From Isoetes taiwanensis (Eukaryota; Streptophyta; Lycopodiopsida; Isoetales; Isoetaceae), in assembly GCA_021234155.1 (NCBI GenBank), contig JAJEKV010000017.1, forward strand, positions 11,229,525 to 11,293,524: a stretch of 64,000 nt of DNA. Direction: 5' to 3'. The notes under the pieces were generated by a model that was not told where the DNA came from, made no database searches, and saw only the letters and a program-made list of their open reading frames with translations. Below are positions 1-64,000 of the stretch, piece after piece (positions within the stretch are counted from its first letter, which is position 1; each line of letters begins with the position of its first letter). The translations under genes were made by a program, and so were the position numbers.

Positions 1-2533
1 AAAGCTGGGCTACCAAAATCATAGCATGTGCCGCGAATATCCGCACATCCCAATTTGCCTCGATTATGGGAAGCCGCAAAAATCGGCACCCCTAGCATGC
101 CGAATGGGCATCCGGCAGTAATGCCCGCAGCAGGATAGCTGCCGTGGGAGATTTGATCTTATATAAGAGGAATAGAGAAGAGAATCTAAGTCGGATGCAA
201 AGCCAAGATAGATGGATTTGAAGTTTAAAGGTCGAGAAGGAAGCTTGAAGCAAGGAGATGATGATCAAATCGATTGTAAGCGTAAGCCATCCTAAAAACT
301 AAGGTGGGGATCTAATTCGTGCATGGGGATTTGATGCATGCTTGGGAATTGCTTGTGTATGTATTGGGAATCTTGCGTAATAAAACCCGGCAGATAAGAA
401 ACCGGTTTTGGGCTCATTCTAAACCCAATTCGATTCTATGGAAAACCTGTGCCTCATGGTATAATCCGATTTGATTGTGTGATCTTCTCTCGCAAAACAA
501 AGGGAAGGATTCGAGTCTTGATTCGGATTTTGCCTCCTCCGATTTCCCCCCGAATGCTTATGTTTTGTAACCGCTTTGTTTCGCTGTCAAGTCGCTTTCC
601 CTTGTGTTAGAGCTTAGTCTCATGGGTGAATAGCAGATCATGATTGGGCTAAGCCCCGAACCCAAATACCCCAGATCCGAAAAGCGTGGCCTATTTGTTG
701 CCATGCCGCCAAAAGGAAACCCGTGATCCAAATTTTGTCCGTAATCCGCCTTTGGGATGAAACCGATTCCATCCGCTAGTTTGGGTCATGTGCCATAATC
801 ATTCACCTGATCTCCTCAGAACTGATCGCGGAGATAGGCTCGCTTTGGGTTATAATCCGATTCTTGCTCTCAAATTGTTGATGCCAGTTAGAATTTGATG
901 CCTTTGTGATAGAGCTAAGCATGATGCAACCAATGCTTAACGGATTTGGTAAAAGCCCGCCGTCACGCCGCGGACCTCGTTGTTGCAATTGTCTCCGTGG
1001 GATACCAAAGTCCCAGATTCCCCATACATTTATATTAAAGCATTAAAGTAGTATTAACTTTAAGGTTTGGACCATACTTGAATATTGCTTCCTAGTTATA
1101 GAGGCCTTTGCTTGAAATCATGTTATATGGAACCATGGAGACCGAGGCAAAGCTAAGCCGTGGTTGTGGTATGTGCTAAGGGAATCTCTTATGAACTCCT
1201 ACCTAAGAATAGATTTATTTATGCTTGAACTTGTGAGGATCCAAGGAGTTAAGTTGAATTATATTACCTAATAATGTTGAACGCCACTTTCCTAGGGGAA
1301 GAAGGACCGAGGGAATTTATGGAAGCCCCGGCATAGTGCAGCCATGGAACCTTATAAGTTTAGTAGAAAGCACGGTTTCAGCAAAGTAAACAAGTTGAGC
1401 TAACGAATGGCTCAGGTATGTATCTCCATGCCATTGTTGATAACCCATCTATCCGGCCTTGACCAGATGTCGCCATTGTGGCATGTGTTTATTTGTGCTT
1501 CTAGATAGCTGGTATATGCATTGAGCATGAAGGCTCTTATGAACCTTTTTAAGATATTACCCCGAAAGTTATGGCTGCTTATATGTTTAGGGGAGTCCCC
1601 CGTTTTTGCTTGAGATGTGCAATGACGGTTGTCACTTGATATGAAATATCTTGGTATGAACCTTATTGTGTTGCATTGCTCTATGGTTGTTCTTGGAAGT
1701 AAGATGCATGAGGATTCTATGATATCTCGTATTGTATCAACCCTGAAGGTTATTGGTGATATTCTATCTTGTAAGGTCATGATGGATGATGTTGCATCTT
1801 GCATTGCAAACGGACCATCTTCTGAGGGGTGGAATGGTCGGGAGATTCGCGATCCGCTCTAGATGGCTAGACGGATGGCATGTTGCATTTGGCGCCCACC
1901 TTCTGAGGGGGTGGGGTGGCCGTAGACTCCTCGATCCCGCCTCGATGGCCCTGCTGGATGAGTTAGCCCCCAGCACGCATGCATGGGAGAGAGTGGTCTC
2001 CTTGGGGTCGCAAACCCAAGGATTACGCTTTGGCATATGTGCATACATACGTAAGGTTGATGTGAATGTAAACATGCTTGTAGTATGAGTTCTAACTAAT
2101 GCAGGGGCATGGAGAAGGTGTAAATCTATTGTCTTCCTATCTTGGATGTTATATGCTAGATTGTTTTGTGGTTGATGTTGTGAATGCTCCCAAATGTTTC
2201 CTCCCCACTTAGTCCTTGTGGACTAACCCCTTGCATTGTTTGTGTATGTTTAAGAGGGTACGCCCCGAAATGAAATGCAGATTCGAATGGAGAGTCTAGG
2301 GATGAGGGCGACAAAGCCAGGAGTGTTTTCCAAAGTCGCCTTCTGACTTATAAGGAGGACTTGTTGAGCTAGTATGAGTTGTTAGCATGCCAAACTCCGG
2401 AGTTTGGTCTTGTATGTAATTATCCGGGTCAATGGGACTATACTTTATTGAGCATGTACATAAGTCTCGTATGTTTAACTTAGATGTTAAACGTGTTGGT
2501 ACAACGCTCAGGCCAAGGGGCCAGTCCGCTTCA
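1..2533 (+). repeat. 5' LTR of the LARD-like element (truncated by window edge)
   Basis: Aligns end to end with 4421-6970, so roughly the first 100 bases of this LTR are missing. A TATA-like tataagagg lies near 163 and is repeated in the second copy near 4577, where an LTR promoter is expected. The copies differ mostly by one- to four-base indels, often at CAG, CTG or CCG. Short ORFs inside this stretch are not conserved in frame between the copies and are not considered genes. Confidence 0.8.
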
Positions 2534-2535
2534 AA

Positions 2536-2547
2536 GGGTATCGAGCG
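2536..2547 (+). other. Primer-binding site, tRNA-iMet type
   Basis: gGGTATCGAGCg follows the LTR end by two bases. The plant initiator-Met PBS is TGGTATCAGAGC, and the site matches it except for the first base and a missing A in the CAG. The same A is missing in two other elements of this window. Confidence 0.65.
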
Positions 2548-4310
2548 TAAAGTTCCGACACCTTCGCCATGGGAATTAGGGGCTAAGAGTTCAAGAGGTT
2601 CTACTATAAAGTAGAATGGTTTGGTGATTGGTAAATGCACCAGCCAAGATGAGTTAAGAGGAACAAGGAACGAGCATAGATCTAAGAGATTGATAGTATC
2701 TTAAGTTTTGATTATTATTCTGCTATGTGTAAGCTAGAAAAAGCTAAAGGAATGCAGCTCATCAAGGAGCTAAGTTTTGTCAAAAGTTATCGAAAAATAG
2801 GATGAAATGTTAAGAAGGATGTTTTCACGCTAGAAGGTAATGCTCCTACAAATTTCTATAACTCGATAGTGGTCCACGCTGCCATGTTACTTTAAAATAG
2901 ACCGTGAAAGGTGTGTAAGTGCCAAGGAGAGATTCTTATATGGACAATGGAAGCAAAATTATGTGATATTGATATACGCTTGTTGTTGGGCCAATTATAT
3001 CTCTTGAGATGATTTCGTGATGGGCTACATTTGATCTAAAAGTCACAACAAAGCGCTTGTGAGCCAAGCTTTGACCGAGGTTAAGTATACTTGGATTGTA
3101 TTTGACATATTTACGCCCGATGGCATGATGGTAGTTGCAAATTTTGTATTAACACAAAACAAATGTCGCTTCTGGCTATGTTGTAAATGCCGATTAGAAT
3201 AGGAACATACCCACTGTAGGGAGCAGCCATTGCAAGTAGACCGCATTACACCATCAAAGCTAAGGTGGAATCAAATGCTATAACGATGTGAAGTTTCACA
3301 TTTAATAGGACAAAACCTTGAGATTGTTGCCCATATAATTGTGCTCGACCGGACCGTTGTCGACATTGAAAGGATGTTAGTTGATGACAAGCCATAGAAG
3401 AAAGTTAAGTATTTGGCGTGCATTACACCATCGAACTTTCTCGCTAGTGATGGTTGGCACCAAGATCTTTGAATGGCTTGGGTTAATTTGTTGTGCGGTT
3501 ATATAGCCATATTAAGATACAATGTAATGGGGGACGGATTATGTTTTTTGTCACTTTTGGATTAGCTACCCAAGACGGTCATATGAATATATATCTAGTC
3601 CGAACCGGTATCTTCATAGTGCGCTTTTATCCCTAATAGAAAAAGTAGATTAACCTATGCATGTTCCTACGTTAAGTTTACTTCCAAAATGCACTTAGTT
3701 ATTTTGACTATGTGATAGATTAAGTTGGGACTACACCAATTTGGACAGAATAGTGGAGCTTTAAGCCTATATTGGTTACTAATATTTGGCCCGATTTGTT
3801 TGTCCGATACTTCTCAACTCAGCTACGATTTTGGTTCCCCTATTTTTATGGTGCTCACCCATTTGACATCATAAATTAAGGTTTTAAATAACCTTAACTA
3901 CTATATTTTTATACTTTAATAAATGCTACCACTAGCATGACCCATGGACATACATAACAAGGCCTTTAGAGGATCTCAAGATTAACAGTAGAATTAGTTA
4001 ATTTTCCTTATTGTAATAATCATGTCCTCATGAGATTGTCGCGAAAGACTTCGCTAAGCTTTTGATAATATTTTGTAATATTTGTATTACATGATTTTAA
4101 TACCCTCCACATTATACCAAAACTTAGTTGATTCTCGTGATAATGTGGAAGGGTATTGGGAATACCATGTTCTATTGCAAATGTGCAATTGAAGGGACCT
4201 GCATCGTAACATAGAGGAGGCTCGTAAGAGTTGGCAAAAGCTTAGTCTTCCGTGATTCAAGCAGCTTGGCTTCGGTAACCTCATGAGGACATGAGTTGAA
4301 TTTTTACAAT
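2548..4310 (+). other. Non-coding interior of the LARD-like element
   Basis: No gag, protease, RT, integrase or other recognisable protein is present in six frames. Two inverted repeats are visible. A 14-bp perfect pair (catgtcctcatgag at about 4021 with its complement near 4279) brackets about 260 bp just before the 3' LTR. Another imperfect pair links 3822-3860 with 4409-4446, the latter inside the 3' LTR. Their role is unknown; packaging or dimerisation structures are possible. Confidence 0.5.
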
Positions 4311-6970
4311 GGGAGAATGTAACTAACCTAGTGACCTTGGGGATATGATTTTTAGCAAGCTTATCTTATCTAAATATTGTGTAGTCCTATATTAGCATTT
4401 CGAATTTGGTGAGCACCATAAAAGCTGGGCTACCAAAATCATAGCATGTGTCGCTAATATCCGCACATCCCAATTTGCCCCGATTAAGGGAAGCCGCAAA
4501 ACTGCACCCTAGCATGCCTAATGGGCATCCGGCGTAATGCTCGCGCCAGGATAGCTGCCAGTGGAGATTTGATCTTATATAAGAGGAGGAAGAGCTGGGC
4601 CGAATTGCGTGAGGAATAGAGAAGAGAATCGAAGTCGGATGCAAAGCGCATAGATGGATTTGAAGCTTAAAGGTCGAAAGGAAGCTTGAAGCAAGGAGAT
4701 GATGATCAAATCGATTGCAAGCGTAAGCCATCCGAAAAACTAAGGTGGGATCTAATTCGCATGGGGGATTTGATGCATGCTTGGGAATTGCTTGTGGTAT
4801 GTATTGGGAATCTTGCGTAATAAACCTGGTGATAAGAAACTGGTTTTTGGGCTCATTCTAAACCCAATTCCGATTCTATGGAAAACCCAGCCTCATGGTA
4901 TAATCCGATTTGATTGTGTGATCTTCTCTCGCAAAACAAAGGGAAGGATTCGAGTCTTGATTCGATTTTGCCTCCTCCTCGATTTCCCCGGAATGCTTAT
5001 GTTTTGTAACCGCTTTGTTTCGCCAAGTCGCTTTTCCTTTGTGTTAGAGCTTAGTCTCATGGGTGAATAGCGTAATCATGATTGGGCCAAGCCTCGAACC
5101 CGCCTCCATCCCGAAAAGCGGGCCTATTTGTTGCCATGCCGCCAAAAGGAAACCTCGTGGATCCAAATTCTTGTCCGAATCCGGGCTTTGGGATGAAATC
5201 CGATTCCATCCGCTAGTTTGGGTCATGTGCCATAATCTGATTCACTGGATCTCTCAGAACTGATCCGTGAGATAGGCTCGCTTTGGGTTATAATCCCATT
5301 CTTGCTCTCAAAATTGTTGATGCCGCTAGAATTTGATGCCTTTGTGATAGAGCTAAGCATGATGCAACCAATGCTTAACGGATTTGCAAAAGCCCCGCCG
5401 CCGCGGACCTCGTTGTTGCAATTGTCTCCCGGGGATACCAAAGTCCTAGATCCCCATACATTTATATTAAAGCATTAAAGTAGTATTAACTTTAAGGTTT
5501 GGACCATACTTGAATATTGCTTCCTAGTTATAGAGGCCTTTGCTTGAAATCATGTTATATGGAACCATGGAGACCGAGGCGCTAAGTGCCGTGGTTGTGG
5601 TATGTGCTAAGGGAATCTCTTATGAACTCCTACCTAAGAATAGATTTATTTATGCTTGAACTTGTGAGGATCCAAGGAGTTAAGCGAATTATATTACCTA
5701 ATAATGTTGAACGCCACTTCTCCTAGGGAAGGAGGACCCGAGGGAATTTATGGAAGCCCCGGGCATAGTGCAGCCATGGAACCTTATAAGCTTAGTAGAA
5801 AGCACGGTTCAGCAAAGTAAACAAGTTGAGCTAACTAATGGCTCGCTGTATGTATCTCCATGCCATTGTTGATAACCTATCTATCCGCCTTGACCTCAGA
5901 GAGGCCGCCATTGTGGCATGTGTTTATTTGTGCCCTAGATAGCTGGTATATGCATTGAGCATGAAGGCTCTTATGAACCTTTTTAAGATATTACCCGAAA
6001 AGTTATGGCGCTTATATGTTTAGGGAGTCCCCGTTTGCTTGAGATGTGCAATGACGGTTGTCACTTGGATATGAAATATCTTGGTATGAACCTTATTGTG
6101 TTGCATTGCTCTATGGTTGTTCTTGGAAGTAAGATGCATGAGGATTCTATGATATCTCGTGATTGTATCAACCCCTAAAGTTATTGGTGATATTCTATCT
6201 TGTAAGGTCATGATGGATGATGTTGCATCTTTGCATTGCAAACTGACCATCTTCTGAGGGGTGGAATGGTCGCGGAGATCTCCGATCCGCTCTAGATGGC
6301 TAGACGGATGGCATGTTGCATTTGGCGCCCCACCTTCTGAGGGGTGGGTGGCCGTAGACTCCGGTGATCCCGCCCCGATGGCCCTGCTGGATGAGTTTAG
6401 CCCCTGCACGCATGATGGAGAGAGTGGTCTCCCTTGGGGTCGCAACCCAAGGATTACGCTTTTGGCATATGTGCATACATACGTAAGGTTGATGTGAATG
6501 TAAACATGCTTGTAGTATGAGTTCTAACTAATGCAGGGCATGGAGAAGGTGTAAATCTATTGTCTTCCTATCTTGGATGTTATATGCTAGATTGTTTTGT
6601 GGTTGATGTTGTGAATGCTCCCAAATGTTTCCTCCCCACTTAGTCCTTTTGTGGACTAACCCCTTGCATTGTTTGTGTATGTTTAAGAGGGTACGCCCCG
6701 AAATGAATGCAGATTCAATGGAGAGTCTAGGGATGAGGGCGCCGACAAATAGAGTGTTTTCCAAAGTCGCCTTCTAAGTGACTTATAAGGAGGACTTGTT
6801 GAGCTAGTATGAGTTAAAGAAGCATGCCAAACCCTATGAGTTTGGTCTTGTATGTAATTATCCGTCAATGGACTATACTTTATTGAGCATGTACATAAGT
6901 CTCGTGGTATGTTTAACTTAGATGTTAAACGTGTTGGTACAACGTTTAGGCCAAGGGGCCGTCCATTTCA
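4311..6970 (+). repeat. Polypurine tract and 3' LTR of the LARD-like element
   Basis: A purine run gggagaa (4311-4317) immediately precedes TGTAAC, the LTR start. The LTR runs 4318-6970 (2653 bp) and ends in ttCA. After 6970 the sequence switches to an unrelated Tat-type relic, whereas after copy one (2533) it continues into the primer-binding site, which defines the LTR end precisely. Confidence 0.75.
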
Positions 6971-7119
6971 CTAGTTAACCTTTAATAACTTGCAACTCGC
7001 TGAGATGGTGAAGCTGAATTTGCAGAGTGCACATTTGGGGAGATGAAAGTGAAAGAGCATGGCTGAATGGGAGGCAAGACCACACCGGTGACGATGAATA
7101 AAGATGGAAAAAAGGGTGC

Positions 7120-7600
7120 TCCCGCAAAATGACACTTGGCGCTAATAAAACCTTTGTTTTGAAACCGCTTTGATAGCTCATCCTTCATACCGCTAATCTT
7201 GCAAACATAAACTTAGTGAAGACATTAGTTCTAAATTTAAAACAAAGTGAAATCCAACCTATCTAATATCTAACTTTAATTTAACTTGCCTCGATTCTAG
7301 AGCATGTAAAGGGACAAGCAAATGTGGATCCCAAGCACCTTCTCAGGTGGATAGTATTGATAGGATTTGGGAGGACAATCCCGGTCAACTCCCTTTAGCC
7401 AATATGAATTGGTGCCTCGCAGGTTCCAAATACACTTCATAGGGTCCTTCCCAAAGATTCTCAAACTTACTAGCTAAATCTTCCCTTTGCTTTATTCCAT
7501 TTCAGAATCCAATTCTCCAGTCTTGAAGGTCCCTTTGTATTTTATGAGCAGCTTTGAAAGTCGCCTATCTTTAGATTATATGTCCCAATTTTGTCAAATT
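7120..7600 (-). mobile_element. Relic of Tat-type Ty3/gypsy element: integrase 3' end and flanking interior
   Basis: The stretch 7300-7590 aligns on the same strand with 40260-40530, the C-terminal integrase and downstream interior of the complete Tat-like element in this window. Shared blocks include gggacaagcaa, ggtccttcccaaa and the segment around ttgaaggtccc. Homology fades on both sides, so this is a truncated, decayed copy cut off by the LARD insertion on the left. No intact frame remains. Confidence 0.65.
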
Positions 7601-8045
7601 GCAATTAATAACGCCGATGATGATGCCTCCGCGGATTGTTTTTGGAGAGGGACTGAGAGGATGTCAAAGATATGTTGCCGCTATGGAGGACCCTAGACTC
7701 TAGAAGAAGCCATTCGATTTGCGGGCCACAGGGTAAATCGGCTCTTCAACCGTAGGCAAGAGGGACGTAAGTCCTTTCCAATCCCATCGGGTTTTATACC
7801 TACCCCAGCCTCATATGTAGAATCCAAGAGGTTCGGCCCCGAGCCCATGCATTGATTGTGCGGGTCGAGGGCCCTTGTTTCATCACCGAGAAACAACATT
7901 GAAAGAGGCCACCTTTTCCTCTAATGTGGAGGAGCTGGTCATATTGCTCAGAAATGCCTTCGTGAAGCACCCAAATCACGAAAATCCCGTGGTCGGTCCG
8001 AGTAGTAGGAGTCTCCCCATCGACCCAAGACCATTTCTCGACTTC
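7601..8045. other. Unassigned stretch between Tat relic and outer chromovirus
   Basis: Short ORFs are present on both strands, but none resembles a known family and none has convincing gene context. It is probably flanking or decayed element DNA. Nothing further can be supported. Confidence 0.3.
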
Positions 8046-9634
8046 TGTGATATTCCGTGAAAATATACGCTTATAAATATGTATATTTCCAGGTCTCATT
8101 ACCATACAAGTCTACTTCATAGCCTTGTATACCTTAGGAAGTGGTATATGCATATCTGCTATGTATATAACTTTAGATAACCTTAGGATAAGGCCCATTT
8201 CCCACATGGCCTTACCCTATTGGGCAATCGCCACACATGGCCATGTCCCATTGGAGCCACGGTCATCCCATGTAGACTCTAACCTATTAATCCTAAACCC
8301 TAACCCTAGATCTCTTTTCCTAGCCCTAACACCCCTGGAACCTTTTGCACTCTAAACTCGCTTCGAAAGGCCGCTTATGTGGCATATCCTAGTGCAATAG
8401 CCCCGTGAGTGCGGTAATGATCTTGGAGTGAGCTAGCCGACCACTTTGAGGACCATGGACACGCCAGAATGGGAGGGAGCGCGAGCGTATTTGAGTAGTG
8501 TTCTTAGTAGTTCATCCGAAGTTAGCACCCAGATGAGGTAGTAGTTTGTATCTAGAGTAGAGCCATCCTAGAACCCTTATTCAACATCTTGAACCCTAAT
8601 CAAGGAACCCTAACCGTAGTTAGATATGTATGATTAGGTTAGATGTTATTCTGATGATTATCATGATATGATGTTATGTGAAGTTGGTTGATCATGTTTG
8701 CTCCTCTTGTATTGGGAAGGGTAGAGACCTAGTAGCCTTACTTAGTAATGCTCCTAGTTGTGACCCTTTAGTTCCAGCTATTATGCGCGGCCTGCATAGG
8801 AACCCACCGGGCTACGGGCTAGGATGTGACTCCAGCACTACATAACGGGGCCGAGGAGATACCGAGGGAGGGTCCTCACTGAAGGCATATCGGGGACCCT
8901 ATAGTGGCTAGGCTTATGGTCTGGCCACTTCGCGGGGGCTGGGCATGGTCCCACACCTCCTAGGGCAATGGTGTTGCCCCCGCCTCTCAAGAGCTGCGTG
9001 TGTTGGCCCCGCTCTTGTTTTGGGGTTAAGTCGGGACGAATCGCGGTGTCGCCACGCATTGAGTCCTGCGGAACCTCTAGACCCCGAAAGGGAGATGAAA
9101 CCCTTCCCGGACGGACCGGGAGATGCAACCTGGAGTAGTCTCTATGGGTGATACCATGAGATTATGATCCCAAGGCTAGAGTCATGTCGAGCCCGATTCA
9201 GCCCATCTGCAAAGTATGCACAGAGGGGCGATGGTGTTGTCAACCCCTAGCCATTGTCTATAGCCAACCCCCGCCATTGTTATGACTCTACCGCTTCTAT
9301 CTTGAGGCCTTGCCGCCGCCTACCTCCCCATGAGTCCGAGCCTTGGGTAGGAGCTCACATGTTTTATGGCATATGTTTATCTCTTGCAGCTATGGATATG
9401 GGATGTGCTACCCTTCCCGTAGCATGATGTATTGTTATTGCTAGTTCGACGCTGTGTATGCTTCCACTGTGATAGGAGCCCATAGGGAAGGGCGAAGACA
9501 CCTTTTCATAACCCCCTTCTCGCACTAGGGATGCCCCGAGTGCGCAGATAGACGAAGGGGTCCGGTCGGTTGGACCTGATGGGGATTTCCTTTTGAGGGT
9601 ACTACCGCCGGCCGTATCTTTGTAGGGAGCCACA
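8046..9634 (+). repeat. 5' LTR of outer chromovirus
   Basis: Starts TGTGATATTCC and ends CCACA directly before the primer-binding site. It aligns with 30859-32457 over nearly its whole length. Differences between copies are concentrated in short indels, for instance CTGG against CCG and CTCCAG against CCCAG around 8516-8530 and the matching segment near 31340-31356. Confidence 0.85.
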
Positions 9635-9635
9635 A

Positions 9636-9647
9636 TGGTATCGAGTG
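9636..9647 (+). other. Primer-binding site, tRNA-iMet type (outer chromovirus)
   Basis: TGGTATCGAGTG lies one base after the LTR end. It matches the initiator-Met PBS TGGTATCAGAGC except for the loss of one A within CAG and a diverged last position. Confidence 0.7.
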
Positions 9648-10248
9648 ATGTTCTTGGTTGACCAGAACTAGCACTCCACCATGTCCCTAGTAAGTAGCTC
9701 CAACAGGCCTAATAGGGTGTGGAATGAAAATTTCACCATGGAACCCCTCGAAAATAGTGGAAAATTTTCTTGGGTACCGGGTCCATAAGAATACGCCAAG
9801 TTGTTAGATGGGGAAAAATAATGAGTCAAATTAACATTCTACTAAAGTTGAGGAAAATTATGCATCAGCATCAGATTTCACCCCAAATGGGTCAAGAATC
9901 ATCCCAATCCGAGGCCCTGTGAAAATGGCTAAAATTCATAATTGACACTTCAAACCATTAGGAAAAAAATCGAAATTCATGGTATAATACAAAGATTAAA
10001 CATATACCAATAAATGAGTATACTAAGATAATTAATATAAAGTGGGGGCAATAGGGCTATTAATGGTAGGAGAATATTCCCTAGAGCATCTCCCCTTTAA
10101 ATATCATCTTGCCAACCCCATTTTCTCCCTAACCTTGCCTAAACCTCCCCTTTGATAATCAGCTTAACGTAATCCGCTTTTCCTCGACCGCAAGATATGG
10201 CGCCGCGACTAAATGGACTGCCGAAGTATAGCCCAAGGCGACACTTCC
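9648..10248 (+). other. Untranslated leader before accessory gene A (outer)
   Basis: AT-rich and without a recognisable gene. A weak TATA-like tttaaatatc lies near 10095, about 150 bp before the proposed start of gene A. A segment with gtggaaaattttc (about 9760) resembles gtgggaaaatttttc in the inner element (about 15873), suggesting a shared leader. Confidence 0.4.
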
Positions 10249-11355
10249 ATGGCGGCAACAAGCAGCAGTCCAGCAAGAAGATCCCCGAAAGCATCTTCGG
10301 CCGGACGGAGAAGGAGTCGCCCAGCCCACGGTAATCCATTACTTTCCACGCCCCGTGAGGAGGCCCAGCATCTTCTCCGCGGGAGATGGGAAGGGCGGAC
10401 GAGACCGCCCACTTTGGTCTGCCGTCCACTGTGAGGAGGAGCAGCAGAGTAAAGCAGCAGCAAATTTAACAGCAACAAGAGAGCAAAGCAGTTAGGCGCC
10501 AGGAGCGTGAGGTTGGCACGCCAACCAAGAAGAAGGGCAAGGAGAAGGTGGGCTGAATGGCTCGAGGAGGGGGCCGCGAGGAAGAAGAGGGAGCGATAAG
10601 GAGGCGAAGAAGAAGGGAGAAGAGGTCCAAGAGGGACTGTAACCGGCCCAAGGGGACGGTCCACATCGAAGAACCTCGTCGGATCCTACCGACGAGGAGG
10701 AGGAGGAGGAGGAAGAAGAAGAGGAGAGTGCAGGAGCCGGGCAAACCGAAGAAGAGCCCGAAGAAGACGTCGGGGAACCCTCAAACCCCGACGCCCGCCC
10801 ACCGCCATACCCGAAGTGGCCTAAGCCACCTAAGGTAATCAAGAAGCAGGGCGAAGCCGGGAATTAACGCTGTAACAAGATTGTGAATTCCAAATACATT
10901 AAGATACCAAGAGTACCTCTGCAGATGGAAGAGGTACAATGACTGGTACTGTAAGCAGAACGTACAAAAGTATGTTAAGGGTGGGCGGCCGAAGAATCAG
11001 CCCAAGCCGCCACCAGCAAGACCAGAGCCGCCGAAGAAGGTCCATCATGGACCTAATTCGAGGCATGCGCGGGTGTTCCGGGAGATTAGGCACTTTCAAG
11101 AAGGCACTAATCTCATCGTGAAGGCGCCGCTCGAAGCCGCCTCCTTTGGGAGATCATGCAGACTTTCGCACTAACTACGTGGTGACACCCCTGATGATCC
11201 GGGCCCTGCAGGAGGCAGCAGAGGCGGAGCTGATCCAGCTCTTCAAAGAAGGCAATCTCTGCGCAATCCACGCCAAGTGGGTGACGGTGATGCCAAAGGA
11301 CCTTCACCTAGTGAGAAGGATTCGCAAGGAGAAGCCCCGAAGACCTCCAATATTG
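10249..11355 (+). pseudogene. Retrotransposon-borne histone H3-like protein (accessory gene A, outer copy, frameshifted)
   Basis: Three parts are visible in different frames. The start at 10249 encodes MAAT and then, one base out of frame, KQQSSKK, which lines up with the H3 tail at M, A, T3, K4, Q5 and K9. The middle (about 10682-10867) is strongly acidic and ends with PPPYPKWPKPPK. The end is a histone H3 fold. [19 protein letters not shown] (11079-11135) matches H3 alpha-N/alpha-1. After a frameshift, 11146-11355 gives [35 protein letters not shown] and [10 protein letters not shown], matching H3 alpha-2, loop 2 and alpha-3. Canonical H3 has R where this has W in AKWVT. MPKD rather than MRKD points to canonical H3, not CENH3, as the source. 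The gene lies between PBS and gag in the same orientation as the element. Frameshifts may be assembly errors. The fold is certain; the tail match is an inference. Confidence 0.85.
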
Positions 11356-12049
11356 TAAACCATATAAATATAAGTTTTCCCTGTATATTTTACTCATTAT
11401 CTATAAAAGTCCTTTTTCTCTGTAAATTAACCTCTTCCTTGATATGATAGTATTCTTGTATGAATTAAATGTGAGTAGAATTCTTTATATCATAATTGAA
11501 ATATTTATAATTGTTTAAATTAGCATGTAAATTTTAGCATAGAATCGTGGTTTGGCTCAAAATCAACCCACCCGGCCTACATTCACAAACACATATGCCC
11601 GAAACGCAGAGCCCTTTCGAGCGAATGGACCCGAGTCCCTTGATTTTAGTCAAAATTGATCCAATTTTTGTATTTAAAAATTCTAGAATGCTTAGAATCC
11701 ATTTAGAAATGTAGGGTAGCATTTAATCTTAGTTGAAAATATCAAAATTTAGTTAAGATCAACCCACTTCGGGTCGATTCGCTGAACCGCTTCACGTCAT
11801 GAACGAGACGCTTTCGCTAATGGACTCGAAGTCACCAAAATTGTACTTTTAGATGTCCAATTACTATGAAATAAATTGCTAGCTAGGTTAGAATTGATCC
11901 AAATAGACATGTTAGAATCTTATAACCCTTAGAAATGTTTAGTAGAGAGCAAAATAACCCACCTGTGATCGATTCAAGGCTAAACCGCCTCGCAAGGCCG
12001 CTAACGATATGCCTTTCGCAAGGCTAATGGACCCGAGTCCACCAAGTTT
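11356..12049 (+). repeat. AT-rich spacer and array of three ~195-bp-spaced imperfect hairpins upstream of gene B
   Basis: After gene A there is about 200 bp of AT-rich sequence, then three diverged copies of a module at about 11559-11647, 11758-11842 and 11951-12049. Each begins near ATMAACCCAC and ends near ggacYcgagtc-cacc or -cctt, and the two ends are imperfect inverted complements. In copy two, acttcgggtcgattcgc pairs with gcgaa/gctaatggactcgaagt. Centres are about 196 and 201 bp apart. The inner chromovirus has hairpins of different sequence but the same arrangement. No protein is encoded here. Confidence 0.65.
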
Positions 12050-12217
12050 GACCAAAAGTTGGCCATTTTGACCCAACAAACCGCCATGTAGTGTTTTTTT
12101 GCCTCGCTTTTGCTTAGATTTGCACTTCATGATACCTCAATTGAGACCCATAGCCTTAGAACAAAGGTATGTTAGATCAAGAACCCTTGTGCACGGAAAC
12201 CTAGGGCAGCCCCGGCT

Positions 12218-12226
12218 CTATATAAG
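12218..12226 (+). promoter_or_regulatory. TATA box of accessory gene B (outer)
   Basis: ctatataag lies about 120 bp upstream of the ATG at 12339, a normal plant spacing for TATA plus a short leader, and just downstream of the hairpin array. The same arrangement recurs twice in the inner element. Confidence 0.55.
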
Positions 12227-12338
12227 AGGACCTCATTTGTCATTTTCCCTTCACCAAAAGTGCTCTTACACTCTTCTACGATTTTCCAAGCTTCTATCGG
12301 GCCTTCTTCCAAGCCATCTTCTACACCTATCTCGGCCA

Positions 12339-13828
12339 ATGGCTTCACGAACTTTGTTCAATGGTACGATAGTGCCAACCACATCCGCGATTTCCCCTCA
12401 ATAAGAGGCCTTCCATGTGTTTGATCATCTCTTCGACCTCCATGCAACCCCCTCTAACTAGGACCCCCTTATTACACCGATATAGTTTGCCAAGACGACC
12501 AGCAGATCTTACCCCCCTGGAAGTTAGCCTTCCGTGGGAGGGAAGTGGGTATCCTTAGACTCACCGACCAAGCCATGGGGTGGGGGGAGGGGGGAGGGAT
12601 CCGTAGTCAAGGGGCAGCCGTGGATAGGACGAGAGACATGCCCGACTACATGACTTGTAGAGCCTATAGGCATAGGTATGTTTCGACAAGCGCTCTCGTA
12701 TTATTCATGCAAAGATAAGGCACAACGGGTGGGGAGCCTTCGATCCAAATTTTGGACCTAGCTTACTCGACACAAGAAGGGGAGCAAAGCCACATACACG
12801 AGATCAATCCTGAGTACGCGGTACCATGGCCGTGGGCACTACAAATTGAGTAGGACTATGGGCAGCTTTTGGGAAAACCCGATTAGGGAGAGCAGGGAAG
12901 CAAAGAAAATGGAGAGACGATAGCAAGACAGATGACGAAGCTTAGGGCGGCTAATCGAACCACCAATCGCATCACAACTTTATCACCAATAGTAATCGGA
13001 AGGGGAGGAGTACATCCCGGCAAATGACATCCTCAACCTCCTATACCGCCAAGAAGAAGGGCTCAGGATCGAATTAACTCTTAGGCTTAATTATGAAGAG
13101 CAAAGAAAGCCGACTTCATCGACTATGCCTATCGTGAAGTCCCAAGGAAAGTAGCTGAGCGAGGCACTCCTACCGGGCAAACAATGTTCGACGTCACGCC
13201 TATGAATACATAAGGGAAATGTACCGCAGGCAACAATCACCATCCCGAAGAGGAGTTCCAAGCCATTCAAGGCGTTTGTATAAAACCGTGGAAGGGGTGA
13301 CCACCACCAACCGGCCCGGACAAGGAGTATGCACGAGGGGTCCAAAGAAGATCAACTTGACAAAGGTAACCACAATGTGGAGGGACCATAAAGACCTTCT
13401 AGCTACCGACGCCTACGGGGCGTTCTCGAGGAAAGGCACATGATCACAAGCGCAGACATAGGGAAGAGCGCCCGATACTATCTTCCAAATCAGCCGTGGA
13501 CAAATGATAGTCTTCTACAAAGTGTTTGTCCCATGAGGGGAGGAGGCCGTATGCTTTAATAGCACTCTCGTGTTTTGGGCAACACTCCAAGTTGCACAAA
13601 GAACACGGATCATATCATCATCTTCAAGAGATCCGCGGGTCCTTACACAGCCTCACTTCGCCAGGGCCATTTAAGGGACGACTAATGATGGTCGCCGCAG
13701 CAACAACGCCCCACTCCACCACCTCGATGGCTCGAGCTCTCGGCTGCATCCTCACAGAATGCCTGTAGGCTCTCCGACTTAAAGATGTGAAGAACTTCTT
13801 CAAATCAATGAAGGGGTCTCGAAGATGA
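12339..13828 (+). pseudogene. Accessory gene B, unknown family (outer copy, broken)
   Basis: An ATG at 12339 follows the TATA box and begins MASRTLFNGTIVPTTSAISP before a stop. Later segments continue in other frames. Near the 3' end, MARALGCILTEC and then, after a stop, LKDVKNFFKSMKG resemble RNLGRSVGMAQVKKFLEDNP at the end of gene B of the inner element. This supports homology of the two broken genes and their shared location between gene A and gag. The family is not recognised. The separate promoter suggests a subgenomic or independent transcript. Confidence 0.5.
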
Positions 13829-14042
13829 ACACTTTCTGCTTTCACATATCATCTAAATATATAAAAATGTCCTCAGTTCTATGTATTATCATATACCTTA
13901 TGTAATGTATAACTCTCATATATTAATTGCCACAACTTGTCTCTAACTTATAAGTTGGAATTTTGACATGATTTCTTTTATACCTAACAATAATTGACTT
14001 TGTAAATAAGGTTGAATAATGTATAACCTAAGTAACAACATT
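13829..14042 (+). other. AT-rich spacer between gene B and gag (outer)
   Basis: About 210 bp of AT-rich sequence without an ORF of note, comparable with the AT-rich gap after gene B in the inner element (19573-19700). It may contain the 3' end signals of gene B. Confidence 0.4.
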
Positions 14043-14217
14043 GATGACCAATACTTGTAGCCAGGAACACCAGCTCAGGGTCTCAAGGCCAAGGCCTAAA
14101 GACCAAGCTGGCAACCCGTAAACTTATTCGCCCGAAACACGACGACGGTAACAGACATGACAGCTGAAACAAGAATACAAGGTTGGCTCGACGAAAATCG
14201 ATACAACAAGCATTACA
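14043..14217 (+). pseudogene. gag 5' fragment of outer chromovirus, interrupted by inner element
   Basis: An ATG at 14043 opens a short basic frame (MTNTCSQEHQLRVSRPRP...) with stops further on. The stretch ends at the insertion point of the inner chromovirus, and gag-like sequence resumes at 25439. Assignment rests on position and on the downstream continuation, not on a strong motif. Confidence 0.4.
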
Positions 14218-15776
14218 TGACGCCTTCCAAAGACAAGATACCGGCCCCGTGACGATAATCGCATCGCCAATACGCCGCACACGCCACCCCGACCGACGGT
14301 ACCGACGCAGCCAGCCGGTAGCCCCTAGGGGGCAACTTACAAAGTGTGTGTGCATTTATTAATGTGCACATTTACCAATGTGCACATTTATCTAGGTGCA
14401 CACTTTCCCATGTGGACACCTTTATGCCACCTAGCCATTAAAGGCAGTAATATACCCAATTATCCCACATGCTTAAAGGGATAATTGGAAACCCTAGCCC
14501 TAACCCCTTGTCTATTTAGGTTAAGGAAACCCTAACTTGCTATTTTCGTCCCATAGGGTTTTAGAGCCTGCTTTGCTCGCTCAAAGGGTCAAAACCGCCC
14601 CCGTGACTGTGATGAGCTTAATTGCGCCATTAGTTTTCCTTGTTGGCTCCATCTTCAAGCAGCTCAAAGATGGTCGAACTCGTAAGGTGAGGAGCGAGCC
14701 AAGGATCGGGGAAGTCAATTTAATAGCCTAAACCGCCTTTACGCCATTGTTCAAGAGGGTTTAGCCTATTAAATTGCCCATAGCACCCAATTAGATTCTC
14801 GTGTACAGACTTCTAACTAAAGAACCTAACTCTATGATATAGATTAGATTTAGTTCTTTTTTCTTCTTCTATGATGTATATGGATGATGTATCTCTCAGG
14901 AACTCCTTTGTATTGGGAAGGGGGTAGAGACCCTAAAGCTTGCTAGTTGATGCTCCTAGATTAGCCTCTCTAGCACATCAGAGATTCGCCTCAGGCACGT
15001 GAGCCACACCGGGTTGTGGGTGAAGGGGCCGACCGGGCTTATAAAGAGGTTCGTTCTTCGACTTTTGAACCATCCTCCGGTGTGTAAAGTCTACCGGGGA
15101 TCATTGTGGACTAGGTCTAATGGCTTGCCACCGCTGCAAGGCATGGGCTCGACACCCGGGAGTGATGCATCACTCTCCGTTCAAGTCAATAAGGGCAAGG
15201 GGTCTCTAGTCACCTTGTGTCGCATGTAGATCTCCTCGAGGGAGAGATCCCTACCGCCCCATCGAACCGGGAGATGCAACCCAGAATAGCCCCTTTGGCT
15301 ATGCATCCATCCTGGCTACAACAGTCCCAACACGCTTTAGCCTATTCTCGCAAAGTGTGCAATGTGAGGGGCGGATGGAGGGACAACCCTAAGCCATGTT
15401 CTCATGCCGCCCAAATCCATTGCCATGAATTATGTCCGCAATGAATCCTTCGAGACCCAAGCCACCACCCCTTGAGTCCGAGCCTTGGGTAGGATTTCCC
15501 ATGTGAGGTACCGACGCTGTCTATGCAGATGTGTGATGAGCCACCCCACGAGGTAGTATGTGATATTGATGTTGTGTAATCGACATGTATGTTTACGCTC
15601 GCAGCCTAGGGTCGAACTCGAGGGAGACAGGGTAAATGACCCCTTCATTCTTCCCAATCGAACTCATCAAGGCTGCAAAGGATACGCGGAGGGCCATGTA
15701 TCGCTGGAGCTGGTATGGGGATGAACTCATGTTTGTATACCGGTGAGAGTATCAGATATGAGTAGGGGACGCCACA
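14218..15776 (+). repeat. 5' LTR of inner chromovirus
   Basis: Aligns with 23879-25438 over its full length. Contains an internal tandem of 'tgtgcacattta' near 14366-14400. Parts of the second half (for example tattgggaagg..gtagagacc) resemble the outer element's LTR, showing distant relationship. Differences between the pair are mainly short indels at CG-, CAG- and CTG-rich places. Confidence 0.9.
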
Positions 15777-15779
15777 AGC

Positions 15780-15792
15780 TGGTATCGTGAGC
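15780..15792 (+). other. Primer-binding site, tRNA-iMet type (inner chromovirus)
   Basis: TGGTATCGTGAGC lies three bases after the LTR. It equals the iMet PBS TGGTATCAGAGC if CAG was misread as CGT. It is the third site in the window damaged at the same base. Confidence 0.7.
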
Positions 15793-15984
15793 AATGTTCT
15801 TGGAGACCAAGAGCAAAGCACCCACCATGCTCCCAAAGAGTACTAACTTGATAGGATCCTCAAACCCCTAAAAAGTGGGAAAATTTTTCTCATTTTTGTA
15901 GTATATGCTAAGCTAGTAACAGCTAAGTGAATTAGAACATAAAAAGACTAAAAACAAAGGAGCCAAAAACCTTCTATAGGCAAG

Positions 15985-16240
15985 GTCTCACACGTCCGCC
16001 ACAGTCTAAAAACAAAACTTCGCTTTTTGAGTCAAGCAAACGTGAGACATTGGGCCAAGAACACCTTAAAACTTGATGAATTTCAGAAAAGTAACATGGT
16101 GAATCGAGTTCTAAGATAAGATTTAGTTAGAATAGTATGTTTCAATCACGTAAATTAGTCAAAAATGTACAATGTCTCACACGTCGTGCCAGGACTAAAA
16201 ACCAAACTCTAGTTTTTGATCTGGGCGCAACGTATGAGAC
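15985..16240 (+). repeat. Hairpin pair 1, upstream of gene A
   Basis: Two long imperfect hairpins, 15985-16048 and 16174-16240. Each begins GTCTCACACGT and ends with the complement ACGT(A/G)TGAGAC or close to it, with inner complementary blocks GTGCCAG/CTGGGCGC and AAAAAC/GTTTTT (best preserved in the second hairpin). Centres are about 191 bp apart. The same hairpin recurs twice upstream of gene B. The placement before a TATA box suggests a regulatory element or an RNA structure. Confidence 0.8.
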
Positions 16241-16340
16241 CAGTACTTAGAAAACTCTGAAATAAGTGTATGTTTTAAGTCAATAGGTGCTCTGGCACGT
16301 TAAATAGAGCAACTTGAATTTTGACCTAAAATTGCCCAAG

Positions 16341-16350
16341 CTATAAATAG
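16341..16350 (+). promoter_or_regulatory. TATA box of accessory gene A (inner)
   Basis: ctataaatag, identical to the TATA box in front of gene B (17883-17892), lies 100 bp upstream of the ATG at 16451. This gives the H3-tail gene a promoter separate from the LTR. Confidence 0.65.
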
Positions 16351-16450
16351 ATGTAGACCCCCCTCATTTGTACGTTCCTTCCTTAGAAATCTGCTCCCGC
16401 TTGTTAAGGCGATTTTTCGGCGCCGACCTCGGATCGACGAACCGTCAAAC

Positions 16451-17344
16451 ATGGCCAGAACCAAGCAGACCGCTCGAGTTCCTCGATCTGGTGAATCGCG
16501 CAGCGCCTATGATCCTAGCCTGATACAGAGGATGCTTCAGGAGCGCCTTTTCAACCAAAGGGACCAGACTTCATCGAGTGAGGGAGAACCTTCGGAAGAG
16601 CACCGAGAGGAAGGATCCCAGCAGGGAGGAGCACAGGACGGGGAGATGGACCAGCAGGTCGACCGAGAAGAGGAGGTGCACTCAGATGCAGGGACAGAGC
16701 TGCTCGAAGAGGAAGAGGAGGGAGCAGAGCGAGAAAGGAGAACCAAGGCTCGTGAAGAGCAGAGACTGCTGACTCCCGAGCCGACCATCGACGAGCAACT
16801 CGAAGCCTGGATCCGCGAGAAGGAGGCAGAGGAGCAAGAAGAACAGAGGGAGCCAATGCTCGAGCCAGCTGAGGAAGAAGAGCTCGCGGCATGGATCAAA
16901 AAGCATGAAGCAAAGGAACGCCGTCGAGAGAAGAAGGCAGAAAAGAAGAGGAAGAGGGAAGACGAGGAGGCGAAAGCGGCCGACGAGCTGAAGAAGAAGA
17001 AGGGGAAATTCGTGGTGGTGGGCAAAAGAAAGCTCATGAAGGTTAAACGAATAAAGACCCCCAACCCCAAGGTCGTCATCACCGAACGATCAGCTGACCA
17101 GCCCCCGCCCTCCTCCGACGACTCTGAAGATGAAGACTTCAACCCCAACACCGAGGGTGGAAGCTCTTCTAAACCCTCAGCTGATGAGCAGGCAATACCC
17201 GACCAGGAGCAACCCGACCCGGAGCAGCCGGATCAAGTGCAGAAGCCCCCTCCATATTCGACTTGGGACAGGAAGAAACAGCCACGCCCTGCCCGAGAAT
17301 CCTATGTGATGAAAATTTTGTTAATACAAAAGAATTTTGAGTAG
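16451..17344 (+). CDS. Histone H3-tail mimic protein with charged linker (accessory gene A, inner)
   Basis: An intact 297-codon ORF on the element's coding strand. Residues 1-9, MARTKQTAR, are identical to the start of histone H3 including K4; H3 K9 is replaced by V (RVPRSGES follows). Residues about 40-150 are acidic with a duplicated motif (EQLEAWIREKEAEE and EELAAWIKKHEAKE). About 150-190 is a strongly basic, NLS-like stretch (KKAEKKRKRED, KKKKGKF). The C-terminus is proline-rich with KPPPYSTW, matching RPPPYPKW in the outer gene A. No histone fold follows; compared with the outer copy it has probably been lost or replaced. The start is chosen at the first ATG after the TATA box, and the exact H3 match supports it. 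Role is unknown: it could bind H3-tail readers, modifiers or the element's own chromodomain partners. Chance identity over nine residues at the N-terminus is very unlikely, given the H3 fold in the sister gene. Confidence 0.85.
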   Translation: MARTKQTARVPRSGESRSAYDPSLIQRMLQERLFNQRDQTSSSEGEPSEEHREEGSQQGGAQDGEMDQQVDREEEVHSDAGTELLEEEEEGAERERRTKAREEQRLLTPEPTIDEQLEAWIREKEAEEQEEQREPMLEPAEEEELAAWIKKHEAKERRREKKAEKKRKREDEEAKAADELKKKKGKFVVVGKRKLMKVKRIKTPNPKVVITERSADQPPPSSDDSEDEDFNPNTEGGSSSKPSADEQAIPDQEQPDPEQPDQVQKPPPYSTWDRKKQPRPARESYVMKILLIQKNFE

Positions 17345-17695
17345 ATTATATGTGTAATCTTACTTAATTAAGTGGAGTTAGCAAGTAATAGCTTTTGTTT
17401 TGAAAATAGGACATCTCTAGAGCAAATAGTGAGATGTCTCACACGTCGCGCCAGGTCTAAAAACAAAACTCCAGTTTTTGAGCTGGGCGCAACGTGTGAG
17501 ACCTTGCCCAAATTTGCCCAAATCACCTCCAAACCGACCAAGTAAGGGGTCAATTCTGCCTAACTCGATAAGCCTAGCATGATTAGACCCTTAGATCACC
17601 CAAATTGGACAAGTTTTGACCAAAATGGGGCCGATGTCTCACACATCGCTGGCCAGAGCAAAACAAAACTTCAAGATCCGGGCTAACGGTGAGAC
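17345..17695 (+). repeat. Hairpin pair 2, between gene A and gene B
   Basis: Hairpins at 17436-17502 and 17636-17695, centres about 196 bp apart. In the first, two arms of about 29 nt (GTCTCACACGTCGCGCCAG.. and its near complement ..CTGGGCGCAACGTGTGAGAC) pair with only a few mismatches around a loop of about 9 nt. The sequence before 17436 is AT-rich, likely the 3' end of gene A's transcript. Confidence 0.8.
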
Positions 17696-17882
17696 CTCCT
17701 AGCATTTTCTCCACCATGCCATATTCAATTGATCTCTAACTTGTTGCAATAGGTTCATTAGATAATCCAGTGATGCTCAAACCCTCAAATTAGTCTTCTA
17801 ATTCCCATTTGGACCTCAACATAGGCTAGAATTGCCCAACTCCAAGAGTTTTTGAGTCACCCAAAAATTAGGGTTTTCCCTT

Positions 17883-17892
17883 CTATAAATAG
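17883..17892 (+). promoter_or_regulatory. TATA box of accessory gene B (inner)
   Basis: ctataaatag followed by a leader of about 115 bp and ATG at 18007. It is the same decamer as before gene A, again downstream of a hairpin pair. Confidence 0.65.
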
Positions 17893-18006
17893 GTCCCCAT
17901 TTCTCGCTTAGCACCCTACAAGTTTGCTTCTTGACCTTTTAGGTGATTTTCCAGCTCCCCGAGGCGCTTTTGCATCCGCTTTGTTAGTCTCATCTTCCCT
18001 AGATCC

Positions 18007-19572
18007 ATGGCAATCACCCGACTTCAAAGCGATGGTACAGTCACAAGGCCCATGCCGGCCGAGGCCGACGCCAACGACATTTTCCGAAGTCTTCCTGAAA
18101 GACATAGATGTCCAGCCACTTTGCACGCAAACCCAAAGATATAGACAAGTTCTGTCCGAAGTTCCAAGCTAGGTAGGACCGCCCTTAGTGCAGCCTTTCC
18201 CCTTTGTACAAAGCTACTTTGTTCCCTGTGCAATCCCTTCAAGCAGCCTTTTGGGTGATATTCCAAACATTGCCAAGCACTGACCAACAAGGCCCAGAGG
18301 TTGCCAGACTACATGGTCTTGACAGTTGACAGGACCAAGTATTTCTCTTACACCGCTTCCTTGGCAATTTTTCTCTCCCACCGTGCCGAAAATCCCATGG
18401 GGGAAACCTCTATCCCTCCCATGAATGTGGACCCCTTAGCCTCCTCAAGACAGAAAGCAGCCTTTTTGGCAAGCACTAACAGAGCAAGAAGGAAGGGAAG
18501 AAGACGAAGAATCAGAAGAAGAGGACTACGTCGAGCTCGATCCAGCAGAAGAGCAGCGACTAGCAGAGCAGGAGTTGCAGGAATTCGAACGGAGCCGGCG
18601 GACCCTCAGAATCGCTCCACCACTTGGGCTAGGTATCACAAGCCTAGCCCCCATCATCATCGACGGCGAAGAGTACCTGCTCCTCAGCGACATCCAGAAC
18701 CTCCCTGAATGCAGGGAAAGGGAGTATCGACTCGACGAGCTGCTGCACCAACTGCGGCAACAACCAGAGCTGGATGATTTCATTGTCCGGGGGGCTTCCG
18801 ACTGCCCACTTCAAGTAAGAGAAGCCGACACTTACACAGGAGAGTCGACTTCTGACATCCAAGCCTACAGCAACATCAGGCATATGATGGAAGCTTGGGA
18901 ACTACCGACTGAAGAGGAGTTTTATGCCATCCAGGAACAGATGGGAATCCGTGGCAAGACCTCAAGCATTTTAATGCCGAGCTCTTCGACACCAGCCCAC
19001 ACAGAGAGAAGAGGCGAGTTCGACCTCAAACGAGCTTCATCAACAGTTAGGGACTACATAGAGTTCATCGAGGTGGAGGTCGACGAGTATGCCTAAGACA
19101 CAGAGTCAGCGGGCAAGGAGGCTTAAGACTGACAATGACGCACAAACGACAAGTCATCTATACTATCTCCCCCGCCGATCGGGAGAATAGCGGTAATACA
19201 CCGCAAATTCAGCCCCAGGGGCGAAGAGGGAGTATTCATGCTCATCGCGCTCTCAGGCTTTGGCCGGCATGCTCGGCTAGCTGCCAACATCGACTATGCC
19301 GTCTTAGTCAAGAGAGCGATGGCACTCGACATCTTCGACTTCGCCATACCTCCCGACGGCAGGGAAGACTGGCAGTGACCGCAACTTACACCTCCGACCG
19401 CAGGGTAGAGGAATTGGTGACAGCTTTGCAGGGCGGGTCATCAACCAACGTCCTCAGGAACTTGGGACGCTCGGTAGGAATGGCCCAAGTTAAGAAGTTC
19501 CTCGAGGATAACCCATCCTACCGGGCGATTTCAAGAATAGTTAGACTCTTGATCCCTGGGCGCTTGTATTAA
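18007..19572 (+). pseudogene. Accessory gene B, unknown family (inner copy, frameshifted)
   Basis: Begins MAITRLQSDGTVTRPMPAEA at 18007 and passes through several frames. The segment 18301-18490 reads LPDYMVLTVDRTKYF. From about 18490 a Glu-rich frame leads into RRTLRIAPPLGLGITSLAP and EFIEVEVDEYA (to 19096). The segment 19210-19370 reads GFGRHARLAANIDYAVLVKR. The last part, 19381-19572, contains RNLGRSVGMAQVKKFLEDNP. Only the final part has a visible counterpart in the outer element. It does not match histones, gag capsid or any family I recognise. It lies between gene A and gag with its own TATA box and hairpins. The number of frameshifts means the true protein cannot be read reliably here. 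Confidence 0.5.
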
Positions 19573-21060
19573 GATATTATATAATATAAAAATAATTTCT
19601 TTTTGCTTTAAATGTTTTGTTGACGATTTTCTTCCACAATTATACCAACAAACATATATAATGCAAGAGAACAAATAAAACTAACCATATAGCCATGACC
19701 TACTTGTGCATGCAAATTAGAAGCACAAGATCGCCAGAACAACAACTAAAAACCATAGGGAAGAACAGAGTCCGCCTAGGCCGCGACCCGCAAGGAGCCT
19801 ATATGAGGCATTTGGAGCCATGACCCCGTGAGGAGGAAATGTCACGATGAGGACGGACCTCGAAAGCAGATAAAGGCTTTCCCCGGTCGTCACAAGCAAG
19901 GAGTTGGTTCGACGGCAACGCCAACCAAGCCACAAGCATCAGCTCGAAAGCAGAAAGGACAAGAGGAGGAGCAAGAGAAGGAGGTCCCCTCAAAGACGAA
20001 TCCTCCGACTCAAGCTCTGACTCGACTGGATTTCGCTGAAGAGGTCAACCAAAGGCAGACCGGCGGGACGCATGCATACACAAGGAGACGAAGACCTCCC
20101 ACTACCGTAAGAAGGTAGACTCGCATTGGGAAACGCTTTGGAAGGCCGTGAAGCCGGAGCAATTCTCAAAGCGAACAGCGTCGCATGGAGGCAGAGGTTT
20201 ATTCGATGAGATGAGTGAGTATGGTAACGCCTATGGTATGAAGGACAAGGATAAAGGCAGGTGGTGGCAACAGCCAACCCGGGGGCAAAGACACATTTGG
20301 TGGAAGGGGTATGCCAAGGCCCATGGCTTGCAGGGATGCTTGCGGTGTTCGTAAAGTTTGCTAAAGCTTTCTGCCGCCATTACGCCCCAAGAGAGCACAA
20401 GTCCAACATGATGATGCCAGCTCTACAGTTGCAACAAATTGGAAAACAAATCACCCGTAAATATACAGAGGAATTCATGAGACTAAGGCTTTATGTGCCA
20501 AAGTTGAGTGAAAAGCATGCAAAGGAGAGCTATATTGAGGGGTTGAATGATGAGATCCGCAGTTTGTAAGGGCAATAAGCCGTGAAGACAAGATCGGGCG
20601 AGTCCAAGGCAATAAGCTTGCAAGGGACTCTGGCCCCGTAATAGCGGTAGAGGCAGCAGTGATACCGTGATAAAGGCAAGGCAACAGGAGTTATAGCCCG
20701 AGGGCAGCCAAACCAGTCCAAATAGAGCCCCATATAGTGGCAAACTGGGGAAGCAGCAGGAGAAGAAGCAGGTGTCCTTCAAGGAAAAGCAGGAGGGGTC
20801 AAACTACTCCAAAGCAGTGCGATCCTTTTTGCAGGCAATGCCCAAGGAAAAGAGGCAAGAGTGCATAGAAAAGCAGCTTTGCTTCAGGTGTTTCCAGCCA
20901 GGCCATAGGACAGCGAACTGCCCCTACGTCATGAGCGCAGCGCTAGCGGAGTTGGGAGGATGGGACACTCCGTCTGACGACGACGGCGAGGCAGCCCGCG
21001 ACTATATTCAGGGTGAGTGTCATATCTTTGCCGCAATAGACACAGAACAAGCAGAGAACT
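19573..21060 (+). pseudogene. gag (capsid and nucleocapsid) of inner chromovirus, frameshifted
   Basis: After an AT-rich gap (19573-19720), gag-like sequence follows. The capsid part (about 20220-20569) shows the usual pattern of a retrotransposon gag: VKFAKAFCRHYAP, then EEFMRLRLYVPKLSEKHAK and YIEGLNDEIRSL. The nucleocapsid carries one CCHC zinc knuckle, CFRCFQPGHRTANC, at 20880-20921, then an acidic tail (SDDDGEAARDYIQGEC). Frames change at least twice. The tail runs directly into the RNase H segment because protease and RT are missing. Confidence 0.75.
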
Positions 21061-22930
21061 GCCCCAGTCTTGACAACCGCCCCAGTCTTGACCCTGCCGG
21101 ACCCAGAGAAAGATAAGCTTGTGGCGACAGATGCGAGTAAGATAGCCACAGTTGCAGTGCTCATGCAGGAAGAGCGTGTGGTAGCGTATGATTCCAGGAA
21201 GATGAACGACGCCGAAACGCGCTACCCGACGCATGATCTGGAGTTGCTAGCCATTGTCAGAGCACTAAGGATTTGGAGGCATTATTTGCTGGGAAGGAAG
21301 TTTCAGTTGGATATTGATCACCAGAGCCTTCAATATATCTTCACCCAACCACTCCTCAACCTAAGGCAAAGGAGGTGGATGGAATTCCTTGAGGAGTATG
21401 ATTTTGACATAGTGTATAAGCCCGTCAAGCTTAATGTTGTTGCAGATGCCCTCTCCAGGAGGCCATTCGGGACGAGAACGCATTGTAATGCTATATCAAC
21501 TCTTTCGAGTGAGTTTGGTAAGAAAATTGAGGAGACATTGCCATTGGATAATGATTTCAAGGAAGTATGGGCAAGCCTCTCTAGGGAGGCTAGAACAGAT
21601 GAGCGGGAAGCCTTCAAACATTATAAGAAGGAAGGCAACCTGTTATACCATAAAGACAAGTTGTGCGTGCCCGAATCATCAGGTGTAAGGAAGTTGATTC
21701 TCCACGATACCCACAAGAGTCCAATAGCTGGCCACGCAGGATTCATGAAGACATATTTCAAAGTGCGCAGCAGCTATTATTGGCCAGGGATGAAGAAGCA
21801 AGTAGCTCGCTACATCAAGGAATGTCATTTATGTCGCCAGACGGCGAGCAGCTTTCTGTGGCATTGGAACCCTTAGCGGTGCCAAACGCTAAGTGGGAGG
21901 TCATCAGCATGGACTTCATAACAGGGCTTCTAAGGACAGTAAGAGGGAAGGATGCCTTAATGGTAGTGGTCGACAAGTTGTTGAAGATGGCACATTTTGT
22001 GCCTTGCGTGACCACGCATTACCCGCCATGGATACAAATAAGCTCTTCACCAAAGAAATCTTCGTGCCCATGGCATGCCAAGGGAGATCATCTCCCACGA
22101 GATCCGGTTCATGAGTGCCTTTGGCAAGACCTCTTTGGCACAATTCGCACGGCTATCCATGAGCATCGCCTATCATCCTCGACGGATGGGCAAACGGAGC
22201 GACCAACAGATTTTGAGGATATGCTACCTAAACTATGTTTGGAACAAGCAAGGTATGTGGAAGAATTTATTCACTTGGTGGAGTTTGCGATAATAGCACC
22301 AAGCAAGAATCATCCCAAATGTCGCCGCTTATGATCAACTACGGCTATCAATGCCTAACCCGCATTAATTTGGCACAATCCCGCGTCAAAAGTAGAGGTT
22401 TCGCAGAAGAAATGTTGGCCGACATGCGCAAAGAAATGGTGGAAGAAGTTCGAGGATATCTTCCGCGCAAGAAGGAGTCGATTAAAGAGCATCACGACAA
22501 GCATCGAACAAATGAGAGTTCCAAGTTGGCTTACGACGCATGGCTCAAGATCAAGGTGAAGCAGCGAAGCTCCGCGATCGAAATTGTAAGAAGCTTGCTT
22601 CAAGGTGGGCTGGACCTTCGTAATAGCCCGTGAGAGTAGGAAATCAATCCTACAAGTTAGACTTGCCAAAGACACCTAAAGATTCATAAAGTCTTCCACG
22701 GAGTTTATTGAAGAAGATACCCCAAATCCGCATCGAAGTCTTGGATACTCAAACGCTTGTTGGAAATGATGGAGGAGCAAACCGGAAATAGTTTCCGAAT
22801 TGATTCTTGATAAAGCCTTCAAGAAAACAAGGAGATCGAAGTTTCTCAATATTTGGTCAAGTGGAAACACTTGCCCGCGGAAGACGCCGACATGGGTACT
22901 TAAGAAAGATCTATTAAAGCAAAGCATCTA
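21061..22930 (+). pseudogene. pol remnant of inner chromovirus: RNase H, integrase, chromodomain (protease and RT deleted)
   Basis: The 268-codon frame 21070-21876 starts at the end of the RT connection (TAPVLTLPDPEK) and contains RNase H motifs VATDASK, DLELLAIV, DHQSLQYIF and NVVADALSRRP. It then carries the integrase HHCC finger (HDTHKSPIAGHAGF...CHLCRQ). The core continues with SMDFITGL in another frame (to 22334). The third acidic region is frameshifted (SIAYHPRRMGK). The C-terminal chromodomain (about 22790-22930) has ELILDKAFKKTRRSKFL and TWVLKKDL, with a frameshift in the middle. Aligns with the outer element throughout. Protease and RT are absent. Confidence 0.85.
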
Positions 22931-23878
22931 CGCTTTATGGAGCAATGGGACGGCAAGGTCATCTCCGGAAGAAATCGGCTCGCATGTCGATTTGTGTAGA
23001 TTAATTCTATGTTAAGATTAATCTACACATGCAACCTATGCTAAGGTATGGGTTGCATGCGCTTGTTACCGATGATGAGACCGCTACGGTGATCTCTAGG
23101 ACGGGTGTAATGTCAATGTAGGCATGACCGCTGTTCCGCTTTGGTTGAGTGGAAGGTAGATTAGAAAGTCTACTGCTCCACGGAAGCAGACGACTCGAGA
23201 GAAAAGAGGTCATTCAGAATGCATTGATAGGGAAAGCACCTCTAGTCAATGCCTACGGGAGGACCCTATCCTTCACGCCCCATATACGGAAGGACCCTAT
23301 CCTCCACGCTAGGGCAACTAAAGGTGTAGGCATGAGCCCATATAGGCATTATAGGGCGCCGCCTCCTTGGCCACCATGGAAGAAGCATCCCTTTCCTACG
23401 AGATTAGCCATGCATTCATGTAGATAGGTGGGGTGGTCACCTTATAACCAAAATTTTTTATTAATAATTAAAATGGTACTAACGAGTGTCGACCACAGCC
23501 AATAGAGCGCCCCGAGGGCAAGGAGGTCGAAGATTTAAGAATTGCAACACAAATTTTGTTGGAATGTGTTGCAAGGAATGAAGAGTACCTTTAACGATAA
23601 TTATATATATGAAATATTAAAATTTTGATAAACAAAAATGTCGGATAAGTGAAATTATTGAGTAACTTGTTTTAATGATGTTACTTAATTGATAAGTTAT
23701 TTCATAAGATAATGGCGTGCAATAATGTTCTAAAAATATTACCTTAAGGTAATCCTAATAAATGTGTAATTATTATAGTAGTATATTGTATGCATCGCTG
23801 ATTGCAAAAAAGTTAGCAGATCCCAAGGTGGGGAGACCCACGATGCCGCGACAACATCATTTCAAGGTGGGGAGAATG
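22931..23878 (+). other. 3' untranslated interior and polypurine tract of inner chromovirus
   Basis: No gene is visible. A near-exact inverted repeat (tgtgtagattaat / attaatctacaca) lies near 22992-23029, and short direct repeats 'ggaccctatcc' lie at 23261 and 23283. The region 23455-23810 is AT-rich. The polypurine tract ggtggggagaatg ends directly before TGACG of the 3' LTR; a second ggtggggaga occurs at 23827. Confidence 0.55.
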
Positions 23879-25438
23879 TGACGCTTCCAAAGACAAAGAT
23901 ACGGTCCCCGTGACGATACCGCATCGCCTCGCCACGCCGCACACGCCACCCTCGACCGACGCGGTACCCGACGCCTAGCCAAGGTGTAGCCCCTAGGGGC
24001 AACTTGCAAAGTGTGTGTGATTTATTAATGTGCACATTTACCAATGTGCACATTTATCTAGGTGCACACTTTCCCATGTGGACACCTTTATGCCACCTAG
24101 CCATTAAAGGCAGTATTATACCCAATTATCCCACATGCTTAAAGGGATAATTGGAAACCCTAGCCCTAACCCCTTGTCTATTTAGGTTAAGGAAACCCTA
24201 ACTTGCTATTTTCGTCCATAGGGTTTTAGAGCTATGTTTTGCTCGCTCAAAGGGTCAAAACCGCCTCCCAGACTCTGTCTGAGCAAATTGCGCCATTAGT
24301 TTTCCTTGTTGGCTCCATCTTCAAGCAGCTCAGAGGATGGTCGAACTCGTAAGGTGAGGAGCGAGCCAAGGATCAGGGTATTTAGTCAATTTAATAGCCT
24401 AAACCGCCTTCCGCCATTGTATCAAGAGGGTTTAGCCTATTAAATTGCCCATAGCAGCCAATTAGATTCTCAGGTACCAGACTCTAACTAAAGAACATAA
24501 CTCTATGATATAGATTAGATTTAGTTCTTTAGTTCTTCTATGATGTATATGGATGATGTATCTCTCGAACTCCTTTGTATTGGGAAGGGGGTAGAGACCC
24601 TAAAGCTTGGTAGTTGATGTTCCCAGATTAGCCTCTAGCACACATCAGATTCGCCAGGTAATGTGAGCCACACTGGTTGTGGGTGAAGGGGCCGACCGGG
24701 CTTATAAAGAGGTTCGTGTTCTCGACTTTCAAAGATCCTCCGTGTGTAAAGTCTACCGATCATTGTGGACTAGGTCTAATGGCTTGCCACCGCGGTGGGC
24801 AAGGCATGGGCTCGACACCCGGGGAGTGATGCGCCACTCTCCGGGTTCAAGTCGAATAAGGGTAGTGGCCACCACCTGAGTCAAAGATGTAGATCTCTCG
24901 AGGGAGAGATCCCTACCGCCCCATCTGAATCGGGAGATGCAACCCAGAATAGCCCCTTTGGCTATGCATCCCACGGCTACAACAGTCCCAACACTTTTCA
25001 TTTATTCTCGCAAAGTGTGCACAAGAGGGGCGGATGGAGTGGACAACCCTAAGCCATGTTCTCATACCAAACCAAATCCATTGCCATGAATTCTCGCCCC
25101 AATAAACTTTCGAGACCCAAGCCGGGCCACCCCTTGAGTCCGAGCCTTGGGTAGGATTTCCCATGTGAGGTATTGATCGCTGTCTATGCAGATGTGGTGA
25201 TGAGCCACCCCACGAGGTGGTATGTGATATTGATGTTGTGTAATCGACATGTATGTTTACGCTCTTCCAGCCTAGGTCCATTCCGAGGGAGACAGGGTAA
25301 TGACCCTTCATTCTTCCCAATCGAACTCATCAAGGCTTGCGGTGATACGCGGAGGGCCCCGATCGCGTGGAGCTGGTATGGGGATGAACTCGCTTGTATA
25401 CCTGCGAGAGTACCGTGATATGAGTAGGGGACGCCACA
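23879..25438 (+). repeat. 3' LTR of inner chromovirus
   Basis: 1560 bp, TGACGC...GCCACA, same boundaries as the 5' copy. It is followed by CTACA, which resembles TTACA before the 5' LTR. Confidence 0.9.
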
Positions 25439-26580
25439 CTACAAGGGCAACACCACTAATGCATGCTCAAGAGTACGGACCTCCACCACCACCGCTCTGA
25501 GGTATTGACGAAGCTTCAACCCGAAAGGAAGGAAAATCAGCCAGCAGAGAAGGATAGAAAGAGGAAAAGAAGAGACAGAGGAGTCCATCCCTTCCAAATA
25601 CAGCAGATCGAAGACCCCTCATACGCTGATTCGACAAGAGTCCGGATGCTGAATCGCATTACATCGCAGGCGTAAACAAGAACGTAAAAAACGATGACTA
25701 CCAAAAGAAGGTAGATAGTGCAATGAGCAATGTCCGGAAGACAAGAAAGTTGGGACAGCTTCCTGTAAGGACAAAGTCGTATGGAGGTAGAAGCATGGCT
25801 TGACGAGATAGAAGAATTCTAAAACTCTTATGGAATGAAAGATAAGGACATAGGTAAAGTGGCAACGGCAAACTTGATAGGGCCAGCCGTAATATGGTGG
25901 AAACAAGCCGAGAAGAAACAATTGCAGGTTTAGGACTTTCAACAAGGCATTCCGTAAGCACTATGTGCCGAGATTCCACACGAGTAGGCGATACAACAGC
26001 TTTAATGTGGCGGATCGTGGCAACTTATCCGGTAGCTGGCAAGTAATCAAGAGTTCATGAGGTTGAGACTCAATGTCCCTAGGATCACTTAAAAAGACAA
26101 GCCATGGATGGATACATTGAAGGGTTGAACAACAACATTAAGAGGTTGGTTCTGCAATCAACCCAAGGACAAATTTCGGGAGGCCGAGGATAAGGCTTTG
26201 AGTTTGGAGGAAGCACCAATAACCGTAGGCGTAAAACAGCCTACCATTCAAAAGGAAGACAACAGGGCAAATCAAACTAGACAAAGGGTCTTTATGCCAA
26301 ATAGGAGGCCGCATTCAGGAAAAGCTCGTGGGGAAGTCTTTTGAGATCGCAGCCACGTGAAGGATCAGAGGCAAGTCAATTAAATTTCTCCTAGACAAAG
26401 ATCCCAAAGGAGAAAAGACAGAATGCATAAAGAAGAAATCGCATACCAAAGCAATCAACGCGACAATTGCCCCTTCATCATGCAGGCAACACTAGCTGAA
26501 CTTGCCAATTGGGAATCACCAGCCGAGGGAGATGAAGAAGAAGGCGACCAACAGAACCCCAAGACTTCATAGAAGGTGAG
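25439..26580 (+). pseudogene. gag remainder of outer chromovirus
   Basis: Continuation of the interrupted gag. Short frames contain gag-like text such as ESIPSKYSRSKTPHTLI (about 25580-25630) and PFIMQATLAELANWESP (about 26470-26520), the latter paralleling PYVMSAALAELGGWDTP after the zinc knuckle in the inner element. The zinc knuckle itself is not readable. Multiple frameshifts and stops. Confidence 0.65.
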
Positions 26581-26639
26581 TGTAAAATTTGTGCAAAGCC
26601 ATTGAGTCGGGGATGTTAAGAATCACCTACAATAATCTC

Positions 26640-26921
26640 TACAAAAGGAATTATAGATAGCAAGCCATATATAGTCTTGATAGACACAGGTAGTTCCCAT
26701 AACTTTGCCTCTCCAAGGCTTGCTGCTCTCATAAAGAATAAGATCTTGAAGTCCAAGCCAAGGCCAGTCAGCATAGCAAGTGCCATTCGCCACACTAAGG
26801 GGAGGAGAATCAGTTTGACCTAGATCTTAGTGGAAGCAAGTGGCCGATGGGCCAAAGTTATGGACATTGGGAAATATGACCTCATAGTAGGAATGGAGTT
26901 CCTAAGGCCAAAGAAAAAGCT
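26640..26921 (+). pseudogene. Aspartic protease of outer chromovirus
   Basis: The frame reads IDSKPYIVLIDTGSSHNFAS, with the DTGS catalytic motif of retropepsin-type proteases at about 26688-26700. It continues to YDLIVGMEFL, the typical second conserved region (ilG or vGm-W/F-L). The protease would cleave the Gag-Pol polyprotein. A stop follows near 26820 and the link to RT is out of frame. Confidence 0.75.
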
Positions 26922-27960
26922 ATGATAGATTGTGACCAAGAACGAAATCTCTATGACGGCCGGACTGACAATCGATACATAGTAAAAGGTAAGAAGGTAA
27001 CTTCAGCTATGCAATATATCTCTATGAAGCAGTTGAGGAAAAACATAATAAGGAACAGGGTGGACTACATCTTGAGGCTAGAGGCAGTTGACCCAAGTAA
27101 AGCAAAGGGAATTGAGTTAAGTGGAAATCAGTTGCCTAAGCTAATAGCAAGGCTCATTAAGGAGTTTAATGATGTATTCACGGATGAAACTGCTAGTTAC
27201 CACCTTATAGGGGTGTAGAGTGTGAAATCACACTAGCTCCGTGATGCTAAGCCTACCAAAGAGGCACCCTATATTATGAGCAATCCAGAGCTGGTAGAGC
27301 TCAAGAAGCAGTTGCAAGAACTGCTTGAGCTCGGATTCATAAGAGCAAGCGTGTCTCCTTTTGGAGCACCCATCCTTTTCGTCAAGAAGAAAGACGGAAG
27401 TCTAAGGATGTGCATTGATTATCGTCAGCTTGATAAGCAAACGATAAAGAATAAATATGCTCGCCAAGGGCGGATGATGGAGCAGCTCCGTGGAGCAAAA
27501 GTCTTCCAAGATTGACCTAAGGTCGGCTACCATCAAATAAGGATCAAGGAAGAAGACATCCATAAAACCGCCCGTAACGCAGTATGGGGGCACTATGAAT
27601 TACCGGTAATGCCGCTCGCTTATCGAACGCCCCAAAGAACCTTCATGCGCTTGATGAACGATATCTTCGAGAATTTTAGATGAATTTGTCATCGTATTTT
27701 TCGATGACATCCTAGTCTACAACAAGTCCATAGAAGAGCATTGTCAGACTTGAGAAGGGTTTTGGAGAAGCTAAGGCGGCATCGATTGTACGGCAAGCTT
27801 TCTAAGTGCCACTTTGCAACAGGCCGAGTGGAGTATTTGGGTCATGTGGTGTCATCCGAAGGGATCTCCACTGATCTGGCAAAGATTGAAGCCATAGTGG
27901 ATTGGCGGCACCAAGGAACATGGGCGAAGAAAGAAGCTTCCTCGCCTTGGCAGTGATATT
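26922..27960 (+). pseudogene. Reverse transcriptase of outer chromovirus, broken
   Basis: The connector 26922-27218 ends with LIKEFNDVFTDE, the usual start of the gypsy RT. The segment 27276-27515 has [20 protein letters not shown] and [11 protein letters not shown] (fingers/palm). Then GYHQIRIKEEDIHKTA, and the catalytic box VIVFFDDILVY at about 27690-27720, with FFDD as in many plant gypsy elements. The thumb region has GRVEYLGHVVSSEGI. Stops occur at 27216-27218, after VFQD, and beside the catalytic box. Confidence 0.85.
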
Positions 27961-28059
27961 ATCGGAAGTTCGTGGAAAGACTTCGCTAAGTGGGCGCCCC
28001 TTGCCGACCTCACCAAAGATAAGAAGATGAAGGATTGGACAAAGCATTGGCTCGAGAAT

Positions 28060-29925
28060 GTCCAAGCCTCCTTTGAGAAGCTCAAAGAGGCACTAACCAC
28101 AGCACCGGTCCTCATCCTACCACATGCAAGAAGGAAGGGTAGTCGCATACGACTCCAAGAAGATGAATGATACAGAGTAACGCTACCCGACTCATGACCA
28201 AGAGCTTTTGGCTATTGTAAGGGCCTTGAGGATCTGGAGACACTATTTGTTGGGAAGAAAGTTTCAATTAGATACAGATCACCAAAGTCTCCAGTACATC
28301 TTCACGCAACCACTCCTCAATCTAAGACAAAGGAGGTGGATGGAGTTTCTCGAAGAGTACGACTTCGAAATAGTCTACAAGCCTGGCAAGTTGAATGTAG
28401 TTGCAGACGCCCTCTCCAGGAGGCCATTCGAGACAAAAACCCATTGCAATGCCATATCGATTCTTTCAAGTGAGTATGGCAAGAGGATTGAAAAAACGTT
28501 GCCATCAGACGGCGACTTTAAGGAGGTATGGGCAAGCCTCTCTAAAGAGGCAAGAACAGATAAGGAAAGGGAGACTTTCAAGCATTATAAAAAGGAAGGT
28601 AACCTGCTATATCATAAGAATAAATTGTGTGTACCAGAATCTTCGGGAGTAAGGAAGTTAATACTCCATGATACACACAACAATCCCATAGCCGGGTATG
28701 CAGGGTTTATGAAGACATATTTCAAGATAAAAAGTAGTTATTTCTGGCCAGGCATGAAGAAACAGATAGCCAAATATATTCGGGAGTGTCAGCTATGTCA
28801 GCAAACCAAAGCGGAGCAACTCCGAATTCCAGGAGCTTTAGAGCCATTGCCAGTGCCAAAGGCAAAATGGGAAGTCATAAGTATGGATTTCATTACGGGA
28901 CTCCCAAGAACGATAAGAGGCAAGGATGCATTGATGGTGGTTGTGGATAAGCTGTCCAAGATGGCACACTTTGTGCCTTGTAGAACCACAGATACGGCGC
29001 TAGACACTGCCGTCTTATTCACAAAGGAGATTTTTAGACTCCATGGCATGCCTTGTGAGATAATCTCGGATAGAGACTCAAAATTTATGAGTGCATTCTG
29101 GTAAAATTTGTTTAGCACCATCCAGACCAAGCTCTCCATGAGCACGGCCTATCATCCTTAAATGGATGGTTAGACGGAATGCACCAACAGAATCATTGAA
29201 GACATGCTAAGGAATTATATTTGGAGTAAATAGTCTAAGTGGAATGATTTCATCCACTTAGTAGAGTTCGCCTACAACAGCACGAAGCAGGAATCGTCGC
29301 AGATGTATCCTTTCATGATTAATTATGGGTACCAGTGCCTGACCCCTGATACATGGCACAACCCAGTGTCAAAGGTAGAAGTCTCCCAGCAAATGCTATC
29401 AGATATGCAGCAGCTGGTTGAAGAGGTAAGGGGATATCTATTAGCAGCAAGAAGTCGGCAAAAGAGTGTAGCCGACAGGCACAGGACCGTAAGGGAATTC
29501 AAGGTAGGCGACATTGTGTGGTTGAAGATTAAGGTGAAGCAAGCTAAGCTTCGGATAGGGAACTGCAAGAAACTTGCTCCTAGGTGGGCGGGTCCCTTTA
29601 AGATCTTGGAGCGGGTGGGCACCCAGACCTACAAGCTAGATCTCCCGGCGCACCTCAAAGTCCATAAGGTCTTCCACGTGAGCCTCTTAAAAAGGCACAA
29701 CCCAAATCCTGATGAGGTTTTGGAAACTCCAACCCTGTTGGAAATGACGGAGGAACAAGTCGAAATTGTGCCTGAATTGATTCTTGATAAGGCATTCAAG
29801 AAGACCAGGAGGTCTCAATTCCTCCAATATTTGGTCAAGTGGAAGCACTTGCCCGTGGAAGATGCAACGTGGGTATTGAAGCAGGATTTAGAGAAGATTT
29901 AGAGAAGCAATACCCGGACTTCATG
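28060..29925 (+). pseudogene. RNase H, integrase and chromodomain of outer chromovirus
   Basis: The segment 28208-29104 (298 codons) holds DHQSLQYIF and NVVADALSRRP of RNase H, then integrase with MDFITGLPRT and EIISDRDSKFMSAF (first two catalytic acids). The first RNase H acid (TDAS) is missing through a deletion of about 60 bp just upstream, compared with the inner copy. In the HHCC finger the second H is Y (GYAGF against GHAGF). Past 29104 the third integrase motif is hit by TAA and TAG where the family has glutamines (HP-MDG-TE). The segment 29303-29902 carries the integrase C-terminus and a chromodomain: VEIVPELILDK, QYLVKWKHLPVEDATWVL. Chromodomains in such integrases bind modified H3 tails and guide insertion. 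Confidence 0.9.
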
Positions 29926-30858
29926 AGGGAGTTTGATGGGCGAGTCATCTCCGAGCTTGTCGACGCCGACTTGCCAGGTGCTTAGCTTAGGTGCTTCTTA
30001 ATTAGCTTGAGTATGAGGCATATGCATTCTAGCTGGTAGAGTGCATGTGCCGGGATCTTGGACGTGTAGGCGATGATGGGATATGCCCCAAAGGCATTCT
30101 CTAGGCCAACACGCAACAAGGGTGCGCATGACCAGGAGGGTCATATGAGAGAGGAAGTTAGGCATGGTGGACGATGATGGGACATCTGTCGGATGATCTC
30201 TATGCCACGATGCGGGGCACGCGCACCTGACCATAGGGGGGTCATGGTGAGGTATAAGTGATCATGCTGATGATGGGATCGTGAGATGTTCCCTTAGCTT
30301 AAAACCCCTGGGGCATGAGGTACCGGGGTGTACTCGACCATGGGAATCGAGTACAAGGTAGCACTTGATCATGGGCAATGATAGGATCATCTTAAATGGT
30401 CCTTAAGCTCAAATCCTTTGGGGCCATGATCGAGTGCAAGGTAGTAGGGTAACCTTGAGCTAGTAGTTCGGCTCAAGGAGGTAATTAGAGGGGTGGCCCC
30501 CTAAAACCACAAACTTATTAACTAAACTAACGTAATGTGCTACTCGTGCAGGCCAGTGAGAGGGGAGCATCGAGGAGGAGCGCATTACGTGGAGATGGGG
30601 AGCCATGATTTAGACTTAAATTATGAAACCTAATAACTTTTGTGATAATGTTTTGACTTATTATAAGGAATAACCTTGTTAAGGCTATATAATTTTGTAT
30701 AAGTACAAACATAGCCTACATTGCACATTAACTATTTAATAGGAAGTCGATCATTTCACTTGAATTGAAGTTGTATACTTATGTTGTTTTGCAGGGATAG
30801 TGTAGGTTCGTCACCTTAGCGCAATGCTGAGGACAACATTGTCCTAAGGGGGGGAGAA
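29926..30858 (+). other. 3' untranslated interior and polypurine tract of outer chromovirus
   Basis: No gene is supported. Repeated segments such as 'gatgatgggatat/catct' and 'cctt(a)agctcaaa(t/a)cc' occur between 30050 and 30430. The last stretch, aatgctgaggacaacattgtcc followed by aagggggggagaa (about 30822-30858), is a conserved hairpin plus polypurine tract. It recurs in the relic at 60980-61010, marking the 3' end of this family's interior. Confidence 0.6.
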
Positions 30859-32457
30859 TGTGACGTTCCAGGGAAATATACGCTATAAATATGTATATTT
30901 CCGGGTCCGTCACTATACAAGTCTACTTAAGTAGCCTTATATACCTTAAGAAGTGGTATGGGTGCATATTTAAGTTATGTATATACTTAGATAACCTTAG
31001 GATAAGCCCATTTCCCACATAGCCTTACCCTATTGGGCAACCATACATGGCCATGTCCCATTGGAGCCACGTGTCATCCCATGTGGACCCTAACCTATAT
31101 TAACCTAAACCCTAACCCTAGACCTCTTTTCCTAGCCCTAACACCCTGGGAAACTTCTTCGCACTCGAAACTCCGTTTCGAGTGTCGTTTGCTGTGGCAT
31201 AGCCTAGTGTAGCAGCCCCCAGAGTGCGTGTACGATCTTGGAGTGAGCACGGCTTCGACCACTTTGAGGACCATGGAGACGCCAGGAATGGGAGGGAGCG
31301 CTTCGGGAGCAGGTATTTGGAGTAGCGTTCTTAGTAGTTCATCTGGAAGTTAGCACTCCAGATGAGGTAGTAGTTTGTATCTAGAGTAGAGCCATCCTAG
31401 AACCCTTATTCAACATCTTGAACCCTAATCAAGGAACCCTAACTGTAAGTTAGATATGTATGATTAGATTAGATGTTATTCTGATGATTATCATGATATG
31501 ATGTTATGTGATGTTGGTTGATCATGATTGCTCCTCTTGTATTGGGAAGGAGGGTAGAGACCTAGTAGCCTTACTTAGTAATGCTCCTAGTTAGATTCTT
31601 TAGTTCCTATTATTATGCGGCCTGTGCATAGGAACCCACCGGGCTACGAGGGCTATGATGTGACTCAGCACTACATAACGGGGCCAGAGGAGATACAGAG
31701 GAAGGAAGGGTCCCCGCCGAAGCTGACTCTTGGGGACCCCCATAGTGGGCTAGGCTTATGGCTGGTCACTTAAATGTGGGCTGGCATGGGTCCGGACACC
31801 TCCCAGGGGCAATGGTGTTGCCCCCGCCTCTCAAGTTGCGGTGTTGGCCCCGGCTCTTGTTTTGGGGGGTTAAGTCAGGGATGAATCGTGTGTCGCCACG
31901 ATTCCCTAGCCACCCGTGGAACCTCTAGACCCCGGGAAGGGGAGATGAAACCCTTCCTGCCTCGACGGACCGGGAAATGCAACACGAGTAGTCTCGATGG
32001 GTGATACCATGAGATTAAGTGATCCGGAAGGCTAGAGTCATGTCGAGCCGATCTAGCCCATCACGCAAAGTATGCAGGGAGGGGCGAATGGAGTGGTCAA
32101 CCCTAGCCATTGTCTATAGCCAGCCCCCATTGTTATGACTCGATGCTCTATCTTGAGGCCTTGCCGTCGGGTCTACCTCCCCATGAGTCCGAGCCTTGGG
32201 TAGGAGCTCACATGTTTTATGGCATATGTTTATCTCGGTTGTAGCTATGGATATGTGGATGTGCTACCCTTCCGGGTAGCATGATGTATTGTTATTGCTA
32301 GTTCTGACGTTGTGTATGCTTCCTACCGTGATAGGAGCCCATAGAGGAAGTTGGCGCAAGACACCTTAGGTGTCCCCTTCTCGCACTAGGGATACCACAG
32401 GTCTGAGATAGACGAAGGGCCCGTGCGGTCGAAGGACTGGATGGGGGATTTCCTACA
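30859..32457 (+). repeat. 3' LTR of outer chromovirus
   Basis: Starts TGTGACGTTCC right after the polypurine tract and aligns with 8046 onward. Homology stops at ggatttcct. The 5' copy has about 40 further bases there, so the 3' copy has lost its last part apart from perhaps a final ACA. Confidence 0.8.
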
Positions 32458-34750
32458 GATCAGCAATGAGTGATGCGAGATAAGCAGGATGACCTGACTG
32501 TCACCTCAATGCGGCCATGCCGTCAACAACCAATAGGGCCATCGAAAAAATGAAGCGAGCTCGGGTTACAGATTTTCGAGAAGCTAAAAGTGGAAGTGGA
32601 TGGAAGGGGCTTAATCGGATAAGGCAAAGGGACACCTCCAGGAATGACGAAAATCCAAAGATCAAAGGCTAAAAATAAAAAGCAATTAGCATCAGACAGT
32701 TCGCTGTCTAAGAATGGATCAGAGTGCGCCTCCACAACGAAAAAGATGCTCCTATACCCCAAAAAAGACCCCCCAAAAGTGCCTATTAAATCCCCCTTTG
32801 CTATAGAATAAGAATGATTTTTTATCGTCAATGGGGGATAAAATGGATTTTTAGAATCGGGGTATTTGGCCACAATCCCCCTTTTTCTCATTTGTAAGAT
32901 AATACCCTGTTATGCTGGTGTCACAATCCCCCATTCAATGATTGTAAATTTATACCATATTCTTATTTTGTAAGATAATACCCCATTTCAAATTTCACAT
33001 AATACCCTGCTTCATGATACCCTATTGTAATTTGTAAGATAATGCCTTGTTTCATATAATACCATATAATACCCTGTTTTAATAAGATACCCTGTTGTCA
33101 TTTATAAGATAATACTCTGTTAGATAATACTCTGTTTTAAATAATACCCAGATATCATTTGTAAGATAATACCTTGCTATCATTTGAAAATAATACTCTT
33201 TGATAAGTGATCAGTAACAATTTGATAGATTTCTTATTATTTCAGAAACAAGAGTAACAAATAGAGTTCATATCAAAGTCCTATCAATCTGTCATATTTT
33301 TCAGCTAATATTATCCCCAACTCTGTTGCTCCTTTCAATTCTTCTAATATCCATCTCCATTGCTGTAGCCATATTCTTCTAATATCCCTCTCCATTGCTG
33401 TAGCCATATTCTTCTAATATCCCACTCCATTGTTGTAACCATTTTAACAGAGTCCTGTGGTAAGGGGGTCTGTTGCTTTTGCACATCCCATATCGGTCCA
33501 TGTAAACACATTCATTGCGTCTGATCAAACAAGACATTAGCTCAAATGGTGCAAATTAGTAAAAGGTAGATTTAAAATAAAAATTAGTCTGTGAAAAGTA
33601 TTCCAAACATATTGAAATAAACTTGTAACTCAATCGCACTAAGTTCTTGGACCTAGCATTGAGTTCATCAAACCAGCTCCCTCACAAGATAAAAAGCTTT
33701 TAAGTCATGTGCACGAAAAAATTGCTCGAGTTGGATAAAGATTGATAGAAAGAAGCTCATGAAAAACATATGCTAAGCTACCCAAACAAGTGGAGAACCT
33801 AAAAGGGAAAGAACTAAGAGATTGAGATGTAACAAAGCTAAAAGCTTTTCCTTTTGAAGAAATATTGCACATCCTACTATAGACAAATATTTGAACATGT
33901 AAATAGTGGTCTTGTGCGCAAAAAGCCAAAGAGCAATGACAATAATATGATGCCCCATGTGCATCACTTTTGCCATTCTAAAGGTTTTGAAACATTTTTT
34001 TTTTACTACCTCTCACAGAAATTAGACAAAGATGTCGCGGGCACTTACACAACTTCCTAGCTTGAGTCTATCCCTACTAGTGCACGGCTGTCCAAAGCCA
34101 ATGCGGATGTTGCATTGTGCCATTTCTAAACAGAGCTATGAAGTCGAAACAGAGCTATCTAAACAGAGCTACGAATCCTAAATATTTAGCCATGAATTCC
34201 AAACAGAGCTATGTGTTTTCAATGACTGTGTTTTCAGTGCCATTGATCACAAAAAAAAAAGAAAGTATCATTGCATTCAAAATGCTTACTGATGCTTCTG
34301 CAATAAACCGCCATAGCATAAGCAAAATAAAGACTCCATTTCCAGAGATAAAACAAAAATTCTTCTTCTTCTACTGGAATCTTGCATTTTGGAAATAAGC
34401 GTCGTAGAAAAATAAGCAGGTTATCTTGCATGTAGCTCCAGATCTGCAAAGAAACTCAAAAAATAAGTTAAAATAGGCAAACAACTGATGCGCCAGTGCC
34501 AAAATGGACCAAGTGCCACTAATCATGCAAGAAAAATGCCTGCGCCAAAGTTTACAGCTAAAACAACACGAAAAATAAGAAAATGATCCAAGAAACCGAT
34601 CATTTTGCACAAAAGACCTGTACAACCGCTGAAAATCTCAAGAAAGTACAAGAAAATGGCAGAAACGTGAAAATAGAGTAGTATATGGTGGTTTCGGAGT
34701 TGGGATTAACAAGGAGTGTGTCAGGGCAAAAAGGAAAACATTTTTGTTAG
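32458..34750 (+). other. Region upstream of LINE ORF2; repeats, no clear ORF1
   Basis: Probably the 5' part of the LINE, but no ORF1 is recognisable. It holds three short tandem arrays. A degenerate 'taagataataccctgtt' unit runs from about 32894 to 33190. A 35-bp unit occurs three times (about 33339-33441, ttcttctaatatccctctcc...). A 12-bp 'aaacagagctat' unit occurs four times (about 34125-34213). The remainder shows no supported gene. Confidence 0.5.
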
Positions 34751-37383
34751 ATGGAGCAGAAAATTCTCGGTTGGAATATAAGAGGAGTAAAATCCTATGA
34801 TGTTAAGAGTAATAGGCTAGCTTTAGCACCCAAAAGATTTACTCCGGATATAGTATGTTTGCAGGAGCATATGCACTTTAATCGCATGGGTGAGTCACAT
34901 AAAGATTTCATTCCCATACGTTGATTGTTTTAGCATGTGTAGTATAATAACATGGAAGGAGGGGACTTGGAGCATTGTTAATGTATATGCACATAATGTC
35001 ACCCGGGCAAGAGCAGTATCATGGGCCAAGATCAGGAATTTGATGAAGAAAATGGGGAGTCATATTGCATGGTCGATGGTGGGGGGCTCCAAGATGGTGG
35101 AATGTTTTTAGATGATAGAATTGGGAGCTACACTAATATTGTGCATCAACCCTTGTCTTTCTGAGGCCTGTGTGAAGCAACGTTTATTTTGGTGAAGGAT
35201 AAATGTCACGAAATTGATGGTATCCCAATTAAGTTTGTCAAGTTAGCAGGGATTGGCTTGGAGAAGATGTGTATCGGGCTTATAAGGATTTTCTAAATTA
35301 CGATGCACTAGATGTGAGACTCAATATATAATGCATATCTTGAATTCATAGAATTAAAGATCTCTAGTCAATAAATGTTTAGACACCAATTATACTATTA
35401 TCATCATTTATAAGATTATTGCAAAGGATTATGCACAAAAGCTAAAGCCCATTATGATGGAGCACATTTCTGTGTCTGGTCGGCTTTCTTCCAAAAGAAG
35501 TAGTAATTTTTTTGCAAAATGACTTATGAAGGCTTATATTGGGCTAGAACAACTTAAACAAAAGATCATTTACATAAAGCTGGATTTTTGTAAAGTCGAT
35601 AATAGAAGTAAGCTGGTCCTGAGAAAGATGCCTTTGGCCTTTAGATGTGATAATCAATTTATTGCTTCAGTGATCAAGTTATTGTACTTCGCGAGGGATA
35701 CAGTCATATGCTTTGGAGAATCGCCTTTAATCTTTTCGATAGAACGAGGGATCAGACATGGTTGCCTCTTAGCTCCTTTTCACTTTGATATTGTGGCAGC
35801 GGGTTTATCGTGGCTACATTTGTTTGCAGTGGATGATAAGATAATTTTAGGACTTGTCATGCATTGGAACTCAACAGATTTGCAATCAATATGCAGAAGA
35901 TAAATTCCTATTTCTGGAAGCTTTATAAGAAAATTTATGCAATGCAAAACATCTTTTAGGCACTGTCTCATATGCATCAAGGTGCATGTTGAACTGGAAT
36001 AAGTGCTTAGCATTATGGCCACTTGATGAGGATGCTCCTCCATGTTTATCTCTTTTTCCATGGAAACACTTACCAATGGAAGCTTCATCTGAACTGTTGG
36101 GAATCCCAGTAGGTGTGAGTATATCTTCTTCTAAAATTTAGAATAAGATTCTCTTGGGATTACACAAACACCTCAACTGGTGGAAAGTTGCCAACTTGTC
36201 CATGGCAGGAAGGCTAACAATAGCTAAATTGGTACTCTCCAGTACAAATGTGTATGCAACCTCAGTCATGTTGATTCCTTAAGATAAGATAAAAAAATTG
36301 TGCAATCTAGTAAGTAAATTCGTTTGAGTGGGTAATGCGGTATGTGCAGATGTCAAAGTAGCTTGGGAAGAGTATATGAAATCTGAGGTCACGCGAAGGC
36401 TTGGAGATGATAAACATTGATCTTCACTATAAGGTGCTACTTTGTAAGTTCATATGGCAGATTTTGAATAATGTCAATTCTCTGGGATTGGAACTTCTTT
36501 TACTCTTCTATGTTACCAGTGGTAAGGCATCTATTAGAGCAGAGTTACCGTGGCCTCTATTTTATGAGTTAAAGACTTATGGTGGTGCATCTCCTTCCTT
36601 GAAGGGATTACTCAAGATATGGTAGGTATTGAGACCTCTGTTCCATCTCAATGAGGATGCTTGTGGTTCAGTCTCTATGTCTACTTGGTGGTTATCACCG
36701 AATGTAGATGGAGTGCTTCAGCCCTTACGTCCCATTGTAGATATGAGGGTACAAAAAAGGTTGAAGAGAGCAGGCATTGAGTCTGTTGGGTGCTGGTTTC
36801 AAATAGGACAAGTTGTCCCTTGGCAGGGGTTTAGAGATTCCTTTGCATCGAAGAAAAGTAGATAGGCAAATCTAGGACCTTGTAATTCGTCTCATCCCGC
36901 AGTGCGCACATCCTTTGGTGTGTGAGTTTTGGTTGGTGGATCAATCTCTTGAGGAAGACCATATGAAGTTCTTCCTCTGTGAAGGAAATGGGAAGTCAAT
37001 GTGAATAGAGTAACTAATCCGCATTTGGAAATGAGTTGGGAAAAAACGCGTTGCCACTAAAGGCTTGCATATTATTTTGGCAGATTTTCACAAGGTGAAC
37101 CTAGTGACTCATAAATTTGAAAATGATATAAGTTCAGTTTGCCCAGTTTATTAAAGAGCAGACGAATCCCTAAAACACTGTATAATCTATTGTCAGAACA
37201 CCCAACTGTTATGGGACAGGTTCAGAGAGATATTTCAATTTTCAAGTTCGTTGAAGGAAGTGGTGATAGGCAAATACCATAGTGCTTGGCCTCTCCCCAT
37301 GAAATTAGTTATTCATATAGCTAAAGGATGGATATGTTGGTATATATAGAAGAGAAGTAGATTACTTGTGTTTTAGGATAAAT
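34751..37383 (+). pseudogene. LINE ORF2 (endonuclease and reverse transcriptase), decayed, first part
   Basis: Starts MEQKILGWNIRGVKSYD at 34751, followed by PDIVCLQEHM, the typical start of the APE-type endonuclease of plant L1-like LINEs. TWSIVNVYAHN is the later endonuclease block. RT blocks follow: IERGIRHGCLLAPFHFDI (about 35738-35800), a degraded YADD box (LFAVDDKIIL), and LSMAGRLTIAKLVLSSTNVY (about 36200-36255). The end has a zinc-knuckle-like zf-RVT segment (C..Y..ADESLKHC) around 37140-37190. Many stops and frameshifts. The frame is cut at 37383 by the Tat-like element and resumes at 47675. Confidence 0.85.
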
Positions 37384-37388
37384 TTGTC

Positions 37389-39373
37389 TGTTGACCCTAA
37401 ACCTGGCTTAAAGGTCAACCACAAGAAACCAACTCGAGTTTTCACTCAAATTGGGGTTAGGACCTCCAGATCACTTAAGGTGATCAGTCTATGCAGGGAA
37501 ATTCCAAAGATAAGTTCAAAAATTTTGAGTTCTATACCTTTCCCATTTTCAGAAAATGGCACCTTTGCCAAAACAATTGTGGTGTTGAGATGCAGATCGA
37601 TTTTTTAAGTCAGATGCTGTAGGCTTGGTCAAAAATGTTGTAGGTAACCAACAGTGAAGCCTCTGACCAAGTCAGAAACTTAATCTGTGAGTTATTCGAG
37701 CTCAAAGTGAGGTCAAATTTTGGTCAATAGAGGTCAAATGTAGAAAACAGTGATCAGAAATTGGGATTTGGAGTTGCCAATCATCTTTTTGAGAATTTCC
37801 AAAGCAGATAGGTTGCAATGGTGCTAGGGAAGAGAGGCAAGCAGTCAAATCCTCATTTGGATGTGTAGGGGTATTTTTTGTGACTAGATTTGGCAAAACA
37901 CAGTCAAAACTGTTCAAACCCGAGAGTAATTTTTTTGAATTTGAGCTATACCTGGTATTTTTGAATGATTCCAACTCCTTTAATTCTCATAACACCCAAG
38001 AATAGGTGGCCGATAGGCCAAGGGTGCTAAAAGCACTCAAGGATTTTTCTGTAGAATTTTCTGTGGCAATAATTGCTAAGGAAAATATCAGAGATGAATT
38101 CAACAACTTGACAGTCAATTTGGATTTATATGAAGGTAAATATATCAAGATAACAACAGATAAGGGTGCTTCATAGTCTCAAGTACAAGAAAATAATCAT
38201 CAAAAGTCATAAGGAAATTTAAAAAGTAATGTCAACTAAATCTTGTAGATCCAGTTGAGGAGAGCTCAAGAACTTCAAGGATCGTCCAGATCTTGCTCAG
38301 CAATGATCAATGTATGATCTGAATACTTCTGGGCCTTCGAAAATGTTCTGATTGTGTTTCCCAGTATATAGTTTTGAATTTTAAATTCCAATGATTTGGG
38401 TGATAAATTTAGGCTTAAATTGTTGCTTAAGTTCGAATCCAAGAATAGATTGGTTCTTGGGGAAGAATGGGCCTTGGGGATGGCGTGATTCGAGCCGGAG
38501 TTTCAATTTTTAGGTTCTTCAAGATTTTTTTCGCATATTTTGCGCGATCACGGTTTCGTATTTCGAAAGGAATATGCCCTCATATATGCCGTGTTTGATC
38601 ATTTAAAAAACTTGGCTAATGGTTTCAAAGCATTTTCCATGGAATACCTAAAAAGGTTATAACTTCTCAACCATAGGGAAGGATACCCACACGTGCAAAG
38701 GGATATAGAATCTTTAGGGCATCTTTTGACAAGGTTTAGGATATACCAAGGAGAGCATGATGGAGTAGGAATGGAGGTAAAAAGAAATCATTAAGGGCTA
38801 GTAGGAAGATAAGAATAGGAATGCAAAAGGGGGAATAATAACTTTGCAACAAGGGCTTGAATTTTTTGAATAAGTAATGTAGTGACATTTGGAGGAAATG
38901 GCAAAAGGATTTGAGCAAAATGGTAGTTATGGCAAGGTGAGCATGGCAAGGGAATAAGCAATAGGTATGAGGGAATAATGCAAGAGCAAACAAAAGGGAG
39001 TATAAATATAGGAAAAAGGCTAGGAAATTTCAAGGGGCAAGAATAGAAATGAGTAAGAATGGCTAGGGAATGGAATCAAATACCATGGGGTCTTCAAACT
39101 TTGAACTTCAATCTTCAAAAAATGCCTTCAAACTTCTTTACCCGAGAATCTTCTAGAGCATATTCTTGACTAAGCACTTTGACCTTAAATAAAGTACCTC
39201 ATGTGAGTTTTGAACCTTGAGCACTTGTTGACTTGAAGAATGAACACCCTTTGACCTCCATATCAATATTGAATGCCAAGAATCTTCCAAACTTTGACCT
39301 AGTATTCCAAAATAAGTTGACCTAGTTTTGAATGCATGGATCACAATTAGCATGTTGCCCTTTGGGGGCAACA
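37389..39373 (-). repeat. 3' LTR of Tat-like element (left copy)
   Basis: Terminal inverted repeat TGTTG/CAACA. The right end forms a short hairpin (tgttgccctttgggggcaaca). CAG and CTG sites that are intact here are often damaged in the right copy. No strong polypurine tract is visible next to it, only agaga on the minus strand. Confidence 0.92.
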
Positions 39374-40383
39374 TCTCTAAAAACAAGAAAAAGGCTGGTC
39401 CCCTCAGCCATATAATGTCAAAATAAATAACTAGAGGGGTCTTCAACTTTGTACCAAGGTGTCTATGATAGAATAAGAGTGTGAAATGCAAATGTTGATG
39501 AAGTGAGTGTAAAGGTGATGATGAAATGATGTGGATGGAATATGGTGAGTGAGAAAGGCGAAAATGAGTGTGAAAATGACAAGGTGGTGATGGAATGATG
39601 GTGAATGGAATATAGTGAGTGAGAAGAGATAAAAGTGAGTGTGAATATGACAAGGTGATGATGAAATGGAGATGAAGTGAGTGTGCAAGTGTTTGAAACT
39701 TCAAAAACAAGAAAATGTGTGTCTTCTTCTTGGTCTTCAACAAGTGCAACTCTGGCGTGATGGTAAAGATGAATTGCGAGTGCCTTTCTTCTTTAAGGAA
39801 TGAGAACAAGAATAAGGAGTTCAAATGGAAGGTAGGACTACTTATGACGATGAAAAATATGGAGGAAGAGTGCACCTGTCATGGAAACACAAACCAATTA
39901 GTCTCAAATCCTTGCAACTCTGCTATGATGGTGAAGGTGATTTTTGCAGAGTCTTTGTTAAGGTGTGGAAAAACAAGAATAGAAGGTTGGATGGATGGTA
40001 GGAATGCTTAAGACAGGTGAATAAAAATGAAGAAGAATGCTCCCCATATGACACTTGGTAATCATTAGTAACAACCACGTTCTTGAGATCATCTATCTTT
40101 GTTATCCGTCAAATCAATCTATGAACATGAAACCAATTCTATTAGAGTAATGTGCTCAAAGTCAAACTGTTCTATCTATTGAAATAGTGTGCTTAAAAAT
40201 CAAACTGATTTAACTACTTTAAACCTACCACACATCTCCAAACTTTTTAATGAAAGAATAGGGACAAGCAAGCATGCTGGTCCCAATACCTTTTCAGGTG
40301 CAAGATATTGATTGGATTTAACAGTGGCATTCCTGAAGCAACCTCTTGTAACCAATAAGAGTTAGCACCTGCAGGTTCCAATA
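39374..40383 (-). repeat. 3' non-coding interior of Tat-like element with tandem repeat
   Basis: Between integrase and the 3' LTR. The stretch 39480-39690 holds a tandem repeat with period near 100 bp (gtgagtgtgaaaatgacaaggtg...atggaat), which creates long but low-complexity minus-strand ORFs that are not believable genes. No other gene is visible. Confidence 0.55.
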
Positions 40384-42250
40384 CTACAAAAGGTCCTTCC
40401 CAAATATTGTCAAATTTTCCAGCTGAGTCTTCCTTTGACTTGTTCCATTTGAGAACAAGCTCTCCTTTCTTAAAGGTGCCTTGTATTTTGTGTGCAGCCT
40501 TGAATGCAGCCAGATCTTTGGCCTTTTTTCACCCAGATTGGTGTTCTCGACTTCCATTACGTACTCATCTAAGTGTAACAGCGGCGTCCAATCTTTCTGG
40601 CCAAAGGCATGTTCAAAAGGTAAGCATAATTTATGAGCTAATCTCAAGGAAGGTAACTCAAGTTCTACTGGTAGAACTGCTTCTATGCCATAGACCAAAT
40701 TGAAAGGTGTATGATTTGTAGCTGTTTTGATAGTGACTCTGTAAGCCCAAAGTGCATCCACTATTTTGATATGCCAATCCTTTTTGTTAATCTCAAACTG
40801 TCTTACGCAAGATATTTTTCAACACTTTGTTAGTAACTTCCGGCTTGTCCATTACCCTGAGGATAATATGAAGAACTTTTGGTGTGCTTGGCCTTCAAGA
40901 TGTTCAACAAGTTAGCAATAACTTCATTAACAAAAGGCGTGCCCCTATCAGAATGCAACTGAAAAGGAATACCAAACCTAGAACAAACATACTCATGTAA
41001 AAATCTTGCAGTTGTGGCAGCATTAGCTTGTCTCAAAGGTATAGCTTCTGCCCATTTAGTAAAATAATCTGTGGCCACAATGATATGCTGATGTTGACCT
41101 ACAGAAGAAGGATTAATAGGGCCAATATAATCTAATCCCCAAATCTGAAAGGGCCCTGGAGATATGATGGAATTAAGGGCAGCTGGAAGTAAAATTCTTT
41201 TGCTAAAGATTTGGCATTGATGGCAAGTCTTTATAATCTCATAACAATCTTTAAAAACAGTAGGCCAATAATATCTAGCCCTGAGAATCTTTTTTGCTGT
41301 AGTATCACCAGCAAAATGCCCTCCACAAATACCTTTGTGCATTTCCCTGATGATTAGAGCAGACTCACTTTCATTCACACACCTCAACAACACTCCATCT
41401 CGGTTGACTTTGCACAAGACATTGTCTATCATCTTGAATTGTCTGCATTTATCCTTGAGTCTCCTTTTCTGGCTTGAAGTGAGGCTTGAAGAGATGATTC
41501 CATGTTGTAAGAAGTCTCTAATAGGTTGTTGCCACCCACCATCAGCTTGATCTTCTGGAGTTACCTCTACATGAGCTACTGCAAGTGAAATGTCAGCAGT
41601 ATCCAACTCATCTTCATGGTCAAAAAATATATAAGGCAAATAAAGGCTAGGACTTCGTACCAAATGTAATTCTTTTACAGAAATATCATAACTTTGCAAC
41701 TTACAAGCCCATCTTTGGATTTTTGGCTTACTGGTTGCCTTACCAAACAGTAGACCCATTGGATTTTGCTTCATGTAGACTTGGACTTGACTCTTCAGAA
41801 GCAAGTGTCCTTGCCTATTGATAAGAAACATGAGGGCAGCAGCACTTTTTTCTATTCTGGTATATCTCTCCTCTAGAGCAGACCATTGTTTACTTGCAAA
41901 CACTATGGTATGCTTATCCTGCAAAATGGCTAACCCTATAGCTTTTTTAGTAACAGTAATATAAACTTCAAATGGCATATTCAAATCTGGTTTTCTCAAA
42001 AGTGTGGCTTCACATATGGATAGAATGAGGAAGTCAAAAGCCTCTTGGCACTCTGAAGTCCATGTGATAGGTATATGCTTACTTTCAGACTTAGAGAACT
42101 TACCTACCCTTGTCAATCTAGAAATGGGGCTCAAAATATGAGCAAAATTAGGAATATACATCCTGAGAAAACTTGTCATACCAACAAAACTTTTGACCTG
42201 TTTTAGATTCTTGGGAGGTGCTAATTTTTTGAGAGCTTCAATCTTGTCTT
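40384..42250 (-). pseudogene. Degenerate native RNase H and integrase of Tat-like element
   Basis: The 449-codon frame (42179-40830) begins at the RT thumb (FLRMYIPNFAHILSPISRLT). In the RNase H domain the four catalytic acids are all replaced: VYITVTKKA where TDAS is usual, IEKSAAAL for EKELLAL, VYMKQN for TDH, and SPSLYLPY in place of the NxxADALSR-type motif. Integrase follows with a full HHCC finger (MHKGICGGHF...CHQCQ), catalytic WGLDYIGPI and HSDRGTPFVNEV. The third acid region reads YPQGNGQAG, where one extra base shifts the frame. The C-terminus continues at 40761-40384 (DALWAYRVTIKTATNHTPF, LVYG). No chromodomain, as expected for Tat. Confidence 0.9.
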
Positions 42251-42279
42251 GAGCAACTTGAATGCCTTGGCTGGATACT

Positions 42280-43190
42280 TCATGCCCTAAGAGTTATCCT
42301 TTTGATGCAAAAAAAGATGCATTTCTTTGGATTTAGATTGACTCCTGAACTCCTGCACAAAGAACAAATTTTTGCAAGTAGCTCCACATGATTAGATGGA
42401 TGAGAGCCTAAGCAAAGGTCATCTAAGTACACTCTGAACTCTTCAGTAGACATTGATTTGAAAATAACATCCATTGCCCTTTGGAAGGTAGCTGGAGCAT
42501 TCATCAAACCAAAAGGCATTCTTTTCATAGCATATGTACCCCAGGGAGTGATAAAAGAAGTTTTTGGCTGGTCTTATTCTTTGATGCTGATCTGGTTGAA
42601 TCCTGAGAATCCATCCAAAAATGAATACACTTCCTTACCTGCCACAGCATATAGGATCTCTTCTAGAAAAGGCAAAGGGTAACAATCCTTGATGGTGGCT
42701 TTGTTGAGATCTCGATAATCAATGCAAATTCTTAAAGCACCACTTTTCTTCTCCACAGGAACAATGCAAGATACCCATTCTGGATTAATGATTTCAGTAA
42801 TCACACCTGCATCTAACATCTTATTCAATTCATCCTTTATTAACCCCATAAGTGAAGCATTAATTCTCCTTAATTTTTGAAAGACAGGTTTACAACCTTC
42901 CTTGATTTTAATTTCAAATTGGCATACCTCAGTTTTGATACCTGATAGTTCTGAATAGTCCCAAGCAAATACATCTTTTCTTTCTTCAAAAAACATTTGT
43001 ATGCTCTCCCTGTTTTGATATTCAATCAGATCTCCAACAAAAAGAGTTCTAGGTGTACCATTTTTTGTGATCACAATCTCTTCAGTATCCTTTTTTTCTG
43101 ATGCATCAATGGTCAAAATAGGACAGAGTGCTTTCACTTCATTGTCATCAAGGTCATCTTCAGGAATAGCTCCCTCAGTCAAATGTGACA
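42280..43190 (-). pseudogene. Reverse transcriptase of Tat-like element
   Basis: Conserved blocks on the minus strand are EERKDVFAWDYSEL, VSCIVPVEKKSGALRICIDY, YPLPFLEEIL and FLDGFSGFNQI (to 42574). After a frameshift, PFGLMNAPATFQRAMD and the catalytic VYLDDLCLGS (about 42405-42440) follow. An in-frame stop and frameshifts near 42530-42580 and 42280 break the chain. Confidence 0.88.
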
Positions 43191-43580
43191 TGAGAGTTTC
43201 CCTACACAGGGCATCAGCCTCAAAATTTTTTTCTCTTGGGATATGAGTGATCCTCCATGAAGCAAAGCTTGAGAGCACTCCCATTGCCTGATTCTTCAAA
43301 AGCTCCATATCTGTATTTTTTGTTTGATAATCTCCACGAAACTTGTGCGCAAATTAATTGTGAATCATCGTAAATATGGATATTGGCAATATCCATAGCT
43401 TTGGCTTCTTGAAGGCCCCAATCAAAGCTTTATATTCTGCCACATTAGAAGTGACTTGAGGAAAAAATTCTTTCTACTTTTAGCTAAGAGTTTGTGAGAA
43501 GAATCTTTCAAAATAGCGGCAGATGATGCAACATTTAGTTTTTAGAATACCTCCATCAAACCCTAAGAAACCTGGTTGGT
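43190..43580 (-). pseudogene. Archaeal-type RNase H upstream of RT (Tat-like element), frameshifted
   Basis: Minus-strand reading gives LGFDGG, then SNVAEYKALIGA, then (one frame off) IYDDSQLICAQV, and finally THIPREKNFEADALCRE at 43200-43260. These are the D, E, D, D regions of an aRNase H of the kind plants' Tat elements acquired, distinct from the native gypsy RNase H. Its position before RT is notable because the native RNase H lies after RT and is catalytically dead here. Two or three single-base shifts interrupt the frame. Confidence 0.85.
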
Positions 43581-44557
43581 CCTTGTTTGCTTTGGGAAGT
43601 GCACACTCCATAATAAGGGGAACCATTTCATATTTTCTTGGTCTTGTGTTTTTAACCTGTAAGATCCCAAAGGCTCCTCAATTAGCATTTCTTTAATAAA
43701 GTTTACCTCTTCTTTGGAGTCATAGGAGCCTTCTTGGTTGTAAATAGTAGCGGTTTGGGAGCCATTGGAGATGGTACATCTCCCTTGAGACCGGACTGCC
43801 TAGCATCCACAAGAGCTAGCCATCTCCTCCCTAAAGTAGGTCATAGATATCAGATTCATCTCCTATATCTTCAAAAAAGCCACCACAATAAAGTTAGCAT
43901 TCTACAGTTATGCCTTACGTATTAACAGGCACTTTAGTCACCACACCAATAGGAGTAATTTTAGCATTATAAAAAAGATCTTAGTAATATAGAAGCTCTC
44001 TTGTCCACCTCGAACCACACTTCTTCATAAGCATGTGATATGGCATGATGTTTGGGAGATCCCCATCAAGTAATACATTGGAAAAGGTAAAAAACCTCCT
44101 AGAAGCGGTGAACATGTAAATGCTCCAGGGTCTTCTTCATTCTGTGCTAGAATAAGATCAGTGGCATCAGTGAAGTTTATACAAGCATTTAATTGTTCAC
44201 CACTAGTTTGCTGGAGCACCCTTTTTCTGTAGCTGGGTGCAATCTTTAGCGGTGTGAAAAGATCCACACTCACCTTAGAATTTTTGAGCAAAATATCCAC
44301 TTCATCAAAGTCTTGGTCTTTCTTACCAACTTTTTGCTGTATCTGAGCAGGTGATTCCATTGTAGGTGATGGAGACCTAGCTGTGGGATGTCTACTCGAT
44401 TCACATGTGTGTATTGACTTCATTCATTCTTCTAGTTTGCACTTGCCATATAACTTCTTGGGTCTTGGGAGCTTCGTAGCTGGATAAACCTTATTGAAGT
44501 ACTTGGTTCAATGAAATCTCCGCGAGAGGGCTTAGGTTCCTCGACCTCTTTTCTTGT
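43581..44557 (-). pseudogene. Protease-like and linker region of Tat-like element
   Basis: The 132-codon frame 44423-44025 contains KTRVLQQ-like text (PSYRKRVLQQTSGEQ) and ends in a methionine-rich stretch. The following segment (LFYNAKITPIGVVTKVPVNT, about 43990-43925) resembles the later half of retrotransposon proteases. A clear DTG or DSG motif is not readable, so the assignment rests on position between gag and RT. Confidence 0.45.
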
Positions 44558-45648
44558 TCACTGCTTGGCAAAGTATTCTTTAACAGCACATCTAACATCA
44601 GTATGACCAACTTCTTTGCAGAAAGAACAAACAGGACATTCTTTTCCAAAGTGGCCTTTCCTATTGCATTTAGAACACACTTGCCAATAGCAAATTTCTG
44701 ATGGATGAGTATTCCTATTGCAATGGATACATTCAGGGTAAGTTTTACTGTTCTTGCGGTTTGAGCTCAACTAGTTGTTTGGTTAATTCTGCTAAAGCCT
44801 CGATAACCTTAGATAGGTCACGATTTAACCTCTGCAACTTGAGAACTAGCTTCCTCCTCCTTAGATTTCTTCTTTTCTTTCTCAGATGGCATAAAGCGGG
44901 ATGGAAGGGTGATGATCATAGTGTGTGCATCCAATTGCATCGGGTAAAAAAGATCATGGCCATGGTGGGAGATATGGTGCTTATCGGGCAAGGTAGAGAG
45001 CATCTGAGTCGGTCGATGGTTTTAGCAAAACTTTGTATATGGAATCGAATCCTTCAAAGCACTTGGATCTTAAGCAATTTCCTTTGGATATCGGCCTCCT
45101 TTCCGGACCATTGATGAAAGCGGTTACTAAAAAAAAGTGTGGGAATTGTGACCGCGTGCTCTTTGGCACCTGCTCATAAATGTGCTAAATCTTTCTTTAT
45201 CTTGATTCACACTCTCCCACTGCATGTATAGAAACTTTGCAATTCATTAACCAAATCTTTGGGAGCAGCCAACTTACCAAACTGTCGGGGAATTTCTTGA
45301 CGAGTTCACCCCCATGAGGTGGTACCCATTAACTTCTCATAAGTTAACCAAGCACCCGGCTTCACTCTCATCTTTGAAACATTTTTCAAATTCTGAAAGC
45401 TTGCATCCTTTCTTGAAACCATAATCCCTGTAATAATCTTCAAATATTCTCAAAAAGTTGTTAGCACTCATGCTAGAATCAAAGGTAGGCAAAGGAACAG
45501 GGACATTCAACTCAAATTGGTATGGCATGTTTTTGAAGTAAGCTAGCCGAGAAACTTGAAGGCGCTGGCCTTTCTCTGCAATGATCAGGGATATCAACAT
45601 CTTCCAATTGTTCTTGTTCTCTTTGGAAATTTTTTGTTTTGGAGCCAT
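44558..45648 (-). pseudogene. gag of Tat-like element with three CCHC zinc knuckles
   Basis: Starts MAPKQKISKENKNNWKMLIS at 45648, about 40 bp inside the 5' LTR, with capsid-like text (MSANNFLRIFEDYYRDYGFK). The nucleocapsid at 44770-44558 has three CX2CX4HX4C knuckles in a row: CIHCNRNTHPSEIC, CSKCNRKGHFGKEC and CSFCKEVGHTDVRC. The middle of gag (44770-45340) is frameshifted. Confidence 0.8.
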
Positions 45649-45688
45649 GAGTTCGAGATCCGAGGAAGATCTCGGTAGGACCTCAAAA

Positions 45689-47669
45689 TGTTGACCCTAA
45701 ACACGGCTTAAAGGTCAACCACAAAGAAACCAACTTCGAGTTTTCACTCAAATTGGGGTTAGGACCTCCGGATCACTTAAGGTGACCAGATCTATCTTGG
45801 GGAAATTCCAAAGATAAGTTCAAAAAATTTGAGTTCTATACCTTTCCCATTTTGAAAAATGGCACCTTTGCAAAAACAATTGTGGTGTTGAGACCTTGAC
45901 GATTTTTTAAGTCGATGTCTTTGTAGGCTTGGTCAAAAAGTTGTAGGTAACCAACAAGTAAAGCCTCGACCAAGTCGGAAACTTAATCTGTGAGTTATTC
46001 GAGCTCAAAGTGAGGTCAAATTTTGGTCAATAGAGGTCAAATGTAGAAAAACAAAGGATGTCGAAATTGGGATTTGGAGTTGCCAATCATCTTTTTGAGA
46101 ATTTCCAAAGCGATAGGTTGCAATGGTGCTAGGGAAGAGAGGCAAGGTCAAATCCTCATTTGGATGTGTAGGGGGTATTTTTGTGACTAGATTTGGCAAA
46201 ACACAAAAACTGTTCAAACCCGAGAGTAATTTTTTGAATTTGAGCTATACCTGGTATTTTTGAATGATTCCAACTCCTTTAATTCTCATAACACCCAAAG
46301 AATAGGTGGCCGATAGGCCAAGGGTGCTAAAAGCACTCAAGGATTTTTCGTAGAATTTTTCCGTGGCAATAATTGCTAAGGAAAATATCGAGAGATGAAT
46401 TCAACAACTTGATGTCAATTTGGATTTATATGAAGGTAAATATATCAAGATAACAAATGATATAAGGGTGCTTCATAGTCTCAAGTACAAGAAAATAATC
46501 ATCAAAAGTCATAAGGAAATTTAAAAGTAATGTCAACTAAATCTTGTAGATCGATTGAGGAGAGCTCAAGAACTTCAAGGATCGTCCCGATCTTGCTTTC
46601 GGAATGATCAATGTATGATCCGAATATACGGGCCTTCAAAATGTTCGATTTGTGTTTCCCCATATATATAGTTTTTTGAATTTCGATTCCGGTGATTTCG
46701 GGTGATAAATTTAGGCTTAAATTGTTGCTTAAGTTCCTAATCCAAGAATAGATTGGTTCTGGGGAAGAATGGAGCGGGGATGGCGTGATTCGAAATGGTT
46801 TCCAATTTTAGGGTTCTTGATTTGTATTTTATATTTTAGCGATCACGATTTCAAGATTTCATGAAGGAATATGCCCCCATATCCGATTTTGATCATTTAA
46901 AAACTTGGCTAATGGTTTCAAGGCATTTTCCATGGAATACCTAAAAAAGTTATAACTTCTCAACCATAGGGAAGGATACCCACACGCCAAAAAAGGGATA
47001 TAGAATCTTTAGGGCATCTTTTGACAAGGTTTAGGATATACCAAGGAGAGCATGATGGAGTAGGAATGGAGGTAAAAGAAATCATTAAGGGCTAGTAGGA
47101 AGATAAGAATAGGAATGCAAAAGGGGAATAATAACTTTGCAACAAGGGCTTGAATTTTTGAATAAGTAATGTAGTGACATTTGGAGGAAATGGCAAAGGA
47201 TTTGAGCAAAATGGTAGTTATGGCAAGGTGAGCATGGCAAGGGAATAAGCAATAGGTATGAGGGAATAATGCAAGAGCAAACAAAAGGGAGTATAAATAT
47301 AGGAAAAAAGGCTAGGAAATTTCAAGGGGCAAGAATAGAAATGAGTAAGAATGGCTAGGGAATGGAATCAAATACCATGGGGTCTTCCAAACTTTGAACT
47401 TCAATCTTCAAAAATGCCTTCCAAACTTCTTTACCCAGAATCTTCTAGAGCATATTCTTGACTAAGCACTTTGACCTTAAATAAAAGTACCTCATGTGAG
47501 TTTTGAACCTTGAGCACTTGTTGACTTGAAGAATAATGAACACCCTTTGACCTCCATATCAATATTCAATGCCAAGAATCTTCCAAACTTTGACCTAGTA
47601 TTCCAAAATAAGTTGACCTAGTTTTGAATGCATGGATCACAATTAGCATGTTGCGCTTTGGGGGCAACA
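45689..47669 (-). repeat. 5' LTR of Tat-like element (right copy)
   Basis: Same boundaries as the left copy. Read on the minus strand, it is followed by TTTTGAGGTCCTACCGAG. This should hold the primer-binding site but does not match the common plant PBS types, so the tRNA used is not identified. Confidence 0.9.
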
Positions 47670-47674
47670 TTGTC

Positions 47675-47836
47675 TACACATCTAGCTTGTTGCAGTCATT
47701 GAAAACAAAGTTTTTGAAACAGATTTCTTGCTTGGAAGTTGAGGAGAATGTAGTTCAAGAAATATGGGACCTTTATCTTAGTAGAGTGTGTGAATATTTA
47801 ATGTTGTTTGGTTATCCCTTCATGATCAGATTTTGA
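47675..47836 (+). pseudogene. LINE ORF2, C-terminal remainder after nested Tat element
   Basis: Removing 37389-47669 and one copy of the TTGTC duplication joins the frame ending DKFV to YTSSLLQSLKTKFLKQ and on to a stop at 47834-47836. The continuity across the junction supports both the LINE assignment and the exact insertion site. No clear poly(A) tail follows. Confidence 0.7.
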
Positions 47837-48683
47837 ACGTGGAGATGATGGTAATTCAATGTAATTGAGTTTTCCATCCATTAAAAACTAGGTGCTGTCG
47901 CACACTGGGTTGCCCGCAACAATGGGCAAAAAAAATAGATGCAAAAAAGGAGAAAAGAAACCAAATCTGCAGCGTCAGGTCAGGATCATTCCGGAGCTGG
48001 CCGAGACTTGGCCGAGACTTGCAGGGACAGATTTTGAAGGAGCCCCAAATCTCAAGCTTCCCTCATCCCTGCAACTAGCTTGAGAAGCAACCTCAATAAC
48101 ATACTTGTTAGCTTCCACAACCTTCTGAATGGTTCTATCCTTAGCTTCAGAGGCAACATCCGCAACATAATCTTTGGCAGAGGATATCCTTCAAGGGTTC
48201 AACAATGGCATCTTTAGCAGAGGATTTTTTTTTTTTATCAGCAACATAATCTTTAGCAATAGAGACTTTTTCCAGGGCAGAATCTTTACCCCGAGAAGCA
48301 GCATCTATAGCAGAGGGACATTTTTTTTTATCAGATAAAATGATAAAATTTGCTCTTCAGGATCTTCGAAACCTATTTGCCTATAGCTGGATTTTATGCA
48401 TCGTGGCGTTATCTTATCCATGCATCGATGATTCGTCCACGTCATGCAAATCGAAATTGTAAACAACCTCCTGGAATTGTTTAACCAATCGAAAGACAGG
48501 AAGTGAATTGACTGAGAGAGAAAATTAATTTCTTACAAATTTATAACAAAGAAATGATTACAGAAGAGCTGCAAAATTTGTAGAATTTGTAACCTTGCAT
48601 CCGATAGTGGGGTCCCTGAAAAAAAGCTCAAGAGTTCGGCCTTAGAAGACAATGCTTTAAAGACAGATAACTATTCAAAAAGC
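47837..48683 (-). pseudogene. LEA-like 11-mer repeat fragment within otherwise unassigned sequence
   Basis: On the minus strand, about 48345-48070, frames read SAIDAASRGKDSALEKVSIAKDYVADKK and, after shifts, AKDYVADVASEAKDRTIQKV. Repeats of the type A-K-D-Y-v-A-d-x-A-x-x are typical of group 3 / LEA_4 late embryogenesis abundant proteins, which are disordered and stress-related. It is broken by frameshifts and homopolymer T runs, so at best a pseudogene fragment. The rest of the stretch shows nothing. Confidence 0.4.
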
Positions 48684-49013
48684 TTGAATTTTCATGGTCG
48701 TATTGATGTTGAAGCTTCCAATAATCTGCCCTTTGATGGCTTGATTAGCATTTTAGCAACTCCTTTTAGAGCAAAGGATTGTACTCAAATTTTCTTTCAA
48801 ACAAAAACATCAAACATTCAAGGCCATGAATGCAAAGATCGAATTCCAGTTTGTGCATCAAATTCTTCAATGGATCATCCGGATTTGAGCTCTAATTTAC
48901 CCCATCATCTAAAGACCTTTGCCCCCTTCCATGTTTCTTGTGTTCTGCTCACAACTCCTTCAACTTTAATTGAACCCAGCAGAACAATTCCTCCAGATTG
49001 GGTTTTTTTCTAG
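48684..49013 (+). other. Unrecognised 109-codon ORF
   Basis: Starts MNFHGRIDVEASNNLPFDGL and ends PSRTIPPDWVFF. The frame is open upstream to about 48600. No known motif. Composition (Pro/Ser/Thr rich) and codon use give no strong sign of a gene. It could be part of a decayed LINE ORF1 or chance. Confidence 0.2.
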
Positions 49014-51495
49014 CCTTGGTTATGTAGAAACATGGGAAAGAATGCCTTGGGCGGCAAAAAGGGAGCGCTTCAAGCCTAAAACATCTGGTCCTATTGATAA
49101 GAAAACATTAAAATTGGTAAGATCTCTTTGATTTTGTAGATGGAAAATCAAGCAGGACCTAGGAGCTGCACAATGCTCAGAAAAAAATTGGCAAAAGGGG
49201 AAAGATTCAAGGCTAAAACATCGACACATGTTGATGAAGAATAGAGCAAGCACAGATCCAGAATATTTGAGATCCACATATAGACGTCCTTCCTGCTGTA
49301 GCATGTGAAACAGTACTCAAGCTTTGGCGCCTTCTTTACAGGCCATGTCTCGAGATTTTTTGGCTTTTATGCAGTAGAAGCTTTGATGCCAAAGTGAGCT
49401 ACCAAAACTCTTATTACTTGCTTCGATATAGGATCAAAGAGGCAAAAAGCTCCAATGGCGTAAAAAAAGGTACATTGATCCAACATTGCCCCTACCGGAA
49501 TGTTTATATGGGCTTATCTCAATAGAATGTATTTGACCCGCATCAGAACCAAGGACTCAGATATAGGGCTGATCTTTTACAAACTCGTTTGCATCTATTG
49601 TTACCTGCAACTCAAGCCCTTGCTTTGATAGTCAACGAATCAAGCACGGCTCTATTCTTCTTCATTCTAAATTCTTTTGCCCATCCTCTGCATGCGTCTT
49701 GCTTCATGGCATGCGCTCTTTCCCTTGCATGCAGTCTGATAATAACTTAGCACTCAGACTCCATAGAGCTCGGTTTAGAAAGTATTGGGTTTTGGTTTCA
49801 TAGCATATTCATCATTCCTCACAACCGTGCAAAGGGGTTGCCCGAAAATAATGGCATCATGAAAACTTCAAAATGAGTACTTATATGTATGGTTTTGGCC
49901 TGGTTTTTTTGAGGAACCGCACAGTTTTGGATCTCTTGTTGAAGAATTGCAAGAGGGCATGAGAGTGGACTGTTAGGGACACTTTACATGCACCCGCCGC
50001 CTGATGCCCCGTTTCAAGACTGCGGCAAAAAGATCATACTCTGGATACCACTGTGATGCTCTTCAAAAAATGGTTGGCCTTTTTTTCAAAAGGTCATATT
50101 CTGTGACGGTCGTGTGATGCTCAAAGACTAGCTAGCCTTTTCCACGACTTCGTCAAAAATCATCCTATGATACTCCAAGAATAGCTAGCCTTTTTCATGA
50201 CTTCGACGACACACGACAATATATAAATTGTCCCTTAGGGGGCATAAAGGGCCCACTTTGGGTCGTGGCTCCTAGGGCACTAGAGGAGAAGATTGAGGGG
50301 TCTCCAATGTGTCCCTCCGAAAAAATCGCCGCCGTACTATTTTGGAAGGTGTAATTTGTGTGAGCAGGAGAAATTTCCTTGCTCACACAAATTCACCGAC
50401 GAAATGTTTATCACCATCAATTTGCCCAATTCTTGGGCTCTGTTCGCCGATTCTTGGGCCCTGTCTGCCCAAACTCAAATTCTTGGGACTTGTCTGCCCG
50501 ATGCAATTGGAGAAGCCGATGGAGTTGATCTGTGTTGCATTTTTAAGGTGAAGCGTTGGGCATCCAAGAAGAGTTATGGCACAATGCTGTGCAGTGCAGA
50601 ATTAGAGGCGGCGAAGACACTGACACATGTCGGTAGCTTTTTTCGCTTTTTAAAAACGAATTAAAAGAGGGCAAAATTTGATGGTGATAAACATTTTGGC
50701 GTTCTTAGCAGGTTATTTAAACAAGGAACTTTTGTCAAATTGCTTGCTGCCAACGTTTTATCATCAGAAACATACCAGAAAAACTTTTGGAACGTCAGAA
50801 ATAGCAGGGGAGGCATTTTTTTCCCATAAGGAAATTTCCGCCAGAAGCAGATTTCAGCACCCCGAAATTTGTAACTGATAGAAATTATCCCTTCTAAAAA
50901 ACCGAGCTTTGGAGGGCCTTCAACATCTATGTGGGCCTCAATAAGGAGGACGAATCAACAAGTCTAGTTTGGACCAGGCATATTCCGTTGTGCTAGGATC
51001 TAATCCTAGAAGCATGCTTATGGTTTTTAGCCAATGCATGATGCTCTGCTGGGAGGTGATAGACGAGCTTTTGATCCTTCTGAAGTAGTCATTGTCCTGT
51101 TATCTTGTCTGCTTGACATCCAACATTTTATTATCAGTTCACTATTTGATAGAAACACTGCAGAAGATGCGTGCGACCATAAGCATGAAATGAGTGTGCA
51201 CTGCCAAACTACAGGTCACCTGATGTCTCAGGATTTGGAACAACTATTATGCCAGGCCAGATACCATCTAATCATCCTTAAGCAACCTTTAAATACACTA
51301 TAATCATGTCAAAAATTTGTATTTGAATTAATAAGAGGCATGTTTCTAAGTTTTTCAAAAAGTCCATGAGATATCTAACAGTATTAATACACTAAAACTC
51401 TCACCATTCCCTTTCTGCAATAATGTCTGGAAGACAAACAAATAAAATCTAGGAACACAATGAGGAACCAGATCATCCTAGAAGGTTTTCTGCTG
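49014..51495. other. Intergenic region downstream of DENR with degenerate repeats and a palindrome
   Basis: No gene supported. A degenerate repeat of about 60 bp occurs three times at about 50025-50205 (catactctg...gtgatgctc...ctagcctttt). At 50353-50393 a near-perfect palindrome, aatttgtgtgagca paired with tgctcacacaaatt over a 13-nt loop that is itself nearly palindromic, could form a hairpin or cruciform. Other ORFs are short and unconvincing. Confidence 0.4.
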
Positions 51496-54400
51496 TTACA
51501 TTGCAGGAAACTTCTTTCCATCTTCAATAAAATATACAGCAGAATCTGGCACCTAAACATATAAACACGGACAATTGTGAGTACACCTGCATTTATAAAA
51601 TCAAACTGCAGAGTCTTAGACAATGCTTTCTATATTCAACACTCCTACTAGCTTTCTTGATGGGGTATCTTGGTATGAAGTTTAGCGCAAGGCATATATA
51701 ATATAGCTATTAGTTAGCTGCAAATAGCAACAGTAAGCAAAATTGCCATTTCAAGAATAGCCTCCAGTCTAGTTATTCTGGGGGAAATGCATCTAACATA
51801 AAACACACACAAAAGCGAGCAGGAGGATGCATCGTCGAAAGCCATGGGATGTAAGAAGCTAATCAAGGACATTTACACCTAGGTAAATACTATCTAGATC
51901 AATTGTCTTGCACCACAAAGAACTGTGGACTTAAAAGGCAATTTAAAAATACCAATATATCTCTCCTGAGATATTTCAAAATGTTTGGTTAAAAATTCCT
52001 AAACACTACAAAGATGTGCCATACAAGAGATAACTCATCAACTTAACGAAAGACCATTGAAAGCAGTAAGAGGTAAGAAAACAACGTTATAATAGGAAAG
52101 AGAAGTTCCCAGATCTCAAATATCCAGCCAACCTCCCCGCAGCTTCACTAGTGCACGTGGCATTGTACTCCTTGTAGAGCTTTCAGTCCGGAACTTCAGT
52201 TGTGCAAAGCTACTAAGCTTTTTTCTCTCAAAGTCTGGGTTGTCACTCAAGTATTGTCTCTTTTGTGCATCTGCAGAAAACCAGTTCATCTTCCTCACGG
52301 TTGGATGAGGACGAGAAAAGGCACTAAATTGCATAGATTTTATCTTCACATGCATGTTCATATAGGCTACATAGTCCCTGATATACCATTACCTTGGACT
52401 TCCTAGCATTAGAACCAGTATCTTGTCTTCTTCTAAACATTGGAGTCAGGGCCATATAATCTACTGAAGACAAGGGCTCCTATGGTGCTGCCTAAGTATT
52501 CTAACTCGTTGTCGCACACTAGGATCGAGTAAGGAAATGTAATAAGGAATACCGTCAAACTCATTGTCAGCACTAAAATTGAGCAAGAAAATGTTATAAG
52601 GAATATCATCAGAACTTTTCAGATAAAGTTCAGAGGCATAAGCAACCCCCAGCACCTTCAGACATGCTCCCTTCCAAACGCATTCTTTTAACATTGGTTT
52701 TCTTTAACATTCAAGCACTAAGATCACAGATCACAATCTCTTGCATAGGTGGAAGCCAAATTCTATTTCATTAAACTACATGATTTAACAGAAACACTAG
52801 CTTTCAAAAGATATCTACATTTTGGCAAATAGCTTTTAGCTTGGTTATCTAAAATATCATTCTTTACTTGGGTTTAGCATGCCTACAAAACTATAAACTA
52901 TCAGAATTCTTGAAACTGACACATCCGTTTATCTTGATAAAAGATGGACAGGGGCATTGGAGATCATCAAAGAATGAGAAAGGTATCCACGTAAAAGCCT
53001 CCTTGTTCCCATCCCTACAGGATAAGGAGCAAAATGTAAACAACTGTTTACAAAAGATTTCTTGCAGTTCCTCCTAAGCACTACAGATAGAGTCACATTC
53101 AAATGTATTTGAAACATGCTTCTATCCATTAGCATCTGTATTGGCAGTCTTGCCGCTAACGTCGATTCAAATGTGTTGGATAGCAGTCCAGCAGTATCAA
53201 AAGATACATTTCTCTCATATCATCACCGTCCAGGTGATTGAACACTGTTGCTTAATTTCAGTTTCAGGAACATGTGAATGCCATTCAGACACAGGGCTTC
53301 AACTTTATAGCACCATCTACAGACCAATCAGAAAATCATAACAGAACTGACTAACGTAAAAATCTAAACCAAACCAGGAAAAAGAATCACTTTAGAACTC
53401 ACCTCTTTCCACGTTTCTGTAATGAAATCTACAATATCCATCATGATATCCCCTTGTACCTCTATCTGCTCTTTCTCAGTAGGACCCTAAGAAATAAGAA
53501 ATAATGAGAAAACAATCTGACTCAGCACTCCCAGGTCTTTAAGTTTTATTCGATTTTGATATAACATGCTACATGCTAACTCGAATTTTCCTTAATCTCA
53601 ACATAAACCAGAACACTCACTTTGACAACTGAGGCTCCACTAGCAAATTTCTTCCCCAATTTTTTGGAAGCATCGGTAAGCCTGATTCCTAATTGGATGC
53701 AAAAAGAGTTCTGGTTAATAGGAACATGCAAAGTAGCAGTAGTGCATGCACAATAAGTATACCAAACATATCAAGCCCTTTGATTATTGTGAGACATTTT
53801 CGCTTATTACGGACCACTTTCTCCACAACAATTTCAGGTTTTTCCTGCAGATAAAACAGGAAATGAAGTTGGATGCTAAATTAAACATTTCTTATGGAAA
53901 ACGATCTTACCTTCCTTTTCACTTTGCCCCCAGGCAATCTTTTGATCTCTTCCTGTTTTTCGTGGCCACTCCCTGAGGGCACAATTACAAGACCACAAGG
54001 TAAGAATGGCATTATTAGTATTGCAGTCCTCAATAATATTGAGAGATACCTTGGCCTGTAGACGAATCCCCTTTTCCACCAGATATTTCTAAGCTATCAA
54101 GTTGTTCTGCTGCCTTCTCCGCCTCTGAATGCAACAAATTTAATAAACAGAATGCATAGACATAAAATTAGCGCTTGTAAAAAGCTACCTTTCAGTAAAT
54201 CTGGATACAACTCTGGCGCATTTTGAATTAACCAGGGTTTGCATTTTACAAACTCAGGCCCAAATTCGCAATATTCAGCTGGCAAACTACACACTGAGAT
54301 GTTTTTAACTTGTTATTGATCAATATAACAAGAAAATTTTAAGCATCTCGAATTAACCAACTATAGTATCGATTCTTTAGATGCAATGACATCTTAACAA

Positions 54401-54532
54401 TAGGCTCAGATTCAGCAATATTGTAAAGAACTCTAAAAGAAGGGCACATGTACTGATCGCATCTAATGAATCCGAGAGAGAGGATGGACCTGAACAATAA
54501 AGAACCTTCACTGGCTGCAATCTCTGGGCCAT
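51496..54532 (-). CDS. DENR: DENR-like translation re-initiation factor (SUI1/eIF1 domain), 8 exons, intact
   Basis: Exons (minus strand): 54532-54490, 54293-54189, 54124-54050, 53972-53911, 53844-53763, 53688-53621, 53486-53403, 51552-51496. All introns are GT-AG and the phases join to 576 nt, 191 codons plus stop. The protein starts MAQRLQPVKVLYCS, then VCSLPAEYCEFGPEF and KCKPWLIQNAPELYPDLLK (the N-terminal cysteine-containing DENR region). It continues with the basic EEIKRLPGGKVKRK and a C-terminal SUI1 domain: VRNKRKCLTIIKGLDMF, LGKKFASGASVVK, EQIEVQGDIMMDIVDFI. It ends VYFIEDGKKFPAM. DENR pairs with MCT-1 to recycle 40S subunits and help re-initiation after upstream ORFs. Length matches plant homologues. 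Intron 7 (about 1.85 kb) is the longest. No damage at CAG/CTG sites is visible, unlike in the TEs. Confidence 0.95.
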
Positions 54533-55439
54533 TCGAGAAGAAGCGAGTAACGTGCGCACTGAACCCTACTCGTCACGACGTAGCGGCGCCGTCTGAATAC
54601 ATGCGTCGAAATCCTAGAAAGCCAGGGTTCGAAAAAGTGGGGGTTAGGCTACGTTCCTATGAGCGTAACCGGACTTCGAAATTCAAAGGTGTCAACCGCA
54701 CCTTTCAGAAATCCTCGACCATTTCTGAAAACTCGAAGTTAATTTTTTAATAACTTTCATCTCCTATCTAATGTAGCGTCTATTTCTGTTCTCGCCCTAA
54801 TTTGTTCCTTAAAAATTACGAGCAATGCGAGCATGTGACACGTTACATTGATAGCATTTATTGTATTGATTTCAATGAGCATTTATGGTGGAGGAAGAGC
54901 GCGCATCTTGGCTTGGCTAGCAGTTGGACCGATCTATGCATACAGTCGGATTGTGCAGATCTAACTGCAGATTTGTGAAGAAATTATTTCTGTGAAGACC
55001 CATCAGATTTCTGACGCATTTATGAGCATTTATGGCGAGGAAGAGCGCGCATCTTGGCTTGGCAAAGAATTGGACCGATCTATGCATACAATCGGATTGC
55101 GCATCTATCTAATCATTTTGTGAAGAAATTATTTCTGTGAAGACCCAACTGCGGAATCTCATTTTCTTAAGGATTTCGAAGACCCAGCGGCTGTTTTCTC
55201 CAACTCTGTTGATGGATTGCTTTGCTTTGCAGACTCTACATGCAGGTGTGTTTCTTTTAGGTTCAAAAGAAGTTTGCTTTCTGGGGAACTTTGGGGAAGA
55301 ATGTGCCAAAAAATGCAGATCCAGTATTCTCTAAAGATAGGAACAAGAAAGGCTATAGGCATTTATGGGCGTAGCATGTGATACACTGATATTGTCAAAG
55401 AAACTGGCCGAGAGGACTTGATCCGGCAGGAAAGAGCTC
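54533..55439. promoter_or_regulatory. Divergent intergenic region between DENR and ANKRD13-like fragment, with tandem duplication
   Basis: Upstream region for DENR (leftward) and for the ANKRD13-like exon (rightward). A segment of about 147 bp is tandemly duplicated: gagcatttatgg..ggaagagcgcgcatcttgg starts at 54877 and again at 55024. Each copy ends with gtgaagaaattatttctgtgaagaccc. No TATA box is obvious next to the DENR start. Confidence 0.5.
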
Positions 55440-55631
55440 TTAGGGTGCTTTCCCGTGGGCAGAAAACCTCCAGGTTTCCTGAAGTCTGGTCTGATATTCC
55501 GATGTTCCCCTGAGCTAAGAACTTGAGTGGCTGAGGTTAAGAACCTCATTTGAAGAGTAATCCCGAGGATTACTTTTGGACCTGGGTCTGAACCTCATCC
55601 AGGTCCGTCCGTCCATGGGAAAGCACCCTTA
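55440..55631. mobile_element. Tourist-like MITE (PIF/Harbinger type)
   Basis: Inverted ends GGGTGCTTTCCC (from 55443) and GGGAAAGCACCC (to 55628) are flanked by TTA on both sides (55440-55442 and 55629-55631). The element is 186 bp and has no ORF. A TTA duplication with G-rich inverted ends is the signature of Tourist/PIF-Harbinger MITEs. An internal hairpin (agtaatcc-cgag-gattact, gacctgg...ccaggtc) lies in the right half. Confidence 0.8.
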
Positions 55632-55690
55632 GCGCCGGATTTACAGGTATGGCTATAGATCAAACAAAGTAAATCTTTAAGTAACCAGTC

Positions 55691-55867
55691 ATGGCACCCC
55701 TGTCTAAGGGAGAGTTGGCAGCATATCTCCATAGCCCAGTTCATCTGGCCATAGCTAGAGGGGATCATGGAATGCTTCGCAGGATTCTCACTAAATTGCC
55801 TAACTTGCCTAAAGCAGGGGAAGTATGCACAGAGGCAGAATTAATCAAGGCAGCCAATGAGATTTAG
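55691..55867 (+). pseudogene. ANKRD13-like ankyrin protein, N-terminal fragment
   Basis: A 58-codon frame reads MAPLSKGELAAYLHSPVHLA, then ARGDHGMLRRILTKLPNLPK and AGEVCTEAE. It matches the N-terminus of plant ANKRD13 / GPCR-chaperone-type ankyrin proteins, whose pattern is HSPxHLA..RDHxxLRRI...LPxLxKAGEVxTEAE. Homology ends after TEAE, and the frame stops eight codons later (LIKAANEI then TAG). Downstream ankyrin exons were not found before the next repeats. It may be a true first exon with distant exons, or a gene fragment. The divergent placement to DENR is compatible with a real 5' end. Confidence 0.6.
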
Positions 55868-58800
55868 ACCAGGCTCCTCCACTATTTGATCAAGAAGCAC
55901 CAAATTATAATCCCTTGTAACCGAAAATACATCCCTAACTCCGATTTCCACCAAACGGCGGGCAATATAGCTCCCAAGAGTTGGGCTGCAAGGAGAAGAG
56001 TGATTTAGAGCTTCGCCCATTGTTGGATTTGGGAAGATGGAAGAAAAGCTCCAATGGGTGTTAGAAAAATGGATTAATCGATGTGCCCAAATGGATTGAT
56101 CGGCAAAAGAGTGGGTTTTTTCTGAGTAAAATGGATTGAGGAAGGATTGAATGGGAAAAATGGAAGGCAGAAAGGAAATTTGTAGGTGGCAAAAGGAAGT
56201 AACATTTGGTTTGACGACCGTCCTCTGAAGGCCATTCCGGCAGTAGCGGCTAGCCCCTGCTGGTTCCTCCCTCCCTGTCTTAAATAAGCCCTGGATTTTT
56301 TTTTTTTTTTAATTCGTGGTTTGGGGCATTCCCAGATCGATCCTATATGCCCTTTTTTTTCCAATGGTTCTTTTCCTGTTAGTTATGTGCCCTAATTCTT
56401 CGGCCCCAAGCTAAACCTCCCTCAAAACCAACATGAAGGTTCAATTTTTTATGCACGGGTTAATTTACATTAGTTGCTTAATTTAGTGTCACATAGGAAT
56501 TCAAGACCATCCCAACCATAGATAGGTAGGTAGGTAATGTATATAAGAGTTGTTGGCTACAGCGAGATTCTACCGTAGATTCGAGGTTAAGGCATGATTC
56601 TTCTAGTTGGGTTCTGCCTTTGTGCGCCTGGTTGGTGGTACTCGCAATCAGGGACCCCAGCTTATATTTATCCTTCAAAGAGCATAGAATGGTACACGTA
56701 GCTTTATAAACCATAAAAGCATAAACTTGTGTATGCAATCAAAACTTGCTAGATTTAGACAAGTGGCAAACATGCCTTCAATACAAAAAACAGAGTGCAA
56801 ATATTTTTGGTGAGAATTTCCTCACTAAACTCCTATTGATAAGTTGTGAGGGCTAACTGGTAGAATACATCAATGGATGACTTTATATCTCTCTCATGAT
56901 ATGTATATAAATAGATGATTCGCAATACATTAAATCTCTCTCCTATGGGACGATATTGAACTGTCCTATGCAATTGTATGCAGGTGTGCGATGCTTATTA
57001 TCGCTAAGGTTTTTCCTCGAAAACCTTCTGGTGGGGGTTTTTTAATCCTCACAAGAATGCGCTTTGTCGCTCTCTTTTGTTTGGGTCCCATAGGCCAATT
57101 GGTCTCTGTGGACGCTAAAAACCCTATTCTATTCTATTCTATTCTCATGATATGCTGCATGATTTTAATAATATAAAATCTATTATGTGTGTTACTTCCA
57201 GGGTCAGTATCATAGGCTTTAGGATGACTATTAATACACAGTGCCTTTCTATTTTGCTTCAAGTGGCCTAAAGACTTAAGTTTAGATCTATCCATGGAGC
57301 AGTATTTATAGGGCTCCTTAAACTACAGAGGTTAGAATTCCCCATGCTCAAACACAGTTCAATTTTTGTATGTTCGGAACTTAGATTCTTTTGATTTAAT
57401 GCAAAACACACAAGTCTGGCTCTTTTTCTATCATGTCACCATAGACTAGAATATGTTGGATTGAACTTTAATAGGGATGTTGCAATTTTGGAACCTCCTC
57501 GCGATAATCTTATAGATGACGGTGTTCAAACAGGAAAATAAAGTGAACTAGGATACTTCAGAGGCATAGTATTTTTTGTCTTCATGGGAACAAACTGTTT
57601 ATTTCCTTGATCCTAATTGTAAGACATGAAACATGTTTTGTAACCTTGAAAGTTTAGAAGACATATTATGTAAGGCCCAAAAATTGCTACTTCCACCAAG
57701 AACAAAAGAGAGATTGCTGAGGAACCAGAATACACAATGACCATGTCTTGTGGTGCACATCTCTAGTTAACCTATTTAAGATTGATTGATATGAAGGAAG
57801 CGTTGAAGGAGGATTGGAAAGCAACTGAAAGACCATTGGCAAATAGCAGTTGTTGTAGTCTCTCTTAAATAGTATCATGTCTGATTAATTACATTTGGAC
57901 TTTATTTATGTTATGCGCATGTCACTGATCTCATTCGACACTTTAATTTATTAATATAGCATTTGAATGTTCCAACAATAGCTTTATTATGAGCTTTAAC
58001 AGCTATAGCTTTAATACTGATAATTACGCATTGCTGTTTGTCCTCTAGGCAGTTCCATTATTGCTGGAAGGCAAATTTCTCTTCTTTCCAGAAATAATAC
58101 TGATGTAAAATTCTTGTGAGCGTGTTTGATGGCAATGCCATCTCTCATCCTTCATGTGAACTAAGGTAAGCTGAATGTTGAACTTAGCGTTGTTAAAGTG
58201 TTTGAGTTGTTTAAGCATGACACAAATGCAGTAAGTCTGGCTTTTGTTTGTAATCTTGCAAGCAGAAAACTTCGTAAAGACCATGTTACTGATATACTAC
58301 AACATCTTATCTGTTTGAGTAGATATCTCGAATATGTAGTACGTGAACAGTGTGCTTTACTTTGTAGATTTGCCCGAAAATGATATGAAAATCCTTGTAC
58401 TCAAACACTGCATGCATTTTTGCACTTATTGGCCTGCCATTTGCTTGCTTATTCCCATCAAGTACATGTCATTCCATTATCAATGGCAGATCAAATATCA
58501 ACCAAGGCATTTCCATCTAGTGAATCAAACCTTTGTGGATCTTGTGAACCTGATCGTAGGTGCTTCCCACTTACAATTTTCCCAGTGACTATAAGTGTGA
58601 TTCCAGCTGTAGTGGAAGTTGTGACCATGTCCCTTAAGTTTCTTCTGAAAGTTCCATTTGCCTAGCAAAAGAATTGTGAACTCCATGCATTACCTGTATT
58701 CGAGCTTCTATTTCCAAATCTTCAGTAAAGGATTATCCATTCGAACGTCATAAAGATGCAAGGTAAGTATTTTCTTTGCAAGATGGTTCTTCAATGCCAA

Positions 58801-59548
58801 GCACTAGTTGGCATCTGGGGGGGTGTGCTTGAGCAGGATTATCTTTAAACAATATAACTGGATATAATAGACCTGATATGTAATGCATATTTGCAAGGAT
58901 AATAAGTTTGCATTTATTTGTGTCTGATCAAATCCGTCATGTGCTTAAGATTTATTTAAATGTGTCTACCTCTGAAACGTAAATCATATATACTTAGAAG
59001 ATTTCCATCTAGTTTATAACAAGTAAGTTGATGTGGTATGAAGCATCCCAAATTACTTTCCTACAAATGCAAACACCTTCCTACAATTGCAACTGGTGTA
59101 GTCGTGTGTTCATGCACTTAGATTTGCTTTTCAAACCAAACAAATATATAGCAATTTCAAGATCAGCATTGCATGGATCTTATTCCGGCCGGGATTGCTC
59201 TTTGCGTGCATTTTTTAGGACCCATGGTCAGGCAAATGGAGCTCCATTTTTTAGAGTCCCGGCTGGGATTGCTCTTTGCTATCCTCCTCATCAGAGGTTT
59301 CAAGCTTCCTTAATAATTTTTCTATATAAGTTATTAACCTTGTAACTTCAGTTTTGAACCAATCGGTTATGCAGATGCTTTCAAGTTTCTACCCTATTGA
59401 CCCATCCTTAGAAGAAGTTATTGAGGTTTTTTGAGCTTTATTTTAGATCAATTTCCTTTGCTAGGATCTTTTACAAATTTCTACTAAGCTGGTCTTATGC
59501 ATTTTATAGCTGTTAGTAACAGTGTTGCCCGAGCTCCTATCTCCAGAG
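55868..59548. other. Long stretch with no supported gene
   Basis: No ORF of note. Contains a T15 run near 56297, a gtag tetranucleotide run near 56523, and a (ttcta) pentanucleotide microsatellite at about 57123-57148. Some segments, for example 58470-58670, have longer open frames, but without convincing family matches. It could contain introns or a non-coding transcript. Confidence 0.35.
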
Positions 59549-59709
59549 CACGACAAGAATATGGGCTTATAACATTTTGTCTTAGTTATAAAACTTCTGT
59601 GGGTGTTTCGAGTTATCATAATGTAACACGACAAGAATATGGGCTTATAACATTTTGTCTTAGTTATAACATTTTGTCTTAGTTATAAAACTTCTGTGGG
59701 TGTTTCAAG
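59549..59709. repeat. Tandem duplication, period 78 bp
   Basis: The unit cacgacaagaatatgggctt... begins at 59549 and again at 59627. The second unit has an extra 'aacattttgtcttagttat' inside. No coding meaning. Confidence 0.8.
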
Positions 59710-59755
59710 TATTAGATAATTTCCGGCGGAATCCCGACCGCCAGAAATTAACAAA

Positions 59756-60805
59756 CGTAATCACCACTTGCCGGGATTACGTTTCTGTAAAAATTTCCGG
59801 CGATGATGTGGCAGTATTAAAACCAATTTTCTGACGTGGAAAAATTCCTTTTCTCTCCGGCGAAGTTCTCTCTCTCTGTTTCCAAGCTTCAGCGATGGCG
59901 ATCTCCGGCGCCATCGCTCATTTTGACCTGAAGTAATGTCCAGCGGAGGCGCTGCACGGTAAAGCATTGAGTTTTTTTTTAAGTTTTCTTATGTTCTCAT
60001 GCCGTAATCATCTTTTTGTTTCTATGCAGGTATTTTAGGGCTTTGGAGACCACTTTGGGAGTGATTTTTGAAGCATTGTTCGTCTGGAGTGGTCTGGAGT
60101 CGCCTGGAAGCTTCATCTGTTAATCTTGAACTGTTTTTTTGCTGCATGCATGTGCCTACAGTCTTCTTTGCTCCGACGCCATCGCTCATTTTGACCTGGA
60201 GTAATGTCCAACGGAGGCGTTCCATGGTAATGCATATATTCATCGAGTTTTTTTTTTTTTTTTTAATTTTTCTTATGTTCTCATGCCATAATCATCTTTT
60301 TGTTTCTATGCAGGTATTTTAGGGCTTTGGAGACTACTTTGGGAGTGATTTTTGAAGCATTCTTCGTCTGGAGTGGTCTGGAGTCGCCTGGAGGCTTCAT
60401 CTGTTAACCTTGAACTGTTTTTTGGTGCATGCATCTGCCTACAGTCTTCTTTGCAAGATATTTTGCTGCATGCATTTGCCTATAGTCTTCTTTTGCTGGA
60501 TTTCTCGTCTACAACCTTCTTTTGCTGGGATTGTGGAATTCTGAAAGTTTTGATGTAATTTGACTTGAAATGGAATCTAGAATTATGAAATTCTAGAAGT
60601 TTATAAAATTCTGAGTTGAATTGTATCTGAGTTTATAAAATTCTGAGTTGAATTCTGAGTTGAATTGTATCTGAGTTAAAATGTAATTTGAGTTGAAAAT
60701 CTGTGAAAAAAAATAATCTGGCCAAGCAAATCTTGGTGGAGGTGAAATTCCACCTTAAAAAAGATACAGAAAAATACAGTAATCCCAGGCAAGTGGTGAT
60801 TACGT
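59756..60805. repeat. Terminal inverted repeat pair enclosing a 268-bp tandem duplication
   Basis: cgtaatcaccacttgccgg..attac at 59756-59781 is inverted at 60779-60805 (gtaatccca..ggcaagtggtg..attacg). Between them, a unit of about 268 bp occurs twice (59912-60179 and 60180-about 60449), each with catcgctcattttgacctg, a poly-T run and tctggagtggtctggagtcg. It might be a decayed non-autonomous DNA transposon. No target-site duplication could be recognised. Confidence 0.5.
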
Positions 60806-60954
60806 TATCATAATGTAAAAATGCGGAAACTATAGAAATTGTATAGGAATGTGAATATAGGTTCACACTCATATTCATATAATTAACACTGGAAGTTATG
60901 GCTGTGATAAATTCCAAGTGTTAATGTGAATATTCTTCTTATATATTGTGCAGG

Positions 60955-61110
60955 TTCGTTTCACCTTATGTAATGCTGAGGACAGCATTATCCTAAGGGG
61001 GGGGAGAATGTGATATTCCCCTGGAATATATCCCACGGCCACATCACCATACAACTCTACATAAGTAGACTTGTATACACTTAATGTGGGGGAGATGACT
61101 AAGTTATCTA
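60955..61110 (+). mobile_element. Relic: 3' interior end, polypurine tract and LTR start of a chromovirus
   Basis: gttcgtttcacctta...aatgctgaggacagcatt is followed by aaggggggggagaa and TGTGATATTCC. It parallels 30807-30870 of the outer element, including the small hairpin and polypurine tract. The similarity continues for about 100 bp into the LTR (catacaa-tctac-taagtag), then fades. Confidence 0.7.
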
Positions 61111-61123
61111 CACAAGAAATTTA

Positions 61124-61147
61124 TCGCGGCGGCCTTGGCCGCCGCGA
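61124..61147. repeat. Perfect GC-rich palindrome
   Basis: Eleven-base arms tcgcggcggcc and ggccgccgcga around a TT spacer, in an otherwise AT-rich region. It may be a hairpin in the LTR transcript or a binding site. Confidence 0.6.
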
Positions 61148-61497
61148 ACATTTCTTTAGTCCTAACCCTGTAAAGTTGGGCCGAGTCTATGTTCTAATTT
61201 TGTATAGCAATGGATTTATTATAGTCCGCATTGGGACGTAGTTAATCATGATACTTATCACAATCTTGTTACAAAGATCACACATGTCAAGAGGAGACTT
61301 TTCCTTAAGTACTATATGAGGTGCATATTTTTATACGAATATGTAGCATAATAACAGGGGGTTTTCTTTGTGTTTTTGTACGCTTTTCACTAAGGTTTTC
61401 CTATGATTTCGTGATGTATTCAAATGGATGTACTAATGCGTACATCTAGAGTGCACCATTTCTGAGCCATTGATTTTATCTCTTTTTTTTTCCAATG

Positions 61498-61675
61498 GTC
61501 AACAACCAATGGCTCACAACAAAAGCCCTTTTTTTTTGTGCGTGTGGTGCATAATGGTCAACAACCAATGGCTCACAACAAAAGCTCTTTTTGTGTGTGT
61601 GTGGTGCATAATGGTCAACAACCAATGGCTCACAACAAAAGTCCTCTTTTTGTGTGTGTGGTGCATAATGGGCAC
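61498..61675. repeat. Tandem repeat, three units of 57-58 bp
   Basis: The unit ggtcaacaaccaatggctca...tgtggtgcataat starts at 61498, 61556 and 61613. Open frames on both strands here are repeats of the unit and are not genes. Confidence 0.85.
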
Positions 61676-62012
61676 ATGAAGGGCGCATGTAGTGCAGTTT
61701 CCCCGCCGGCAACACATTTCTTATCATAACTTTTGATCCGTGAGCTCGTTTGAGATGATTTTTATTGCGTTGGAAAGCTCTCTCCGAGATCTTTTTGATA
61801 GTGTATGATATGGATATGTTTGGTTAAGTTATCTATGCTAAAATAGCAATTTTCCGGCCGGGTTTGGTAGGCTTTTACATCCTACCAGCTGATTAATACA
61901 GGATTGCGCTATTGGATATTGTTTTATAGCTCATTCCGAATGAAACCTGCAAAAAATTACCATGCATTTTTAGATTTTGAGGCTTCTAGATCCTTGTGCT
62001 AACAAGCAGAAA

Positions 62013-63219
62013 AGTTTCCCACTTTGGTTTCTCACCACAAGAATCCATGGAGGCCAAAGGTTGCTGTTAACTTCCAGTTGCAAAATGTTTGTGTATGGGT
62101 GTTGCAAACTTTGTGACTTTCAGAATAATGGGATCAATCTGCTCTATCTTTATGGTAACTTTTACTTATGTTCTATTTGTTTTATTGTGATGAAATTCAA
62201 AAGCTACAGGTGATGAAAGCCTCAAATGAATTCTAGTTTTTTTCTGGTTTGAATTCTAAAATGTTTGTCTCACCCGGGGGAGGGGGCTGTGGCGTCCTTA
62301 AGGCCCAAAGGGCAAAAATTTTTGCAACACAAACCATTAACATCCAACATATAAAAATTAAACCCCCCACATAACAACCAACACATAACAACCATTGACA
62401 TTAACAACCAACACATAACTACCATTGACATTAATTAACACATTTAAATTAAAATCCCCCTTAAACCCCCTTTGGTTTTGGTGCATATTCACCGCGGGGG
62501 TGGCGTAGGGCGGCGAGAGCCCTCATAATTGTATTTTGCACGTATGAAATCAACACCATATAGTATTACGCTTGAAATCTTATAGTATTTTCTTGAATCT
62601 TGTTATCTGATATAGCAAATTTTGTACTTGCATACCCCACAAACGAGGAACTTTACGTACGGTGTAGATTAAGGAATAAGGGGTGAATATGCCTATCCAA
62701 CAGCTCTCGTTGCCCGGAGTCACCCCCGTGTGAATATGCACCAAAACCAAAGGGGGTTTAAGGGGGATTTTAATTTAAATGTGTTAATTAATGTCAATGG
62801 TAGTTATGTGTTGGTTGTTAATGTCAATGGTTGTTATGTGTTGGTTGTTATGTGGGGGGTTTAATTTTTATATGTTGGATGTTAATGGTTTGTGTTGCAA
62901 AAAAATTTTTTTGGCCCCTTCGGGGCCTTAAGGACGTCACAGCCCCCCTCCCCCCCTGGTGAGACAAACATTTTAGAATTCAAACCAGAAAAAAACTAGA
63001 ATTCATTTGAGGCTTTCATCACCTGTAGCTTTTGAATTTCATCACAATAAAACAAATAGAACATAAGTAAAAGTTACCATAAAGATAGAGCAGATTGATC
63101 CCATTATTCTGAAAGTCATAAAGTTTGCAACACCCATACACAAACATTTTGCAACTGGAAGTTAACAGCAACCTTTGGCCTCCATGGATTCTTGTGGTGA
63201 GAAACCAAAGTGGGAAACT
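62013..63219. repeat. Large inverted repeat (foldback), arms about 510 bp
   Basis: The left arm 62013-62520 and right arm 62703-63219 are near-identical inverted copies with a 182-bp spacer. Outer ends are agtttcccactttgg and its complement; inner ends are near gagagc/gctctcg. The same 60-residue reading frame appears on both arms, showing high identity. Differences are mainly in C/G runs. Transcription would give a long hairpin RNA. It could be a foldback transposon, or a recent inverted duplication able to make small RNAs. Confidence 0.85.
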
Positions 63220-64000
63220 AAACCATATAATATTATTTATCCACCTTGTTCTGCACACAAGTAACAAACCAAGGAAGAACTATTAATGCAAAGAAGCTCG
63301 GATGAACCAATAAACCATAAAATATCATATGTCTCGCCAGGAGAACAACTATTAATGGCGCGAGGAAGACAACTATTAAGGACAAAAAGCTCAGATGAAC
63401 CAGTAAAACCCATAAAATATCATTTACCAATAAAATATCATTTATCCTCCAAGGATGACGACTATTTATAGAAAAAGCTCATGAACCAATAAAAACCATA
63501 AAATATCATTTGCCCACCTTGTTCTGTAGATGAATCAATAAAAACCATTAAATATCATTTGCCCACGACGTTCTCTCTTCGAGCAAGAAGTAAAAATTAG
63601 AAAATTCAGCTTTTTTATGTCATTTCTAAATTGGCTAGAGACATATTTTGGGATAAGCTACTAAAACTACTTAAATCACAAGCAAACGGATTGTTGAGTT
63701 ATATTACACCTTCCTCTTGAGCTCCCCGTAGTTCAACACTAAATTGCATGAAAATAATGCTTATCCTAGCATTGGATGATATAATGCTTGGATGATATAA
63801 TGCTTGAAACAATAGGGCTTAGAATATGTTGAATAATGGTTATTGCAATAGCGTTTAAATGCATTCAAGTCTGCAGAAATCTTCAAATATTTTGACACGT
63901 GTTTTACATCCCATATTATGTTTATGGGGTTTGCCAAAGGGCACAAATTATACTCAGAGACTTCTCACTATTTCAGCAAGTCAATATTGGCATCTATCCT
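63220..64000. other. AT-rich region with short tandem repeats, no gene
   Basis: The stretch 63240-63570 holds several diverged copies of a unit 'gatgaaccaataaaaccataaaatatcattt...' with period near 70 bp. The remainder to the window end shows no supported gene. Confidence 0.5.

Follow-up and report, generated by a model that had tools for sequence, protein, structure and literature searches.

A histone H3-type gene with a long arm inside its tail in Ty3/gypsy chromoviruses of the quillwort Isoetes taiwanensis

The window, i.e. the whole stretch of 64,000 nucleotides analysed here (contig JAJEKV010000017.1, positions 11229525-11293524), contains two LTR retrotransposons on the plus strand, the inner nested inside the outer, older one. 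Repeat comparison placed the LTRs of the inner element at 14218-15776 (5') and 23879-25438 (3'). They are 89% identical, and the flanks of the element read TTACA and CTACA, matching at four of five positions. Its coding remains comprise a zinc knuckle (weak, below the Pfam cut-off) followed by RNase H and integrase zinc domains (20697-21876); by eye, chromodomain remnants were seen and no reverse transcriptase was recognized in the listed frames of this copy. The outer element has LTRs at 8046-9591 (ends approximate) and 30859-32454 that are 86% identical, without a target-site duplication in the flanks as cut, and encodes an integrase C-terminus with a chromodomain (29234-29902; PF00385, E 7.8e-9). 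Other repeats are present in the window. Direct repeats of about 2.4 kb, 93% identical (167-2527 and 4611-6964), possibly form the LTR pair of a short element, and a 2.0-kb LTR-like pair, also 93% identical (37389-39374 and 45689-47670), encloses minus-strand ORFs at 40830-43308 that look like pol by their letters. Positions 62013-62520 and 62703-63219 form an inverted repeat whose arms, each about 510 bp long, are 96% identical and lie 182 bp apart.

Downstream of the inner 5' LTR, a single open frame runs on the plus strand from the ATG at 16451 to the TAG at 17342-17344. It encodes a protein of 297 amino acids (P0001) that begins MARTKQTARV and opens MARTKQTARVPRSGESRS.... The original prediction of an exact H3 start here holds: the first nine codons (16451-16477) give MARTKQTAR, identical to histone H3 through R8, and the codon at the K9 position is GTT, for valine (16478-16480). 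A TATA box of its own, also predicted, lies upstream (TATAAATA, 16342-16349), and PPPY is encoded at 17246-17257. As had been proposed, the PPPY region is common to the outer element, since residues 221-274 of P0001 align with window positions 10676-10825. That match falls within a decayed gene of the outer element (plus strand, 10197-11358), recognized by Pfam, alignment and comparison with relatives, which keeps a tail remnant, PPPY and the predicted H3 fold (11134-11358; PF00125, E 2.3e-13), the latter 58.6% identical to H3 over 58 residues. P0001 itself matched no Pfam family at E 0.1. Genes of the P0001 kind are referred to below as type A and those of the outer-element kind as type B.

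Relatives were sought in the whole genome (1,658,258,908 bases in 1110 contigs), where P0001 gave at least 148 matches, some of them pieces of one locus. Twenty-eight loci (L001-L028) were compared, 20 chosen mostly for long open frames and eight others including the window copy, L001. The tip, the arm and a histone fold are joined in one frame in 14 of the 28, giving proteins of 419-451 amino acids. Set against these, the window ORF lacks about 500 bp at 17307-17312, where the coding sequence of relatives continues through the remainder of the arm and the H3 fold to its stop codon. In BLAST comparisons, the matching window sequence ends at about 17307-17313 on the left of the missing stretch and resumes at about 17307-17321 on its right; the stretch is present in 23 of the 24 correctly oriented relatives. 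L002 gave no BLAST match beyond 17309, yet the end of its fold is visible by eye; L003, L004 and L008 were wrongly oriented in this run and are outside the 24, and separate reading found an open fold in L004 and L008. Splicing was considered as the source of the gap and ruled out, as the junction has no GT-AG and its 3-bp repeat fits a deletion. Because of this deletion, the final residues of the window ORF correspond to untranslated DNA in the relatives. By comparison with its relatives, then, the window ORF arose by deletion from a histone H3 variant gene and is not a fold-less tail mimic, although taken alone it would pass for one. The earlier description of the ORF as intact is correct for the open frame and misleading as to length, and the idea of an H3 tail without an H3 fold fails, as the absence results from the deletion in the window copy and relatives carry the fold.

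Full-length type A proteins, of about 420-450 amino acids, consist of the H3 tip, an arm of about 300 residues and a complete H3 histone fold. Copies with open frames read MARTKQTARK-A/P-RPGE or close to it, and continue with an arm of acidic and basic character, then PPxYPxW, a helical segment and the H3 fold. In the representative P0002 (from L009), the fold was recognized as PF00125 at E 1.5e-28, and residues 318-443 align with residues 11-134 of H3 chains in the PDB at E about 4e-29; PF00125 was also recognized in one example each of types B and C (the latter described below). Residues 1-8 of the H3 tail are kept in most type A copies, while the remaining tail is displaced by the arm and poorly kept. 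From GG to ALREI, type A counts 36 residues, one more than the 35 of host H3, which places the arm inside the tail, near residues 10-12; GG is found in 12 of the 14 copies and GR in two, whose printed count starts one residue earlier. The alignment thus shows a protein that begins as H3 for about its first 10 residues, continues with the arm of about 300 residues and resumes H3 at about residue 12, from where it follows H3 through the fold to the C-terminus. We regard the full gene as almost certainly a histone H3 variant encoded by a retrotransposon. By eye, no ARKS-like motif is left near K27 in the displaced tail, from which the K27 mark is probably absent. In an alignment of 18 sequences covering types A, B and C and the host, 24 of the 26 invariant columns lie from residue 327 on. 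A centromeric variant (CENH3) is characterized by a longer loop 1 and a diverged tail; here loop 1 shows no insertion or deletion relative to host H3, and the tip is canonical.

The sequence evidence for the H3 fold is stronger than the structure model. The AlphaFold model of P0002 (18 rows) has a mean pLDDT of 58, about 46-79 in the fold, and a pTM of 0.22. Helices are placed with moderate confidence at the positions of the H3 helices, and the arm is largely of low confidence or modelled as single helices. Foldseek retrieved nucleosome H3 chains with this model at E about 2e-5, with TM of about 0.47-0.60 (about 0.55 by target) and an rmsd of 6.6 or more.

Type A folds are 0.52-0.59 identical to host H3 (19 folds). 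At each of R69, R72, R83, C110, H113, K115, R116, D123, L126 and I130, no more than one of the 19 departs from H3, and in type B no more than one of six folds departs at each of R83, C110, H113, K115, R116, D123, L126 and I130. We take the kept set to include residues of the H3-H3 bundle and residues contacting DNA at the dyad, and residues 87-89 to be those that govern chaperone choice. Other sites have changed: R63 is replaced by P in 19 of 19 folds and K56 by R in 17, residues 87-89 are altered, and R129 and K122 are each retained in 8 of 19. These changes suggest that loading may be altered. The whole pattern fits a type A protein that could retain pairing with both H4 and a second H3 and that would be handled differently by chaperones. 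Fifteen canonical H3 genes of the host (L029-L043) show three fold versions, reading SSAV, STAV and SHAV at 86-89.

The tail tip was compared in 101 N-termini, 25 from L001-L028 including the window copy (L008, L014 and L027 were unreadable and dropped) and 76 from short stretches; four further stretches repeated loci already counted and were left out. At least seven of the eight residues of ARTKQTAR are present in 95 of the 101, and fewer in six. Because of this, and because 14 copies run from the tip into an H3 fold, chance is excluded as the source of the H3-type tip of the window ORF. Among the 95 tails, K4 and T3 are found in all 95, R2 in 93 and A1 in 92. Position 9 is K in 62, V in 30, and I, A or T in one each, so that V accounts for 30 of the 33 losses of K9, although the sample, drawn from the top hits of a search with a V9 sequence, may be biased towards V9. 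Position 10 is A in 46, P in 43, T in 3, L in 2 and S in 1, and the loss of S10 is general in the sampled tails. A FastTree phylogeny of 27 loci places the V9 copies L001-L006 and L016 together with L007, which has A at position 9, and sets L026 (V) apart; an open fold is retained in the V9 copies L004, L005, L006 and L016. Together, the grouping and the open folds indicate that the loss of K9 is a natural state of a subfamily that has multiplied, and this loss evidently marks that subfamily. The statement that the protein keeps K4 and drops K9 therefore stands for the subfamily of the window and not for the family, in which K9 is kept in 62 of 95 tails.

Selection was estimated in the 14 intact type A copies, which were picked for open frames; this choice drops nonsense changes and should not alone lower missense rates in the tail alone. 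Omega is 0.036 for tail residues 2-9 (dS 0.75), 0.055 for residues 2-15 and 0.081 for the fold (dS 0.79). Along the arm it is, in order, 0.41, 0.19, 0.155, 0.32 and 0.16, and dS over the regions measured ranges from 0.62 to 2.0. Of 421 ten-codon windows, MARTKQTARK has the sixth lowest pN and is the only one outside the fold among the lowest 15, the other 14 lying in the fold. The signal is weaker for residues 2-11, with 46 of the 421 windows as low, because residue 11 is A or P. By these estimates, tail and fold are under strong purifying selection. Both omega and the N-termini read agree with the expectation that the H3 tip is constrained at the protein level and common to many elements; relatives were checked for an unrelated N-terminus, and the related elements share the MARTKQTAR-type start. 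A captured passenger gene without function, multiplied by transposition, is highly improbable: mobile DNA can amplify host genes, and the fold has been lost from the window copy, but omega of 0.04-0.08 in tail and fold at dS of about 0.75-0.79 speaks against it, as does the same layout kept by two diverged lineages.

Outside the fold, no stretch is more constrained than the tip. This would also suit a soluble decoy, the kind of role originally suggested for the ORF, which would stay out of nucleosomes, its tip sequestering K4 readers, LSD1-type enzymes or enzymes acting on K9, and its fold sequestering H4 or chaperones. The arm, mostly of low confidence or single helices in the model, would allow this, but the kept H3-H3 bundle and dyad DNA residues would be needless for a pure decoy, which we consider quite unlikely.

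The outer fold gave at least 150 matches in the genome. Six type B loci chosen for long frames all carry arm and H3 fold, and two of them join tip, arm and fold in one frame (L066, MARTKQTYRKTGP...; L065, MARTKCTMKN...). The remaining four have a disrupted or frame-shifted start, e.g. MAHTKYTARK... in L061. Type B folds are 0.65-0.69 identical to host H3 (6 folds). PPxY, a late-domain-like motif, is found in all 14 intact type A copies. It could point to a packaging protein that compacts element cDNA or RNA inside particles by means of its histone fold and its charged arm, which has basic and acidic blocks. Five of the six type B loci, however, lack PPxY and read RPPYPKW, and packaging leaves the exact H3 tip unexplained, so we give it a still smaller probability than the decoy.

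A canonical H3 query also gave at least 150 matches. Among those listed, 15 are 96-98% identical over all 136 residues; the other 135 are H3-like, several of them in frames of 400-567 amino acids. These include a further kind, type C (L048, L050, L055 and L060), in which a near-canonical H3 fold is fused to an unrelated N-terminal domain, MAITKSAPDPSTLSIVEIYAMI or close to it. The three read whole (L048, L050 and L055) have the unrelated N-terminus MAITKSAPDPSTLS... or close to it, and L050 together with L060 shows gag, protease and integrase domains downstream of the H3-type gene. Type C folds are 0.87-0.88 identical to host H3 (seven distinct folds picked as best H3 matches). In an unrooted tree of 40 rows, which was built without CENH3 and leaves 22 of 37 inner branches open, types A (99/99), B (95/95) and C (93/99) each lie on one side of a branch, and C groups with the canonical H3s. 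Two captures of H3, or one with uneven rates, would both fit this tree.

The promoter region of the type A gene is conserved. All 28 loci, the window copy among them, have TATAAATA ahead of the H3-type ATG; the distance is mostly 104-119 bp, the exceptions being 89 and 48 bp. Ahead of gag lies another conserved extra ORF, ORF2, which starts MATSDFRRWYSASAHAAEAD... (window; L028, L015 and L011). It is decayed in the window (plus strand, 18007-19234) and conserved in relatives, and TATAAA lies about -122 from its ATG in 11 of 12 cases. No Pfam family was recognized in two pieces of ORF2 scanned, its structure model (mean pLDDT 36) is too poor for use, and a search of the outer element at E 1e-3 did not detect it. 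Repeat comparison identified a 67-bp imperfect palindromic repeat on the plus strand before the H3-type ORF (16174-16240) and a second copy between this ORF and ORF2 (17436-17502), with a 45-bp partial match at 15985-16027; the window thus has one full palindrome before each ORF and one partial copy, and L009 has two before each ORF (1044-1300 and 2979-3245). The palindromes are possible binding sites for a shared regulator, and the arrangement suggests two accessory genes with matched promoters. An origin of the repeat from host H3 genes was considered and rejected, as it was not found within 1.5 kb of the 15 canonical genes.

The carriers are Ty3/gypsy chromoviruses, with paired LTRs, gag-pol order and a chromodomain, and the H3-type gene sits between their 5' LTR and gag. 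In 21 of 25 correctly oriented loci, window included, the H3-type gene is preceded by the 3' half of the inner LTR, which was not found at that threshold for L006, L011, L012 and L020. L009 and L059, whose LTRs are 94% identical over 855 bp, together provide protease, reverse transcriptase, RNase H, integrase and chromodomain in this order. In L059 (type A), Pfam recognized RVP_2, RVT_1, RT_RNaseH and rve (rve below the cut-off) and an integrase C-terminal chromodomain (PF00385, E 5e-10). Gag was identified by Pfam families in the type C locus L060 and read by eye in type A. A gene of the same layout is therefore shown to recur in many lycophyte chromoviruses.

That the same elements encode an integrase chromodomain (PF00385) makes integration steering conceivable: the H3 fold would dock on host chromatin, or the tip would bind the element's own integrase chromodomain, and copies would land in chosen chromatin. 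No sign of direct contact was seen, the chromodomain keeps by eye only one of three cage aromatics, and V9 copies would lose the K9me ligand; we consider this reading unlikely, though less so than a decoy.

The kept fold residues and the exact tip lead us to infer a nucleosome-type use with an extended, readable K4 tip, and an H3 variant used in nucleosomes on element DNA is, by a slight preference, the best explanation overall. There are readers of the H3 tail that need a free Ala1. With the initial Met removed, Ala1 would be exposed as in H3, and the exact tip, with Ala after Met, fits such readers. Using the surfaces for H3-H3 and H3-H4 contact that it has kept, the protein would pair with host H4 and might join nucleosomes on or near element DNA, where the long arm would hold the ARTKQTARK tip out to K4 readers and writers. 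Element chromatin might then resist silencing, or the protein might steer the integration complex. Resistance would be strongest in the V9 subfamily, because V9 cannot be K9-methylated, and the 62 of 95 tails that keep K9 argue against simple K9 avoidance for the whole family. Nucleosome-type use combined with anti-silencing or steering falls just short of an even chance. Bolder, and held more tentatively, is the proposal that a retroelement clade builds its own chromatin: a custom H3 that carries the native tip on a 300-residue arm would be loaded onto the DNA of the element as a silencing-resistant nucleosome, and the clade would have divided into K9 and V9 strains that differ in being open or closed to marking by host K9 methylation. 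If true, a plant retrotransposon clade would have taken over the main chromatin signal of its host, and naturally occurring K9 and V9 forms of a single selfish histone, in hundreds of copies, would be available for selection tests. The H3 variant would then also be a candidate partner for the chromodomains of plant retrotransposons, whose ligand was not known (PMC3350952).

Outside the genome, P0001 had no homologs at E <= 0.01, nor did the P0002 arm (255-352) at the same threshold among 36 candidates. Whole P0002 matched at least 2193 proteins at E <= 0.001 (7937 candidates scored), the best 120 of them at 36-56% identity over 23-50% of the query. All six examined of these 120, the top four included, are gene models with at least two canonical H3 units, and in the top match, P0003, the fold and first 16 residues align with P0002 and the arm does not. 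No relative of the window ORF, a pol piece or the outer fold was found among viral contigs, and plasmids yielded none.

Several known systems share features with the quillwort gene. The influenza NS1 protein is a fold-less H3 tail mimic whose tip meets H3-tail readers; its mimic is C-terminal, whereas the quillwort tip is N-terminal on a real H3. Among the open-licence papers listed, judged by titles and the beginnings of abstracts, none concerned a retrotransposon-encoded histone H3, and 'histone' is absent from the main text of the genome papers of I. sinensis (PMC10541799) and I. taiwanensis (PMC8566536). In the latter, as its available part describes, repeats resembling plant proteins were filtered out (PMC8566536), and pipelines that discard such repeats may hide elements of this kind. 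An orchid Ty3/Gypsy element likewise combines plant Ty3/gypsy coding capacity with an extra regulatory domain, but the captured domain, as described in the portion available, is an m6A RNA demethylase and not a histone (PMC9289625). Giant and other DNA viruses have single H3s with altered tails, as here, but are DNA viruses (PMC9145170); the main text of this review uses 'transposon' once and 'retrotransposon' not at all. Bracovirus H4 is a parasite-borne histone close to that of the host, with an altered N-terminus, and enters host nucleosomes according to the accessible text of PMC9145170 and PMC5423620. It differs in being an H4, in belonging to a wasp DNA virus and in having its 38 extra residues ahead of the tail, not inside it. 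The nearest precedent in the sources available is the H3-like gene (H3L) of a hAT DNA transposon in the fungus Pyrenophora tritici-repentis, present in 26 very similar copies, for which the portion available reports ESTs and suggests drift (PMC3538342). Like the quillwort gene, it is H3-like, carried and multiplied by a mobile element, and has insertions in the N-terminal tail (PMC3538342). The quillwort elements, with LTRs and gag-pol in place of the terminal inverted repeats and hAT domain of such transposons, differ from it as LTR retrotransposons with hundreds of diverged matches, strong purifying selection, a conserved TATA box and, in most sampled copies, an exact ARTKQTARK tip.
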